Made by a program: the position numbers and the translations under genes | Shown here: positions 1-64,000 of the stretch, piece after piece | Layout: each line of letters begins with the position of its first letter | Numbering within the stretch: the stretch's first letter is position 1 | NCBI GenBank assembly: GCA_029378245.1 | Contig: JARKIF010000144.1 | Location: forward strand, 1-64,000 | Source of the DNA: Roridomyces roridus | Lineage: Eukaryota; Basidiomycota; Agaricomycetes; Agaricales; Mycenaceae | Direction of reading: 5' to 3' | DNA: 64,000 nucleotides | Notes under the pieces: generated by a model | Told to the model about the DNA's origin: nothing | The model's input: the letters and a program-made list of their open reading frames with translations, nothing else | The model's database searches: none

Positions 1-2547
1 GCTCAGGTCGAATCTCACCCTGATTCATCGGGAGGTCGACCCAGACCATGTTATCCGTCTGCGAGAGGTCAATTTATCGCGGAACGACAAGAAAGATAAA
101 TGAGCACTTGCCGTGTCAATAGCAGTCAAGAGAGCAGTGCCGAGATCAGTTCCATCCGCACGCACGAAATTGAAGACATTGTCCCGGATCCTGGCATAAT
201 TTTTGCGTCAGCAGCTGGTGGATAAAGGGAACTTCTCGGCTTACCAGGTACAATCTACATTCGGTATGCCCAGCGAGAGGACGGAGGTGAAGAATTGATC
301 AATATACTGCAACCTACAAACAATGGATGAGCGCACGGTCTCGGACAGTTGGGCGGCCATCATTTCATACTCGAAAAGATGCTCCTCTACACAGTCGCGA
401 ATAGCTCAGCGAACGAGTCAAAGACAGACGGACAGACGGACGTACGAGCAACCTGCTTCGCCCCATTGCCCACCGGCCTCTTATTCACTCCGATTCTGCT
501 GAGTGTGGTACTCGTGCTAGCCGGCCCCACGCCTCCAGGCAAGACTTTCAATCCAATGCTGAAATAATCACCGCCTTTGAGTTTAACGTTTCGTGTGTTT
601 TCGAGAAAGATGGCGCAGTCGGCTACGCCGATGTCTGTGTATGCGCGCAGAGATTTGAGGATACACAGAGCAAGGAAGAAAACAAAGAAAGGAACACACG
701 TCGATTTTCGCGCCGCACCAAAGTCCGTCTCCGGCTATTCTCATTGAGCTCATCTTCATCTTCGTCGTCGTCGTGAACCGGGTCGTCCGGAAGCGCGTAT
801 GTAGCCACGGGTATGGGGCACGTCGACGTGCTGCTGGCGCTGTGGCTCGAAGATTTCGACACCGAAGTGGAGGTGCGCGTGGGATCTGGATCGCTCCAGC
901 TACCAGTCCAGCCGTCCGGGGGAGCCGCCGTCGGTGTTATGCCACCGGGAATACCGATGTCCAGTGGGAGGAGCCCGCCGAGGATACCAGGGAAGAGGAG
1001 TAGCCACCAGTCGACGCCGAGGCTGTTCTTGTCACCAGGAGGGCCGGTGATGTTTTTCGGTGGGTCGGAAGATGCTTTGGGGACGGCGACGACGGAGGTG
1101 TAGGACGGAGGGGCGGTGAAGGTCATGCTGGAGACTGAGGTTGGTGGGATGATGTTGGGGTCTGGGAAAGAGATTTTGTTCAGTTTTCGTATGAAACATT
1201 GGAGGTATACTTACTCCACGACGGAGTTACCGCACCCGGTTGGGATATTCCAGAAGGAACCGGACCATTGATGGGAGTCCCGCCGGGCGCGAGTGTAATG
1301 GTGGTGCCACTCAGGACGACAGACGTTGTGGTAGTAGGGACTGCGATGACTTTTGTGCTGGTGCCCTTAACGAAGGTCTGGGACGAAGCACCAGGAGATG
1401 GGGCAGGATTTGGATCTTAAAGATGCGGTAAGCCTGGGTTTGATTCTTCAGAGTAACGGCGTACTCCAGTCAATCTGAGAATAATATGGGATCGGTGGAG
1501 AGACACTCGTCTGCATGAAAGAATCGTCAGTGGACTGTATCATACAGCGCAAGAGGAGAGACCGAATTATCCGGCTGAGATGAGTTGTGCAGCCAATCGG
1601 TGAAGCTGGAATCACTCGTCATTCAAGTCAGCAAAGGGTGAAGCGAACTTACTTTGAATACGGAACGGTTTTCCCAGTACCGGTCCATTTAGTGATAGCA
1701 GTCCACCACGCAACAACCGTAGCGTTCGACCTAATGAGCTATGAAGGATTCCGCACAACCGGGGCAGACACAGTTCATACGTTGGGCGATCTGGAGCATT
1801 GATAGCTCCCAACTCGTTGGCGTAAAAGTCCAGATAATTTTGCTGAGTTATGTTACTGTTGAAAAAATAAGCTCTCGGAAGTTTGGAAGTGAAATGAGAC
1901 CGAGCACGGACCATGTAAGGGCAGCACAGCTTCCAACGATGTGCGTGTATATCTATGGGCCCTTTTGAGTCAGGTTTTCATCCAAATGGGTCGACTGACG
2001 GTGGTATTGAGAGCTGGTTGGGCCAGGTTGGTCGTTGTCAAGCCCGTTTGACACTCGACGCTCGTGATCAAGTTTCCGACCTAGAGCAGTTGAGGAGGGT
2101 GTGGTAGATAGCAGAAACAGGGAACGTACCCCATAACAGGTTGCCGCAGCGACACAAGACTCGACACTCCAGAGATTGTTGATAAGAGTTGTCTAGAGAA
2201 CGGTCAGAACTTGAAGGGTAGTTCAATGCGAGCGAGAGACGTACAGCACGCTTGCTAACGGTGTCCATGCAGTTTGCGACCATGTCTGAGCATGAAGGCT
2301 CGACCGGAAGTATGCATACAAGGATAACGTCGCGCTTTGCAAAGGTGGGAGCCCGTTTGAACAAGTGTGTGTCGGATGTCGGTGAAGCAGAAGTTGGGTG
2401 AGCAGAAGAGGATGAAGTTGGTGTGGTGGTTGACGGCGAGGCGACGGATGTCATAGGAGCGATGCGAAGAATGTCTGGCGAAGCATGTGCCGAAAGAGCA
2501 GTGTAGACCAGCACGAAAACAGAAAGGAGGGTGTGCATCGTTGCCAT
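1..2547 (-). CDS. Large secreted protein, multi-exon, incomplete (runs off left edge)
   Basis: The ATG at 2547 opens a signal peptide (core LLSVFVLVYTALSA) followed by a Ser/Thr/Pro-rich stretch. Further exons with good GT..AG borders follow on the same strand. They include ESCVAAATCYG near 2150, NYLDFYANELG near 1840, VAWWTAITKWTG near 1690, a TTTTSVVLSGTTITL linker at 1200-1420, and a Gly/Pro-rich part with CPIPVATYALPDD and an acidic tail at 700-1120. They continue to base 1 with IGVADCAIFLENTR near 600, LQYIDQFFTSVLSLG near 290 and DNVFNFVRADGTDLG near 150. Introns are about 50 bases. I do not recognise a catalytic domain. The Cys-poor low-complexity linkers and signal peptide resemble the large secreted Agaricomycete proteins sometimes linked to chitinase or killer-toxin architectures, but this is only an impression. 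The 3' end lies outside the window, and several exon joins, especially 1430-1600, are unresolved. Confidence 0.6.
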
Positions 2548-3000
2548 TGAGACTCCTCGGGAAACAACCAGAGTCGGCTCTTTTATCCAAGGCGCGCACG
2601 GGCATTCGGCTTTACAAGCGAGAATCTCCTAGGTTTCATCCCGAAAATGGATTAGTTTTTTCTTGGCAGAGCGCCGTTCGGTGATGTGAAGCACCGATAT
2701 GATCAGCAGGGACAGCGCTCACCGCGACATGACCGTGCCATCCCCGTGTCTGATCTGATCCTCTGGGCACTGCAGCAGGGGGAGATAAACGGGATTGAAG
2801 AGAGAAATAGGTGAGTGCTTGAGCGCTCGCTACTAGTTGAGGCTCGACATCGAGGTTGCCGTGGCGTCGGAGCATCGGAGAATCATCGCTGTATTGGGCG
2901 CGCCGGACTCAGTCAGCGCCGCAAGATACGAATTTGACACAAAAACTTGGGATAGACCGAGTTTCCACGGACGTTGAATAGCACCATGGAGTCAGAGTTG

Positions 3001-3386
3001 TAGGGTGCTGTAAAAAATGCCTGTTTATAAACTGGTTTATAAACCGGTGTTTATAAACCCGGTTTATAAAGGTTTGGGTTGAACGGTCGGTTTAAAAACA
3101 GCCTGAGGGCATCATGATCCCATCAAAGGTCGCTGATCGCTGTCTGATTTGTGTTCTAGCGGCCCAACAAAGACTTGAAGTGCAATTCTGGGGGTTGTGG
3201 ACGTCCAAGAAGTGCCAGAAAAGGTTCAGAGGTGTGCAGGAGCTCTTCCAGAGCCCAAATTCTGACCCAGAGCTCAGATTTCATCTCTTTGCACACCAGT
3301 TTATTTACCGGTTTATAAACGCCTGGTTTATAAACCGGGTTAATTAACCGGTAAATAAGGGTCTGGGACTAATTTACAGCACCCTA
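3001..3386. mobile_element. Small inverted-repeat element (MITE-like) rich in TTTATAAACCGG
   Basis: The terminal inverted repeats TAGGGTGCTGTAAA (3001-3014) and its exact complement (3373-3386) bound 386 bases without a gene. GAGTTG lies directly outside both ends (2995-3000 and 3387-3392). If the ends are moved in by one base, an 8-base duplication with one mismatch (AGAGTTGT/AGAGTTGG) appears, which would suit a hAT element. Palindromic GGTTTATAAAC-type subrepeats cluster just inside both ends (3022-3080 and 3298-3356). The central 200 bases look unrelated to these. No transposase is present, so the element would need one from elsewhere. Confidence 0.8.
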
Positions 3387-4038
3387 GAGTTGGTGCCTGG
3401 GGAAGATGAGAGTTCGTGACAAAGAGACGGATATTTTATCCGTGATTGCCGAATACGCATCTCTTTTTCTCCCGCCGTCTCCCGCCCTCCTCCCGCCTTG
3501 CTCCCACCACGCTGGGGCGGCCTTGCGCGACTGGACACAAGCGCAAGCGGATGTCCCATCTGACTGGACTCCCTGGATATCACCGCTGGCTTTCAGGCGG
3601 CCTTCTTCAGCTCAAGGGGATGAGGGGTCGACATCCAGGTGCCTCGCTTCTGGTTCTACACGCTTGGAAGCGCCTCCCACCGCGGGAAGAATCCCAGTAT
3701 AGCCTCGTGGCCCGTGTGGGACCGCCTCTCCTCTCGAGCCTGGGCCTCCGTGTCTTTGGCCTCATATGTCTGTCTTCCACGGCAGTCCCGCGACTGATTC
3801 CATGTTAATTATGGACTCTTCATCCCGGGAAAAAACATGTACCCAGCAACTTCCATCTTATCTTCCGGCTCACTTCCCATTCGACGAGCTGAAACGGAAT
3901 TAAACGGATGCACTCGAGGTCGCCGGCGGCGGCACGGCACGGTCGTCACGACTCCCACTTGCACGACATCCATCCATCCGGCGTCATAGTCATATGGAGT
4001 CTCACTCATCTCTATCGACCTCCACTACCAGTGCAGGC
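3387..4038. other. Intergenic and 5' region before the first DUF6593 gene
   Basis: Short ORFs in several frames only, with no codon pattern or splice structure that I trust. I see no gene here. Confidence 0.5.
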
Positions 4039-4738
4039 ATGAGCCTCACTCCACTGCGGTTCGAGGCCTGGGACATGCTTAACAGCACGCTCGTCGCGCC
4101 TGACGGCGTGGCCGAGTTCACAGTCACGACTCCGCAGACGTACTACATGCAGCGACACACGATCGTAACGTCCCTTACCGGTGCGCGCGCCGTCATCAAG
4201 TGGCATCCCAAGACGTTCGTCATCGGCGGCGTCGAGCGGCCGTGGAAGGAGCTCAAGAAGGTCGTCGGGGGACCTCTCAGCTCGTACGTCCTCGATTTCC
4301 CGCTTGCAAATATGACGCCAGACGCTTTTGGGCAGGAAATGGCGGATATGGAAGTGGTCGGAGCCTTCGTACACGGTCAAGTACGCCAGAGACGCGGATG
4401 GTCAGATGCGATACGCGATTCGGCAGACGCGTGAGGACGGCAAGTGGCAGGTGCGTTTTCCTCCAGACCCTCTCAAATTTCGCTTCGTACCTGGGGCTGA
4501 ACCACCCGCAGTCGGACTCCCAGGCAGCGGGCACCGACCTAGCGCGCCTCACACCCGTTATTGACCATTTTATGCGGCCGCCGGACAACGCGTTGATGTA
4601 TCTCTCCCCGAAATTGGAGGACAAGGACAGGTTGTTTCTCGTCATGATCATGCTTGCCTCGGAGACGAGGCGGAGGCAGGTACGGGTCCCATTCTATGCC
4701 CCTCGCTGTGATATTGATTTTTTGGGTAGAGCGATTGA
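4039..4738 (+). CDS. DUF6593 family protein, copy 1
   Basis: Four exons: 4039-4283, 4336-4450, 4512-4679 and 4730-4738, about 178 residues. It carries the DUF6593 signature: an N-terminal MSL..LRF strand, then NSTLVAPDG, AVIKWHPKTF and VERPW, then KWRIWKWSEPSYTVKYARD, and a hydrophobic C-terminal helix (RLFLVMIMLASETRRR). The last exon encodes only two residues and the stop, exactly as in copy 2 downstream. I chose the start at 4039 because copies 2 and 3 begin at the same place; an in-frame ATG at 3994 would add 15 residues. DUF6593 is a family from mushroom-forming fungi with no known function. Part of a five-member set in this window. Confidence 0.8.
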
Positions 4739-5575
4739 ATTCACGCGTGAACGGATATTCGGAGACCCGTCTCCGGTAATTTGGACAGGAATAGTCAGAC
4801 GTTTGCACACGGTAGCCTTATTTTTAATACCCGTAATGCCCTGCCTGTGTGAAGCCGTTATTAAATGTAACATCTAGAGCTCCACTTTGAAGCCACGCCA
4901 CGTCGGTGATGTTCTCAAATTTTGTAGGGTATAGCCTAGACCATGTGAGTCCATATTCGTTGTTCTTTTCCCGGTTACCCCAGCAACTGCGCATGCGTAT
5001 CTGCCAGTGACGCATCGTGGAAAGGACGCCAACTTAACGGGAAGCATCTCGTCCTTCTACCTTGCGCGTTTGGGGCCACCTGCCCGCATGCAGTTGATTG
5101 TACATTGCGGCGGGTTGCATCGCAATTACCGGGAGGGAAATCTTTACCCATTTGAGCGGCATGGGCCTCTTTACTCCGACTCCTGCGGCAACTCTACAGC
5201 TGTCTATCCTGTCATCTGGACATTGTCTCGGATTCTCCATGCGTGCGAGACTTGGGGTGGAAGACGAGGATCCAGAAATGGTTCTGAGTTCGGGATTCGA
5301 CGTCGAAAACTTCGCTGTCTTGTCAAGTTAACTCTGCGAAGGTTGGTGGGGCTCCTCCGTTCTGGAATCGGTGCTCATTGCCAATTGGATACCAGCCGAG
5401 CTCATGCCGATCAATGCCGGCACCCCCGCCGCCCTTCCGCCGCGATACGTATCATGCCGAATCCTCCCGGGAGTTTCGGGCGTCGCTGATCCCACTCAAC
5501 TCCCACCTGGCAACTAATAACGAGGATCCTTGCCATGCGCTCGCGGCGGCGTCTTCAAGTTCTCTCATATCCCTC
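4739..5575. other. Intergenic between DUF6593 copies 1 and 2
   Basis: No convincing gene. It should hold the promoter of copy 2, but I see no clear TATA box. Confidence 0.5.
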
Positions 5576-6289
5576 ATGTCGCTACAGGCCATCCCACTCC
5601 GATTCCAACAAAAAGACTTCCTCAACGGCGCTGTCACCGCACCGGATGGTACCATAGAGTACACGATAGCCACATCGAACAAGGGCTGGAGCTCAACCAA
5701 TCGGCTGATCACGGTGGTGGACACACGAGCAGGCTCGCGCGCTGCCATCAATTGGGTTTCCAAGACGTTTGCTATTGGCGGGGTGGAGCGCGCGTGGGCC
5801 GAGTTGAAGGACAGAAAGGCGGTTAGTGGGCCTTTGTCGTGCGTCTCGTTCACTGTTCTTTTTCAGTCGGAAATCTGACAGCCTGAATACTTAGGAAGTA
5901 CCGCGTATGGATGTGGGCTGGATCGCGCTACACTGTGCGCTACGCCCGAGACGAGGACGGGGAGATGCGGTATACTGTACGTGGAACACGCGAGGACGGC
6001 GTGTGGTTGGTAAGCTGGGGTTTCTCATCCTCTCGAAGGGCTCATGGGCAGACTTGAAAAGAAAACGCCGAATGCATCGTCAGCCAACTTGGCCCGCTTC
6101 TCACCAGTGGTGGAGCATCTTTTTCACCCTTCGGAACATGCGGCTGTCGTCTTTTCGCCGCAACTTGGAGAGATGGAGCGGATCTTTTTGTTATTGATGT
6201 TGTTGACCTCCGAGACGAGGAGACGCGATGTAGGTTCTCCTTTCTCGGCTTCGCTTCGTTCATTTCTGAGTACGATACAGAGCGCCTGA
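5576..6289 (+). CDS. DUF6593 family protein, copy 2
   Basis: Exon 1 is 5576-5838 (MSLQAIPLRFQQKDFLNG, TAPDGTIEYTI, AAINWVSKTFAIGG). Exon 2 is 5895-6009 (KYRVWMWAGSRYTVRYARDE). Exon 3 runs to about 6229 (NLARFSPVVEHLF, then the hydrophobic ERIFLLLMLLTSETRRRD). The last exon (6281-6289) encodes two residues and the stop. Intron positions match copy 1. The acceptor of exon 3 is uncertain: the obvious AG at 6050-6051 gives the wrong phase relative to the donor at 6010, so either a less obvious site is used or the gene has started to decay. It is convergent with the barrel-like gene ending at 6393, about 100 bases away. Confidence 0.75.
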
Positions 6290-6392
6290 GCCCAGACCAC
6301 AATTTCAATCCCGATAAATTTCAACGTTAAATGTACATACGAATCACTTTGGCTTTGAAGTCTGCCTTGCCTTCCCTCCTCAGACCCCGGGC

Positions 6393-6951
6393 CTATTTCT
6401 GAAGCTTGCTAACAACTCTCGCAGAGAACCTCCCCCCTCCCGAAATGGCGGCGTCGTCCAAGCTATTGATTATTTTCTGGACAGTGGGATCGCTCAAGTA
6501 CTGCGAGGTTTGTCAATTAGATTGGACTGGGGCATATGATCGTACCTCCAAAAAATCCTCCTGAGTCTGCGCACAGCCAGTGAACAAGGAATAATGCGGA
6601 GCGGAGGGTACATACCCGAGTCTCGGCGATGGTGATGATGACTTCGTCTCGGTTGGCCGAATGAATTTGGGCGAGGGCTGCGTCGCAGTCGGATGTCGAG
6701 AAGCACTGAGGGTGAGGTGTTCGTCAAAAAACAGCGATGGTGTAGAAATGAAGGAATCCAGAATCTAGAACTGGAAACAAAAAGTAGGGGTGACTTACAA
6801 GTTCGAACTTGATGAGGGTTCGCTGGGCAATGGGGAGCGCGACGAGGGCATCTACGCCTTTGTGGTACTTGTCCTCGAATTCTGAGAGGGTAAGGTGTGG
6901 GGGGCGTTTGTAGACTCCGATGGCGCGGAATGGAGTTTGCGTGGTAGACAT
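6393..6951 (-). CDS. Small dimeric alpha/beta-barrel-like protein, tandem copy A
   Basis: Starts MSTTQTPFRAIGVYKRPPHL at 6951. Four exons: the N-terminal strand-helix unit ending KFEL; a second exon (CFSTSDCDAALAQIHSAN, then a strand ending ETR); a 21-base microexon at 6546-6566 encoding TQEDFLE; and YLSDPTVQKIINSLDDAA to VVSKLQK and the stop at 6393-6395. The total is about 115 residues. The Y.RP.HL...EFE.KY...VDALVALP pattern, followed by a second strand and helix, suggests a ferredoxin-like dimeric alpha/beta barrel such as EthD-type proteins. The fold call is inferred and the function is unknown. Copies B and C follow head to tail on the same strand. Confidence 0.7.
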
Positions 6952-7006
6952 TGGTGCGATGAAGGGATAGAATGGGGGATGAGGCAATCTTACTCATGGG
7001 GACAGC

Positions 7007-7012
7007 TATATA
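7007..7012 (-). promoter_or_regulatory. TATA box of barrel-like copy A
   Basis: TATATA within CTGGAGTATATAGC, 56 bases upstream of the ATG at 6951. The same CTGGAGTA box sits at the same distance before copies B and C, but there the TATA has drifted to GATAAC and CATAAC. Confidence 0.6.
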
Positions 7013-7428
7013 CTCCAGATGGGCGCGGGGAGCGAGGTGCATCGGAGGTGTGGGTCGTCGCGAAGAACCTCCTGGGAGAACAGTGCGAGTTAAAACGATC
7101 GTGCAAGTCACTCGTGGCCTGCCGCCAGGGTCCACGACATACTTAGACTTCGGGGTTTGTTAGAAGGTTTCCTATCTTCCGCCGTTCGGACCGTGCTTGA
7201 CATTTTTCTGATGATGGTGGTGGACAGTGAGACAGGAATTGTACGCGGTGATGGCTGAGTATTGATCATGATGCGCTTGATCGGGTTCAAGACTGATGCG
7301 CTGATACGAACACTAGTCTCTCGTAGACAGACACCTTAACAGCTCAGCTTGATGTCGAGTCGTACCTCGATCTTTCAGAACAAAACATGACGCTGGCATG
7401 TACGAACTTTGCCTTCGACCCGCAGTGC

Positions 7429-7973
7429 CTATTTCTGAAGTTTCGTAACGACTCGTGCAGAGAATCTGCCCCCTCCCGGAATGGCAGCGTCGTCCAAGCC
7501 ACCGATTATTTTCTGGACAGCGGGATCGCCCAAATACTGCGAGGAACGTCATGACATGATTCTAGACCGCAGTGGCAGATCAGTTTACCTCCAAAAAATC
7601 CCCCCGAGTCTGCCGCAGGTCAAAAATTCAAGTAAGTAATCCAGCATATGCATCGACGGTTTACATACCCGGGTCTCAACGATAACGATGATGATGTCCT
7701 CTTGGTTGGCTGAATGAATTTGAGCGAGGGCTGCGTCGCAGTCGGTCGTTGAGATGCACTGGGAGCGAGGTTTCTGTTAGCAACAGGATGATTTAGAAAT
7801 GAAATCAGTACATAACTTACAAGTTCATACTTGATGATGATTCGCTGGACAACAGGGAGCGCAATGAGGGCGTCTATGCCTTTCTGGTACTTGTCCTCGA
7901 ATTCTGACAGGGTGAGGTGCGCGGGTCGTTTGTAGACTCCGAAACCGCGGAATGGATTCTGTGTGGTAGACAT
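7429..7973 (-). CDS. Small dimeric alpha/beta-barrel-like protein, tandem copy B
   Basis: Starts MSTTQNPFRGFGVYKRPAHL at 7973 and ends at the TAG at 7429-7431. Exon order and microexon match copy A: CISTTDCDAALAQIHSAN in exon 2, TRGDFLE in the 21-base microexon near 7590, then a last exon ending ..SARVVTKLQK. All exons appear open. Copy A lies 480 bases further along the strand, so the three genes form a head-to-tail array that arose by duplication. The duplicated unit includes several hundred bases of 5' flank (see 8040-8480). Confidence 0.7.
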
Positions 7974-8039
7974 GGGTTAGATGCGGGATGCTGGGGATCG
8001 TCCTCATCGTGGCCGTTATCTACTCCAGGTGGTTGGCAG

Positions 8040-8480
8040 GGTGAATGCTCGCCAGGCACCTTTCTAATATTACTGTCAGGCACTCGTGAAGTGTGAAGTG
8101 TGGCGTCTGTTCCAATCACTGGTGCTCGACCAATGCTCGACGGTGGTGCGGAGGTGGAGCGAATTTTCCGATCTGTATTACAGTGTCGTTGTGACGAGAG
8201 AGCGGCAAGCTGCTGAGTTGAACGAGTATACATGTAACACGCGAAGTACCTCCTGGGAAAATTTTCACCACGGCCCCAGTCGGAACACTCCCGAAGAAGA
8301 ACTTTGGAGATCCTGACTTTGGGGTGTAAATCAACCTTTCTTGCCTTTGATCCCCTCAGAACCGCGGTGGTTTCGGTACAACTAAGTTGCCAGCCGTGCC
8401 GAGCCTGCCCGAGGGGACATTTGGCTACTTATTTGACGGTATCATCACGCCGAGACGACCAGGGGTTTGAATTTTTCAAT
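8040..8480. repeat. Duplicated 5' flank of barrel-like copy B (partner near 10190-11100)
   Basis: Short blocks such as ACTGTCAGGCACTC/TCCTGTCAGGCACTCATG, CTCGACGGTGGTGC, ACACGCGAAGT.CCTCCTG and ATCAACCTTTCTTGCCTT recur in the same order upstream of copy C. In the copy C flank about 600 unrelated bases (near 10310-10920) split the match. No gene is seen in either flank. Confidence 0.6.
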
Positions 8481-8745
8481 AAATTCCTGCTTGAGCTCCC
8501 GAGCTGACAGTGAATATCTGAAGAATATCTACGACCCAACCACGACCGCGTGGGTGGAGTGGACTAGGTCCTAGGACCAGTGGCACAACTAAGGCACACC
8601 ACGTACAACGCCAAGTCTGACAAGTACTTGAGCGGCGATCGAGAGAAGGATCGGGCTGGGAGACGGAGATGTATTAGGGACAGAGACCAGTGGTGAGCTC
8701 CGAGAATTCCGAGATGAAGGAGGCGTGTCAGATGAGAGCGACGGC

Positions 8746-9243
8746 CAGTGTTGCTATTAAGGGTTAAGGCCTTAACAAATTAAGGCCTTAAGTTAAGGTT
8801 AAGGGCAGGCCTTAACATCGAGCTGGATCCATTGTAAGGCCTTAATAACCCTTAACATGTGTGGCAGTGCTAGTCTCGGCAGATGTTCCGACGCTTCGGC
8901 CTCCGTTTCTGACCCATCAATATATGACGGACCTGATGTCAAGTGTGTGATGGCAAGGTTTTCGAGCTCGGCAACTCTCGGCTGCATGTTCATGGACAAT
9001 GAGAACCTGTCTATCCACTGAACTTGAGCAAACTATGAGGTCCTGGCTGCAGAGACTGATTTTGAGACCTTCATTCGGTGAAATGCCCGGTTTTCACCGC
9101 AAAAATGTGCTAACATTCCGCGACCTCTGCGGAAAATTAAGCCTTAAATTGACCCTTAAAATGGGACCCTCATTAACCCTTAACCTATATAAAGGCCTTT
9201 GCTTCGGGGGGGACCCTTATTAAGACCCTTAATTGCAACACTG
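8746..9243. mobile_element. hAT-type MITE with perfect 8-base target duplication
   Basis: Ends CAGTGTTGC (8746-8754) and GCAACACTG (9235-9243) are exact inverted repeats. They are flanked by the direct repeat GCGACGGC at 8738-8745 and 9244-9251. An 8-base duplication with a CAGTG..-type terminus is the hallmark of the hAT superfamily. The 498 bases have no ORF of note. Palindromic TTAAGGCCTTAA and AAGGGTTAAGG subrepeats are stacked inside both ends. It must be mobilised by a transposase in trans. It sits between barrel-like copies B and C, so it arrived after or alongside the duplication. Confidence 0.92.
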
Positions 9244-9552
9244 GCGACGGCAAAACAAGGGCCCAGATGTTGCGCAGATAAGTGGACGGCGAGTCCGACG
9301 AGTGAGCGATATGAAAGCTAGAGTGAAGACGAAAGTCCCAACAAATTCATCATTCAGCCAGGAGCACTGGGGCCGCGCACGACGGAGCGCTGATCGCTGA
9401 TACGCTGATACGCTTGATTGAGTCAGATTGACGAGACAACACTAGTCTCTCGTAGACAGGCACTATAATAGTTCAACTCGATCTTGTACTTAGATCTTTC
9501 AGAAGCAAACACGACACTAATGTGTACTGATTTTGCCTTCGACCCGCCCTCC

Positions 9553-10084
9553 CTATTTCTGAAGCTTCGTAACGACTCGTGCAGAGAATCTGCCCCCTCC
9601 CGGAATTGCACCGTCGTCGAAGCCACTGATTATTTTCTGGACAGCGGGATCGCTCAAGTACTGTGAGGGACGTCATGAGATGATTTTAGACCGCAGTGGC
9701 AGATAAATGTACCTCCAAAAAATCTTCCCGAGTCTGCCACAAATCAACAATTCAAGTATCCCAAGCATATGCATCGACGGCGTACATACCCGGGTGTCGA
9801 CGATGATGATAATGATGTCCTCTTGGATGGCCGAATCGATTTGGGTGAGGACTGCGTCACAGTCGGTCGTTGACATGCACTGGGAGCGAGGTTTCCGTTA
9901 GCAGCACTAGAAATTGAAATCAGTAACCTACAATCTCATACTTGATGATGGTTCGCTGGGCAACGGGGAGCGCGACGAGAGCATCCACGTTTTTTTGGTA
10001 CTTTGCCTCGAATTCTGACCGGGTGAGGTGCGCGGGCCGTTTGTAGACTCCGAAGCCGCGGAATGGACTCTGTGTGGTGGACAT
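9553..10084 (-). CDS. Small dimeric alpha/beta-barrel-like protein, tandem copy C
   Basis: Starts MSTTQSPFRGFGVYKRPAHL at 10084. The later exons give CMSTTDCDAVLTQIDSA, microexon TRGDFLE/TREDFLE type (here TREDFLE), and a final exon ending at the TAG at 9553-9555. Exon phases match copies A and B, so the gene looks intact. It is the most upstream member of the array on the minus strand and is separated from copy B by the hAT MITE. The same fold inference applies (EthD-like dimeric barrel), with unknown substrate. Confidence 0.7.
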
Positions 10085-11245
10085 ATGTTAGCTGGGGGAA
10101 TGCTGGGGATCGTAAAGTTCATGGTGGTCGTTATGTACTCCAGGTGGTTGACACCATCAATGGTGGCGAAGACAGTCAGAGTTAATATACTCCTGTCAGG
10201 CACTCATGGCCAGGGTGCATGAAGTGTGGCGTTTATGCCTATCATTCAGCCCTGCTCGACGGTGGTGCAGAGGTAGAGTGAATTTTCCAATCAGCACCGT
10301 GTGTCGTGGATTCAATATTCAACCAGCTGAAATAAATCAATTTGCGTGACCTTCCTAAGAAATTGGGAGAGTGTGGATCATTCCCAACTTGAAGATGGGG
10401 CACGCCCCCGCCACCGGGTACTTGCCACTAAGGTCGCCGACGGGTTTGAAGGCCGCCGAGGAAATTTGAAGGCCGCCGATCATGCTATCTATGCAACTTG
10501 AAAATATCATACAGCTCCGAGTCCACCAAGTTCAAGTACAGCAACTGTGCGCCAGGCCATTAAACAATATGGGCCAATGGACGGAGTTAGTGAAAGTTGC
10601 ATGCACCAGTGTATACACGGTTGAAGTGGAATTCCACACGGATTATGCAGGAGTTGAACTCGGCTACTCAGTCGGCTACTCGAGGGTCTCGGAAACAAAA
10701 TGAATGCCTTTGACATGGCCAGTTGCATTGTCATCTGACAACCGTGCATAACTGACCGGCGGTGGTTTAAGTTGAATTCACACCCCAGCGTGATAGGAAT
10801 ACATATGACATAGCACTGTCGGCGGGATTAGGTCTGCGAGGATGTTCAGATAAGTATTACGGGAACTTGACGAGTAAGTTCTCGTTCTTTTAAATTATAG
10901 TGAGGCCAGATCTTGAGCAAGGGGGTGGTTGAGTTGAAAGAAACACGCGAAGTGCCTCCTGAGAAAAAATCTCACCGCAGAAATTGGAATCCTTCCGGAG
11001 AAGAACCCTCGGGAGATTCGGTGTATATCAACCTTTCTTGCCTTCGGGGCCTTCACAACCACAGTGGTTCGGTACTTGAGCTTCCAAGCTCTCAACAAAC
11101 TCTTGTTTCAACCCTTGGATGGCAAATACCCGGATCAGATGATGCGACAGATTACATGAGATGATCCACCAGTGTTGTGCCATGTTTATCTGCGCCTTGT
11201 CTCTTCCTCTGACCCCTGATTGAATCCACACCAAAAACCCTCACC
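10085..11245. other. Intergenic: duplicated flank of copy C plus about 600 unmatched bases
   Basis: Holds the copy C promoter region (GAGTACATAAC near 10130-10142) and the repeat partner of 8040-8480. The 10310-10920 insert has no inverted ends or ORF that I can support. Confidence 0.5.
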
Positions 11246-14200
11246 ATGGCGTCCCAGAAGCGGACCATCCGTGTCGTATTCGAGGATGACTCCGCTGGCA
11301 GCGACCGCCCGCCGAAAATACGCAAAACAGCGGTCAGGAGGAGCGCTCCCTGACAACCTTTCTTGACCGATCTTTCTTTAGATTTCCATCCATGCGGACG
11401 CCACCAACGCAGAGCTCGCCAAGGAGATCGCTGATACCTTCAACCAGTCGGCAGGAATTAGGATGGAAATCGACGGTGGCTTCAAACTTCGCCCACAAGA
11501 GTGCGTACGGGTCTGCTTACCGTTCCTCATCCAACTCATGTTTTCAGCACCATCGATGTTATCGAGCCGAATTTCATTGTTTCAGCTCGCGTATGTGCGC
11601 CTCCGAGCCCAGACGTCGGGACAGAGTGCGTCCGCGTTTCCCGACCGGTTCCCTCTCTAACTGGCGAGCCTTCAGCACCATCGATCTCATCGAAGAGGAA
11701 ATCGTCTCCGATCTGCTAGATTCGTCAAGTGCGCCTCCATTGAAGCAAGAACCGATAGAAACCAAGGCCGAGCATCAGGATATGCCCTTGGACACCCCGG
11801 ACGCCATCGAGCGCTACAAAATCGGCTTCATCACCGCAGACCATGCCATCGCTCACGCCAAAGGGACCGCTAAAGAGCAGACTGAGGCCACGAATGGGGT
11901 ACTTGCATTCGACGGGGAGATGATAAGTGGGAACACGACCCTGGTGCGTGGACTTCCGTCGCATTCCAGTGAAAAACCTCATATGCTGCTCAGAGCGACC
12001 TCGAGCGTGAGGCTGCGCGTGTTCTCCAGTGGTCTTCATCCGATGATGCCAGTATGAACGTCGACGAAGTTCCGTGCCACCACGACGATTTCGCTTGTAG
12101 CTGCTCCATCTCCCAGAAACTCGAGAAAGACGGGATTTTCGACACACTCCACTGCCGTTTCACCCGTGATGGTTCGGACTGCATGCTGGATGACTGTCCC
12201 TACTCACACAGCAAGCTATTCGGTGCGTGTTGCATGCTTGCCGCATTGGCTGTGACTTGACAAGCACCCAGATGTCCCCGATGCAAAGTCCTCGACTTGC
12301 TCGCTGTGCGAGGAGGATCTCAGTGAGGAATGTCCGTATCAACTCGACTCCTCTGATCTTTTCTAGCCTCCCCTTGCCACCGTTGTGTCACTAGCAAGGA
12401 GGAATTCTGCCCTTTAGTCCAGGTACGCTCCTGCGTTGACTATTTTGGCCACTTTCGTGAGATCGTTCACAGAACGCCGGGTGTGGCCATCTACACCACG
12501 CGCACTGCTTACGCTCAGAGAGCGACCTCCGTGTCGCCCGCTGCCCGGCCGGCTGTCCCGTCCAACGTTTCCCGCGCGAGGCCGTCGACTTTGGCACGAG
12601 TGAACCGCACCTCATCATCGTCTGGGACGGCGATAAAGTCGACAGAATTCCAATCCAAGTTGATGGCGTCGCCCCGGGTGCGCCCATCATACTCACTGCC
12701 GACAAGACCGTCGAACTCGTGGAGGCGTTCCTCGAAGCAAGAACGACGGCGCTTTCCAACCTTTCTTTGCGTGTTCATTCAAGGGATCCTAAGACGAAGT
12801 ACCTTGTTCTCTTCCTCCATCGTACCTCCCGCTGATTCGCTTTCCAGCACGGTACGCTTCACGCACTCGGCTCTGGTTAGCGTCTGTCCTCTGTCGAGTC
12901 ACCTTGATCAAGGAAACCGCTTCATGCCGCTTTTCCCTGTCAAGGCCTTTGAGGCTGCTGACAGACAAACGAGTATGCCGCGGTCCACGGGATCTGGATT
13001 CAAAGTCGACCTACACACGTCGGGTGCTCCGATCATAGCCTGCGGATGCGTGTCCATTCGACAACTCCTTTCATCAAGCACGGTCACAGCCACGGGGACC
13101 ATCTGGCTCTACGCAGTGAAACGCACGCTCCCGACCGGCAATGGGGACGCAGAGCAGGATAAGGATAAGAAGCATTCAGCCTTCTTGGACGATGCGGCGT
13201 GGCAGCCGAGCGTTGAGCAGACACCGCGCGGGATGGCGGCGCTTCTCTCTTCCTTGTTTTTGTTCGGGAGTTCCCTGGATCCAAAGGGGGATGGGCTGCG
13301 GAAAGTCCTGGCTGCGGCGTTTGCAGTGCTGAGGTTCCCTCCTGCCATCCGAACGAGTACGTTGTTCTTCTTTTTTTCTTGACGCGGCACTGATTGGAAT
13401 TGGTAGTGGCTGCACTCGCTTCGAAAAAGGTCCCGAGACAAGAGGAGAAGGCGGCGCTGGCCGAGGTTCTGTATCAGGCGTTGGGGGCGTTTTCTTCCAG
13501 AGGACCAGCGGCTATTGTTGGTCGCGATTCGCGCCGTTTCGAGACGGTGAGTGGAATCTCTGTACTGAATTTGTTCAGCTAACAGTGTTCTAGGTCCGCA
13601 TTTTGTTGGCCTATTTTGCGAGCGCTGCAAATGCCGATTCCGGCGTGCCGTCCGAGCCACCTTTCGAGGACGTTCCTCTTGAATGCGAGCTATCGCGTAA
13701 ACGGCTCCGCGATCCAGTCTCCATGAACGACGACAATGTCGAGTGGGCCGTTGCAGCTCTTTATCAGCCAGGCGGCGCGTTGTTCCGCCCCGAACGTGTC
13801 ATCTCGGTGAACGACTTATCAGCCCAAGACTCCTCGATCATGAACCTCCTCCCATCCATACCAGCCCTGAACGCACCCACCGCCCTCCTCCTTCGCGTAG
13901 CTGCCATCGGGTCTGCGCCGCCCGCGTTTATCGCCACGCTCGACTCTGCCGCCCGCGATTTCGACGCGGCAATTCGGCGCGCAAATCAGACGGATCTGGG
14001 GAGCCATGGGCCGTTGGATCTCAAGTCTATGGATGTTGTCCCGCCTTGTATCGTCGTCGATCAGCAGGTATGCTGTGTACTCTCACCCCAGTCCGCTTCT
14101 GATCCTCCCGTACTAGGGTTGTTGGCCGTCTTCACCGGCCGTGGGTGTGGGGCGAGCCGTGATGTGAATTTCTTCCGTCCAACGTGCGTTTGTTCATAGG

Positions 14201-17200
14201 CATCCTGCTCCTATACCCACGTCTCACACAGGAATGGAGGCGACAAGGAGGTGAACGTTAATGAAGTCAGCCACGCTTTGCAAAACGTTATCAAGGCGCG
14301 TCAAGCGGAGGATACTTGGCAAGTAGATAGTTTTGACGGGGTTGTGAGTCTCTCGCGCACGCCGGATGAGGTGAGTTGAACTCTTTTGAAATCGTCTGAC
14401 CTCGAACAACACTGATTGCACCGTGGGTAGGCCATCGTCCTGTGCTTGGATCTAAGCGAATCCATGAGTGCGAAATCGGGGGTCGTTGGGTCCTCAAACT
14501 TGGATAACGATTCAGACGACGATGCCTGTGACGACGAGGCTCAGGAAATCGCTGCGCGATGTGTTGAAAGTCTGGACTACGATGAAATTCTTGATTCAGG
14601 CCAGACTCCTTCGACTTGCCTGTACTTTAGTTTGATCAATTGGTCCGTTCAGCCAAGACATATTTACAGACGCTTCATCGCGAATGTCATTATCCAAGGC
14701 TCACTCTCGCTGACCGTTCTTACCCGCGTGGGGAGGGACTTCTAGAGAATCTGACCACTCTGGCGTCGAGGGAGCTCGTTGACGCGACGGAGGAGGACGA
14801 CTCTGACATGGACCAGTCGAAGGTATACATTCGTTATCTTGTAACCTCGGCGTTGTTCACCAGGTGTTCCAGCTTGCGTGTTTCGTCTCAGCGACAGGCG
14901 ACTCTGAGCAGAGGGAGGATCTGCGACAGTACCTCTTGATGGCTCAGATATGGATAACATCGGGACTGCACCTTTCGATGTTCCTCGAAAGTTTGTCGAT
15001 TTCAGGTGAGAGCTTCATTCTCATTGCGTGTGCGTCCAGGAACTGAACGACCGTATGACCAGCACGGGCGAACTTTTGACTGATCCCGTTCTTCCTAACG
15101 ATGCCCCGCACGGAGTGTTTGTCAATGTCGGCGTTCGCTCGATACTGGATCAAACCCGTTGGCCGATGGGGCACATTGTGCCGTCGGGGCAAACGGCGTC
15201 CCAGCTGAAGAAGGCTGTTGCGGCTTGGGTACGTGATTGTCACTGATTCTAAAATCAACCCTCACATTCTCTTAGGTTGCGGGTAAAGACCTTTTACCTC
15301 GCAAACAAAAGAGTCTCATCGACGTGAGCCCGATTCACGGCGGAGAGACGATCACCTGGCACCTCCTGAAGAGCACGACGACCCGGACGCTGTATGCTTT
15401 GGCCCATCGCGCCACGTCTGCGAAATACTCGATCTTTTCCCTCAGAATTTCTGGTGGCGTGCTCAGCACCACGATCCAGGACTCGTCTATGTTGACTTTG
15501 GGGCAAGTCTTGCCAAACGGCGGACTCGTCGTCATGGCTCAGCACATTCCGCACAAGCGTGGCACTGTGACCGTCGAGATCACCACCCATCGCCCTCCTC
15601 TTAGATTGGTCCTCCCCAAGGAATCTTCCTCGGGTTTGCTCGTACTCAGCTATGCTGCTGTCTATGCCGAAGACTGCGCAATGGATGACACTATGATTTG
15701 GTCCGAATCACCTTCTTTTCATTCCACGCGTCCATTCACCGGTTTGATAGGTATGATCTTCAGAAATCCGATGGCTTCCGCCGCGGCAATGTCTTGGAGC
15801 CTCAACAGCCGCTCAAAATTACACAACAATATTTGCCAAGGAACGCGATCCAGTTGGAGTTGTCTCCGTGGCGCCCGACGAGCGGCGCTCGTCGGGCTCG
15901 GCGTGAGAGCCGCCATTTGACGCGCTTGGAGTTATTGAAGGAGTTGTTCAATGTTTTTTTGAATCGCGCGGTAGGCTCTGTTGTCTTGTGGTGAGAGTTT
16001 CAAGCAGCTTATTCGTCTTAGGGCTCTTTTGATACCTCCGTGTCTTTGGTCCTGGGGCTCGTCACGTGTGCGTGGTTTACCCCTCTGTATTCTCCAAGCA
16101 ATATCCGATGACTTTCTCCCAGTTTCGAATTATACCTCGGTGGACCAAGAGCTCACGCCCATCTTTGAGAACTTCCGGGAAAAACTCGAAGACAAGGACG
16201 CCTACGGAGAGACCGCTGTATATGACGCGCTCGATTCGGCGAGGCGCGTGCTAACAGAGTATCGACCTGACCTGCCCAAGCTCCGCAAACGTATAATCAT
16301 CGTCTCAGACGGGGATGATACCAACTCGCGGATATCAGCGCCGGCTGTCTGCTTGGCTCTACAACGGGCTGGCATTATCGTGGATTCGGTGCAAGTCGGT
16401 CCCACTAGCGATCCTACGTTGCGCGCTATATCCGTTGCGACTGGTAGGCATGGCGTTCTGTCGGGTGCTCTTGCTGACAAAATCACAGGAGGCTATCGAT
16501 TCTCTCCCAATACCTCTCTCGGGGACGCACTCAGTATCTTCGTACGTGTCGATTCTTCCATAGAATTCAATATACTCATTGGAGTAGGACCTCGAAACCA
16601 TGTTGTACTCTGCCGAACGTCCGCCTCGCGAAAACGAAGCGAAAGCCGAATTGCTCTCATCCCGCGTTCCGCTGAGCTTTTATGCGAATAAGCACAGCTA
16701 CCCCATCGACCCGATTACTGTCGACCGGTTCCCTCCCCGGGCGCTTCATCCACGGTTCAAACAGAGGGTCAAGGCGGCTGAGAAGGTTACTGGGAGGGTG
16801 GGTGGTAATGACCGTGTGAAGAAGATTATGCGCGAGGTGAGCTGCGTTTGGATGCCTGGTGTTAATGGCTCACGTTGCATTGAAGATCAAAGAGATGGTG
16901 GTGACACCTCATAAAAACATCGACCTCTACGTCGTCGATGGCGATATGTCGTTCTTGAAAGCCGTTATTGAAGCACCGAACGGAATTGACTGCCCGTACA
17001 GTGGTGGCACTTTCCTTGTTACGTGCAACCTGCCAGCTGGATATCCGCGCGACGCTCCGGAGGTGCGATTTGTGACTACCATCATGCATCCGAACGTGAG
17101 TGGCTATCTATTTTTTGGGTCCACGGCAACTCAACCCAAATCAATACAGGTCTCTAAACAAGGCAAAGTAAGTCGTCCCCCGCGTTTTTAAAGGCCGCGG

Positions 17201-17505
17201 TGACTCATTGACCGCAGGTTTGTATTGCGGAACTGGGGCGTTTGTGGCAACCCGAAATTACTTTGAAGGAGATTTTCCGCCAGGTGTATGGAATTTTGCT
17301 GACGCCTGACCTTGAAAATCCGCTGGAGGTTCAGAATTCCTTGAAGTATTGTGCGTGCGCGGCTTCTGGGTATCGCTGCATTTGACTGACTCTTCGCAAT
17401 TCGGCAGACGAGGACGATGGGTCGTATGCGATGGCGGTAGCGGAAGCTACCAAGCGGCATGCTTCGAAGAATCGAGCGCAGTGGAAGGAGGAATTAGATG
17501 GCTAA
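11246..17505 (+). CDS. Giant ubiquitin-system fusion: Ubl, RING-like, vWA, U-box-like and C-terminal E2 (UBC) domains
   Basis: Many exons. Exons 1-2 (11246-11332, 11382-11500) encode a ubiquitin-like start (KRTIRVVFEDD, IRMEIDGGFKLRPQ). A Cys/His-rich part (11994-12222) is followed by a RING-like zinc site (CSLCEEDL..CHRCVTSKEEFCPL..CGHLHHAHC..CPAGC; 12272-12560). A vWA domain opens near 14430 (CLDLSESMS, the DxSxS metal site) and closes at 15920-16690 (IIIVSDGDDTNS). Between its halves lie a U-box-like segment (LLTDPVLPN..LKKAVAAWV, 15060-15235) and a second ubiquitin-like region (15360-15600). The end (16870-17505) is an E2 fold: the HPN motif, an 18-base microexon at 17150-17167, then GKVCIAEL, with the catalytic Cys codon at 17221-17223. 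E2s pass ubiquitin to substrates, and RING/U-box domains normally recruit E2s, so one chain may hold both activities. Some joins (12810-12950, 14140-14230, 16060-16110) are unresolved; two neighbouring genes cannot be fully excluded. Confidence 0.75.
11548..11590 (+). other. Candidate alternative exon (paralogue of the exon at 11676)
   Basis: Begins CACCATCGATGTTATCGAG and follows a TTTTCAG acceptor. The next exon (11676-11898) begins CACCATCGATCTCATCGA and follows CTTCAG. Each can follow the phase-2 exon ending at 11500, and each ends in phase 0 so as to join the exon at 11994. Using both in a row would break the frame. They therefore look like mutually exclusive exons, or one live exon and one dead copy. 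Confidence 0.45.
15873..15897. repeat. Perfect 11-base hairpin inside the coding sequence
   Basis: GCCCGACGAGC, a three-base spacer, then its exact complement, within the exon before the second half of the vWA domain. Confidence 0.7.
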
Positions 17506-18008
17506 ATCCACTGTTGTAACCGTCGTTGTATTTACATGCTTGATCGTTTCATTCCAGCTGCAGCGCCCGGTCTTGATTCATATTGGAAGACGAGGTGTGT
17601 TATTTCTGGACTCGACCCTCAAGGCCTTGATGCCTTTAAGGAGCGGTGTTCCGAATTGCCTAGAAAGCAACACACGGTAGTCGGCTTGATTGAACCGTTC
17701 TGCCAAGAACGGACCAAGGTTCAAAAAAGATGGTACTAGTTGAATGCGCTTCAAATGTTGAATAGGCGGGTCACAGGATGTGGAAATAGCGGGGTAAAAT
17801 CTTGAAAACATGGAGGAACGACTGCGGGGTATTTGCTCCGAGTCCGTGAACCTCATGGGCCGTTTCGGAATGTAAACGGAAAGAAGGCATGTATCACAAT
17901 CCTTCCGCAAAGACCGGGGGCGGCCCGCGGAACACCGCGCGTCCTTTGGCGAGGCTCGACATAAAAGCCAGCATCTCTTTTTGAAGGAGTACTACCAAGT
18001 TTTCAAGA
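17506..18008. other. Intergenic with promoter of NmrA-like copy 1
   Basis: No gene seen. A TATA-like CATAAAAGCC lies at about 17960-17969, some 40 bases before the ATG. The same string with one extra A (CATAAAAAGCC) precedes copy 2 at 20186-20196, so the promoter was duplicated with the gene. Confidence 0.6.
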
Positions 18009-19337
18009 ATGCCCATCATCACAATTTTTACTGCGACGGGAACCCAGGGTGAGATGTATGCACACCGAGAAGACCAGTTAGTTGTTAACAATCTTTTGTC
18101 AGGTTCATCCGTTCTTGAAGCCATCCTCGCTGACGGGAAATACACCCCACGCGCCGTCACCCGCAACGTCGACTCCGCCGCCTGCAAGGCGCTCATCGCT
18201 CGCGGCGTCGAGGTTGTCTCTGGTAATTTGTGGGACAAGGAGAGTGTGAAAAAGGCTCTTCGTGGGAGTGAGGCTGTCTGTATTCGGGGTGCGTGTTGCG
18301 CATGCAGTTTCTAAGTGCCTCAACTGATTTCGAATCATCGTTGCTACAGAACGTCAACTACTGGGATCCTGAAGTGCGGAATTCAACCGATCCGCAGGGC
18401 AAGGGCAAGATCGTGCAAGGCAAGAATCTCGTGGACGCCGCCAAGGAGGAAGGCGTCAAGTTTTTCATTTGGAGGTCTGTTGATTCGATTCCCGTTTGTG
18501 CGTACATCAACCAAAATCTTCTGCAGTACCCTTGAGAATGCAACAAAGGAATCAAATGGACTGTATACGCACGGTTATCATGTTGACAGTGAGGATTGTC
18601 GATCCTTCCATTCCACCACACAGTGATGATCTCTTTCTTTCTTTCCAGACAAGACTGTGATAGAGGAATATCTCAAAGAATCCGGCGTCCCCTACACGTG
18701 TGTTGCCACGGGTTGGTTTGGGGAGAATCTCTGGAAGTGCATTTCAACTCTCCCCCCTCGTTTCCTTTTTGTTGGCTGATCGAATGAATCTATTCAGCTT
18801 AAACTCTCTAGAAAAGACAGAAACCGGCGACTACGTCATCCCAATCCCGAAGTTCGGTCCAGAGGACACTCAGAGCTCGACCTGGGTAGCGCATGACCTC
18901 GGGCAGGCAGCCGTCGCCTTGCTCAACAACTATACCAATCCGAACAAAGCCGTGTTGGGCAAGGTGTACCCCGTCATCACCATGAAGTTCAAGTATCCCG
19001 AGTTCGCTGCAGCCATTGCCACGGGTGGGTTCTTTCGGTTTTCCTGCATTGCTTGCGCTGAGTTGGTCTGAATCGCAGCTATCGGCAAGGAGGTCACGTT
19101 CGTCTCACCCCCCGAGTGCCGGGTGTGAGGAGCTCGATGAAATGGTACCTTGTAGTCTTCTCCAACCTGAAATCGCTCCTTTTGTTGACAAGTCGGGCAA
19201 TGCAGTTCTCGTTCCAAACTAAAATCGGCTTGTACCGCCACACACCTTTCCCCAACCCGGACCTTGTGGCGCTGGGCGTCAAATTCGGGACAATGGAGGA
19301 GTTTATTCAGGCTGAGGTTGTACCCCGGTTCAAGTAA
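18009..19337 (+). CDS. NmrA-like NAD(P)-binding reductase, tandem copy 1
   Basis: Starts MPIITIFTATGTQG, the nucleotide-binding loop of NmrA-like short-chain dehydrogenase-type proteins. Later motifs are ARGVEVVSGNLWD, GKNLVDAAKEEGVKFFIWS, YLKESGVPYT, TGWFGENLW and ATAIGKEVTF; the stop is at 19335-19337. It has introns at 18049-18102 and 18475-18536 that copy 2 lacks. It also has four extra bases at about 18276-18288, just before a donor shared with copy 2. Splicing at that donor would break the frame, while a weaker GTCTGT at 18276 would restore it. The family binds NAD(P), and members act as redox sensors or reductases. The substrate is unknown. Possibly damaged, so function is uncertain. 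Confidence 0.75.
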
Positions 19338-19369
19338 ATAAAATGACCGTAATGGACCCCCATTAAATA

Positions 19370-19520
19370 TTGATGCGCCTCTTTTCCGAGTCCATCTGAT
19401 GCGCTCCATGAGTGCCGAAATGCCCGGTTTGATGGGAACGGTAGTGCGCAGCCAGTGGTTGAAATATTCCTCAAATACTGTGGTCTTCAACACCCAACTC
19501 GAAGTCCTCAGCAACTTGTG
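19370..19520 (-). pseudogene. Fragment of a GT90/CAP10 glycosyltransferase gene
   Basis: Minus-strand reading gives VLKTTVFEEYFNHWLR, VPIKPGISALMERIRW, which matches the C-terminal part of the glycosyltransferase gene at 45011-46913 (VFKATLFEEYFNDWLR..). No other exon of that gene lies nearby. The fragment overlaps the 3' end of NmrA-like copy 1 only in its flank. Confidence 0.75.
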
Positions 19521-20185
19521 AACGACTGAATGCGAGCGTAGACTCGGCACTTCGGCACCTCCTGGCTATGAAATCAACCCATGATAAGTTTCTTGAAGAG
19601 CGAGCTCGTGCAGCGACGATTGAGCTAAGGACCAGCTGGACCAGGAACAAGCCACGTGCAGCGGGGCGGGGGCGGAGACGGAAGCGGAAGCGGCGGCGGC
19701 ATATTAGCCAATCTCGATGTGATAGCAGCCGGATCACCACCTGACGTGATTACCAGTCACGATTGGCGTGATTTCTGCGTCGGAATCACCTTTACTATTA
19801 GCCCCGGTAGGTAGCTCCTCCGCTGGAAACGAGCCATCCTACTCGTTGTACTACTACTAGCACTTAATCATCACACCTGTGGCAACGCGGTCTGATTCCT
19901 ATCTTGAAACGAGGTGCGTTATATGGAGACGCGGTGTTCCGGCAGACGGGGGCGAGAATATTAATGAATGTCGATGCAAACACTGACGTGATCGGCGCCG
20001 AATGAGATGGGCCTGGCTTCTCCCGTTAATTTGTATCCCCAGAGGTGCGCCGCGCGGTCAGGTCCGTGTTGCCCATTGAATGTGGTCGAACATGATCACC
20101 ATCGGCACTGAGCGCCCCCGCTGAGACCGGGCAGCTGTCCAACGGAACACCGCCTCAAGAAGGTGTTGGGGAAGATAGCGCTCAG
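19521..20185. other. Intergenic between the NmrA-like genes
   Basis: GC-rich at 19660-19700, otherwise unremarkable. No gene seen. Confidence 0.5.
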
Positions 20186-20196
20186 CATAAAAAGCC
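20186..20196 (+). promoter_or_regulatory. TATA-like box of NmrA-like copy 2
   Basis: CATAAAAAGCC followed by AGCATCTC, about 40 bases before the ATG at 20232. The block is conserved before copy 1. Confidence 0.55.
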
Positions 20197-20231
20197 AGCA
20201 TCTCGCTTACCGATGTCGCAATAACCACATC

Positions 20232-21420
20232 ATGCCCATCATCTCCATCTTCACTGCAACGGGAACTCAGGGCTCGTCCGTCCTCGACGCTGTCCTCGCT
20301 GACGGGAAATATACCCCGCGCGCTATCACGCGTAACGTTGATTCCGCGGCCAGCCAGGCCCTCATCGCTCGCGGCGTCGAGGTCGTCGCGGGGAACCTGT
20401 GGGACAAGGAGAGTGTGAAGAAGGCTATTCGTGGGAGCGAGGCTGTGTTTGGGGTGCGTCTTGCAGCTGGTCTTTTGTCTTTCTTGGACTGATTTATGCG
20501 GGCGATTCAGAATGTCAACTTCTGGGATCCTGAAATCTACAATCCCGACGATTCGCAAGGCAAGGGCGAGCTCGTGCAAGGCAAAAATCTTGTCGACGCC
20601 GCCAAGGAGGAGGGCATCAAGTTTTTCATCTGGAGTACCCTCCCGAATGCCACCAAGGAGTCCAAGGGGTTGTACACGCACATCTATCACGTTGACAGTG
20701 CGCAAATTCTCTCTTGCTGGAGACCACTCGCTCACTCATTTTTCTTTGCAGACAAGGCAGTGACCGAACAGTATCTCAAAGAATCCGGCATCCCCTACGC
20801 ATGTTTGTCGACTGGCTGGTTCTTGGAGAATCTGTGGAAGTGCGTGCCTTCTTCTCCTCTATTGACTACGTGAATGAACGAATGCACTCCAGAATCGGAT
20901 CCCTCACAAAGACGGAAACCGGCAACTACATCGTCCCAATCCCCAAATACGGTCCCGAGGACCACCAAAGCGCCACCTGGGTAGCGCACGAACTCGGGCA
21001 GGCAGCCGTCGCCTTGCTCAAAAACTACGCCGACCCGAGTAAGGGCGTGTTGGGTAAGACGTACCCTGTGATTACCGCCAAGTTCACGTATCCCGAGTTC
21101 ACTGCCGCTATCTCCAAGGGTGAGTTCAAGGTTCGATTCCACTGCTTGTAGTTGACGCCGAGCTTGCAGCGATTGGGAAGGAGGTGACGTTCATCTCACC
21201 TCCGACTGCGGGGGCGGAGGAGCTCGATGAGATGGTGTGTTGCGTCCTTCTCTCCATAATCGTTCCTTTGCTGACAAGTTGGTCGTAGTTCTTGTACCAG
21301 GCGAAGATTGGAATGTACAACGACACACCCATCCCGAACCCCGACCTCGTTGCGCTTGGCGTCAAATTCGGGACGCTGGAAGAATTCATTCAGGCGGAGG
21401 TTGTGCATCGGTTCAAGTAA
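20232..21420 (+). CDS. NmrA-like NAD(P)-binding reductase, tandem copy 2
   Basis: Starts MPIISIFTATGTQGSSVLDA in one uninterrupted exon. It continues through ARGVEVVAGNLWDKESVKKA, NVNFWDPEIYN, NLVDAAKEEGIKFFIWSTL, YLKESGIPYACLSTGWFLEN, ETGNYIVPIPKYGPED and TYPVITAKFTYPEF to the stop at 21418-21420. Introns occur near 20455-20510, 20700-20752, 20838-20895, 21120-21168 and 21236-21288. All exon phases agree, so this copy is intact, unlike copy 1. It is probably a Rossmann-fold reductase or redox-sensing protein of the NmrA group; there is no substrate clue in the neighbourhood. Confidence 0.85.
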
Positions 21421-21464
21421 ATATGTATGTAGTTGGGTTCGCCAAAATAGAATCATTGAAAGTC

Positions 21465-22107
21465 CCGCCGCTCCGCCTCAGGCCTCAGTGGTTAAGAAAA
21501 TCAATAACCAAAAGATCCGCTCAGTTTCTCCAGTTTCTGGGGAAAAGTTGACCGCAGCGTGTTGCCTAGGTCCAATCGGTGAGAAGCGGGCGATGTTGAG
21601 CGACGATGCACCTAGTGTTTTCTGTTGATTTTCCCCCCGCGTTAGTCGGATGATGAACCTGCGAAAACAAGTGATTTACCAGCCAGACGCCGTGTTCGCG
21701 TGTTCGACGGAAAGAAAAGGTAGCATATCTTGCCGTCATCGTCTTGGGCGTATCGCACAAGGTAGGGTGATCCAGCCCAGGTCCATAGGCGGCACTTTCT
21801 GCCTATCGACGCTCAAAGCTCAGACTCGCTCCCAATTCTATAATATCAGGGACACACCTGTTCAGCTCGTGCCTTGCCTCCAATTCCTTCCAGGGGCGTT
21901 CGTCTCCGTCGATAGCGAACGTCTTGGAAGCCCAATTAATCGTAGCGACCGAGCCCGCCCGCGGGTCAGAAACCTCAGTCAACGTCCGGGTGAACCTCCG
22001 CTGAGGCTTTGTGCCTGTGGTTATCGTGTACTGTATGGTTCCATCCGGTGCGGTGATGGCGCTGTTTAGAAAGTCTTTCTCTTGGAATCGTAATGAGATG
22101 GGGGATG
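21465..22107 (-). pseudogene. DUF6593 family, copy 4, start codon deleted
   Basis: Minus-strand exons read SLRFQEKDFLNSAITAPDG, ATINWASKTFAIDGDERPW, KCRLWTWAGSPYLVRYAQDD and HAAVNFSPETGETERIFWLL. Compared with copy 3, twelve bases containing the ATG are missing (ACATCCCCCATCTC against ACATCCCCC-ATGTCTTGCGCC-ATCTC). The upstream frame meets a TGA with no other ATG, so translation cannot begin at the usual place. The rest is largely open, although the second exon also drifts out of frame near 21700. Confidence 0.75.
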
Positions 22108-22384
22108 TGAGAGTAGAGATACCGACTTGTACAACGACGATAACCGGTCACTATTGCCCACGCAAAGCTATGTACTTTAGTTCAAATCAAATAGACCAAA
22201 GAAGTGGGTTCCTCCGTGTGTGAATATAAAGCCTTTTGTCAGAGCTAGTCACAGCGCGAGGACGACTCGCTGGTCAGGAGAGCAAGTAGAAAGCTGATAG
22301 TGCTGCGTTCGACCAGTTTAGGCATTCTGTATGATATTGAGAAAGGGCAGAACGCCAAGGCCAGGGAATATGAACATACGTCGC

Positions 22385-23074
22385 GCCGCTTCGCCTCGGC
22401 GGTCAAGAAAATCAATAACCAAAAGATCCGCTCAGTTTCTCACGGTTTCTGGCAAAAAGGTGACAGCAGCATGTTCCGTAGATCGAAAAAGATGCTCCAT
22501 AGTTGGGGAGAAGCGGGCGAGGTTGAGCGACGATACCTCTGATGTTTCCTGTGAAGATTTTCCCATGAGCGAGATGAATCATGACACCGGCGAAAGTATG
22601 TACACTTGCTAGCCCCGCGCCGTCTTTGCGTGTTCCTTGTCCTTGGACAATGTACCGCATCTTGCCGTCGTCGTCATCGTCTGGGGCGTATCGCACAGTG
22701 TAGCGTGATCCAGCCCAGGTCCACACGCGGCACTTTCTGTATGCATTACATACCGAGGCTCCAAGTTCAGAGCTCCGGATACTCGCAAGAAATGAACGAC
22801 ACACGTACATGTCCGACCAGAAACTTCTAGCCTCCGGCGTGCCCTTCAAATCCGCCCAGGGGCGCTCGTCTCCCTCGATGCTAAATGTCTTGGAAACCCA
22901 ATTAATGGTAGCGACCAAGCCCGCCCGCGTGCCGGAAACCTCGGTCAATGTACGAGTTGAAGTCCAGCCCTTTGTCGCTGTGGTTATCGTGTACTGTATG
23001 GTTCCATCCGGTGCGGTGATGGCGCTATTGAGAAAGTCTCTCTCCTGGAATCGTAATGAGATGGCGCAAGACAT
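22385..23074 (-). pseudogene. DUF6593 family, copy 3, frameshifted near the C-terminus
   Basis: Starts MSCAISLRFQERDFLNSAIT at 23074. Exon 2 is KCRVWTWAGSRYTVRYAPDDD, and exon 3 is SSLNLARFSPTMEHLFRSTE. At about 22437-22445 one extra base relative to copies 2 and 4 shifts the frame and gives an early TGA. The lost part is the hydrophobic helix (ERIFWLLIFLTAEAKRRD), still readable in the next frame. The protein would therefore lack its C-terminal helix. It is convergent with copy 4's group and divergent from copies 1-2, showing repeated local duplication. Confidence 0.7.
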
Positions 23075-23349
23075 GGGGGATGTGAGAGTAGGGATACCGA
23101 CTTGCCCATCGAATTTGTAGTACTATAGCAAGCACGGTTGTATTTGCTGGTGAGTGGAATCTACAACGCCCGAGCGTCGACGCGGGTATCCAATGCGTAC
23201 CCAGACAAAATCATAACAGACCCAATGTTTCATGCCAAAGATATGGACGCCACATATGGCACACGCATGGAAATGAAGCACCGGGGGTGCCAGGAGGGTT
23301 ACGGTCCAACGGAGATAACCGCGTTGTTACTATTGCAACCCAGCACTCA

Positions 23350-23620
23350 ATAGCGCCGGACGAAAGGCTTCCCAGCCATGAGAGGATAGTCGTATCCCAT
23401 GACGGTGGCCAGCGCAGATGCAGCGGTGATGGTACGGTTGAGAAGGTTTTTCTGTTGGAATTGGAATGAGATGGCAAAATACATGGCGGGATGCAAGAGA
23501 AGGAATACCGAATCTCCGAGATGTATAATAGTAGCAAAGACGGTCGGAACTGTTGCTAGGTGGGAGGGAGTACTGTGTTAGGGAGTGAGTGGAATTTACA
23601 ACGCCCGAGCGTCGGCGGCG
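23350..23620 (-). pseudogene. DUF6593 remnant, copy 5 (5' part only)
   Basis: Only the start survives: MYFAISFQFQQKNLLN and TITA, then the reading frame decays. Its upstream flank (23580-23620, TACAACGCCCGAGCGTCG) repeats the flank of copy 3 (23155-23180), so the gene and promoter were duplicated together. Its downstream part (23360-23430) recurs in altered form at 23870-23945. Confidence 0.65.
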
Positions 23621-23990
23621 CAAGTCGATTCGGCGAGGGAATTGAGCTCATTCTGCCTCTGGATACACCGAATGACTGCAAGTGACGCATGCATCGATCC
23701 AGAAGTGCAGGAAACCCAAGGGTTCTGGCTGCTAGGAAATATTGCACATAGGAGTGCCGAGATGTCAGGATGGATGGTGCTCTCGGTAAAGAGGAAGGCC
23801 TCGGCACTCAAACAGGTAGGGATCCCTCGAGCTGGATTGAAGAGACAAGGCTGCGGTCCAGAAAGCGGGAAGTATAGCGCCAGACACGGACGAGAGGCAT
23901 CCCAGCCACATGAAGATATTAGTATCGCATGACGATAGAGGGGCAGATGCAGGTCAACTCGTTGCCTTGAGTTTACATACAGCATACACA

Positions 23991-25252
23991 CTACATGACC
24001 ATCCCGGGCTCCAGCTCGCCCAGGAGCATAGTCCCGTCCTTGCTCGACGTCAGTACTACAAATCAAGCAGTCAGCACTCAAAGAACGAGCCATAAGAAAG
24101 AAAAAGCACGCACTAATCGGCTCCTTGGGATGGAAATCCACCGACGTAACAGTCCCCTTGTGGCCCGGCAACTTGTACACCACCCGCCCGCTCTCTACAT
24201 CCCAAATACATACCATCCGATCCGCACCGCCCACAGCGACCCGTGCGCCCCCGTCGTTCCTACTCCACGCAGCGCGAAGGAGGGTGTGCTCAAAGCCCGC
24301 TGGAGCGCCCGTGAGGGTACGGTGAATGCGTGTCGGCGATGGGGCGAAGGGGCGGACATCGTGGATGAGCGTCACGCTGCTGAACGAGGGCGAGAGGAGG
24401 AATGAGCCATTGGGGGAGAGCGACAGCGAAGTAGGAGTGTCCGTGTGGCCCGTCAGCGTCGACAATTGAGTCCCCTTGCGGAGATCGTAGATGTGAATCT
24501 CGTTGTCGAGAGCTGCGGCGTAGACACTGGCACCGTCTGCACTCCAGCAGACCGCAGTCACGGGGCATCCCACCTCAAATTCAGCTATATGGTTCTTCCC
24601 ACCGTCCTCGCCACCATCCCAGACACGTACCGTGCCGTCGTCGGACCCCGTCACGACGAGCTCCGTCCCGCTACCCCCTGCCATCGTCCTGTCGACGCTA
24701 TTGATGATCTCACGGTGCGCACGGATCTTGCGTACGCGCTGCCCCGTGGTGACGTCCAGCGTGAGGAGCGTGTGGTCGGCGGAGACAGTGTAGAGCTGCG
24801 GCGAGCAGAGGGACCATTGGAGGTCGAGGATCGGCGCTTTTGTGAGGCTCGAGAGGAGCCCGTAGTTGGTATTCGGGGGGTACGTCCGCCAGAGGGCTGT
24901 GTCATGTTAGTTGGATAGGAAAGAGTGAAGGGGACGGCGACGCACAGACACTCCGATCCGCCGAGCACGCAGCGACATTTTGACCCGTCGGATCGAACCG
25001 ACAGCTGAGGATCTCGTTCTACCCTCCTCTTTAGTGGACATGTCATGGTATACAACGACGAGCACGCACGGAGTGGGCGCCAGCGAGACTGACAATGGGC
25101 GCTTCGAGATTGCTGGTGCGCTGGACGGTGCGGATGAGGCCCTTGCTCTTGTCTCCGCTCGAGGAAATGGCAATCTGGTTGGACGGCGGCGGCGTCGCCT
25201 TGGCGCGTTTGATGACGGTCCCGCCAGAGGGCGAGCCTGGTCGTTTGGACAT
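23991..25252 (-). CDS. SNRNP40: U5 snRNP 40 kDa protein, WD40 repeat splicing factor
   Basis: Starts MSKRPGSPSGGTVIKRAKAT at 25252, with a short charged leader and RTVQRTSNLEAPI as in this family. WD40 repeats follow: LTLDVTTGQRV, VTGSDDGTVRVWD, EIHIYDLRKGTQ, GHTDTPTSLSLSP, MVCIWDVESGRVVYKLPGHKGTV. The last exon is VLTSSKDGTMLLGELEP and the stop is at 23991-23993. Introns lie near 25040-25095, 24897-24955 and 24055-24110. The family forms a seven-blade propeller in the U5 small nuclear ribonucleoprotein and binds other spliceosome proteins in the nucleus. An internally deleted copy of this gene lies at 30900-31380. Confidence 0.88.
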
Positions 25253-25679
25253 GGCGCGGAGGAAGAGGAAGAAACGGTGGGTTAGGGTTAGGTCAATACA
25301 GGGCCAAACAACGTCACGACTTGTCAGCAAACCATCACCACCGCATCCTCGGCCGTCCTCAGTGTTCAAGGGAAGCCTCAATGCCTTGAAATTTCTGGTC
25401 AAACTCTTGCCTTTGACTCGTCAGCTTCCTCCCCAGCCAGTTGGAACCAGGTGCGGGGGCTGATTGGGGGCTGATCTCTCTCGTGGCGCTTGCTAACGGA
25501 ATGAAAGCATCCTTGGCCAGCTCAGCTCGGCTCAATAGAATATGTTTCTGGCTGGGTCTTCGGAAATTGGAATAGGGCAAGACCATTTTTTTCGGAGTAA
25601 CACCGTGACTTCAAAGTTTCGTGACGGGTGTTACCAGCCACGCATGTGAACCTCGTTCATACACAAACAAAGGTGTAAC
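25253..25679. other. 5' region of SNRNP40
   Basis: The first 100 bases (to about 25355) are duplicated at 31290-31380. No gene seen. Confidence 0.5.
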
Positions 25680-25910
25680 TTACGTCAAGGGTTCCGATCC
25701 CCAAGGATCGTTATAAGAGTACCCTCGTTTCCTTTCTTCATGTGTCCGCATTCTTCAAGGCTGACGGTTGTTCTGTTCTACAGCTGTCCAAGATGACTAT
25801 CGATTGGGTACGGGGATAACCTAAACCCATTCATCAAGGCCTCACGGAGGGTTCGTAGTGCAGAGCCGGGGTTCGACTCCCGATTCCGGATGGTTCTTGG
25901 TGGCGGAGAG
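25680..25910 (+). other. tRNA-like B-box motifs, no complete tRNA
   Basis: GGGTTCCGATCCCC at about 25689 and GGGGTTCGACTCCCG near 25873 resemble Pol III B boxes. The second T-stem has a mismatch, and no 5' acceptor strand pairs with the following bases. Confidence 0.4.
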
Positions 25911-26024
25911 TTTTCCCTCGCTTCACCTGTGGCAATAATCTTGATTTGCAGGCAGTGCCTCGATGCCCTAAGGACGGCGTATCTCTTTCTGAATGTTATC
26001 TAACCGGCGTCCATCGCGTATCGG

Positions 26025-26100
26025 CACTTGTACGTGTCATATCTTCCCTCGGCTTGGGCAACTCGGTGATATTGTAGTCGGCCCAGACGGGCGCGCAATG
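26025..26100 (-). pseudogene. Second fragment of a GT90/CAP10 glycosyltransferase gene
   Basis: Minus-strand reading gives WADYNITELPKPRED and, after a frameshift, TYKCRYAMDA. It corresponds to the WADYNITESPEPREDMYNF and YAMDADG part of the gene at 45011-46913. It keeps CGA (Arg) where the larger gene has TGA. The fragment joins directly to unrelated plus-strand exons (next entry). Confidence 0.7.
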
Positions 26101-26113
26101 CGGCATAGACGGA

Positions 26114-26511
26114 CGTGATCTCGCTTTCGGTGTGCAAGGACGGGCAGACGAGCGCGGATAGCTTTGCGGACGGGGTTGCCGCTGGTGCGGCGATTCATGT
26201 AAGTTTTTGTCTTCTTGCGTTGAAGTGACTGAGATTGGGATAGGCGCTGATCAACGTTCTCGGTGCGTTTCTGGCAGTCTGCTTCATTTCCCCGATGGAC
26301 TCTGATTCCGTGCATTGGCAGAAATGTATCCGAAATCGTACCGCGAGCTGATGTACACAACCTACGGTGTGTGCTTCACTTCTTCCCTCTCCCTTCTAAT
26401 CATGCCGCAGACAGAGTGAGCCTCCGACGGAGGTACACGCAAAGGCCGCAGTTGGCCCCTGGGCAGTTCACATCCAATTGTATGGTTTCCTTTGTGTGTG
26501 CTCACCCTATG
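26114..26511 (+). CDS. Gene fragment of unknown family, at least four exons
   Basis: Plus-strand exons with good splice sites give DGQTSADSFADGVAAGAAIH (to 26199), ALINVL, EMYPKSYRELMYTTY and DRVSLRRRYTQRPQLAPGQF. The phases agree across three introns of about 45-60 bases. I do not recognise the family. No start codon is evident: upstream the frame runs into the antisense GT90 fragment. It is probably a piece of a gene moved here, or a gene whose 5' end was replaced. Confidence 0.4.
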
Positions 26512-26830
26512 CTTAAGAATTCATGATTGGCTGGGATACCTCGCTCAGGTGAATCAGAAGCCCTTGATCAGCGCCCAAGGTTTGTTCTGATCGCAATAAG
26601 TTCGGCATCCCACGCTGATAACGATCCTTGCCATGAGAAGTTGGTTTGTGTACCTAGTAGGGTCGGCACAAGAGAGTTAAAAGACATAAGCCCAGGATAT
26701 GGCTCTTTCTTGTTAATCTTCTGAGCAGCCGATGAGAGATAATCAACCACCGTTGGGCGGCTGAATTTCCAAATATATCCTTGACATGTGGAAAGATGGT
26801 AACTCATCACGGGAGACGCCACACCTGACA
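26512..26830. other. AT-rich upstream region of the DUF6535 gene
   Basis: Short ORFs only. I see no gene or repeat structure that I can support. Confidence 0.4.
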
Positions 26831-26837
26831 TATAAAG
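26831..26837 (+). promoter_or_regulatory. TATA box of the DUF6535 gene
   Basis: TATAAAG, about 50 bases upstream of the ATG at 26882. Confidence 0.6.
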
Positions 26838-26881
26838 GGACCGGAAGTATGTGATTGACCTTCTGATCCCCCAATCACCAC

Positions 26882-29800
26882 ATGGAGTCTCTCCCTTCTG
26901 ACAAACAGGCTGGAGATGATTTCCCGGTTTTCTCAAACAGGGGGTAAGCCTACTTGGTCCCTGCTCTTCTTGATTTCTGAATACAATTCTAGATTCTTTG
27001 AAGAGCTTCAGAACTGTTTAAAAACTGTGGTGCAAGACAATCAGGAACAGATGAGAAGGTAAAATATGTGTCCCGTCTGGTATTAGTGTGTTTTATTGGT
27101 GCCCCCAGATTGGTTGAAGATCTCACACCAAAGAAACCCGTGGTGGACAAGAAGACAGAGTTCTGGAATGCATACAAAGCAGTCTCAGATGAATATGACC
27201 GGGAGTATCAACAAAAATATGGGACAGATCTGGATACAACCTTGATTTTTGTGTGTCTGCTTGGATGTCTGTCAAATCTTGACACTGATTTGATTTCCAC
27301 AGGCAGGTTTATTTTCTGCTGTCAGCTCAGCATTCATCATCCAAATTCAATCTGAGGTCCAAGTACCACACCCCTCAATTACAGTGCTGGTGGCCCAATG
27401 CCTACTCTATGTCAGCCTCAGTGCTACACTCCTCGCTGCCTTGCTGGCTGTGCTGGGAAAGCAATGGCTGATGTACTATTCTTTGGCTGGTGAAAGCCGA
27501 GGAACCATTGCAGAACGTGGGCTGGAGAGACAAAGAAAATTTGATGGTCTCCGCCGGTGGAAATTTGACGCCATCATGCAGTTATTTCCCCTGATGCTGC
27601 AATTTGCACTGCTTATATTTGCTGTGGCTCTCTCAGTATATCTGTGGACTGTTCACCTTGCATTGGCAATCACTGCCATCGTTTTCACAACCGCTGGCTT
27701 TATTTCCTATTGTGGTTTTCTTATATCTGCAGTGGCCTTTGCAGACTCTCCATTCCAAAGCCCTCTTGCTTATCCTTTGAGGCAAATGTGGATAGCCAGT
27801 GCTGATATTCTGGACAAAGCAGCTCATCTCCAAACCTATCAAGGAATTTGGAATAGCATATTGGAAGTAACTAGGGCCTTCTTCCAAGAACAAACTGTGA
27901 AATTAAAGAATACTTGGACCCATATCCGCCCACAATCTATTCTGCCGACAACCAGTGTCCCCTTCACCACAGGATCTGAACTCAAAGAATATCTGGTCCG
28001 TCCACGGGATGACCCCCTGGTGCCATCCCCCGAGGTCGAAGCAGTTTCGTGGATGATTGAAACATCGACAGACCCCAGGATTCTTTCTGTGTGTGCAGAA
28101 ATTGTTGTTGATATCCAGTGGCCATCTCATCTGGGAAATCTCCCAACACTGATGGCTCGATTACGGGATCACTTTCTACAGTGTGTTTATCATCAACAAT
28201 CAATGTTGGGCTATACCACAGTCTCTGGAGTTCGCGAGACTATGTCATCCTTGGCCACAAATTTTGGGCAAGCATATTGTACCCTGCGTGTGATTGACCC
28301 CACAGTGGAAGAAAGAGAGGGCTGGAATAAATTTTGGTCCCTAGTCGATGAAGTTGAAACCCCAGAAATAGAGAATGCACTCACAATTATGGCCGCACCA
28401 GCAAAGGATTTCTCTCCATCCAATTTGACCTTCACCTCTGATGTGCAAGCTGCTAGTTGGATATTCCATGTAGTTCCGTCCTTGTCATTGCGGAGTTCCA
28501 TGTTGAAAAAATTCCTGGAGAGAATTGGGAGCAGTGTTCATTCTTCCCTCGTTGCAGATTTCTTGTTTTGTGTCAACTCGTTCCTATCAGACAATTCAAA
28601 AAAAGAAGACATGGTTCGGATGCACAAAGAGTACGTATTGATTAATCTACGCACTCCAGAGCAGATCTAATTCTTCCCTAGTGGACAGGAACGCCCATTG
28701 TTTTTCCAACTCCTCAAGAATTTGAACACACAAGCTCGGAATACCAGCATACAGGCTGAAGATGTGCTTTCAATTCTCAAAAAGATCCTGCAGGTGTTAC
28801 AGCAGGCTCGGCCAGCACCAGTCATTCCAATCAGATATCATATAGAGCTCACATGGGTATTTGAAATGTGCCGAACCCTTGCTTCACCGGAAGCAAATGG
28901 GGAAGATTCAATGGATGTCATATACAGACTATTTGAGGTCATGGATATCCATACGTTGGATGCTGCAAAATTTGAAATTTTTATGTTATCTACAGACCAC
29001 ATTGAGTGGTTATATCAAGCATTAGCTCATGCTCTGCAATCTGAGCAGAAGCAAATGTTGGAGGCAGACAGTGTTGTGTTGGATTCTGAGTCAACTGCTC
29101 TCAAACTTACAAGAGCACTTCTCCAGTGTAGAGATGGTCTACATAATAAACCTCCCATTGAATTATTGAAAGTGCTTCTGCAACATTTTTCACTCTGTGC
29201 TCCATCCAACTTTCGGAACTGGGACCAAATTCTATCATTCCTGAATCATGCGAGCAAGGAAGTATGGTTCAATGACACAGATGTGCAGTCCATAGCACAG
29301 AACTTGAACATATGGCATCTGCTTGGGCAAATGGAAACTGAATGGTATATCATCGGGGGTGAATACTACAACATTGGCCGGAATCTGGCACACACCACAA
29401 GTTGGCATCCTTACATCCGTTCAGAGATATTCACATGGTTCAATCTGTGGACCCCATCATCCAGTGATCCTGACTACTCAACTCTGTCAAAACAATTTAC
29501 TTCGACTATCTGGGATGTATGGTGCATCAAAAACAGAGAAGTTGAGAGCAATTGGCAGAAACCAAGAGTCCTTGTGTCCACATTGCTGTGTTCAATCTGG
29601 GAGTCCTTTGCCTTCACAGGCGAACACCATCTGGATGCTCTTGGCCCACTGATCAAATCAACCATTTGGGCAGCCATGGGAAACCAACAGCAATTCTGGT
29701 CTTCAGATCTAGTTCCAGCTGCTGAACTCAGAGAATTGAATTTTTCCCTGGGAACCATGATTTTCACTGCCGCAGAGAAGTCAAGGTCCATACCATTACC

Positions 29801-29990
29801 AAGCCAACGAAGAAAAGATGATGAAGGACCGGAAAGACTTGAAACCCTGTTGCGGGATTTAGCAGAGACAGTTCGTGCATATGAACCACGAGAAGATGAT
29901 GATGACCACTGGACTCAAGTCTGGCAACAATTCAGAGTCAGATTGACTCTCTGGAACATACACAATAATTTTGAAATGTGTAGTTTGTAG
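26882..29990 (+). CDS. DUF6535 multi-pass membrane protein
   Basis: Starts MESLPSDKQAGDDFPVFSN. Exons are 26882 to about 26943, about 26993-27059, about 27108-27250, 27303-28630 and 28682-29990. Joining the last two across the GTACGT..CCCTAG intron gives HKDGQERPLFFQLLK, so the two long ORFs are one gene. The DUF6535 region is WNAYKAVSDEYDREY, TTLIFAGLFSAVSSAFIIQ and LGKQWLMYY, with four hydrophobic segments (27300-27350, 27390-27470, 27590-27660, 27670-27740). A soluble, probably helical C-terminal part of over 600 residues follows. DUF6535 is a mushroom-specific membrane family without known function. The gene is visibly richer in A+T than its neighbours. No frame damage is seen. Confidence 0.85.
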
Positions 29991-30900
29991 CCTGCTAGCA
30001 ATGAAGGTGGTTTTCCCCTCAATTGAAGTGTCCTTTATCTTAGACTAAGATTCCTACAACTATGTTTATTCATGTGCCGGCTGATCAAAGTAGTTCACGC
30101 AAGTGGTGTGGTGTGCCCCGTCTTGTGAGTAGCTCCACAAAGATTGTCCCTCATGCATGAAGGGGAGGAGTTGTCTACCGTTACATTGGGTGCAAATAGC
30201 CAAGAAGAACAAGCACGCAAGTGGGATCCAACGTGTCGTCAGGGATTCGAACCACTGGAGCAGATCTGATTAATTGATTCAACCTAGGTGCAATAATCAT
30301 GACTCCGGAACCTGGGTTTAATCTCATTCCAGTGGGTGTGCTTTGAATTCGGATCGCCGGGATGGTACGTATTCTTATACTCGGTATTCGTTTGACACAG
30401 AGGCTAGGAGCGTGAAAGAAGAATTCAATCCCAGCATCTACGTACAACAAACGACATGTACTTCCTCGACTCGACACGCCACCCACCGCCCGCCGGACCT
30501 ATCAACGACGAGAATCAACCTTATGTGACCCGGTAAGCCTATCTTGTAGACGAACGCACGCGGATACTTACATGGGAATTTGAGGACTCGACGGCGGCAC
30601 CTATAGAGCCTGCGTGGAGGGAGAGGAGGTCGTGCCGGGCCATAGGCCGAGATACGCTGCCGAGGGATGAGGCGAACATGGTAGCGGCGGTACCAGTAGA
30701 CACGACGAGATAGGTAGACGTGGGGAGGCAGCGGAGGGCAGACGAGTTGGGTTGGTCGTGTAGCTCATCGGAGAGCGCAGCAGGCAGGTTGAGCACAGTC
30801 TAGGAGAGGTGATGGTGGGTGCGAGTGGGGAGAAAAGCGGGACGGCGGCGACGGCGTCGTTAGAGTGGATGCGAACGGCTAAGGCGGTGAACCTGGCCTA
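29991..30900. other. Intergenic with tRNA-like B-box motifs
   Basis: GGTTCGAATCCCTGAC on the minus strand (about 30238-30253), GGGTTTAATCTCATTCC (30313) and GAATTCAATCCC (30420) on the plus strand. None folds into a full tRNA. A minus-strand ORF at 30539-30796 has no recognisable domain and is not called. Confidence 0.4.
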
Positions 30901-31380
30901 GATCTCTCAGCCGTTCGGGGAGAGCGAGAGCGAGGTGGACGTGTCCGTGTGTCCGGTGAGCATCGACAGCTGCGTCCCCTTGCGAAGGTCGTAGATGTGG
31001 ATCTCGTTGTCGAGTGCTGCGGCGTAGACACTCGCACCGTCGCAGCTATATGATTCTTCCACCGTCCTCGCCACCATCCTAGACACGTACCGTCCCGTCG
31101 TCGGATCCCGTCACAACGAGCTCCGTCCCGCTACCCCCCGCTGCCAGTGCGCTGGACGGTGCGAATGAGGCCCTTGCTCTTGTCTCCACTCGAGGAAATG
31201 GCAATCTGGTTAGACGGTGGCGGCGTCGCCTTGGCGCGTTTGATGACGGCCCCGCCAGAGGGCGAGCCTGGTCGTTTGGACATGGAGGAAGAAGAGGATG
31301 AAACGGTGGGTTAGGGTTAGGGCAATAGAGTGCCAAACAACATCACGCCTTGTCAGCAAACCATCACCACCGCATCGCCA
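30900..31380 (-). pseudogene. SNRNP40 duplicate with internal deletion
   Basis: Bases 30905-31135 match 24415-24672 and 31137-31380 match about 25110-25355, including the 5' flank of the true gene. About 440 bases between them are missing, taking out the exons that hold the first WD40 repeats. The 3' half of the gene is also absent, and a short deletion lies near 31035. A functional protein cannot be made. Confidence 0.85.
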
Positions 31381-32086
31381 GGTGGGCGCCAGTGTGCGGC
31401 GCTAACCCTGACACTAGTTGCACTGTGCAAATGGGATCTCTGTTGCCAGCGTTGAGTCGTCCAACAGTGTGGGTTTCGTGTGCACTGCGGTTTTTGCTCC
31501 TCGGAGTCCTCGCTCGGGCTCTGGATTCCCGATTCCGACGCCGTTTCGCCTCATCTTATCCGCGAGCACGGCCTCCCACTCGGTCCACGAGATCTGAGTG
31601 TGAAATCTGACTGTCGGCGCCAGGTGTCCCGCAAGCACGGACTGAGCAGCCCGCCTGGTGAGTCTTCTCGAGTAGCTTCGATTCACGGCGTCGAATTACC
31701 GCCAGCTAAATGCATGTACAGCAGTCTTGCGGCACGCCCCACACACGGACCGCGCCAGATTCTTCTACAAACGTACGAACGGGCAGTGTCCGCCGAGCAT
31801 GACTCAGTACTTCGGACATGAAATCGATGCCTATCGTTGGAATTCTGGGGCCACAGTCAGCGCAGGGAACCAGTTTGAGTCCCCGCGGCACCCGTCTATA
31901 GGACCTACCTGCCCAAATGCTGCTCAATACAATTGCCGGCTGGTTTTCACCAATTGCATATGCGTGCTAACAAGACCACGGAATAATCACTTGCTCATTC
32001 TTGACTCGATGGAGACTCAATGTCAGTTCCGTTACCGGCTGCTACTCATCCACGGCCCACGGGCTTCTCTCGCCGGTTCTCGAAAG
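31381..32086. other. Intergenic
   Basis: Scattered ORFs below 115 codons, with no recognisable domain. No gene called. Confidence 0.4.
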
Positions 32087-32093
32087 TATAAAT
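32087..32093 (+). promoter_or_regulatory. TATA box of the small secreted protein gene
   Basis: TATAAAT, 48 bases upstream of the ATG at 32135. Confidence 0.65.
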
Positions 32094-32134
32094 TGGCTCG
32101 ACGGGAGAGTGTTCAAGAATCAACTCAAACCACA

Positions 32135-32703
32135 ATGCGCTTCAACACTCTCTTCTTCACTGCGCTCGCAGGGTTCATTACCACCGCCGTTGCCCAGGCT
32201 GGATTTTGCCCTGAAGCTGCACGGTTCGGGAATATCGCCGTCTCCCCGTCGACTCTCGCGCCCGGCCAGGTATGTAGAGTATCCCGCCTTTGCCTCTGAT
32301 GCTCTGTTAACCAACCTCATTCACTGCAGACCATGACCATAACCACCAACCTCACCTGCGCGGTGGAGCTGGGCGATACGCCCACCTTCCTCGATTACTA
32401 CGTCGATGGCTCCTCGGAGCACAACATCGGCGGCCCCGTCTTGATCGCGCGCCGCACGTACGACGCGTCGACGTCGCCCCCGTTGGACACGTTCACAACC
32501 ACGGTAAGAATCCAAATCATTATTTATTTTCAGCATGTGATTCAAAGTACTTTCGACAGCTTCCCGTGTGGTTCTACATCCAGGACGCGACGTACTCTGT
32601 CCGCGTTGACAACTCCTTCGCCAGGCCTGGTCCTACTGGGGAAAGTGTGATCGAGGTTGGGGCTATTTCGACGGCGATTACTATTACTGGGTTGACTCAG
32701 TGA
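32135..32703 (+). CDS. Small secreted protein
   Basis: Three exons (32135-32270, 32330 to about 32501, about 32561-32703) encode about 150 residues. A signal peptide (MRFNTLFFTALAGFITTAVA) precedes AGFCPEAARFG and a beta-rich mature part (VSPSTLAPGQ, TMTITTNLTC, FLDYYVDG, LPVWFYIQDA, ITITGLTQ). Only two Cys are seen in the mature protein, so at most one disulphide. The pattern of short strands suggests an immunoglobulin-like or similar beta-sandwich, but I cannot assign a family. It converges with the cellobiohydrolase gene 480 bases away, and both products should be exported. Confidence 0.8.
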
Positions 32704-33182
32704 GTGGGGGATTGAAAGTTTTCCTGTGACCTCGTCTCTACTGTTTCGGATGCACTATATGCAAAGTTTGCGAGTCGAACGAGCCTACTGGGACAAAATC
32801 CGTACAATGAATTGCGGTCCAAGTGTCTAGGTATCAGAATATACAAGCCCAAGGTCACAGCACAGCTGCAGCCCGCTAACCAAACCAGCAGAGCCGCAGA
32901 GCTGGGGATCAAATCATGATCTTCCATCATCGGCATCGCCTGGGATCTAGGTGTCGGAGGAGTCTGCAAGTGTTTTTTTCAAGACTACATGAATGAAGAG
33001 TGAGGCTTGCTGTACCCACTGACTTTGAGATTTCAATGAGAGTGTTTCAAACGAGTCGTGAGCTGCAGGGTAATTAACGTGACACGTCACATTCAAGTTG
33101 AGATTACATCGAAAAAGCGAAATCGTTAAAAGGAATTGTGTAGTGTGCTTTTTTCCACATCTATCCCTCTACCCCACATTTT
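32704..33182. other. Intergenic between two convergent genes
   Basis: Two 3' ends face each other here. Nothing further is seen. Confidence 0.5.
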
Positions 33183-35101
33183 AAAGGCACTGCGAGTAGA
33201 CTATCACGTCCAAGATCAGCATCTCAAAATAAAAGGGCAACTGTCGAACACTCACAAGCGTTCGAGAAGGTGCAAGTGAACGGGCTCGCGCAAACCGTCG
33301 GTCCTGTGTAGGTCTCACCGCCACACTGGCCGAACTCTGGAACGGTCTGGCCGCCAGTGGGAGGGGAAGTCGGGGTGGTGACGGGGGTAGTGGAGGTGCC
33401 AGTGGGGTTACCGGGCTGGGAGCCGGTTGAGCTAAAGGTTGAGCCGATGGGACCGAACTTGATGTTGGAGTAGGTCACAGAGTTGCTTCCTTGTTGGGAC
33501 TCGACCGTCTGTCATGGAGGATGAGTATATATGCTTGAGAACAGAAGAGAAGAGGGTGACGAACCGGGGGGTTGCCGGAAGTCGTGGAGCAAGGTCCACG
33601 AGAAACACCGGGTGCAGACGCACTGGCGTTGAGCGGGTAGTCGCTGTCGAGCCAGTACATGCCGGCGGCATAGTCGTCCCAGATGGAGAGAGCCAAAACC
33701 ATCCCGCGGCTGAGCGACTCGCCCATGGTTTTGAGACCGCCGAGCGTCTCAAAGTAGTCAACATCACCGACAAAGCTCTTTTGCTGCTCGCAGAACGCAT
33801 CCGTAATGCCGTTGACGGCGGGCGAGACACCAGCAAGTTTGGTGAACGAGTTGTCGATGACCTTGCCGTTCTGAACGTAGAGCCGGTTGATTGCCGACAG
33901 AGTGCCGGTGCTCGTGCCGTCGGAAGAGACGAACTGAGTGACAACGGTGACGGGCTGGTTCGTGTCGACCGTGAGGCCGGGACCAAGGAAGGTCTGGTTG
34001 CCCATGCGCCACGAGTTGAAGTCGCAGCCGTCGTGGTCACAGAGACTCTCGTCACGGGAAGCGCCCGCGCCGCAGGCCGTGCCGGTGCAAGAAGTCTGGC
34101 CGACGACCGAGCAGGGGTGGGGCTAAATATCCAATATAAGATCGCGGAAAGAAAGATTAAATCAAGAACACTCACAGTGTAAGCTGCAGCGTTCTTGTTG
34201 GCCTCCCAGATATCCATCTCATTGCAGCAGGTACCCATGTTTCCTGTACCGGTGTTGGCATTGTTGCTGTCGGGTGTCCACCCATCGATGTTGGCCACGC
34301 CGTTGATGAACTTGATGTCCTGCGGGCACTGCGAGTCGCAGTATCCGACACCGTATTGCGCACCGGCTAGGTTGGTAGGGAAGCGAGCCTTTCCACCGTC
34401 GGCGTCCATCTCTGCGACACAACTATCAGCGAAAGAACAATGGTCGCCAAGAAGAAATCGCACCAGAGAGGTACAGAGCGCCGTTGATCCCACAGCCGAG
34501 GTTGCTCATATCAACAGTGAAGGTGAACTCTGTGGCGAAATGAGCACGTGTTGAGAGTTGATGAAATACAACCCACCCTGGTTGATGAGCTGGAACATCT
34601 GATACTCGGTGTTGCTCGCCATCAAGTACACACGACTTCCAACGTTGGAGCCGGTGACAAAGTCAAGCTTGAGCGAGTTTCCGGACGTGGTGATACCGTA
34701 AGTGCCGGAGTAGTCAGCACCATCGAGGGCGCAGTTGGCCGCGCAGGTGGCCGGGTCGGGGCAAAGCGTAGCGTCCTGTTGCGCGTTAGCGAGCGATTGG
34801 ATTCGTTCAGAAAGCTTGCGCACCCAGGTGTTACCAGTGTAGCAATTGGTGGTGTCCTTGGTCGAGTGGAGCCAGCGCCAGTTGCTGTCGAGCACTACCG
34901 CGGTGTTGAGAGTCGTGCAGCTACCACCGGCAGCGCAGGATTGGATGGGGAGCGGAGGGTGTACTGTTACAATCAAGTCAGGCAAGCGCTTCGGGGCCCC
35001 ACGAAAAAATCCCACGAACCCTCGGCGACCTGGGTGCCGATCTGCTGGCCGTATGTTACGGCGAGGAAGCACAAAGAAACAAGAGCAGCGGTGGGGAACA
35101 T
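33183..35101 (-). CDS. GH7 cellobiohydrolase I with C-terminal CBM1
   Basis: Starts [18 protein letters not shown] at 35101 (signal peptide). The mature protein has [25 protein letters not shown] in the first catalytic exons, then [16 protein letters not shown] (34180-34250). The EMDIWE motif supplies the GH7 nucleophile and acid/base Glu pair. A Thr/Pro/Ser linker (33330-33440) leads to CBM1 ([21 protein letters not shown], then after the last intron FYSQCL and stop at 33183-33185). The enzyme releases cellobiose processively from the reducing ends of cellulose outside the cell. There are at least seven exons; introns include 34127-34172 and about 34535-34576. It appears intact and is a strong sign of a plant-litter or wood decomposer. 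Confidence 0.93.
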
Positions 35102-35307
35102 TGCGGAATGCCAAGCTAAGAGCCAAGTCAGCGGAGTTTAACCGTCGGAGGCACAAGGGCGTACTGAGACGAGTGCCAAGGACGAAAAGTGTCTGCGACA
35201 GCAAATCATCAGATTTTTTTAACCGATTCAACTGGAAGAGTGCGTACGAGCTCAGGAGAGACGCTGAGTAGAGTTGGTGAACCGGCTGAAAGTCGCTCGG
35301 TCAGCCA

Positions 35308-35316
35308 CCTTTTATA
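35308..35316 (-). promoter_or_regulatory. TATA box candidate of the cellobiohydrolase gene
   Basis: Minus-strand ATATAAAAG, about 210 bases upstream of the ATG. The distance implies a long leader, possibly with a 5' intron. Confidence 0.45.
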
Positions 35317-35319
35317 TGA

Positions 35320-36759
35320 TACCACGAGAGTCTTTTACATGCGCAAAGTACTCCGGAACCCGTGAGCTAGTGGCAAGGAATTGCACTCGGACTGGTGGAT
35401 ATTTGTCGGATGCATCGGTCAATATTCCGCGCGCCCGTGGCTCAAAGCACGGGACCAGCCTAGGAGGCACGGGCACACAGCACGGCTCAACGTCTGTCTA
35501 GATTTTTGTCGGCATCAAGCAACTGACATTCGGCGAATCCCCGGTACGGAAAATTTATTTATTTTTGCGTGGAGTCAAAAAGACTAAAAGAAGTAGGCCG
35601 TCTTTTTTTGCGCGTTGTCCAAGTTAAGAATAGGACGGCACAGCTGGCAGGAGCTCGAGCACCACTGAGAGACAGGGATCGTTGGATATAGGCCGCGGAG
35701 AATATTTCGGATGGACGATTGTTGAAGAAAGACATGGGGGCCGAGAGACAGTGAGACGAGCGACATTTGGTGATATTGATACCGAGGTGCGTAGAGAAAC
35801 GCGCGCGTGGTACAAGTTCGTCGTTTACATCCATAGTCCTCGTCCCAGCAAGATCCGTCCGAAGACGGAAAGAAAAGCAAGACATGGCGAGCCGCCCTAC
35901 AAACGCGCTGACAATCCAAAGGCGCAATGAACTCGGACGTAGTAGTGCGTCCGCCGTCCAGGAATTCATCACCACGCGAGCTTGCGAGTTCCGGGTCGGT
36001 AGAGAGGACATGGACATCAAGTCCGAAATGAGTGTTCTGCCGCCGGCAGATGTGCAGGAATAGCCCATGAATCCCAGAGAGCTATTATGGTATCGTTCCT
36101 CAGTGAGCCGAGACTACGGTACGGGGGATGTAACGCCACACCTCGAGCTGTGGCAACAGCCCTGGCACACGGCTCTCATGTCCGCGAACCCCGTGACGAC
36201 TCGGATCGAGTAGCCAGTGAGGTCATTCAAGGAAGTCCGGTCTGGCGACGGCGGCGGCAAAACAATGGGGATTTGTGGGAGGGGTGGGAACGAGGGGAGA
36301 GGAAAACGCAAGCGAGATGGTGGTTTTGATGAAAAGGAGCATGTCCGAGATCATCGGATCATCTGTCAAAACCACGCTTTCTCTTTCGGGTCATCGTTTC
36401 TCTTGCCCTTTCTCCGACTTGGCCTGGGCACTGGCCGATTCTGAAGCTGCGGGTGGAGGAATCCGTGCTCGCTTCGGCCTTTCTGTCACCGACTTAATTC
36501 CGTCGCTGAGACCCGACTGTCGCTATGACATCCGCTTGCTCTGGAATTTCAATTTTCAAGGCGACACTTTGGCAAAGCTTCAGGTCCTGCTGGTATGTCT
36601 TTTCTCGCTCGTTGACATCCAAGCGTGTGCAACACTGCATCGCGGAAAATCACCTGTGGGCGCGCTTGGGCCAATCAAGGCCCACTGTTCCCCAAAAATG
36701 GTCAAAGCGCGTCGTTGCATTGTCCGTCGGTTTCTTGCACACAGGGACAAGCGCTATAG
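35320..36759. other. Intergenic, about 1.4 kb
   Basis: Overlapping short ORFs in all frames; none has a start, splice sites and a recognisable domain together. An ORF from 36275 runs through the next gene's promoter in another frame and is not called. Confidence 0.4.
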
Positions 36760-36767
36760 TATAAAAG
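36760..36767 (+). promoter_or_regulatory. TATA box of the proline-rich protein gene
   Basis: TATAAAAG, 38-45 bases upstream of the ATG at 36805. Confidence 0.7.
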
Positions 36768-36804
36768 GACCTCGCTCTTCGACGGCAACCCTTCGGTCCT
36801 CAGC

Positions 36805-37631
36805 ATGTCTTCCTCCGAGAGCCCTTCCCTCTCTCTCTCCTACGACGACGACGCCGCCGCAACACTCGCCTCGGACACCCCGCCTACCTCTCCGGACTGC
36901 TCGCTCAAGGCGTTCGATGCCCCATCTCACACGACGCCGACTCGAGTACCCGCCACCGTTGACTTCATCTCCCATGGTGGCATGGAACTCGACATGTCGC
37001 ACTTTGGTTTAACACCCTGCTCCAGTCCAGCAGGACCCCGCATCTTCCCCATGCCACCACCCCTCTCCTCTCCCCCTCTCGTCAAGAACCGGCGCTACGC
37101 CTCGCCTCAAGTCCCTATACACGGGAACAGGCACAGGCACGAGCCTCCGTACCAACATCGCACCTGTGGTCCCCGTGCAGCTCGTTCGTCGCGGGACACC
37201 ACCACCACCGACACCGCCACCTACGAAACCGCGGCGTGCGTTTTCTTTCTGCGCTTTGTCTGGGTTGTTTCGTCGCCCGACAGCGAATGCTGTGGATTTT
37301 CACCAATATGCCACCGATGAATCCGACTTGGGCGGTACATACCTATCCTCCACCACCGGTGCCTGTGCGGAAGCGTGCGCTCAGTATCCGTTCCTTCCGA
37401 TCCACAAAATCAAAGGGCAAGGCGCCCCTTGGAATCGAGAACATCGGCACTCCACCTGTGCCCGTGCGAGGTGCCCGTGTAGCCGTGCACTCGTTCTCCG
37501 GCTATCTCTCCGACTACGAGGAAACTGACACGGAGGTTCGTGCTATTGAGCGCGAGGCTTTGGAGACGGTGAGGAGGATTAACGAGAATTATAGGTATGT
37601 TGCTGAGGAGGAGATTGGGGTTGCGCTGTAA
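36805..37631 (+). CDS. Proline/serine-rich, largely disordered protein
   Basis: Three exons: 36805-37110, 37181-37235 and 37284-37631, about 236 residues. I chose the introns because they alone keep one frame: GCCTCAA/GTCCC..GTGCAG/CTCG and GCGGC/GTGCG..CGACAG/CGAA. The N-terminus (MSSSESPSLSLSYDDDAAAT) is acidic and Ser/Pro-rich; the middle has PPPPTPPPTKPR and PPPPVPVRKR. The C-terminus ends in a short charged helix (REALETVRRINENYRYVAEEE). No catalytic domain is seen. It could be a regulator or scaffold, but I do not recognise it. A good TATA box supports transcription. Confidence 0.65.
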
Positions 37632-38477
37632 ATTGTACAAGCTGTACATACGCGGATTGGAAAAAAAGAGTGGTCCGAAGAACGCCGTTGGATGGAATCG
37701 AACCATCTTCGTTCCGGATTCAAACCGGTTGAGGTTTCCAAGCCTCATAATGACTCCTTTAATAGCAGCAGTCAGCCAGCCGCCTCTGAATAGGGTGGGA
37801 GACTCCTTTGCAGATCTGGCCCATCTACTTCACGGACCTTGGCATTTAAATGTCCACTCTGATCAAATAAGTATGGACACTAATCCGAGACACTCATATC
37901 CCCTCATGGGCGTCTTGTATCAAAAGGAGGGGCTCCTATGTAAATCAGCAATTCATGTAATCTGAAAAAGAGGAGGCTCCGCAAATTTACGCCTTCGGAT
38001 GGAATCGAACCATCGTTCAATCCCCGAGTGTCAATCCCTGGACCTGTGCTCTGACGGCAATACTATCCATTGCAGCTACGATAAGCATTTGTCCCAGATT
38101 TTGACGTGCACCCCGTAAATTGCGGCGCGAACTCTGGGCTCGAATCTTCAGTCTTGGCACGTTCACAACCCTGGTTGGATTGGATGCGGCCACAGTCAAA
38201 TATACTTACTCGAGACGAGAAAAATTGTCGAGGCAATTGCAGATGCTTTGGGCTCGAGTCGAACAAGCTCCCGCGGGAGTAGAAATGACGTCGCAGAAAC
38301 AGGGCCATCCAACTCAATAATCCGATGGGTGCTTCGTGCAATATCGATAGAGTTACCAGTGAAAGGGGATACAAGATGTACTACCCGCCAATCGTCCACG
38401 GATTGGCGGCATTGACTCTGTCCTTGGACGAATCTTTCAACCTCTGCTCGTTTGAGTGCTTCGAATAAATACTCACC
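37632..38477. other. Intergenic with a cluster of tRNA-like motifs
   Basis: GATGGTTCGATTCCATC occurs twice on the minus strand (37693-37709 and 37998-38014), a perfect 5-base T-stem with a normal T-loop. The first copy is preceded by a D-arm-like GAGG..CCTC and an anticodon-arm-like CCGGTTTGAATCCGG, but the acceptor strands do not pair. Further GGCTCGAATC and GGCTCGAGTC motifs lie at about 38147 and 38250. Confidence 0.5.
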
Positions 38478-39815
38478 TCACAAATAATTTTTACGTTCAA
38501 AAAATGAACCAACGTATACTTGCACCCCCTTCTCGATAAACCCTCTCATTTCGGCCCGTATCTCTGGTGTGAGCTCGGCATACACATCCCGTCCATCCTC
38601 AGAACTGGAAGTGACGTTCCACAGGAAGGAGAACGAAGAAATATCATGCGATCGCGCGCACAACGCTCCTAGAGCATCCAATATTCGCAAATAATGCGCA
38701 CGAACTCCGGGATAGACTGCGCCAATGGTAAGACAACGGATCTTGGGAAGAAGACCGGTTCCAATGGCTTCAACCAACGAGCAATTGAAAGCAGGATCCA
38801 CGGAGAAAAGATGGAGCTCGACGACGTTGGGGATGAGGGCAAGGAATTGTTCCGGAGTTACATCTTGAAGCTCCATTATCATGTGCAGGCAGCGCAACGG
38901 GTGGGACGAACGAGTGAGAAAGTCGGAGAACGGCTGGAACTCGAGATCGCAGCTCGCCATCGTAAGATGCTCCAACGCCGGTAAAGTGAGGTACGACAGC
39001 ATATTAGCGCTGCTGGAGCTGACGTCTACACCCGGAAACCTGCCGAGATGAAGGTGAGGGAGGGTGGAGTGGGTGAAGATGTGAGGTGGGGGATTTGTGA
39101 AATCATTGATCTGGACAAGTCGGCACTCGACCAGATTCGCAGCTGCGTTGAGCATCCGAATGAATACTGTGGCATCTTGCTCCCAGCTGTCTGACCATGG
39201 ATACTCGTCGGCTTCGTCGTCCGAGTCGTAGTACCACTGATTTGCGCGCGCGAGCGTCAAGTTCGTCATGGAGGAGAATGTCCGCAACGCTACTGTGGCG
39301 CCAAGATCCTCAGGGGAGGATAGATCGAGCCGCAAAGCCTGTATCTGCTCTGCACAACCGTCCACCACTTCGAGGACGCGCGGGGTGTGCGTCTCGTGTC
39401 CTTTAAGGGAAAGTGCCAACGGTCGGCCGCCCGCACGAGAGATCCAGCTTTCTACCATGGAGTTGTATCCTTCCGAGTTCATCCTGTCGGTGTCGACAAT
39501 GAGCTCGGTCCACAGCGCTGGTAGCGTCTCGGCGAAGTGCCTCCACGAGTGGCAGACGTGCAGGAGGGCCAATGGTGCCACTTGAAAGTCGACCGTGCGT
39601 TGGTCAGGGAGACACCGCAGAAAAATGGCCGCTATCAACTCTGGTGGAAATCGTTGCATGGGATCGAGGAGATCGTTCAGTTTCCTTTGTGCGATATTCC
39701 TCTGTTGCTCTAGGTCGCCCTGCGAGTCCGGGGATTGTTGGTTCGGGAGGGATAAGAGACCGGAGAGCTTGGATAACTGCTCACGAAGGGCAGTCGCTGT
39801 CGTGTTCGATGCCAT
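38478..39815 (-). CDS. F-box-type protein 1
   Basis: One exon of about 445 residues from MASNTTATALREQLSKL at 39815; an in-frame ATG at 39917 is less likely because paralogues begin close to this helix. A coiled N-terminal helix is followed by an F-box-like motif (LDPMQRFPPELIAAIFLRCL) and the C..W.H.A...P.LW pattern (HVCHSWRHFAETLPALWTEL). After that come leucine-rich segments (LTLPALEHLTMASC, LRCLHMIMELQDV). F-box proteins link substrates to the SCF ubiquitin ligase. The C-terminus (VQVYVGSFFERKNYL) matches that of F-box protein 2 (MRIYIGTREKNLL). Confidence 0.85.
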   Translation of the reverse strand: MASNTTATALREQLSKLSGLLSLPNQQSPDSQGDLEQQRNIAQRKLNDLLDPMQRFPPELIAAIFLRCLPDQRTVDFQVAPLALLHVCHSWRHFAETLPALWTELIVDTDRMNSEGYNSMVESWISRAGGRPLALSLKGHETHTPRVLEVVDGCAEQIQALRLDLSSPEDLGATVALRTFSSMTNLTLARANQWYYDSDDEADEYPWSDSWEQDATVFIRMLNAAANLVECRLVQINDFTNPPPHIFTHSTLPHLHLGRFPGVDVSSSSANMLSYLTLPALEHLTMASCDLEFQPFSDFLTRSSHPLRCLHMIMELQDVTPEQFLALIPNVVELHLFSVDPAFNCSLVEAIGTGLLPKIRCLTIGAVYPGVRAHYLRILDALGALCARSHDISSFSFLWNVTSSSEDGRDVYAELTPEIRAEMRGFIEKGVQVYVGSFFERKNYL

Positions 39816-40226
39816 TGGAGATGGGGAGTGGCAACGATGGTGGAGGAAGAGAACAAAGAATGGGTGGGATGACACCGTACACTTGCCGTACACGAGGCAC
39901 CGAATGGCCATGACCAAGTAATCAGCTGGTCATGGGCTCTTGAGTCTTGCAGGACAACGGTAACTTGAGGCCAGGTGAGATGGTCGATTCCGAGGTCAGG
40001 CAGTACCCCCGGGGTTCATGGATGGAGCGGGGTGCGGCGAAGATGAGTACTTAAGGCTGATACGGATCACAAACGATGAAGCACCAAACAAAGACGCCTC
40101 TTGGACCCAACTTTCATCTTGGACTTGATTCAGAGGCTACCAGGTGAGCTAAGCTTTCAATTTTTCCTCTGCCATGAATAGAGAGGCAACTCAAGTCCGC
40201 ACCCATTAGACTTTTAACCAAAAACC

Positions 40227-41527
40227 ATGTCGTCTGCCCACGAGCTTTGGGCGCGTATCGCGCAGATTTCCGACTCGATAGAGGGACATAAACAAGCTAT
40301 ACGAGACCTCGAGATCCAGCAGTGCGCCATCAAAAGCGAACTCAACACCGTCCTCGATCCCATGGCGCGTCTACCATTCGAGATGGTTTCCGACATCTTC
40401 TTTCAATCCACTCCGAACGCAGAGGCTGCCTCCGTACTCTTGGCTGTATGTCGCAGCTGGAGTCATATCGCGCTCGCAACGCCGTCTCTATGGACTACAA
40501 TCAGCAACCTTGGAGTCCCAGATGCCGCATTTACGAACTTGCTTTTCTCCCTGTGGCTCCAGCGGGGGCAGAACCTCCCGATATCCTTGTCCATGGGTCC
40601 CTGGAAAAAGTTTTCCGACCAAGACATCGACCTCCTCGTTCCCTGCTTGCATCGGCTTCAAAAGCTGGACATCAGCATCGACTCGGAAGGCGACATGGGG
40701 TACATTCCATATCTGCATGGCTTCCCCATGAAGGCCTTGACCCACCTGACGGCTCACGCGATGGGCGAGGCGGAGATCGATCCGAATCACCCAGAGGACC
40801 TGCTTGACATCATGCGCAACGCACCGAATCTCGTGGAATTCGACATGTATCGAACCTCCCTTGATCGATTGGCAATGGACTTTCGAGGCGTTCTCACCCA
40901 TACGTCCCTCCGAGACCTCCGTTTCGGGAAACTCGAGGACGGCGATGGAGGGCTCTTGAACGCCTCACCGGCGATGTTGTCCCAACTTACATTACCTTCC
41001 CTCCAGACCCTCCACTTCTTCTCTACCGCCATGCACTTCGAGGATATGGAGATGCTCCTCGCATTCTTGACCAGATCCTCACCACCTCTGCTCTCCTTGC
41101 AGTTCGGCTCATACCTGGGAGACGAACACGGCGAAATCATGGTCGCCTGCCTGCGCCTTGTCCCTACTCTCACCAGCCTCAGCGTCCTGGCCTTGGCTCC
41201 CGACCTCCTCGACATCTTGATCCACGCCCCAGATCTTCTTCCCGCCCTCGTAAATCTCAAGATCCGGGGGGACATTGGTGACCGGACGGAGTTTCCCCGC
41301 GTCTTGAGTGTGCTGACTCAGAGACGTACGAGTCTCCGAGATTTCCAGCTGCTGGTCATATACGAGCCGGCGGAAAAATTCGAGGGGTTCGAACATGTTG
41401 CGGTTGCGTTCCGTCAGCTCGCAGCCGAGTCGGGCATGCGTATCTACATCGGAACGCGCGAGAAGAACCTTTTAGGTATGTACGCTTTCCGCATTTGATA
41501 GCCTTCTATTGACGAGAGTCAGATTGA
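40227..41527 (+). CDS. F-box-type protein 2
   Basis: Starts MSSAHELWARIAQISDSIEG. A helix is followed by the F-box-like LDPMARLPFEMVSDIFFQST, then AVCRSWSHIALATPSLWTTI and leucine-rich segments (LTLPSLQTLHFF, FLTRSSPPLLSLQFG). The long exon ends at 41475 (EKNLL). An intron at 41476-41522 leads to a final exon with one residue and a TGA (41525-41527). Reading through the intron would end at 41498 instead. F-box protein 3 has the same last intron with a similarly tiny final exon, which supports this ending. The gene is divergent from F-box protein 1 across 410 bases, and likely acts as an SCF substrate adaptor. Confidence 0.85.
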
Positions 41528-41613
41528 AATTTCCCGCACAAACGTTGTACAGATAATTAGGTTAACTCAGAAACGGAGAGATGCAACATATTGTAATTAC
41601 AAGCGCGTGCGGC

Positions 41614-42959
41614 TCAAGCTGGGCGAGACAAATAGAATGAGCCCAGTAATGCGACGAGTAAAGATAAATACCTTGCGTCTTCTCGTGGTGCCAGTCACCA
41701 ATGAACACATGCATCTCTTGTTTGGGGTAGACTTTAAGGTCGCGAAGTAACACCTCGCATTTCCCTGGGTCCCCGGTGTCTGCCCTCAGCCGAAAGGACC
41801 GAAGTGAACCACGTCGCCTCTCGAGGACGTCGGACACGATGTGGAATTGCGAGAACGGGAAGCAGTGTACACAGATCGTGAGGTATCGAAGCTGCGGGAC
41901 GATATCCCGGGCGCAAGCGAAACGCTCGAACAACGTCGAGGTCGAGGTCTCTGGCTCAAATCGGATATCGAGCTGAGTGAGAGAGGGAAGGTGACGCAGA
42001 AGTTCTTCCAACCCTCCGATGTCATAATTGCTCCAGTTAAGCGAGAGTGACCGAAGAGGTGGGGAAGACCTGGCCAGAAATGATACGAAGTCGTTGTGAG
42101 GGATATCGGGGTTCGAGACGGCGAGGCTGCGGAGAGCGGGCAGTGTGAGATACTGCAAAATGACGGAATTAGCATGTCTGAATTGCTGCCTGTCGAATTG
42201 CCCGAGCTTCAGATGTCTCAAAGACACCATATTCAGCGGAGGAACGACCGTCCGTTCTGAATCTGTGTCGCCGTCTGAATCCGTGTCGCTGTCGTCGACG
42301 TCATGGAATTCGAAGCCCACCAAAGTGCACTCCTCCAGATTGGGCGCATGACGCAAGAGCTCCAAGAATCCGCCTCGGAGAGCGTATGCAGAATATGGTT
42401 CCGAGCCGAAGCACGTCAAGGTCTTGAGCGAATGGAATGGGGCCGTCAGGCTTGCAAAGCTGCCGCTCTTGAAAGGAAGATGCAACTCGAGCTTTCGCAG
42501 CTGATGCGCGTATCTCCGCACCAAGTAGGCTTCGCTCATCTGCTGCGACGGCCGCAGACTTAGTGAGATGGGACAGCCCTTCGCGCGGGTGGCCCATCTG
42601 TTGAAGAGCCTTTCGTGCCTCTTCGCCGTGAGCGGGCCTTCCTTGTTGCCGGCACCAATCGAAGTCCACAGATACGGCGTGGATAGAGCAATCGCGGTCC
42701 ATCCATGGCAGACTCGCACGAGCACGCCTGGTGCGTCGTCGGGATGGAACGAGGGAGAGCAGGGTAGGCTCTGTACGAAGATCTCCGAGGAAATCTCGAG
42801 CGGCAGGCGTGCTACGGGATCGAGGATGGAATTGAGCTGGCGGTGAATGGCGCTCTTTTGCTTGTCAAGGTCCTTGAGAATCTGGCGGTGTTTGTTGATA
42901 GCCAAGAAAATCTCATCGAGTTCAGCACGGAGGCCAGATTCTGAGTGGGCAGACGCCAT
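41614..42959 (-). CDS. F-box-type protein 3
   Basis: Starts MASAHSESGLRAELDEIFLA at 42959. A coiled helix (LDKQKSAIHRQLNSI) leads to the F-box-like LDPVARLPLEISSEIFVQSL and VRVCHGWTAIALSTPYLWTSI, then leucine-rich segments (LTLPALRSLAVSN, FLARSSPPLRSLSL). The exon ends at 41672 (HHEKTQ). After an intron at 41619-41671 the last exon supplies Ala and TGA (41614-41616). If unspliced, the frame stays open to 41562. Two of the conserved blocks (LARSSPPL) are near-identical in F-box protein 2, so the cluster arose by duplication. Confidence 0.83.
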
Positions 42960-43594
42960 CGAGGTCAGGAAGAAGAGCGGATATTAGATAAGCACTTAAG
43001 TTACATAACATGCTGTGCCTGCCACTGCCGGCTGATGTTAGCCGACTTCGTGCACTGCCCTGCCACTGCCACCAGTTGGCAGTCGCAATCCAACCATCAA
43101 GCCATGTTTCAGCCATCCGGGGTGAGGTCAAAGCGGACCGTTCGCCACTGGAGAGTGCGCTCGTAATCGCTGTCCGCAAGTCCGACTCGGAGCCAAAGTT
43201 TGTCGGCCAAAGTGCAACCTCGCATACCACCGATATATCTGATCAACTATCTTGAAGCTCTAACTTCGAGGTTTTCACTGTTTGCTAATAACAAATGTAG
43301 TAGCCCACGATGAGGATTTTGTGTTCACCGTCAACAATATCTTTGATCCAACTCAACCTGAGATTCATATTTCATCAAACACCGAAAATCCGGCCTGTTC
43401 ATCGAAATCGTCCTCAGAGCACCGTTCCCACTTCTGCCCCACTTTCCTCCGTGCGAGTTGACCTGATGAGCGAGTTCAGTGTTAGATATCCGTGTGCAGA
43501 GGAAGGCTGTGCACCTATACAAACACCTTTGAGAGTCGGACAAGCAGTTATCCACATTTCGAAAACAGCTTCGTCGCCTAGTACGATCGTGTCG
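42960..43594. other. Intergenic between F-box genes
   Basis: Short ORFs only. No gene seen. Confidence 0.4.
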
Positions 43595-44702
43595 TCACCC
43601 CAGTGTGTCACTGAGAAATACGCAAGGCAGGGAAACTGTGATAGTTCTGTACTGATGTGTTTGAGTGCTTCCTGGTATATCAGATGAGGTTGGAAAAAGA
43701 TTGAAATGTGATGGCTGGAGATGACTTACCATGCACGACGCGAGTATCGTCGATGTTTGCAGTTGAAGACTCTGGATGTGGGGCATCCCCGCCCTAAGCG
43801 GCGAGAGAATATCCTCAGCCACAGTCTCCAATGCTCGATCCCTAGGCGAAAGCTCGAGGGACAGAGCGACTGGACGAGCGTGATTGAAATCAATGTGCGA
43901 TCCGAGGGTGCGTGCCTTGAGAGCCTGGACATCGCTCGTTGTGAGTTGATCCCAGGGACCGACTCGCAAGGCCCTGAGATTTTGGATACCGAGTCTGTGG
44001 AGAAACAGTGGCGTCCCCTCGAACCGCTGTAAATTCGGGAGAATGGGCTGTTCATCCTCGAGAGTATCGTCCTCGTGGGCTAATACGACCCCCAGGCTGA
44101 GCAGACAGAAACGAGTGATGGATGGATGTCGGATGAGGAATTTGGTAAAATCCGACGGCTTTGAGGCACTGAAATCGCCGATCATGGAGCACCACGAGAG
44201 GTTAGGAAAGACGAGGTGAGCCAGGCGAACGGCTATAGGGGGCTCGTGCCAATCATTGAAAGATAGACGCTCGAGACTCTTCATCAGTTTCATGGCTCCA
44301 CAGAAGAGGTCGTGGTCGATTGGAACGTAGCAATTTCTGCGTCTGTAGATAGCTATCAGCTGCATCTTCCACGTCAATGGTCAGACTTGCCGAAGGAACA
44401 AGAGAGATCGCACAGTCTCTGCACGTTCAGGATTCTCGATAAAACCGCGAGAAAAATTCTCGATGATGTGTTGGAACGAGCGGTCCCAATTGCTCAGATG
44501 GAGGATGATGTGTCGAGACTCGATTGAGAATGGGTAGGACGAGTGCATGGAATAGTTTGGAGACGCGGCAGAGCGCTGCCCGGTCTGACTGGAAGGCACA
44601 TCGAATGATTTCGCTGAGCACTTCGTTTGGGAGCCAGAGGGTTATCAGCATCCGGGCTCTGTGAGCGCGTCGCGTCAGGACCATGATGGTGGTCAAAAGC
44701 AA
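43595..44702 (-). pseudogene. F-box-type gene 4, probably degraded
   Basis: The 5' part reads LITLWLPNEVLSEIIRCAF and LCRVSKLFHALVLPILNRV, a clear F-box-like start. The text then continues in another frame (ILHLSNWDRSFQHIIENF, NPERAETVRSLLFL) and later in a third (LMKSLERLSFNDWHEPP to SLQLQTSTILASCM). The first shift (about 44530) has no room for an intron. The second could be an intron near 44340-44390, but the phases do not agree. It is either frameshifted or has an exon pattern that I could not resolve. The family differs from F-box proteins 1-3, with no N-terminal coiled helix. Confidence 0.45.
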
Positions 44703-45010
44703 GAGGGTGGCGTCACATGCAAGTCATGCGTCAGATCAATGCTCGTTGATCACCGACCGGCTACTTACCAGCTTTCTCCACGACCACCACGACCTCAGAC
44801 CCAAGAGCTGGAGCTTCAAGTGGTTTGGAGCTGGTTTGAAGCGTTGCACTTGCGGCCGTCCTCAGCGCTCAATGGATGCCTTGTTAATGCCTTCGATTCC
44901 TGGGGAGCCTCTATGTTTCTGATCTTTCTGGGCAAATCCAGGTTAATTCTTTCTCTTTCGGGCATCCGCAGAATATTACATTAAATAAATACCCTAGATT
45001 ACATCCTCAT
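44703..45010. other. Intergenic
   Basis: Promoter side of F-box gene 4 and 3' flank of the GT90 gene. No gene seen. Confidence 0.4.
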
Positions 45011-46913
45011 CTACTCCGTCGCAGCCGGCGGCATCCCATACCGTTGCAACCCCGCCCACTCCAACAAAACCGCAGCAAAATAACAATCATTCTGCTCGTC
45101 CGTCATCACCCTCTTGGCCACCTCCATACCCCTCAGCTGAATCAACCGCGCTTCCTCCGGGTTCTCATTCGCCCACCGAATCCGCTCCACGAGGTCCGAA
45201 AGGTCCGGCTTGACAGGGACATAATGCTCAAAAGGTCGAAGCCAGTCGTTGAAATACTCCTCAAACAGCGTGGCCTTGAACACCAGACTCCCACTTTTCA
45301 GCAACAACAGGAACCGGCCACTGAACGTCGTCCCATCCGCGTCCATCGCGTATCAGAAGTTGTACATGTCCTCTCTCGGTTCGGGCGACTCGGTGATATT
45401 GTAGTCGGCCCACACTTGCGCGCGGTCGCATTCGTCCTCGCAGAGCGTCTCGGCGAACCGCGAAATGGATATGTCCATCAGGTCTGGGTGGTCTCGAGCG
45501 AGGGCGCGGAGCTTGAACCGCATAAAGTGGTGGTAGTTGGAGCCCACAATCATGCCCCCGTTGGACATTCCGCGCCAATAAATTTGCGGCCTCTTCTCCT
45601 CCCAGGGGACATTATCCTCGAACGCGAATTTACCCGACCACCACGACCTCTCGTAGAAATACTGAAATAATGGTTCGTCAGCTTGTGTTTCTACCGATTT
45701 GGTAGCAACACTGACCTCGGTTGGAAACAGAATATCCGCAAAACAAGGCGACACCTTCGTCATGCTCATCATAGGATACAAGTCCGTCGTGAACCCAGGC
45801 TTGGCGGTCGATATCAAGAACGAATGGTCCTCGTTTACACTTTGCATGAATCCCGTCGCCTCGGTCGGAATATCACACCCACTCTGTGCGCGGAAGAACT
45901 CGGCGGTGGGTCGGGGTGCGATGTTGAACGGATCAGCGTCCTTGACCACAAAAGCGTTCTCGAGGGCCTTGGGCGAGCGGAAGTTGAACGCCACGCGCGG
46001 CTCGTCCCGGCCGTTGATGAGGAACCTCATGTCGGGCAGGATATGGGAAAACTAGATCCAGAAGTCAGTCGAGTTTCAACTCAACTCGAGAGTTTGACGC
46101 ACGCACCTTGGAGAAGGTCTCAGGCCAGGCACTGCTATACGACGTATCTCCGTTGAGTTCTGCGCGTCCCTCCCTCACATCGACGACACAAATCTCCTCC
46201 GAGCTGTTGCTATTCTCCAACCGACTCGTCGCCCGGTCTACCATCGACTGGAAGAACCCAGGATCCCTCTCCGCAAGCTGATAAAACGGCTTGAAATCGC
46301 GATGAATCCGATCATACTCGTCGATGAGGCACTTCTTCTCTTGTGCAAAATCGAACCATCGGTCGTAGTGCGGCGGCGGAGCGTGGTTGGTGTGCAGGGT
46401 GTATCGCGCGATGGCTTGCGAGAGGGTGCGGGATTGCCGGGCGTAGAGCGCGTCGACGGCTAGTCGGGCTTGGACTTCTGGGTCGGTTGGGTCTGGCGCC
46501 GGAGAGGACGTATGGTTCGATGGGTTGTCTTCCTCAGACACCAGTTCAAATCCGGCCTCTTCCTCCTCAGCCTCTGGCATGGGCGTGGCGGCGGGGGAAA
46601 GATATGTCGTAGACGTGGCAGCGTTCGAGAAGATTGTATCGGAGGGCGCGGGGGAAGCGGATAAGATCGTCCGCGGACTCGGAGTAGTCGTCACGAAGAG
46701 AACGAAGAGCGATAAGCCCGCTACGACGCCTAGAGTCCGGGACGCCCATATGAGATGACGCCTACCGAGCGTCGCCATGCATGTCCTCGAGCCTTGGAAC
46801 GTCGACGTCCGCTCGTCGTCTGCGTGAGGCGACGTGAGTCCCGAATACGGATCCCGACGTAGGGTAGACGCACCGTTCTTGTCGGAAACTCGGTCGTAAT
46901 ACGGGAGGAGCAT
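45011..46913 (-). pseudogene. GT90/CAP10-type glycosyltransferase with one in-frame stop
   Basis: Starts MLLPYYDRVSDKNGASTLRR at 46913. A single membrane anchor (TLGVVAGLSLFVLFVTT) and a Pro/Ser-rich stem mark a type II Golgi enzyme. The catalytic region has LPDMRFLINGRDEPR, QIYWRGMSNGGMIVG and YAMDADGTTFSGRF, then LVFKATLFEEYFNDWL. Introns lie near 46054-46085 and 45665-45720. Between MYNF and YAMDADG the codon at 45353-45355 is TGA; the frame is open on both sides. In the fragment at 26025-26100 the same codon is CGA (Arg). Family members add xylose or glucose-type sugars in capsule and glycan synthesis. Without readthrough or repair, this gene makes a truncated protein. Confidence 0.8.
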
Positions 46914-48250
46914 AGAGAAAGGAATGCAGTAGAGAGTGGAAGAAGAGGAGCGAGAGTCAGAGTCAGAGTCAGAGCGACGTAGCGGGGTGGCTGACAGCGA
47001 AACGAATGCCAGCCGAAGTGCGCCACCGCATAGCTGCTCGTAAGTAAGAACGGAGATGAAAGGCTAAGTATAGCGTTTAATACCCCATCGGAGATAGTTT
47101 CGCAACCTGGTAGTTAGGTACCACCAAACAAGAGGTTCCTAACCTTGCCTAGCCGCGCGAACCTAAAACTCCGTTCTGCATAAGTTAGCATGTTGAGGAG
47201 ACGGAAGTTACAGAATTCTCCCTTCGTCTTGGTACAGCGGTTTTCAAAACAGTATAAGTACGGGAAGTTGTGATCCCGCAACTCAGTTTTCGCTGCCGTG
47301 AATCCGTTGTTTCGCTCCATGCGACTCCACAACTCAATTCAACAGCTGTGCAGTGGTGCGGGGGTATTTCCTCTTGCGTATCGCACGACCCTGGCCGGAC
47401 CCGGCAGCCAAAGATAGTCAAGCCAATTATAACTTATGGGTGGAGCACTCCATCGAAACCGGCCGTATCATGTTGAAATGTAGAACACTCGGAAAGAAAA
47501 AGTCGGTGTACCATCATTCCCCAATCATCCACCGGAGGGAGTGGAACCCAGTTGTCGAACACACTGGATATACTTATTCGACGCCGATGCTGCTCAGCCG
47601 AGTTGAGCTGGCCATGGATGGAACCAACAGTAGATCCTTGGATCGGGCTAACCAAGAAAATGGACGCGTGTGGCGCAAGACGCAATCAACCGACGACTGG
47701 ATTCCGCTTCAGCCACAGACCCAAATTCTCATCAGAGGAATGCCATAAAAAAGTCAACGAAGTCTAACTACGTGGAACCCCTAGTCCTGTAAGCTGTGTG
47801 TGTCATCCAGGGATACACCCTAGCATCGGCGGCAGAGCAACGATCAGCGAAAGGATGCAAATCCACGAACCGCCCCGGGCTGATCTAATGCTCACGTGGA
47901 ACTCGGAAAGAAAACAATCCTACCGCCCTGCCGACGTATGTATCGAAGGGAGTCGAATCCAGGTCTCATCCACAGAGTATTCGAGGCCTAAGTGATATGC
48001 TCGTTCAGCTGGATGCTTTCAATGCGTTAGCAAGAGAGAAGAAGGTTATCTCACCGAGCGGGTGAATTCCGTGGACGAAAACTGTTCTGCGAATGTACGC
48101 AAGCAACCACGAGGAATCGAACCCCGGTCTGGAGCACAACAACAGCTTGCCAACGGTGCTAGACTCAACTGGATCCCTTGAAATGATTCACCAGCAATTA
48201 CGTCTAGCGTATGTAGCGAAAGGTGAATTTTGCCCGAAAGAGATATAGGT
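46914..48250. other. Intergenic with tRNA-like motifs
   Basis: The minus strand has GGATTCGACTCCC (about 47950) and, at 48107-48160, TAGCACCGTTGGCAAG (A-box-like) followed 30 bases later by GGGGTTCGATTCCTCG (B-box-like with a paired T-stem). The latter pair has the spacing of a Pol III promoter, but the acceptor ends do not pair. A related A-box-like block recurs near 62310-62325. No protein gene is seen. Confidence 0.5.
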
Positions 48251-50104
48251 CTAGTAATCCACCGCTGCCGCAAGCAATTCCTCAAACTTGGGCGACCCCC
48301 AACCACCTTGAATGCATTTATGAGCCCAAAAACGAAAAAAAAAACAAGGAAAAAAGAATACACTCACTCAACGGATCCCAACCCACACCCGCATCAAACG
48401 CCAGCCCACCCGCAGGACACTCGTAACCTGTATTCCTCCCTTCCGTCACATCCGTAAACGCTCCCCGTTCTTGAGCCACGGAATAAAGGAACGGATTGAG
48501 GAACCCGAGTACAGGTTTCCCCGCCGCGACGAGCCGATCGTTGACTAACGCGATGATAGCAGCGAACAGAGGCGAAGAGGCACTCGTCCCGCTACCCAAG
48601 CTGGGCGTCGTCAACCCACCGTCCAAAATGGCGAAATCCCACCCCTGGACAGCGACGTCGGGGAATCCGCGCCCACTCGCATTAAACACGCCGGTAAAGT
48701 TCTGTGGGATGCCGGTCTGCAAAAAGTTTGAGACGGCGGTGGTTTGGTAGTCTGGGGTAGAGAAGTAGTTGGAGAAACCACCGCTGCTGAGGTTCAAGGC
48801 TTTTTCCTCCCAGCCGAATGTCGCTCCGACGGAGGTCACCCAAGGGCAGGAGGCGGGGAATACGGGGATGAACGGGGTTTCACAGACGGAGGCAGAGTCG
48901 TGTCCTCCGTGAACGCCTCCCTATTCAATCTTAGCGACGTGGTTAAGCAAGGTGAGGGACGTACGTCTCCAGATGCAAAGATGACCGAGATGCCGCGTGC
49001 ACCCAAGGCCTTGTAGCCGTCGCAGATTCGTCTGGAGGAATTACATTTTAGATCGTTTGCAGTGAGAGAGAAACTACTTACGTTGCCATGCTCAGGTCAA
49101 ACGAATCCTCGTTTCCACCCCACGAGGTCGTCATCACCGTCGGCGGATTGTCGAGCCCAGCGATGAAAGTCGTCGTGTCCAAGAAACTGGTGGCAAGCGA
49201 TGCAATCGGATTACCTACAGAGAGGAAGTCGACAGATACGTTTGTCGCGATACCTGGATCCGTCTCAACGAAAATCTAGTGAAATCCAAGATAGTACTCG
49301 CACCCATGGTGTACTCCATGTCCAAATTCGCTTCAAAACTGATTGGCGTAGGGCCCTGAGGGTCGCTGCCGCCGCTGGTGGTCAAAACGTTGTAAGTAGT
49401 GTTGGCCGGAATATCCGGGCGGAACTGGGTGAGGAATTCCGAGATGTCGGCAATCTGCGCATGGACGCCTTGATAAGCGGCGACGAGCAGGTGGCTGGAC
49501 GACTGGGTAGCTGGGGCGGCGGGGATGCCATAGAGCGCCTGCAGGCAGGTGGGAGTGATGACGCCAGCCGCAGTGCTCGTATCGCACGAGGCGTCGGCCT
49601 GGCGTTTCAAAGGCACTGGACCCGGCATCAGTCGGCCCTTGATGTGGTCGGTAAAGTCGGTGGTGGGATGGATGACCTCGACATGGCCGACGAGATGGGC
49701 GGGCAGGGATACAGAGAGGGTACGAGCGATGTTTTCGGACGTGGATCGATGGGAGAAAACGGTGAACTCGGCGTCGAAGAGCTGGTCCGCGTGCGACACA
49801 GGGAGCGTGATCGTCGCCCAATCGCCGTTCGGAGCAGTGATTTGATACTCGAGCCCGTTGGCGGACGCAAAGGATTCGAGAGCGGACAGGGTCTCCGCAG
49901 AAGGCTCGAGATACGATTTGACCTGCAGCTTGTTAGCACGGGTTCCAGGCAAGGAAGATGATGACAGAACCTCCTCTCTCGACAGCCACTGTCGGAATTC
50001 CGGACTTCCCGGTGTCGAAATGGACGCTAGTGTAGCATCCAAACCGGCAGCGTTGTTAGGGGCAAGTCCAAGACGGAGAGTGAGCATTTGAGTTGGATGC
50101 GCGG

Positions 50105-50427
50105 TGTTGAATTTCTGGGCCTAGACTCCATCTAGACTCAACCTGGAGTCACGCCCGATTGAACGGACCTCCAATGTGTTTCACTCCATTCAACCTTTTA
50201 TCCTAACCTTTTATCCAACCATACCTCACATGGTATTGTTTCCACTCTTGCTTATTCACCAACCCTCTAGAGTCCTCATTGGCTAGACACCGCATGGACG
50301 GACTCCGCTCCCACATGTAACCTCCGTGCCTGTTTCAACCACTACAGTATATAAGGTAGTCTACCCTCTGCTGTATTCTATTATCATCTTCAATACATCC
50401 TTCCCTCTTCCCTCTTCTCTCAAAATA
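50105..50427 (+). repeat. copia-1 5' LTR
   Basis: 323 bases, TGTTGAATTT..CAAAATA. A TATA box (TATATAAG, about 50349-50356) marks the likely start region for the element's transcript. Confidence 0.95.
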
Positions 50428-50442
50428 GGTTATGGGCCCCGG
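50428..50442 (+). other. copia-1 primer-binding site
   Basis: GGTTATGGGCCCCGG directly after the LTR. GGTTATGGGCCC is complementary to the anticodon stem-loop region of initiator tRNA-Met, as in Drosophila copia, which is primed by a half-tRNA. Element 2 has the same string. Confidence 0.7.
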
Positions 50443-50570
50443 CCGTAACTGAATTCTCCCTCATCATATTGAACTTGTCTCTACCGCTCATCACTCTTCG
50501 ATATCACCCCCACCCGCGACGCTCAACTTCGCCTCTCGCACCACGCACCTAAGTTTGCATAACCCCCACG

Positions 50571-53500
50571 ATGTCTGACGCCACATCCTCCGCCTATCGT
50601 ATCCAACATCTCCTCGGAGAGGATAACTACGCAACTTGGTCAATCAAGATCACCGACCAGGGCCTCATCGACTACGTCGATGGCACGAAGCCCAAACCCG
50701 TACACACCACCGACGCTGATGGTAAGGTCGTTGACCCGAACGGCGCCGTTGCCGCCGCCATCACCATCTGGGAGAAGAAGGATCGGCAAGCTCTCTCCCA
50801 GATCCGTCTCCGCGTGGCAGATGATCCGCTGGTATACATCACCAACGCGGCATCTTCTTCGGCTGCATGGAATACCCTGGCCAACAGGTACCAGCCGAAA
50901 GGTGTGATTGCCGTTGTTCTACTCCGCCGCCAACTCTTCCGCATCCAATGTGAAGAAGGCACGGGTGTCGAAGAACACATCCGCACTCTCACCAACCTGC
51001 GTACCCAACTCGCTTCCCAAAAATCCGCCCTCTCAGAGTCTGAATTCTCCATCACCCTCCTCACGTCCCTGCCCGACTCGTGGGACACGTTCATCTCGGG
51101 TATTGATACCACATCTCTTGATGATTCATCCAAAATCGTCGCACGAGTACTCGAGCAAGAACGTCGTCGCAAGGCTAAACCGCTGTCTGACGAGGTTGCC
51201 CTCCCGGCACGTCAACAGAGGAAGCCTAAATTCGCCAAATTCAACTCCAACGCCACTTGCTACGGCTGCGGCCGCGTTGGGCACATGATTGGTGACTGCC
51301 GCGACACTCAGTCTGGCAAAACCTTCACAAAAGCCGACAAGGAGAGGAACGCGCGCAAATCCAAGGCGCGTTACGAGAACAAAAACCATTCGGCTCACGT
51401 CGCCGAGGACGTTCAGGATTACACGTTCATGGCGCGCTCCTCCGCCGAGCCCGCGCTCGTACCCGGTTGCTGGCTTGCTGATTCCGGCACCACCAAGCAC
51501 ATTCTCAAAAACAAGGATTTTTTCGACGCGTACACTGCGACTCCCAACAAATCCGTGGTTGGATTTGGGAGCACCCCGTGCCTCGGAACCGGCACCGCGG
51601 CCATCGCTTCACACGTCAAAAATTCTACATACGAGATCGCGCTTAAAAATGCCCTCCACGTCCCCGATTCTCCGTACAATTTGATTTCCATCGGTCTCAT
51701 GGCCGAGGCTGGTTTTACAATCAATTTCAAGAAGAATTTTATGCACGTTCTCGACCCCAGAGGCCGAGAAATCATGCGAGGCATCAAGTCCGGCAATCTA
51801 TACATTGTCAAGATCACACGATCTGTCAAACGCCAAACCGTCTCCGTTGGCTCTGCCTTCCCGGCAACTCCACCGGCTGTACCACCAGCTGCACCTCCCG
51901 TCGTGCCAGCTGTCCCTGCTTCTACGGCATCCGATCCGCCGTTGTCGTCCTCCCCGACCCCGCCCGTGGCTCTCGCAACGATCCCCACGCACTCCTGGGA
52001 CAAGTGGCACCGTATTCTCGGCCACATCTCGCCAGCATCCGTCAAGATGCTCAAGAACCATAGCATGGTTGAAGGGATGAACGTGGACCCTTCCAGCAAA
52101 ACCTCCACTCAATGCCTCGCTTGTATCAAGGCCAAATCCCACGTCCAGCCTTTCCCACCCGTTGCTACGCGCGAATACACGGAAATCGGGGAGATGACGT
52201 TCACTGGTGTCTGGGGACCCAGCCGCATCAAAGGAATCAACGGCCAACGATACTACATCTCGTTCACGGATGCCGCCAAACGTCGATGCATCATCGCCTT
52301 CATGAAAGCGCGCACCGAAGTTCTCGAGAAAATGCAGAACTACGAGGCTTACATCCTCACTCAGACGGGCAAAGTCCTCAAAGCCGTGCATTGCGACAAC
52401 GCCGGTGAATACCTTTCGCCGGAGGCGCGCAAGTGGTTTGCTTCCAAGGGTATCAAACTTGAGCTCACTGCCGCCTACTCTCCTCCATCCAACGGCGTTG
52501 CCGAACGGCTCAACCGCACTTTGCTTGAGCACGCGCGCGCCATGTTGGCTGCTCGCAACCTGCCACTCTACCTCTGGCCCGAGGCTATCGCATACGCCAC
52601 CTTTCTCAAAAATCGGTCACCCACTCGCGCACTCGGGAATTCAATAACTCCCGACGAGGCCTTCTGGGGCAAGAAACCCGACTTTTCCTCGCTGCAGGAG
52701 TTTGGTCTTCCATGCGAAGTTCTTGTTCAAGACAAGAGTAATGCCAAGGTCTCCGTTAAAACGAAGGGTTGCATCTTCATCGGCCTTTCTGACGAGTCGA
52801 CCGCTTGGCGTTATTACAACACCGAAACACGCAAGATCGGCACTTCGCGCAATATTGCATTTATTGAGGACGGCATCAACTCTGCATCTATCCCTCCGCC
52901 TCAGCTCCAGGGGGAGACAGATACATCGATTTTGGACCAAGAGGCTCCGGCACCTCGAGTTGAAACCGCGCAAGTTGAACAAACTACAGCGCCGTCCACA
53001 CCCGACGAATCAACTGTGCCCGCACCAACGCTAACTCCACCGCCCGCAACTACTCCACGTACCAAGGCGCCGCGCGATATCAGCAGCGACATCACCGAGG
53101 ATAACATCATCCAAGGTACTCGCACCCGCCGAACTGCACCACCTGCCGCCGCATTCGTGGCTACCGATCCTATTGCCAACGACCCTCTCACCGTCTCCGA
53201 GGCACAATCTCGGCCTGACTGGCTTGATTGGAAAAAGGCTATGGACGAAGAAATGGCTCAACTCGGCGCCCTCGGCACGTTCACTCTCGCTCCGCTGCCT
53301 AAAGATCGCACGGCCGTGGCCTGCAAATGGGTTTTCCGCACCAAACGTGACGAACAAGGCATCATTGTTCGGTACAAAGCTCGCCTCGTCGCAAAAGGAT
53401 TCTCCCAAATTCCTGGCGTTGATTTCGACGAAACATTCGCACCCGTTGTTCGCTTGGAGACTATCCGACTTCTTCTCGCCCTCGCCGCACGCTACAATCT

Positions 53501-54722
53501 CGATATACACGTCGTAGATGTGATCGGCGCGTACCTCAACGGCAAACTCGACGAAGAAATCTACATGCAACAGCCCGAGTTTTATCGCGACGGTACTACC
53601 CTCGTCTGCCGCCTGCACAAGGCTATCTACGGACTCAAACAGTCCGGCCGTGTCTGGAATATCGAACTCAACAAGGCTTTTCTTTCCAAAGGCTATGTTC
53701 GACTGCTGTCCGACCAATGCGTCTACATCAAACGCGACGGTGATAATATCACCATCGTCGCTGTACACGTTGACGACATGACGATTCTCGCATCCAACCC
53801 CGCTCTGATGGAGGCTGCCGAGAACGAAATCGCCTCGATGTTTTCCGTCAAGAAACTCGGCCAGATACGCCAGCTTCTCGGCATGGAAATCACTCGCGAG
53901 CCGTCTGGTTCTATTCTGATTACTCAGAGCCAGTACGTCGCCAAAATTCTGGAACGTTTCCAGATGGACCACGCCAATCCTGTCTCTACTCCCATGGATC
54001 CGCACGTCAAACTGGTCAAACTTCCGGAGGACGAGCATCACCCCGATGTCAAACGCGTGTATCAGCACATGGTTGGTTCTCTCATGTACGCCGCCATTAC
54101 TACTCGCCCGGACATTTCCTTCGCCGTCCAAACCCTTTCCCAATTCAACCTGAACCCCGGTCCTGTTCACCTGACCGCCGTCAAACGTGTGTTTCGCTAC
54201 CTACGCGGCACGATTGATCTTGGTATCAAGTACCGTCCCGGTTCAACTGCCGACATCGAATTATTCTCCGATGCCGACTGGGCTAATTCTCCCGACGACC
54301 GCCGCTCCGTCACTGGCTACATCTCCTTGCTTTCAGGGGGAGTCGTGACTTGGAACTCGAAGAAACAGCCCACCGCCGCCCTTTCGAGCATGGAGGCTGA
54401 ATACATGGCTCTCGCTTCAGCCGTGCGCGAGACTCTTTGGCTCCGCACCATCCTCACCGAACTTGACTTTGCTCCTGTTCATCCCACGCACATTTCAGTC
54501 GACAATCACGCCGCCATCTCGTTCGCACACAACTCCGGCTTTCACGCGCGTTCAAAACATATCGACGTCCGCCACCATTTCATCAGGGAGAAGATCACTT
54601 CTAGCGAAGTATCAGTCTCGTACTGCCCCACTGCTGAAAACATCGCCGACATGTTTACCAAAGCTCTCGACAAGAGCAAGCACGAATACCTCGTCCCTAA
54701 ACTCGGCATGGATCGTGCTTGA
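50571..54722 (+). CDS. copia-1 Gag-Pol polyprotein
   Basis: One ORF of 1,383 codons. Order: Gag with a retrotransposon gag fold (IRLRVADDPLVYITNAASS) and zinc knuckle CYGCGRVGHMIGDC near residue 230; aspartic protease WLADSGTTKHI near 300; integrase with HRILGH..CLACIKAK zinc site near 480-520 and the core HCDNAGEY..SPPSNGVAERLNR; reverse transcriptase with VHVDDMTILAS near 1065; RNase H with DADWANSPDDRRSVTGY near 1235 and SSMEAEYMAL. Integrase before reverse transcriptase is the copia order. Full length without frameshift or stop, and its base composition matches host genes. Gag would form particles in which the RNA is copied. Potentially autonomous. Confidence 0.96.
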   Translation: MSDATSSAYRIQHLLGEDNYATWSIKITDQGLIDYVDGTKPKPVHTTDADGKVVDPNGAVAAAITIWEKKDRQALSQIRLRVADDPLVYITNAASSSAAWNTLANRYQPKGVIAVVLLRRQLFRIQCEEGTGVEEHIRTLTNLRTQLASQKSALSESEFSITLLTSLPDSWDTFISGIDTTSLDDSSKIVARVLEQERRRKAKPLSDEVALPARQQRKPKFAKFNSNATCYGCGRVGHMIGDCRDTQSGKTFTKADKERNARKSKARYENKNHSAHVAEDVQDYTFMARSSAEPALVPGCWLADSGTTKHILKNKDFFDAYTATPNKSVVGFGSTPCLGTGTAAIASHVKNSTYEIALKNALHVPDSPYNLISIGLMAEAGFTINFKKNFMHVLDPRGREIMRGIKSGNLYIVKITRSVKRQTVSVGSAFPATPPAVPPAAPPVVPAVPASTASDPPLSSSPTPPVALATIPTHSWDKWHRILGHISPASVKMLKNHSMVEGMNVDPSSKTSTQCLACIKAKSHVQPFPPVATREYTEIGEMTFTGVWGPSRIKGINGQRYYISFTDAAKRRCIIAFMKARTEVLEKMQNYEAYILTQTGKVLKAVHCDNAGEYLSPEARKWFASKGIKLELTAAYSPPSNGVAERLNRTLLEHARAMLAARNLPLYLWPEAIAYATFLKNRSPTRALGNSITPDEAFWGKKPDFSSLQEFGLPCEVLVQDKSNAKVSVKTKGCIFIGLSDESTAWRYYNTETRKIGTSRNIAFIEDGINSASIPPPQLQGETDTSILDQEAPAPRVETAQVEQTTAPSTPDESTVPAPTLTPPPATTPRTKAPRDISSDITEDNIIQGTRTRRTAPPAAAFVATDPIANDPLTVSEAQSRPDWLDWKKAMDEEMAQLGALGTFTLAPLPKDRTAVACKWVFRTKRDEQGIIVRYKARLVAKGFSQIPGVDFDETFAPVVRLETIRLLLALAARYNLDIHVVDVIGAYLNGKLDEEIYMQQPEFYRDGTTLVCRLHKAIYGLKQSGRVWNIELNKAFLSKGYVRLLSDQCVYIKRDGDNITIVAVHVDDMTILASNPALMEAAENEIASMFSVKKLGQIRQLLGMEITREPSGSILITQSQYVAKILERFQMDHANPVSTPMDPHVKLVKLPEDEHHPDVKRVYQHMVGSLMYAAITTRPDISFAVQTLSQFNLNPGPVHLTAVKRVFRYLRGTIDLGIKYRPGSTADIELFSDADWANSPDDRRSVTGYISLLSGGVVTWNSKKQPTAALSSMEAEYMALASAVRETLWLRTILTELDFAPVHPTHISVDNHAAISFAHNSGFHARSKHIDVRHHFIREKITSSEVSVSYCPTAENIADMFTKALDKSKHEYLVPKLGMDRA

Positions 54723-54729
54723 GGGGGAG
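54722..54729 (+). other. copia-1 polypurine tract
   Basis: AGGGGGAG directly before the 3' LTR, overlapping the end of the ORF by one base; the plus-strand primer site. Confidence 0.85.
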
Positions 54730-55041
54730 TGTTGAATTTCTGGGCCTAGACTCCATCTAGACTCAACCTGGAGTCACGCCCGATTGAACGGACCTCCAAT
54801 GTGTTTCACTCCATTCAACCTTTTATCCTAACCTTTTATCCAACCATACCTCACATGGTATTGTTTCCACTCTTGCTTCTCTAGAGTCCTCATTGGCTAG
54901 ACACCGCATGGACGGACTCCGCTCCCACATGTAACCTCCGTGCCTGTTTCAACCACTACAGTATATAAGGTAGTCTACCCTCTGCTGTATTCTATTATCA
55001 TCTTCAATACATCCTTCCCTCTTCCCTCTTCTCTCACAATA
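54730..55041 (+). repeat. copia-1 3' LTR
   Basis: 312 bases, identical to the 5' LTR except for the 11-base gap and one A/C difference near the end. Confidence 0.95.
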
Positions 55042-55155
55042 CGCGGGGCCATGGTTCACGAATCCACGTGGAGCCGTCGCACGTCGCTCATGCACGATGG
55101 TTCCGCCGAGGCCAGTGTTACAGAGGGCAGCGACAAAGAGAGCGAGGAAGACCAT

Positions 55156-55735
55156 TGTTGAGCGCGGTTGCCAACGCAGGGTTTTATCCATCGGCTGGAC
55201 ATGCGCGCGCGGATCAGTCATATGGTATCAGGAACGCATGGCCGGCGGGTCGCGAAGACTCGCGAAGATCCTCACGGCCGCTGGTTGACAGTAAGTGACC
55301 AGAAGTGACCAGTTGAGCCTGAGGCAGGGTGATGACATTACCAAGCTGCTTCAAGTTCGCTGTGGATGTGGTACGGAAGAAAGAGGAAAACAACAATTCC
55401 AAACAAACGACACACCAACTGATACCCCGAATGATTCGGATTTTAAAAGCTTGTACGCGACTTGTAAGTTGTATTTACCTGGGGCATTGCGAGACTGTTG
55501 AGATTTCCCGAGCGCGGGAGCGAGCACGAAGAACATTGACACACTCCGGTTAGGAGACCTCAGACAACGTTAACGGATGCCCAAAGGGCAGGGAGTGCTG
55601 CTAACCCGGTTCCCGCTGCTCTCGCTCGAATGCAGTATGCGTAAGGATGTGATTCGGACACAAGCAGTACAAGATTCGATACAGACAGCAAAAAAGACAA
55701 GCAATTCCAATGCACACCACGCGCGTTCGTATTCT
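55156..55735. other. Intergenic between the S53 gene start and the HTH/SAM-like gene end
   Basis: No gene seen. Bases 55650-55710 resemble 62805-62860, the 3' flank of the sister gene at the right edge. Confidence 0.5.
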
Positions 55736-55850
55736 TCACCGACTCCTCAAAGAAAACTCAGCAGCCAGGATCTCCAACTCATACATCCCTCCTGCTCCCT
55801 CCCCGCGCGGCCGCAGTGCCCGAGGCAGCACCTCTCGAAGATCCGCGGCC

Positions 55851-56140
55851 TGTCAGAAGCTAGATAGCACGGCACTAGATAGCACGGCAATGCGCAGACC
55901 CTCAGTCGTCGTAAGAGACAAAAGACTGATATATTAAGTACCTAGATAGCACGGCAATGCGCAGACTACATAGACACTCGTAAGTATGTTAGATACATAA
56001 GAAAGAGATAAAGGCACATACCCCTCAGTCGTCGTAAGAGACAAAAGACTGAGGGACACGTGTCGATGGCGTGGACGTGGGTAAGGAAGTGGAGAAGCCG
56101 GGTGTGAAGGCCCGGGGCGGATGATAATCAACTTTTGACA
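55851..56140 (-). repeat. copia-2 3' LTR
   Basis: 290 bases. It contains two copies of CCTCAGTCGTCGTAAGAGAC and three of AGATAGCACGGC-type repeats. Confidence 0.95.
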
Positions 56141-59100
56141 CCCCCACTCGACCCCGGCCGTAACCCCATAGCACGACAGAATTTGATATGTTTATCGTGC
56201 GGAAGTGCTTTGGTGAAAATGTCAGCCACCATTTCATTTGTGGGATACCACAAGACGATTGCTTCACCCGTTGCGACGAGACCATCGCGAACATAGTGAT
56301 ATTTGCGCTGAATATGCTTTGTTCTAGCGCGGAATTGAGGATCCTTGGTGAGGATGATAGCAGCTCGATTGTCACAGCGAAGTTCTGTGGGATTTTCCTG
56401 CTTGTGTCCAATCTCCTCGAAGAAGGAGCGCAACCATGCAAGATGTTGACCTGCATTTGCAAGACCAATGTATTCACTCTCTGTGGAGGACATGGCAACC
56501 ATGCTTTGGCGTCGACTGGACCATGAGATGGCACCGTTGTTGGAGATGAACACAAATCCAGAGGTGGATTTGGATGTATCTGAATCTCCATTCCAGTCAG
56601 CATCAGAATAGCCATGGAAATGCATGTCTAAACCAAAAGCAGACCCGTCGTAGTGTAAAACCCAGTCCCGTGTGCCCTTGAGATATCGCAGGGCACGTTT
56701 GAGAAGAGCCCAGTGACAAGCTTTTGGGTTTGCACTATAGCGTCCAACCATCCCAGTGATATGTGCAAGGTCAGAACGGGTTCCAAGCATTGCCCACATG
56801 AGCATGCCTACCACACTTTGATATGAGAGGACAGGACCATCGGCACGGAAGGACATGTGTGTAACTGTGCGGTCATTATCTGGGTCAGTCTCAGAGGTGT
56901 TGGTATTGGTAGCCATAGGTGTTCTGACGGGGTCACAGTCAGACATTCCACATCGCGCCAAGACAGAGTCAATATACTGGTGTTGAGAGAGTGAAAGTGT
57001 ACGCTTCTTGCGATCACGATGGATGTTCAATCCCAGGATTTGCTTTGCAGGGCCCAAGTCTCGCATTTTGTATGATTGCCTGAGTTTCTCCTTGATACGA
57101 TCCATGAACTGGCGTGAAGTACCAGCAAGAAGGAGATCATCAATGTAGACAACTAGGAAGCAGAGCTGTTTGCCTTCTTTGTAGATGTAGAGGCAGGTTT
57201 CAGAGGAACAGCGAGTAAAATTCATCTGGCGAAGAGTTTTGTCCAGAGTCCGGTTCCAGGCACGTCCAGACTGGTGTAAACCATATACAGAACGATTTAG
57301 CTTCCAGCAGTAACCCGAGGTGATTGAGACGCAGGATGGAGGCATCATGTAGACATCCTCTTCAAGCTCACCGTTGAGATAGGCGGTTGAAACATCCATT
57401 TGATCAAGCTCCAAGTCATACTTAGCTGCTAGTGCACAAATGATGCGAATAGATTCCAAATTTGCCACAGGGGCAAAAACCTCTTGGTAATCTATGCCTG
57501 CACGCTGAGTGAAGCCTCGAGCAACAATTCGAACTTTGTAGCGCTCAATCTCTCCAGCCGCATTGAATTTGACTTTCAACACTGGCTTAGATGTTATTGG
57601 GGTGACACCTTCTGGAATGGAAACCAATTCATAGACTTTGTTTGCGATGAAGCTCGCTAGTTCTTCATCCAGTCCAGCCTGCCATTTATCCGCATCAGGT
57701 CCATTCATCGCCTCATCCCAGCTTTTGGGGATGTGGGAATCAACACCATCACGAGCTAAGCCAGCAAAGAACTCTATGTCTTCAGGATCAACCACAACAT
57801 ATGTTCCGTCCTCTTCCTCAATCAATTCAAGATGTTGGGGCTGAGGTGGAGTAGAGGGAGACTGAGCATCTGTTTCCTGCTCTGGGGTTGATGCTGGTTT
57901 GGACCGAAGTTGCTGTGGCTTTGCAGCTGCTTGCTCATAGACGGCATTTGGGTGAGTAGCCGCAGTGCGCTCTCGACTTGTACGTCTGGGAAGTAACTGA
58001 GGGACATCTGGCAGAGAAGGTTGTGGTCTAGGATGAGTTTCTGAGCGTGGAGGATCAAGTCGTACACCACCAACTCGGCGCAATGGTGGCCCGGATGGTG
58101 CAGAAATTGATTCCTGTTTCACGGACTGAGAATCTGAAGCCCCCACTGGGGAAGAAGTCTGAGGTACCCCCACTGAGATTGATGATTGCATATTTCCTGG
58201 AGCTACAGGAATTTCGACAATTTCATCAGAATCATCAGTGTCAAAGTAAGGGGTGTTACTTTGTTTGAGACCCTGGGCAAAGGTCTCGAAATCTGCTGTA
58301 TGCTGCAGGCGAGGTTCAGAGGGATCTTGAACTTCCTGAGGAGCAGGTGAGCTCTCATTGAATTTGACATGTCTAGCAGTGATAATTTTTCCGCTGTCAA
58401 GATCCAAGAGATCATATGCGGCTTTTCCTTCATGATATGCAATGAAGACGGTACGCTTGGCATGATTTGCAAATTTGCCTTTGCGTTTCTTCTTTGGGAC
58501 AAGAGGATAGGCTGGGCAACCAAATGGATGCATGTGATTGATATTCACAGGACGATCATAGGCACTTTCATAGGGAGTTTTCCCATTCTGTGCACTGGCA
58601 GGAGAACGAGCAACAGTGTAGACAGCATGAGACATTGCAAGGTCCCAATATTTTCGTGGGAGATGGGAAGCAGCTAGATTGGTAATAGAGCAAGTAACAA
58701 GAGTTTGATTCATTCGCTCAGCCATGCCGTTCTGCTCTTCTGTGTATGGGGCAGTGGTTTCATGTATGATACCACGTCGACGAAAATCATCCTCCATTTC
58801 TTTCGATGTAAATTCGCCCCCACCATCAGTTCTAGTGAAACGGTTCCATCCAGCACAGAATTCCCAGTGTCCTATGTGTGTTTGAAAATGCCGCTCTACA
58901 AAGTGACGCCACTCCTTGAGTTTTTTATAAACTTGGGACTTCTTGCGAGCAAAGAGAACCCAGGGCAATGATGTAGCATGGTCCACAATCACAATCCAAT
59001 AGTGATAGCCGTTCACACTTTGGGGACTGACAGGTCCTCCGACATCTGTTGAAATAATATCTAGAGGTCCACGTGCAACAGTTCTGCTACGCTCAAAAGG

Positions 59101-60243
59101 CAATTTCTTCATTTTACCCAAAGCACAAGGTTCGCAAAATTCTGGGACCCCTGTGAGTGAAGTGATTCCTGGTAGTTGACGACTTCGGAACATATGACGA
59201 AGGCTCTCGAAATTTGTATGCCCTAATCTCCTATGCAAGTCATTGATGTCTATGGCATGCAGCGCCCTTGGGTCAGTTCCGAGGGGCTCACACTGTACAC
59301 GGTAGAGACCATGCTTATGTGTGGCTTCCAGGGCAATGTCCTTGGTCTCATCATGCTCAACAGTGCAGTGGTTTCCTACAAAATGAGAGCCAAGTTTCTT
59401 TGCAGCCAGTTGGTGGACTGAAATCAGAGTAACTGTGAATGCTGGGACCAAAAGTGCATTTTCAATTGAAAGTTCAACCATTCCACGTTTGGTTTTGCAG
59501 GATAGACGCATGGTACCTGTTGCAATAGCTTCGCATGAAGAATTATCACCAAGGCGTACATTTCTTGGAGGATCAAGACGGCGTAGAGAGGACATGTCGA
59601 AGTATTTCACATTCCCAGTCATTGTGCAGGAAGCACCAGAGTCAATGAGAACATAACGGCGGCCAGTAGAGTCCTTGACCTGAAGATGGCCATTTGAGTC
59701 ACGCGCAACATAAGCAGAAATCTTCTTGTATAGAGCAGAGGAAACATAAGCTACGTTTGCTTCATTGTCTGAATCCGATTCCCCATCATTTGCTGGATTA
59801 GCCTGCTCATCCCTGGCTTTAGCCTTGCTCTTCCCACGCTTCTGTTTGCCCTGTTCCTTTCAATTCCTCTCTGCTGCCTTGATAGCATGGCAATCGGCTG
59901 TGTTATGTGTGTTTGATTTGTGGAACACACAGTAACGTTCCGAGGCTGCATTGGCTTTAGCAGAGGTGGTGTCTGAATCACTAGAATTTTCCTCGATGGG
60001 ATTTGGCTAGACGAAGACGGATATGACCAAGGGCACGACTGTCCCTCTCCTCGAAGGTGTCACGGAGCGGGACTGTGAGAGTAGTGCTAGCAGTACTGGC
60101 AGTGGCAGCAGCAGCAGGGGGTTGGCCATGTTGTACAACAGACCATAAGCCCTTCTCGCGGAGCTCCGACTCTACCTGGATTTCCCAGTCAGGCCAGTCA
60201 CGCGCGGTGCGGAGCGCCGTCTGATCCTTATCACGGGAAGCCA
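56128..60243 (-). pseudogene. copia-2 Gag-Pol, deleted in Gag and with a stop before the protease
   Basis: Gag begins MASRDKDQTALRTARDWPDW at 60243 but leaves its frame after LGHIRLRLAKSH. Most of the expected Gag body is missing, and the text resumes in another frame close to the zinc-knuckle region (HKSNTHNTADCHAI). A TGA at 59860-59862 follows. From there the frame is open to 56128: protease VLIDSGASCTMTG; integrase with LHRRLGH..CEPCALGK, DVGGPVSPQ and TDGGGEFTS; reverse transcriptase VVYIDDLLLAG; RNase H SDADWNGDSDTSKSTSGF and SSTESEYIGLA. The pol part is well kept and richer in A+T than copia-1. Confidence 0.92.
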
Positions 60244-60388
60244 TGATAGTTATCGATAAGAGTGCGAGTAGGTGTGTAGAATGTGGGGGAGAGGGAGTAG
60301 TGTGTCCTGCGAGGAGCACTTGAGTCTTGAAAGCCTGAGGGTGCTTGAGAGGTAGTCCGGCAGCTAGAAAGCACCGGGGCCCATAACC

Positions 60389-60678
60389 TGTCAGAAGCTA
60401 GATAGCACGGCACTAGATAGCATGGCAATGCACAGACCCTCAGTCGTCGTAAGAGACAAAAGACTGATATATTAAGTACCTAGATAGCACGGCAATGCGC
60501 AGACTACATAGACACTCGTAAGTATGTTAGATACATAAGAAAGAGATAAAGGCACATACCCCTCAGTCGTCGTAAGAGACAAAAGACTGAGGGACACGTG
60601 TCGATGGCGTGGACGTGGGTAAGGAAGTGGAGAAGCCGGGTGTGAAGGCCCGGGGCGGATGATAATCAACTTTTGACA
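60389..60678 (-). repeat. copia-2 5' LTR
   Basis: 290 bases. Against the other LTR it has CATGG for CACGG and TGCAC for TGCGC. Confidence 0.95.
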
Positions 60679-61946
60679 CGGCCTCCCATTCACGCATAGC
60701 ACTGAGCCTGTCGATGTCGAATCCCTGGGACTCGAACAGCGTGCGATGCACCGTAAGATCGAAGCCCACTACGTTGGTGAGAAACGCTGAGAGGCTAGCT
60801 GGAGTGGTATTGGGATTCTGGAACGACGATCCCTGCAAATTCATCAGCCAGGTGCAGTCGAGAGAACGGGCCACTCACCGCTTTGCCTCGGAACTTTCGA
60901 ATCTGAAGCTCGAGAGTTATCACGTCCAAGGCGCTCATTCTCTTCCCCTCCTCCCCTTCCTCAGCCTCGCACAAGCCTCGCTCCACCGCTTCTTTGATCA
61001 TCTCATTCGTCCACGTCCCGCCCATGATACGCATTCGCTCGAGTGTGAAGCCCCGTGCTGATAGGAGGGAGAGGTGCGCCGAAAGGTCAATATCGTTGAC
61101 CCTCTTGAGGAAGGCGGAGAGGGTTGTTGAAGTTGAAGTTGGGGATAGCGGATGCGAGCTGGGATTGCGTCGAAGTAATGACGGAATGAACGTCGAGGTC
61201 GGTGAGCGCGTGGGCTATGGCAGAGGATTTGAATTAGTCGAAAGTGAGTACGCGGGGGACTCACCAAGGACAGCGAGACGGAGTCTTGTGCATCTGAAAT
61301 AGAGCTGCTGCTGAAATATCGTGGCTTTTTGGCTGTGCGTGCACCAGAGACGCTCGTCGGCGGCTATTCAACGATGAGCAGAGAAGGGCAGAAGAAAGAT
61401 GGATAGTAGAATCACACGCACGCGCGATAAATGCTCCACACTCTTCCTCTTCAGCGGCACTCGCGAGATATACGAATAATCCTCATCATCGCTCGTCGTG
61501 ACAGGCGACTCGGAACATTTGCGGCGCTGGGAGTTTTGCGTGGGTACACTAGCAACAGGGGGAAAATGCTGGGCGAGTTCCGGGTCCTTGACGTGCGCAT
61601 AGTCCTCCGAAACGTTGTCCGGGCGAGCATACCCATTGCTGGTGGCCCTCTGGACGGACGAGCTCGAGATTCCGAATATGTCAGCGATTTCACCCTCGGA
61701 GCAGTTGTGTGCAAACACGATTCGGCAGATTGCACGGCCTTCTCGATTGAGAGCTCGTTCCGTGGGGCTGGGAAGACGACGATGGCCTTTGATTCACATC
61801 ACATTCTGCAGTCATCTCCATCCGAGGCCCGGGACTCACAGAAGCGTCAAGTGCTTTGTCACGGGCGTCTTTGTCTTGAAATTCTGGCATGAGGGGTTGT
61901 CGCGTTCGCCGGTGCCACTCTCGTAGCCCGAGGCAGCCGCTGACAT

Positions 61947-62874
61947 GGTGGCGAGAGACAGGAAAATTGCGGTTTGTGCATGCTTGGGAGCGCCGGATCA
62001 CGGCATGTGCGGCTGCCGGCATGATCACCGTCGCTGTCAGCTAAACTTAAAACGTTGCGTTGGTGCCAAGTCGAGGCGTGCGGGGCGACACAGTATATGT
62101 CCATACGATTGATCGGATTGAGTCCGTGGCCTCGGAGGTTCGATTCCTCCCAGTCCCTTTCGAAGGTTCTGCAGATTGCTACGCTTTTTGCAGTAAATCT
62201 TGTTATGCAAAGCATTGAAATTCAAGAAGTAAATGAGCGGTCAGCCGCGTTGGGCTTCAGTCACAGAAACTCTTCGCCAGCAATTCACCAGAGGTTGAGC
62301 CGGAGTCACTTGCCAACGCTGCTACGGACACAGTAATGTGGGGTGTTTTCTAAATTCTGTAGCAGCTGTACTTGAATTCCTACTCGATCCAACCCCAGTC
62401 AAAAACGGAGCCTGCGTGTGCGCTGAACACCACCTGCGTTATGCAATTCCACCTCGATTTCTCCCGGGTCTTTACGGGAGGAGTGCTTGGTTCAAGCTTT
62501 ATATTTGTGCGAAATATAGTAGGGTGACTTGAAGACTAAGTACTAGTGGCTTCGTCTGCTAGACTGCTCTCTCTTCTCCCGCATTCAAATGGTTGCCAGT
62601 GAGCGCCGGGATTATCCCACCCAGAGTAAAAACCGTCGCGAAACTGCTGTGGTAGGCCGCGAGCGGGAGTCGAACCCTGAGGGACACGCGGCGCCGTGAA
62701 GTCGTACCGCTACGCACTGGGTTGGACGTTGCCCTTCCTTTTTGCCTCGCTTTACAATTTGCACTGAGATCCAGCGTGTCAAGGATTGTCGCGCTCACTT
62801 TTGAATACGAGGTACAAGAAGTACAAGAATTTTGGATACAGGCAGCAAAAAAGACGAACGCTACACGCGATGCC
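61947..62874. other. Intergenic with tRNA-like motifs
   Basis: GGAGGTTCGATTCCTCC (62129-62145, plus strand, perfect T-stem) and, on the minus strand at 62650-62730, GTGCGTAGCGGTA (A-box-like) then AGGGTTCGACTCCCGC (B-box-like). A CTTGCCAACGCTGCTA block near 62310 echoes 48150. None is a full tRNA. Confidence 0.5.
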
Positions 62875-64000
62875 TCACCCACTCCTCAAAGCGAACTCAA
62901 CCGCCATCACCTCCAGCTTCGACATGCCTCCAGCACCCTGCTCCAGCGGTGGCAGCGCCCTACCCAGCACTTCTCGAAGATCACCCTCCTCCCACTCCCG
63001 CATAGCATTGAGCCTGGCGACGTCGAATCCCTGCCCCTCGAACAGCGCGCGATGCGCAGTGAGATCGAAGCCCTTGACATTGCTGAGAAACGCTGAGAGG
63101 CTAGCTGGAGTGGTACTGGAATTTTGAGAGGGCGACGATCCCTGCAAATTCATCAGCCAAGGACGCGCGAGAAAGAGAGGCTGACCGTCTGGGGTCGGAA
63201 CTTTCGGATCGCAAGTTCAAGTGTCAGGGCGTCGAATGTGCTCAACGTCGTCCGCTCCTCTCCTTCCTCAGCCTTGCACAAACTCCGTTCCACTGCCTCC
63301 TTGATCATTTCGTCCGTCCACGTCTCGCCCATGATACGAATTCGCTCCAACGTGAAGCCACGTGCCAGCAAGAAGGAAAGGTGCGTCGAGAGGTCAATCT
63401 TGTTTACGCTTTTGAGGAACGCGGAAAGAGTTGGTGGAATGGAACTGGAAGATAGCGGATATGTGTCGGCCGGCGAGCGAAGCTTGCGTCGAGGCAATGG
63501 TGGAATGAACGTCGACGTGGGCTAACGCGAAAGAGTGTCGCAAAAAGCGTGTAAATTGAAGCGCAGAACTCACCGAGGAATACAATACGGCACCCTGTGC
63601 ACTTGGAGTAGAGCTGCTGCTGAAATGGCGTGGCTTTTTCGCCGTACGTGCACTCAGCGGCTATCCAACGGTGCAATAGTGAGAAGAGAAGTGTGCGAAT
63701 GAAAGATGGTTGACGCACGGATAAGCTTGATTCATGCTCCTCGCCCTTCCTCTTCAGCGGTCCTCTGGAGCTAGACGGCTTCCAATCGTCATCGGAAGAA
63801 TCGTCCTCGGTTGTCTCAGGTAGCGGCTCGGAGCGTTCACAAGGCTGCAACTGAGCAACATCACCAGGGGGAAGTGCTGCGAGAACTCAGGGTCGTCGAG
63901 ACGGGTGTAGTCTTCGGACACTACATCCGGCGGCGTGTATCCATTCTCGAGAGCCTTCTTGATGCACGAGTGGTGGACATCGAAGATGCGAGCGATGTGA
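62875..64000 (-). CDS. HTH plus SAM-like repeat protein, copy 2, incomplete (runs off right edge)
   Basis: Sister of the split gene at 55736-61946. The HTH-like exon enters at the window edge (HIARIFDVHHSCIKKALENG, then DVVSEDYTRLDDPEFSQHFP). A basic acidic-patterned linker (RGPLKRKGEE) follows, then an exon ending FQQQLYSKCTGCRIVFLG. Two SAM-like units are LSAFLKSVNKIDLSTHL with ARGFTLERIRIMGETW, and LSAFLSNVKGFDLTAHR with GQGFDVARLNAMREWEE; the stop is at 62875-62877. At 63876-63880 a run of five G (plus strand) puts the linker out of frame; six would join it. This is either one lost base or a reading error. Without it, this copy is intact and free of transposons. Confidence 0.7.

Follow-up and report, generated by a model that had tools for sequence, protein, structure and literature searches.

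E2 enzymes and E3 ligases are mostly separate proteins, the pairing of which must be discovered. BIRC6 and UBE2O are hybrid E2/E3 enzymes, very large single chains that act both as E2 and as ligase; neither is known to contain a vWA domain with a nested U-box or an Rbx1-type RING. Some fungal proteins may owe their label to the Mimivirus protein R795, a "probable bifunctional E2/E3 enzyme" with U-box, VWA and E2; no paper on R795 was found in open-access PMC, and no relative among viral contigs. Another comparison is with Mb_UBOXa, an old gene combining VWA and U-box that is described from Monosiga, Naegleria and other organisms and as absent from animals (Marin 2010, PMC3087547). Compared by description, this gene resembles the family analyzed here in that VWA and U-box are joined in one old protein of distant protists, but the passages of that paper describing Mb_UBOXa mention no E2 or RING (PMC3087547), whereas in the present analysis vWA, E2 and U-box came together in a brittle-star, a sponge and a fish protein, with the U-box after the E2.

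The 90.8-Mb assembly of Roridomyces roridus (Mycenaceae) includes the 64,000-nucleotide stretch analyzed here (the window), in which the first-pass annotation had seen a single gene joining an E2 with E3-type modules and a split vWA domain. The E2-E3 fusion at 11246..17505 is confirmed, and relatives show the same order in one ORF. Proteins of Mycena, Favolaschia and their relatives, deposited as "putative bifunctional E2/E3 enzyme" or "UBC core domain-containing protein", have an identical plan, whereas the window copy (gene A) is broken. Compared with BIRC6 and UBE2O, the family has separate RING and U-box modules; we file it as a variant of the E2-E3 hybrid enzymes with putative ligase activity.

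Gene A and its intact sister

Gene A spans 11246..17505 on the forward strand, exactly the limits given by the first-pass annotation, and consists, in our hand model, of 27 exons (11246-11332, 11382-11500, 11548-11625, 11676-11943, 11994-12222, 12272-12322, 12367-12422, 12473-12798, 12848-13356, 13407-13546, 13594-14067, 14117-14183, 14232-14370, 14431-14599, 14653-14822, 14873-15005, 15063-15228, 15276-15700, 15751-15970, 16022-16067, 16123-16443, 16489-16541, 16588-16836, 16886-17095, 17150-17167, 17218-17350 and 17408-17505). Introns are GT-AG in 25 of 26 cases; the remaining one, 14600..14652 (forward strand), is GC-AG, with GT-AG at the matching place in the sister gene B. Both haplotypes seem to be present in the assembly (window 9929-16517 recurs on contig C458 at 98.4%, and 40000-41500 recurs there with the identity printed as 100%), and the exons were checked against the other allele, gene B and P0046, the deposited model of the other allele of gene A. 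Only one residue differs from P0046 in the first 779, and the same modelling logic applied to gene B yields the deposited protein P0001 exactly. A dynamic-programming model, in which several exons were wrong, was superseded by the hand model; an intron at 14141-14199 was rejected on comparison with gene B, and the acceptor at 14873 was taken over that at 14864, since the AG of the latter is missing from the other allele.

P0046 ends at 952 aa because it reads into the GC-AG intron, and it therefore lacks most of the vWA domain and the E2 of gene A; the public annotation of this allele is thus truncated by read-through.

Sister gene B lies on C458, 254 kb from gene A, and translates exactly to NCBI FB45DRAFT_1055980 (P0001), a single model of 1659 aa. 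In one allele of gene B (L017) the frame runs uninterrupted for 1659 aa and each of the 24 introns is GT-AG; the other (L016) shows 6 residue differences and a single AT-AG junction. This junction is at the end of exon 11, where the L017 allele has GT-AG, and the deposited protein lies on the AT-AG contig and is spliced there. The intact family gene in this genome is gene B, not the window copy.

Domains of the chain and the predicted mechanism

A search with gene B, in which scoring covered the 7983 candidates with the most words in common, produced 51 matches, of which 45 carry UQ_con, 44 vWA and 3 U-box in the precomputed Pfam column; some are half-length models, and several of those lacking a domain are short or partial. 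The matches with a named organism belong to the Agaricomycetes. From these, 28 near-full-length members were picked that align with gene B, 27 of them at least 1573 aa long (P0048 has 1275 aa); they share the length, order and conserved residues of gene B. Conservation is given below as counts among these 28, and all coordinates are on the forward strand.

The chain begins with a ubiquitin-like beta-grasp domain (about aa 2-89; 11246..11625), followed by a CCCH-like zinc cluster, CxC..HC-x8-C-x4-C-x3-H (12096..12209), with the Cys and His residues kept in 27-28/28 and a weak match to Pfam zf-CCCH_2. The zinc site that had been called RING-like is a RING-H2 of the Rbx1 type, encoded in exons 6-8 (12298..12556), with ligands for the two RING sites and for an extra site; the 12 Cys/His positions are each conserved in 26-28/28. 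The ligand order is the same as in the RING-H2 of RBX1 and APC11, and the spacing is near-equal to that of RBX1. The ligand pattern was found in 38 of 115 proteins, P0046 among them. Pfam zf-rbx1 matches gene B weakly, below cut-off, but is above cut-off in P0073, P0075, P0078 and P0082, with E-values of up to 6e-16 in distant members (5.9e-16 in P0073, 3.9e-15 in P0078). Unlike RBX1 and APC11, fungal members have CxxxC as the last ligand pair, and a profile of six sequences matched solved structures weakly (RBX1 at E 0.7-4, other RINGs at 0.08, an unrelated protein at the top).

Two segments resemble U-boxes. The first, a half U-box with the pattern C..S.KRL.DPV (13672..13800; C648 and P658 of gene B in 28/28), aligned at 9e-6 over 25 columns in hhalign, the best of 20 shuffles reaching 0.016. 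The second (14977..15228) is nested within the vWA domain. A profile of 23 members (the two Pfam-positive ones were left out, as were P0031, P0032 and P0048, which are too short there) matched the U-boxes of 13 relatives at 2.4e-8 over 71 columns in hhalign, compared with 0.019 for the best of 20 column shuffles. At the curated cut-off, the U-box profile found no match in gene B or in 26 of the 28 aligned members. Pfam U-box does match at the corresponding place in P0049, P0050, P0055, P0056 and P0058, and proteins of Jaapia, Laetiporus, Grifola, Parastagonospora and others are above cut-off there. Because of the above-cut-off matches at the homologous position and the profile-profile score, we regard the nested segment as a degenerate U-box by descent, which in mushroom members has lost much of its canonical middle.

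The nested U-box is part of an insert of about 400 residues that interrupts the vWA domain, unlike the vWA domains of Rpn10 and Ssl1/p44. The first strand with the MIDAS motif DLSES is at 14431..14466 (D857, S859 and S861 of gene B), and the remaining MIDAS residues, T1333 and D1365, are at 15915..16541; all five positions of DxSxS...T...D are kept in 28/28. In a structure model, both halves fold together as one vWA domain, which bears out the two-part metal site described in the first-pass annotation; among solved structures, TFIIH Ssl1/p44 is nearest in fold, and proteasomal Rpn10 scores high as well. Gene B matches VWA_2 at 1.6e-7, above cut-off, and VWA at 2e-5; VWA_2 matched all 28 aligned members at E up to 1. 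Within the insert, 15276..15700 encodes a beta-grasp stretch (strand-strand-helix-strand in the P0042 model). As to the two ubiquitin-like segments proposed earlier, the beta-grasp fold is supported, but PF00240 gives no match in gene B at cut-off; the profile is matched by the distant members P0058, P0065 and P0067, in the last of these at 1.4e-8 between the U-box and the second vWA part.

The E2 (UBC) domain occupies 16810..17499, with the HPN motif at 17087-17095 and the catalytic Cys codon at 17221-17223. The fold model, the motif and the Cys, present in 27/28, bear out the E2 assignment. In alignment with a Ubc4 structure, the Ala of its "SPA" motif is replaced by Asp in 26/28 and by Glu in the window gene, and the Asp that precedes Pro-Leu close to the active site is replaced by Asn in 25/28. 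Both positions would matter for E3 contact and lysine reactivity. The Asp in place of Ala may weaken ordinary E3 contact, and the changes at both positions may mark a dedicated rather than a general E2. Overall, the HMM check named in the first-pass annotation returned vWA signal in gene B, whereas the Pfam U-box, RING and ubiquitin models all remained below cut-off there. The RING, the first U-box-like segment and the nested U-box are absent from the VIA lists, which covered parts of each model, and this absence is no evidence against them.

For the intact protein, given its domains and their order, the conservation of metal-binding and catalytic residues and the single ORF in relatives, the most likely mechanism is predicted to be that of an E2-E3 hybrid ligase in which RING and U-box act on their own E2 and the vWA domain docks partners. 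E1 would load ubiquitin onto the C-terminal E2 cysteine; the RING, the U-box or both would stabilize and discharge the E2~ubiquitin, in the same chain or in the partner chain of a dimer; the vWA domain would dock a partner via its metal site, perhaps a substrate or the proteasome; and the beta-grasp domains would keep hold of ubiquitin, set its orientation or have a regulatory role in the chain. The degenerate U-box of mushroom members, the CxxxC pair of the RING and the Asp at the E3-facing position of the E2 could also indicate a pseudo-ligase scaffold, with degenerate E3 modules and an E2 that works with outside E3s only or receives ubiquitin. This we consider unlikely, given that all 12 RING ligands and the E2 Cys are kept almost throughout and that distant members have a canonical U-box and an Rbx1-type RING with good scores. 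The hybrid ligase remains our preferred reading for the intact protein.

Probable decay of gene A

The full domain order is present in gene A, but the frame is broken there, and it is in gene B and the relatives that the order lies in an intact ORF. In the window allele, exon 12 (14117..14183, forward strand) is 1 base short when compared with the other allele, so that the frame is lost and ends with a stop after residue 795, ahead of vWA and E2; exon 16 (14873..15005, forward strand) is 10 bases shorter, a second frame loss. In the other allele, the frame is open into the last vWA exon, where 264 extra nt follow, and a stop comes after residue 1423 of the spliced reading. The exon of this allele holds a repeat of ~250 bp (L009:6602-6852, on C458), the inverted ends of which, by eye, are TGTTGGGA...TCCCAACA. 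Searching the genome with the insertion gave 40 scored matches, one of them the insertion itself, at 75-100% identity and about half of them full length. It is therefore a repeat, and its short inverted ends suggest a small transposon.

A tree built from 35 N-terminal regions joins gene A and gene B as sisters (support 100/99) and gives A a branch twice as long as that of B (0.61 vs 0.30). Counts between the two give dN 0.335 and dS 2.12 for the N part and dN 0.275 and dS 2.00 for the C part, consistent with mostly purifying selection since the split, the ratio being rough because dS near 2 is close to saturation. The window copy appears to be dead, broken in both alleles by different lesions; as assembled, it cannot make the self-contained ubiquitin-transfer machine suggested by the first-pass annotation.

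If the length differences were assembly errors and the GC-AG intron were spliced, the window gene would be functional and make the full protein. The 1-base difference sits in a short run of T and could be such an error, GC-AG introns do exist, and the frame is open and conserved outside the lesions; but the 10-base difference is outside any homopolymer and surrounded by many other haplotype differences, the other allele is separately interrupted by the repeat insertion, and A evolves faster than B. A functional window gene is thus quite improbable. Gene A is probably a paralogue undergoing degeneration. Its family, an old one among eukaryotes, is that of E2-E3 hybrid ubiquitin ligases, the intact members of which would work by the putative mechanism given above. 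The locus then offers a clean case of a paralogue decaying by a different lesion in each haplotype while its sister is intact.

Spread and age of the family

Beyond the close relatives, a search with the C-terminal part of the Jaapia protein gave 12 matches, including itself, with an ascomycete among them. A search for distant members, with one of these 12 as query, yielded 58, with sources that include Symbiodinium, Alternaria, Cadophora, Amphiura, Oopsacas and several fishes; by hand tally of the precomputed Pfam column, 56 have UQ_con and 47 UQ_con together with U-box, 10 of these with zf-rbx1 as well, and P0114 and P0115 are without E2. P0073, P0075 and P0078 carry zf-rbx1 RING, U-box, vWA and E2 above cut-off in the order of the window gene, and P0082 has the same order with the vWA just under cut-off. 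P0067, a EukProt protein from a TRINITY transcript assembly marked "ORF type:complete", combines RING, U-box, ubiquitin and E2 above cut-off in one ORF; its vWA is in the precomputed column, with VWA_3 below cut-off in a direct scan. That a RING/U-box gene and an adjacent vWA-E2 gene, or a longer row of neighbours, had been mistaken for one would agree with the end of P0046 before the E2 and with the other half-length matches of gene B, but it is very hard to reconcile with the read-through that explains P0046, the single 1659-aa model of gene B, the near-full-length alignment of the 28 relatives and the single transcript ORF of P0067.

The vWA domain is uninterrupted in P0059 and P0060, as it is in P0100 (sponge), P0093 (brittle-star) and P0105 (fish), where the U-box follows the E2. 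Six animal proteins, some from fish and uncharacterized (P0093, P0100, P0103, P0105, P0108 and P0112), have E2 and U-box, five of them with vWA, and RING was seen in P0105 and P0108. Putative animal membership rests on the common vWA-E2 core, and the placement of the animal U-box may reflect a rearrangement or a separate fusion. Pattern scans of viral_contigs (A2 and A6) gave 13 and 23 pattern matches, none confirmed as a relative; one prokaryote scan gave 29 pattern matches and no relative, and tblastn of P0073 against phages found none. No giant-virus or bacterial link was thus found in these collections.

These searches indicate that the family consists of old eukaryotic E2-E3 hybrids and is not unique to this locus; it is already in databases, partly named "putative bifunctional E2/E3 enzyme". 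The order that had seemed unfamiliar among characterized proteins is that of an old family, although no functional study of a RING/U-box-vWA-E2 protein was found in the open-access PMC literature. More tentatively, and with the balance slightly against it, the family could be a class of one-chain ligases of ancient origin and patchy retention that has been overlooked. The Rbx1-type RING, together with the U-box set into the vWA domain, would then work in cis on an E2 that is fused and dedicated to them, and in animals the chain would be rearranged so that the U-box comes after the E2. Such a family would be a natural model of E2 and E3 working without a search for each other. With E2, RING, U-box and metal-binding docking domain kept on one chain across fungi, protists and some animals, the pairing would be fixed, and E2-E3 cooperation would become testable in one polypeptide.

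Elsewhere in the window, three adjoining ORFs of 426-483 aa (38478-42983) resemble, by eye, F-box proteins of one local family, and the stretch 40000-41500 has more copies at 70-84% elsewhere. Two copia-type retrotransposons (type by eye from translation) with long open frames lie on opposite strands at 50191-54845 and 55860-60427; on either side of each is a short tandem repeat that matches its partner, and the two may belong to terminal repeats.
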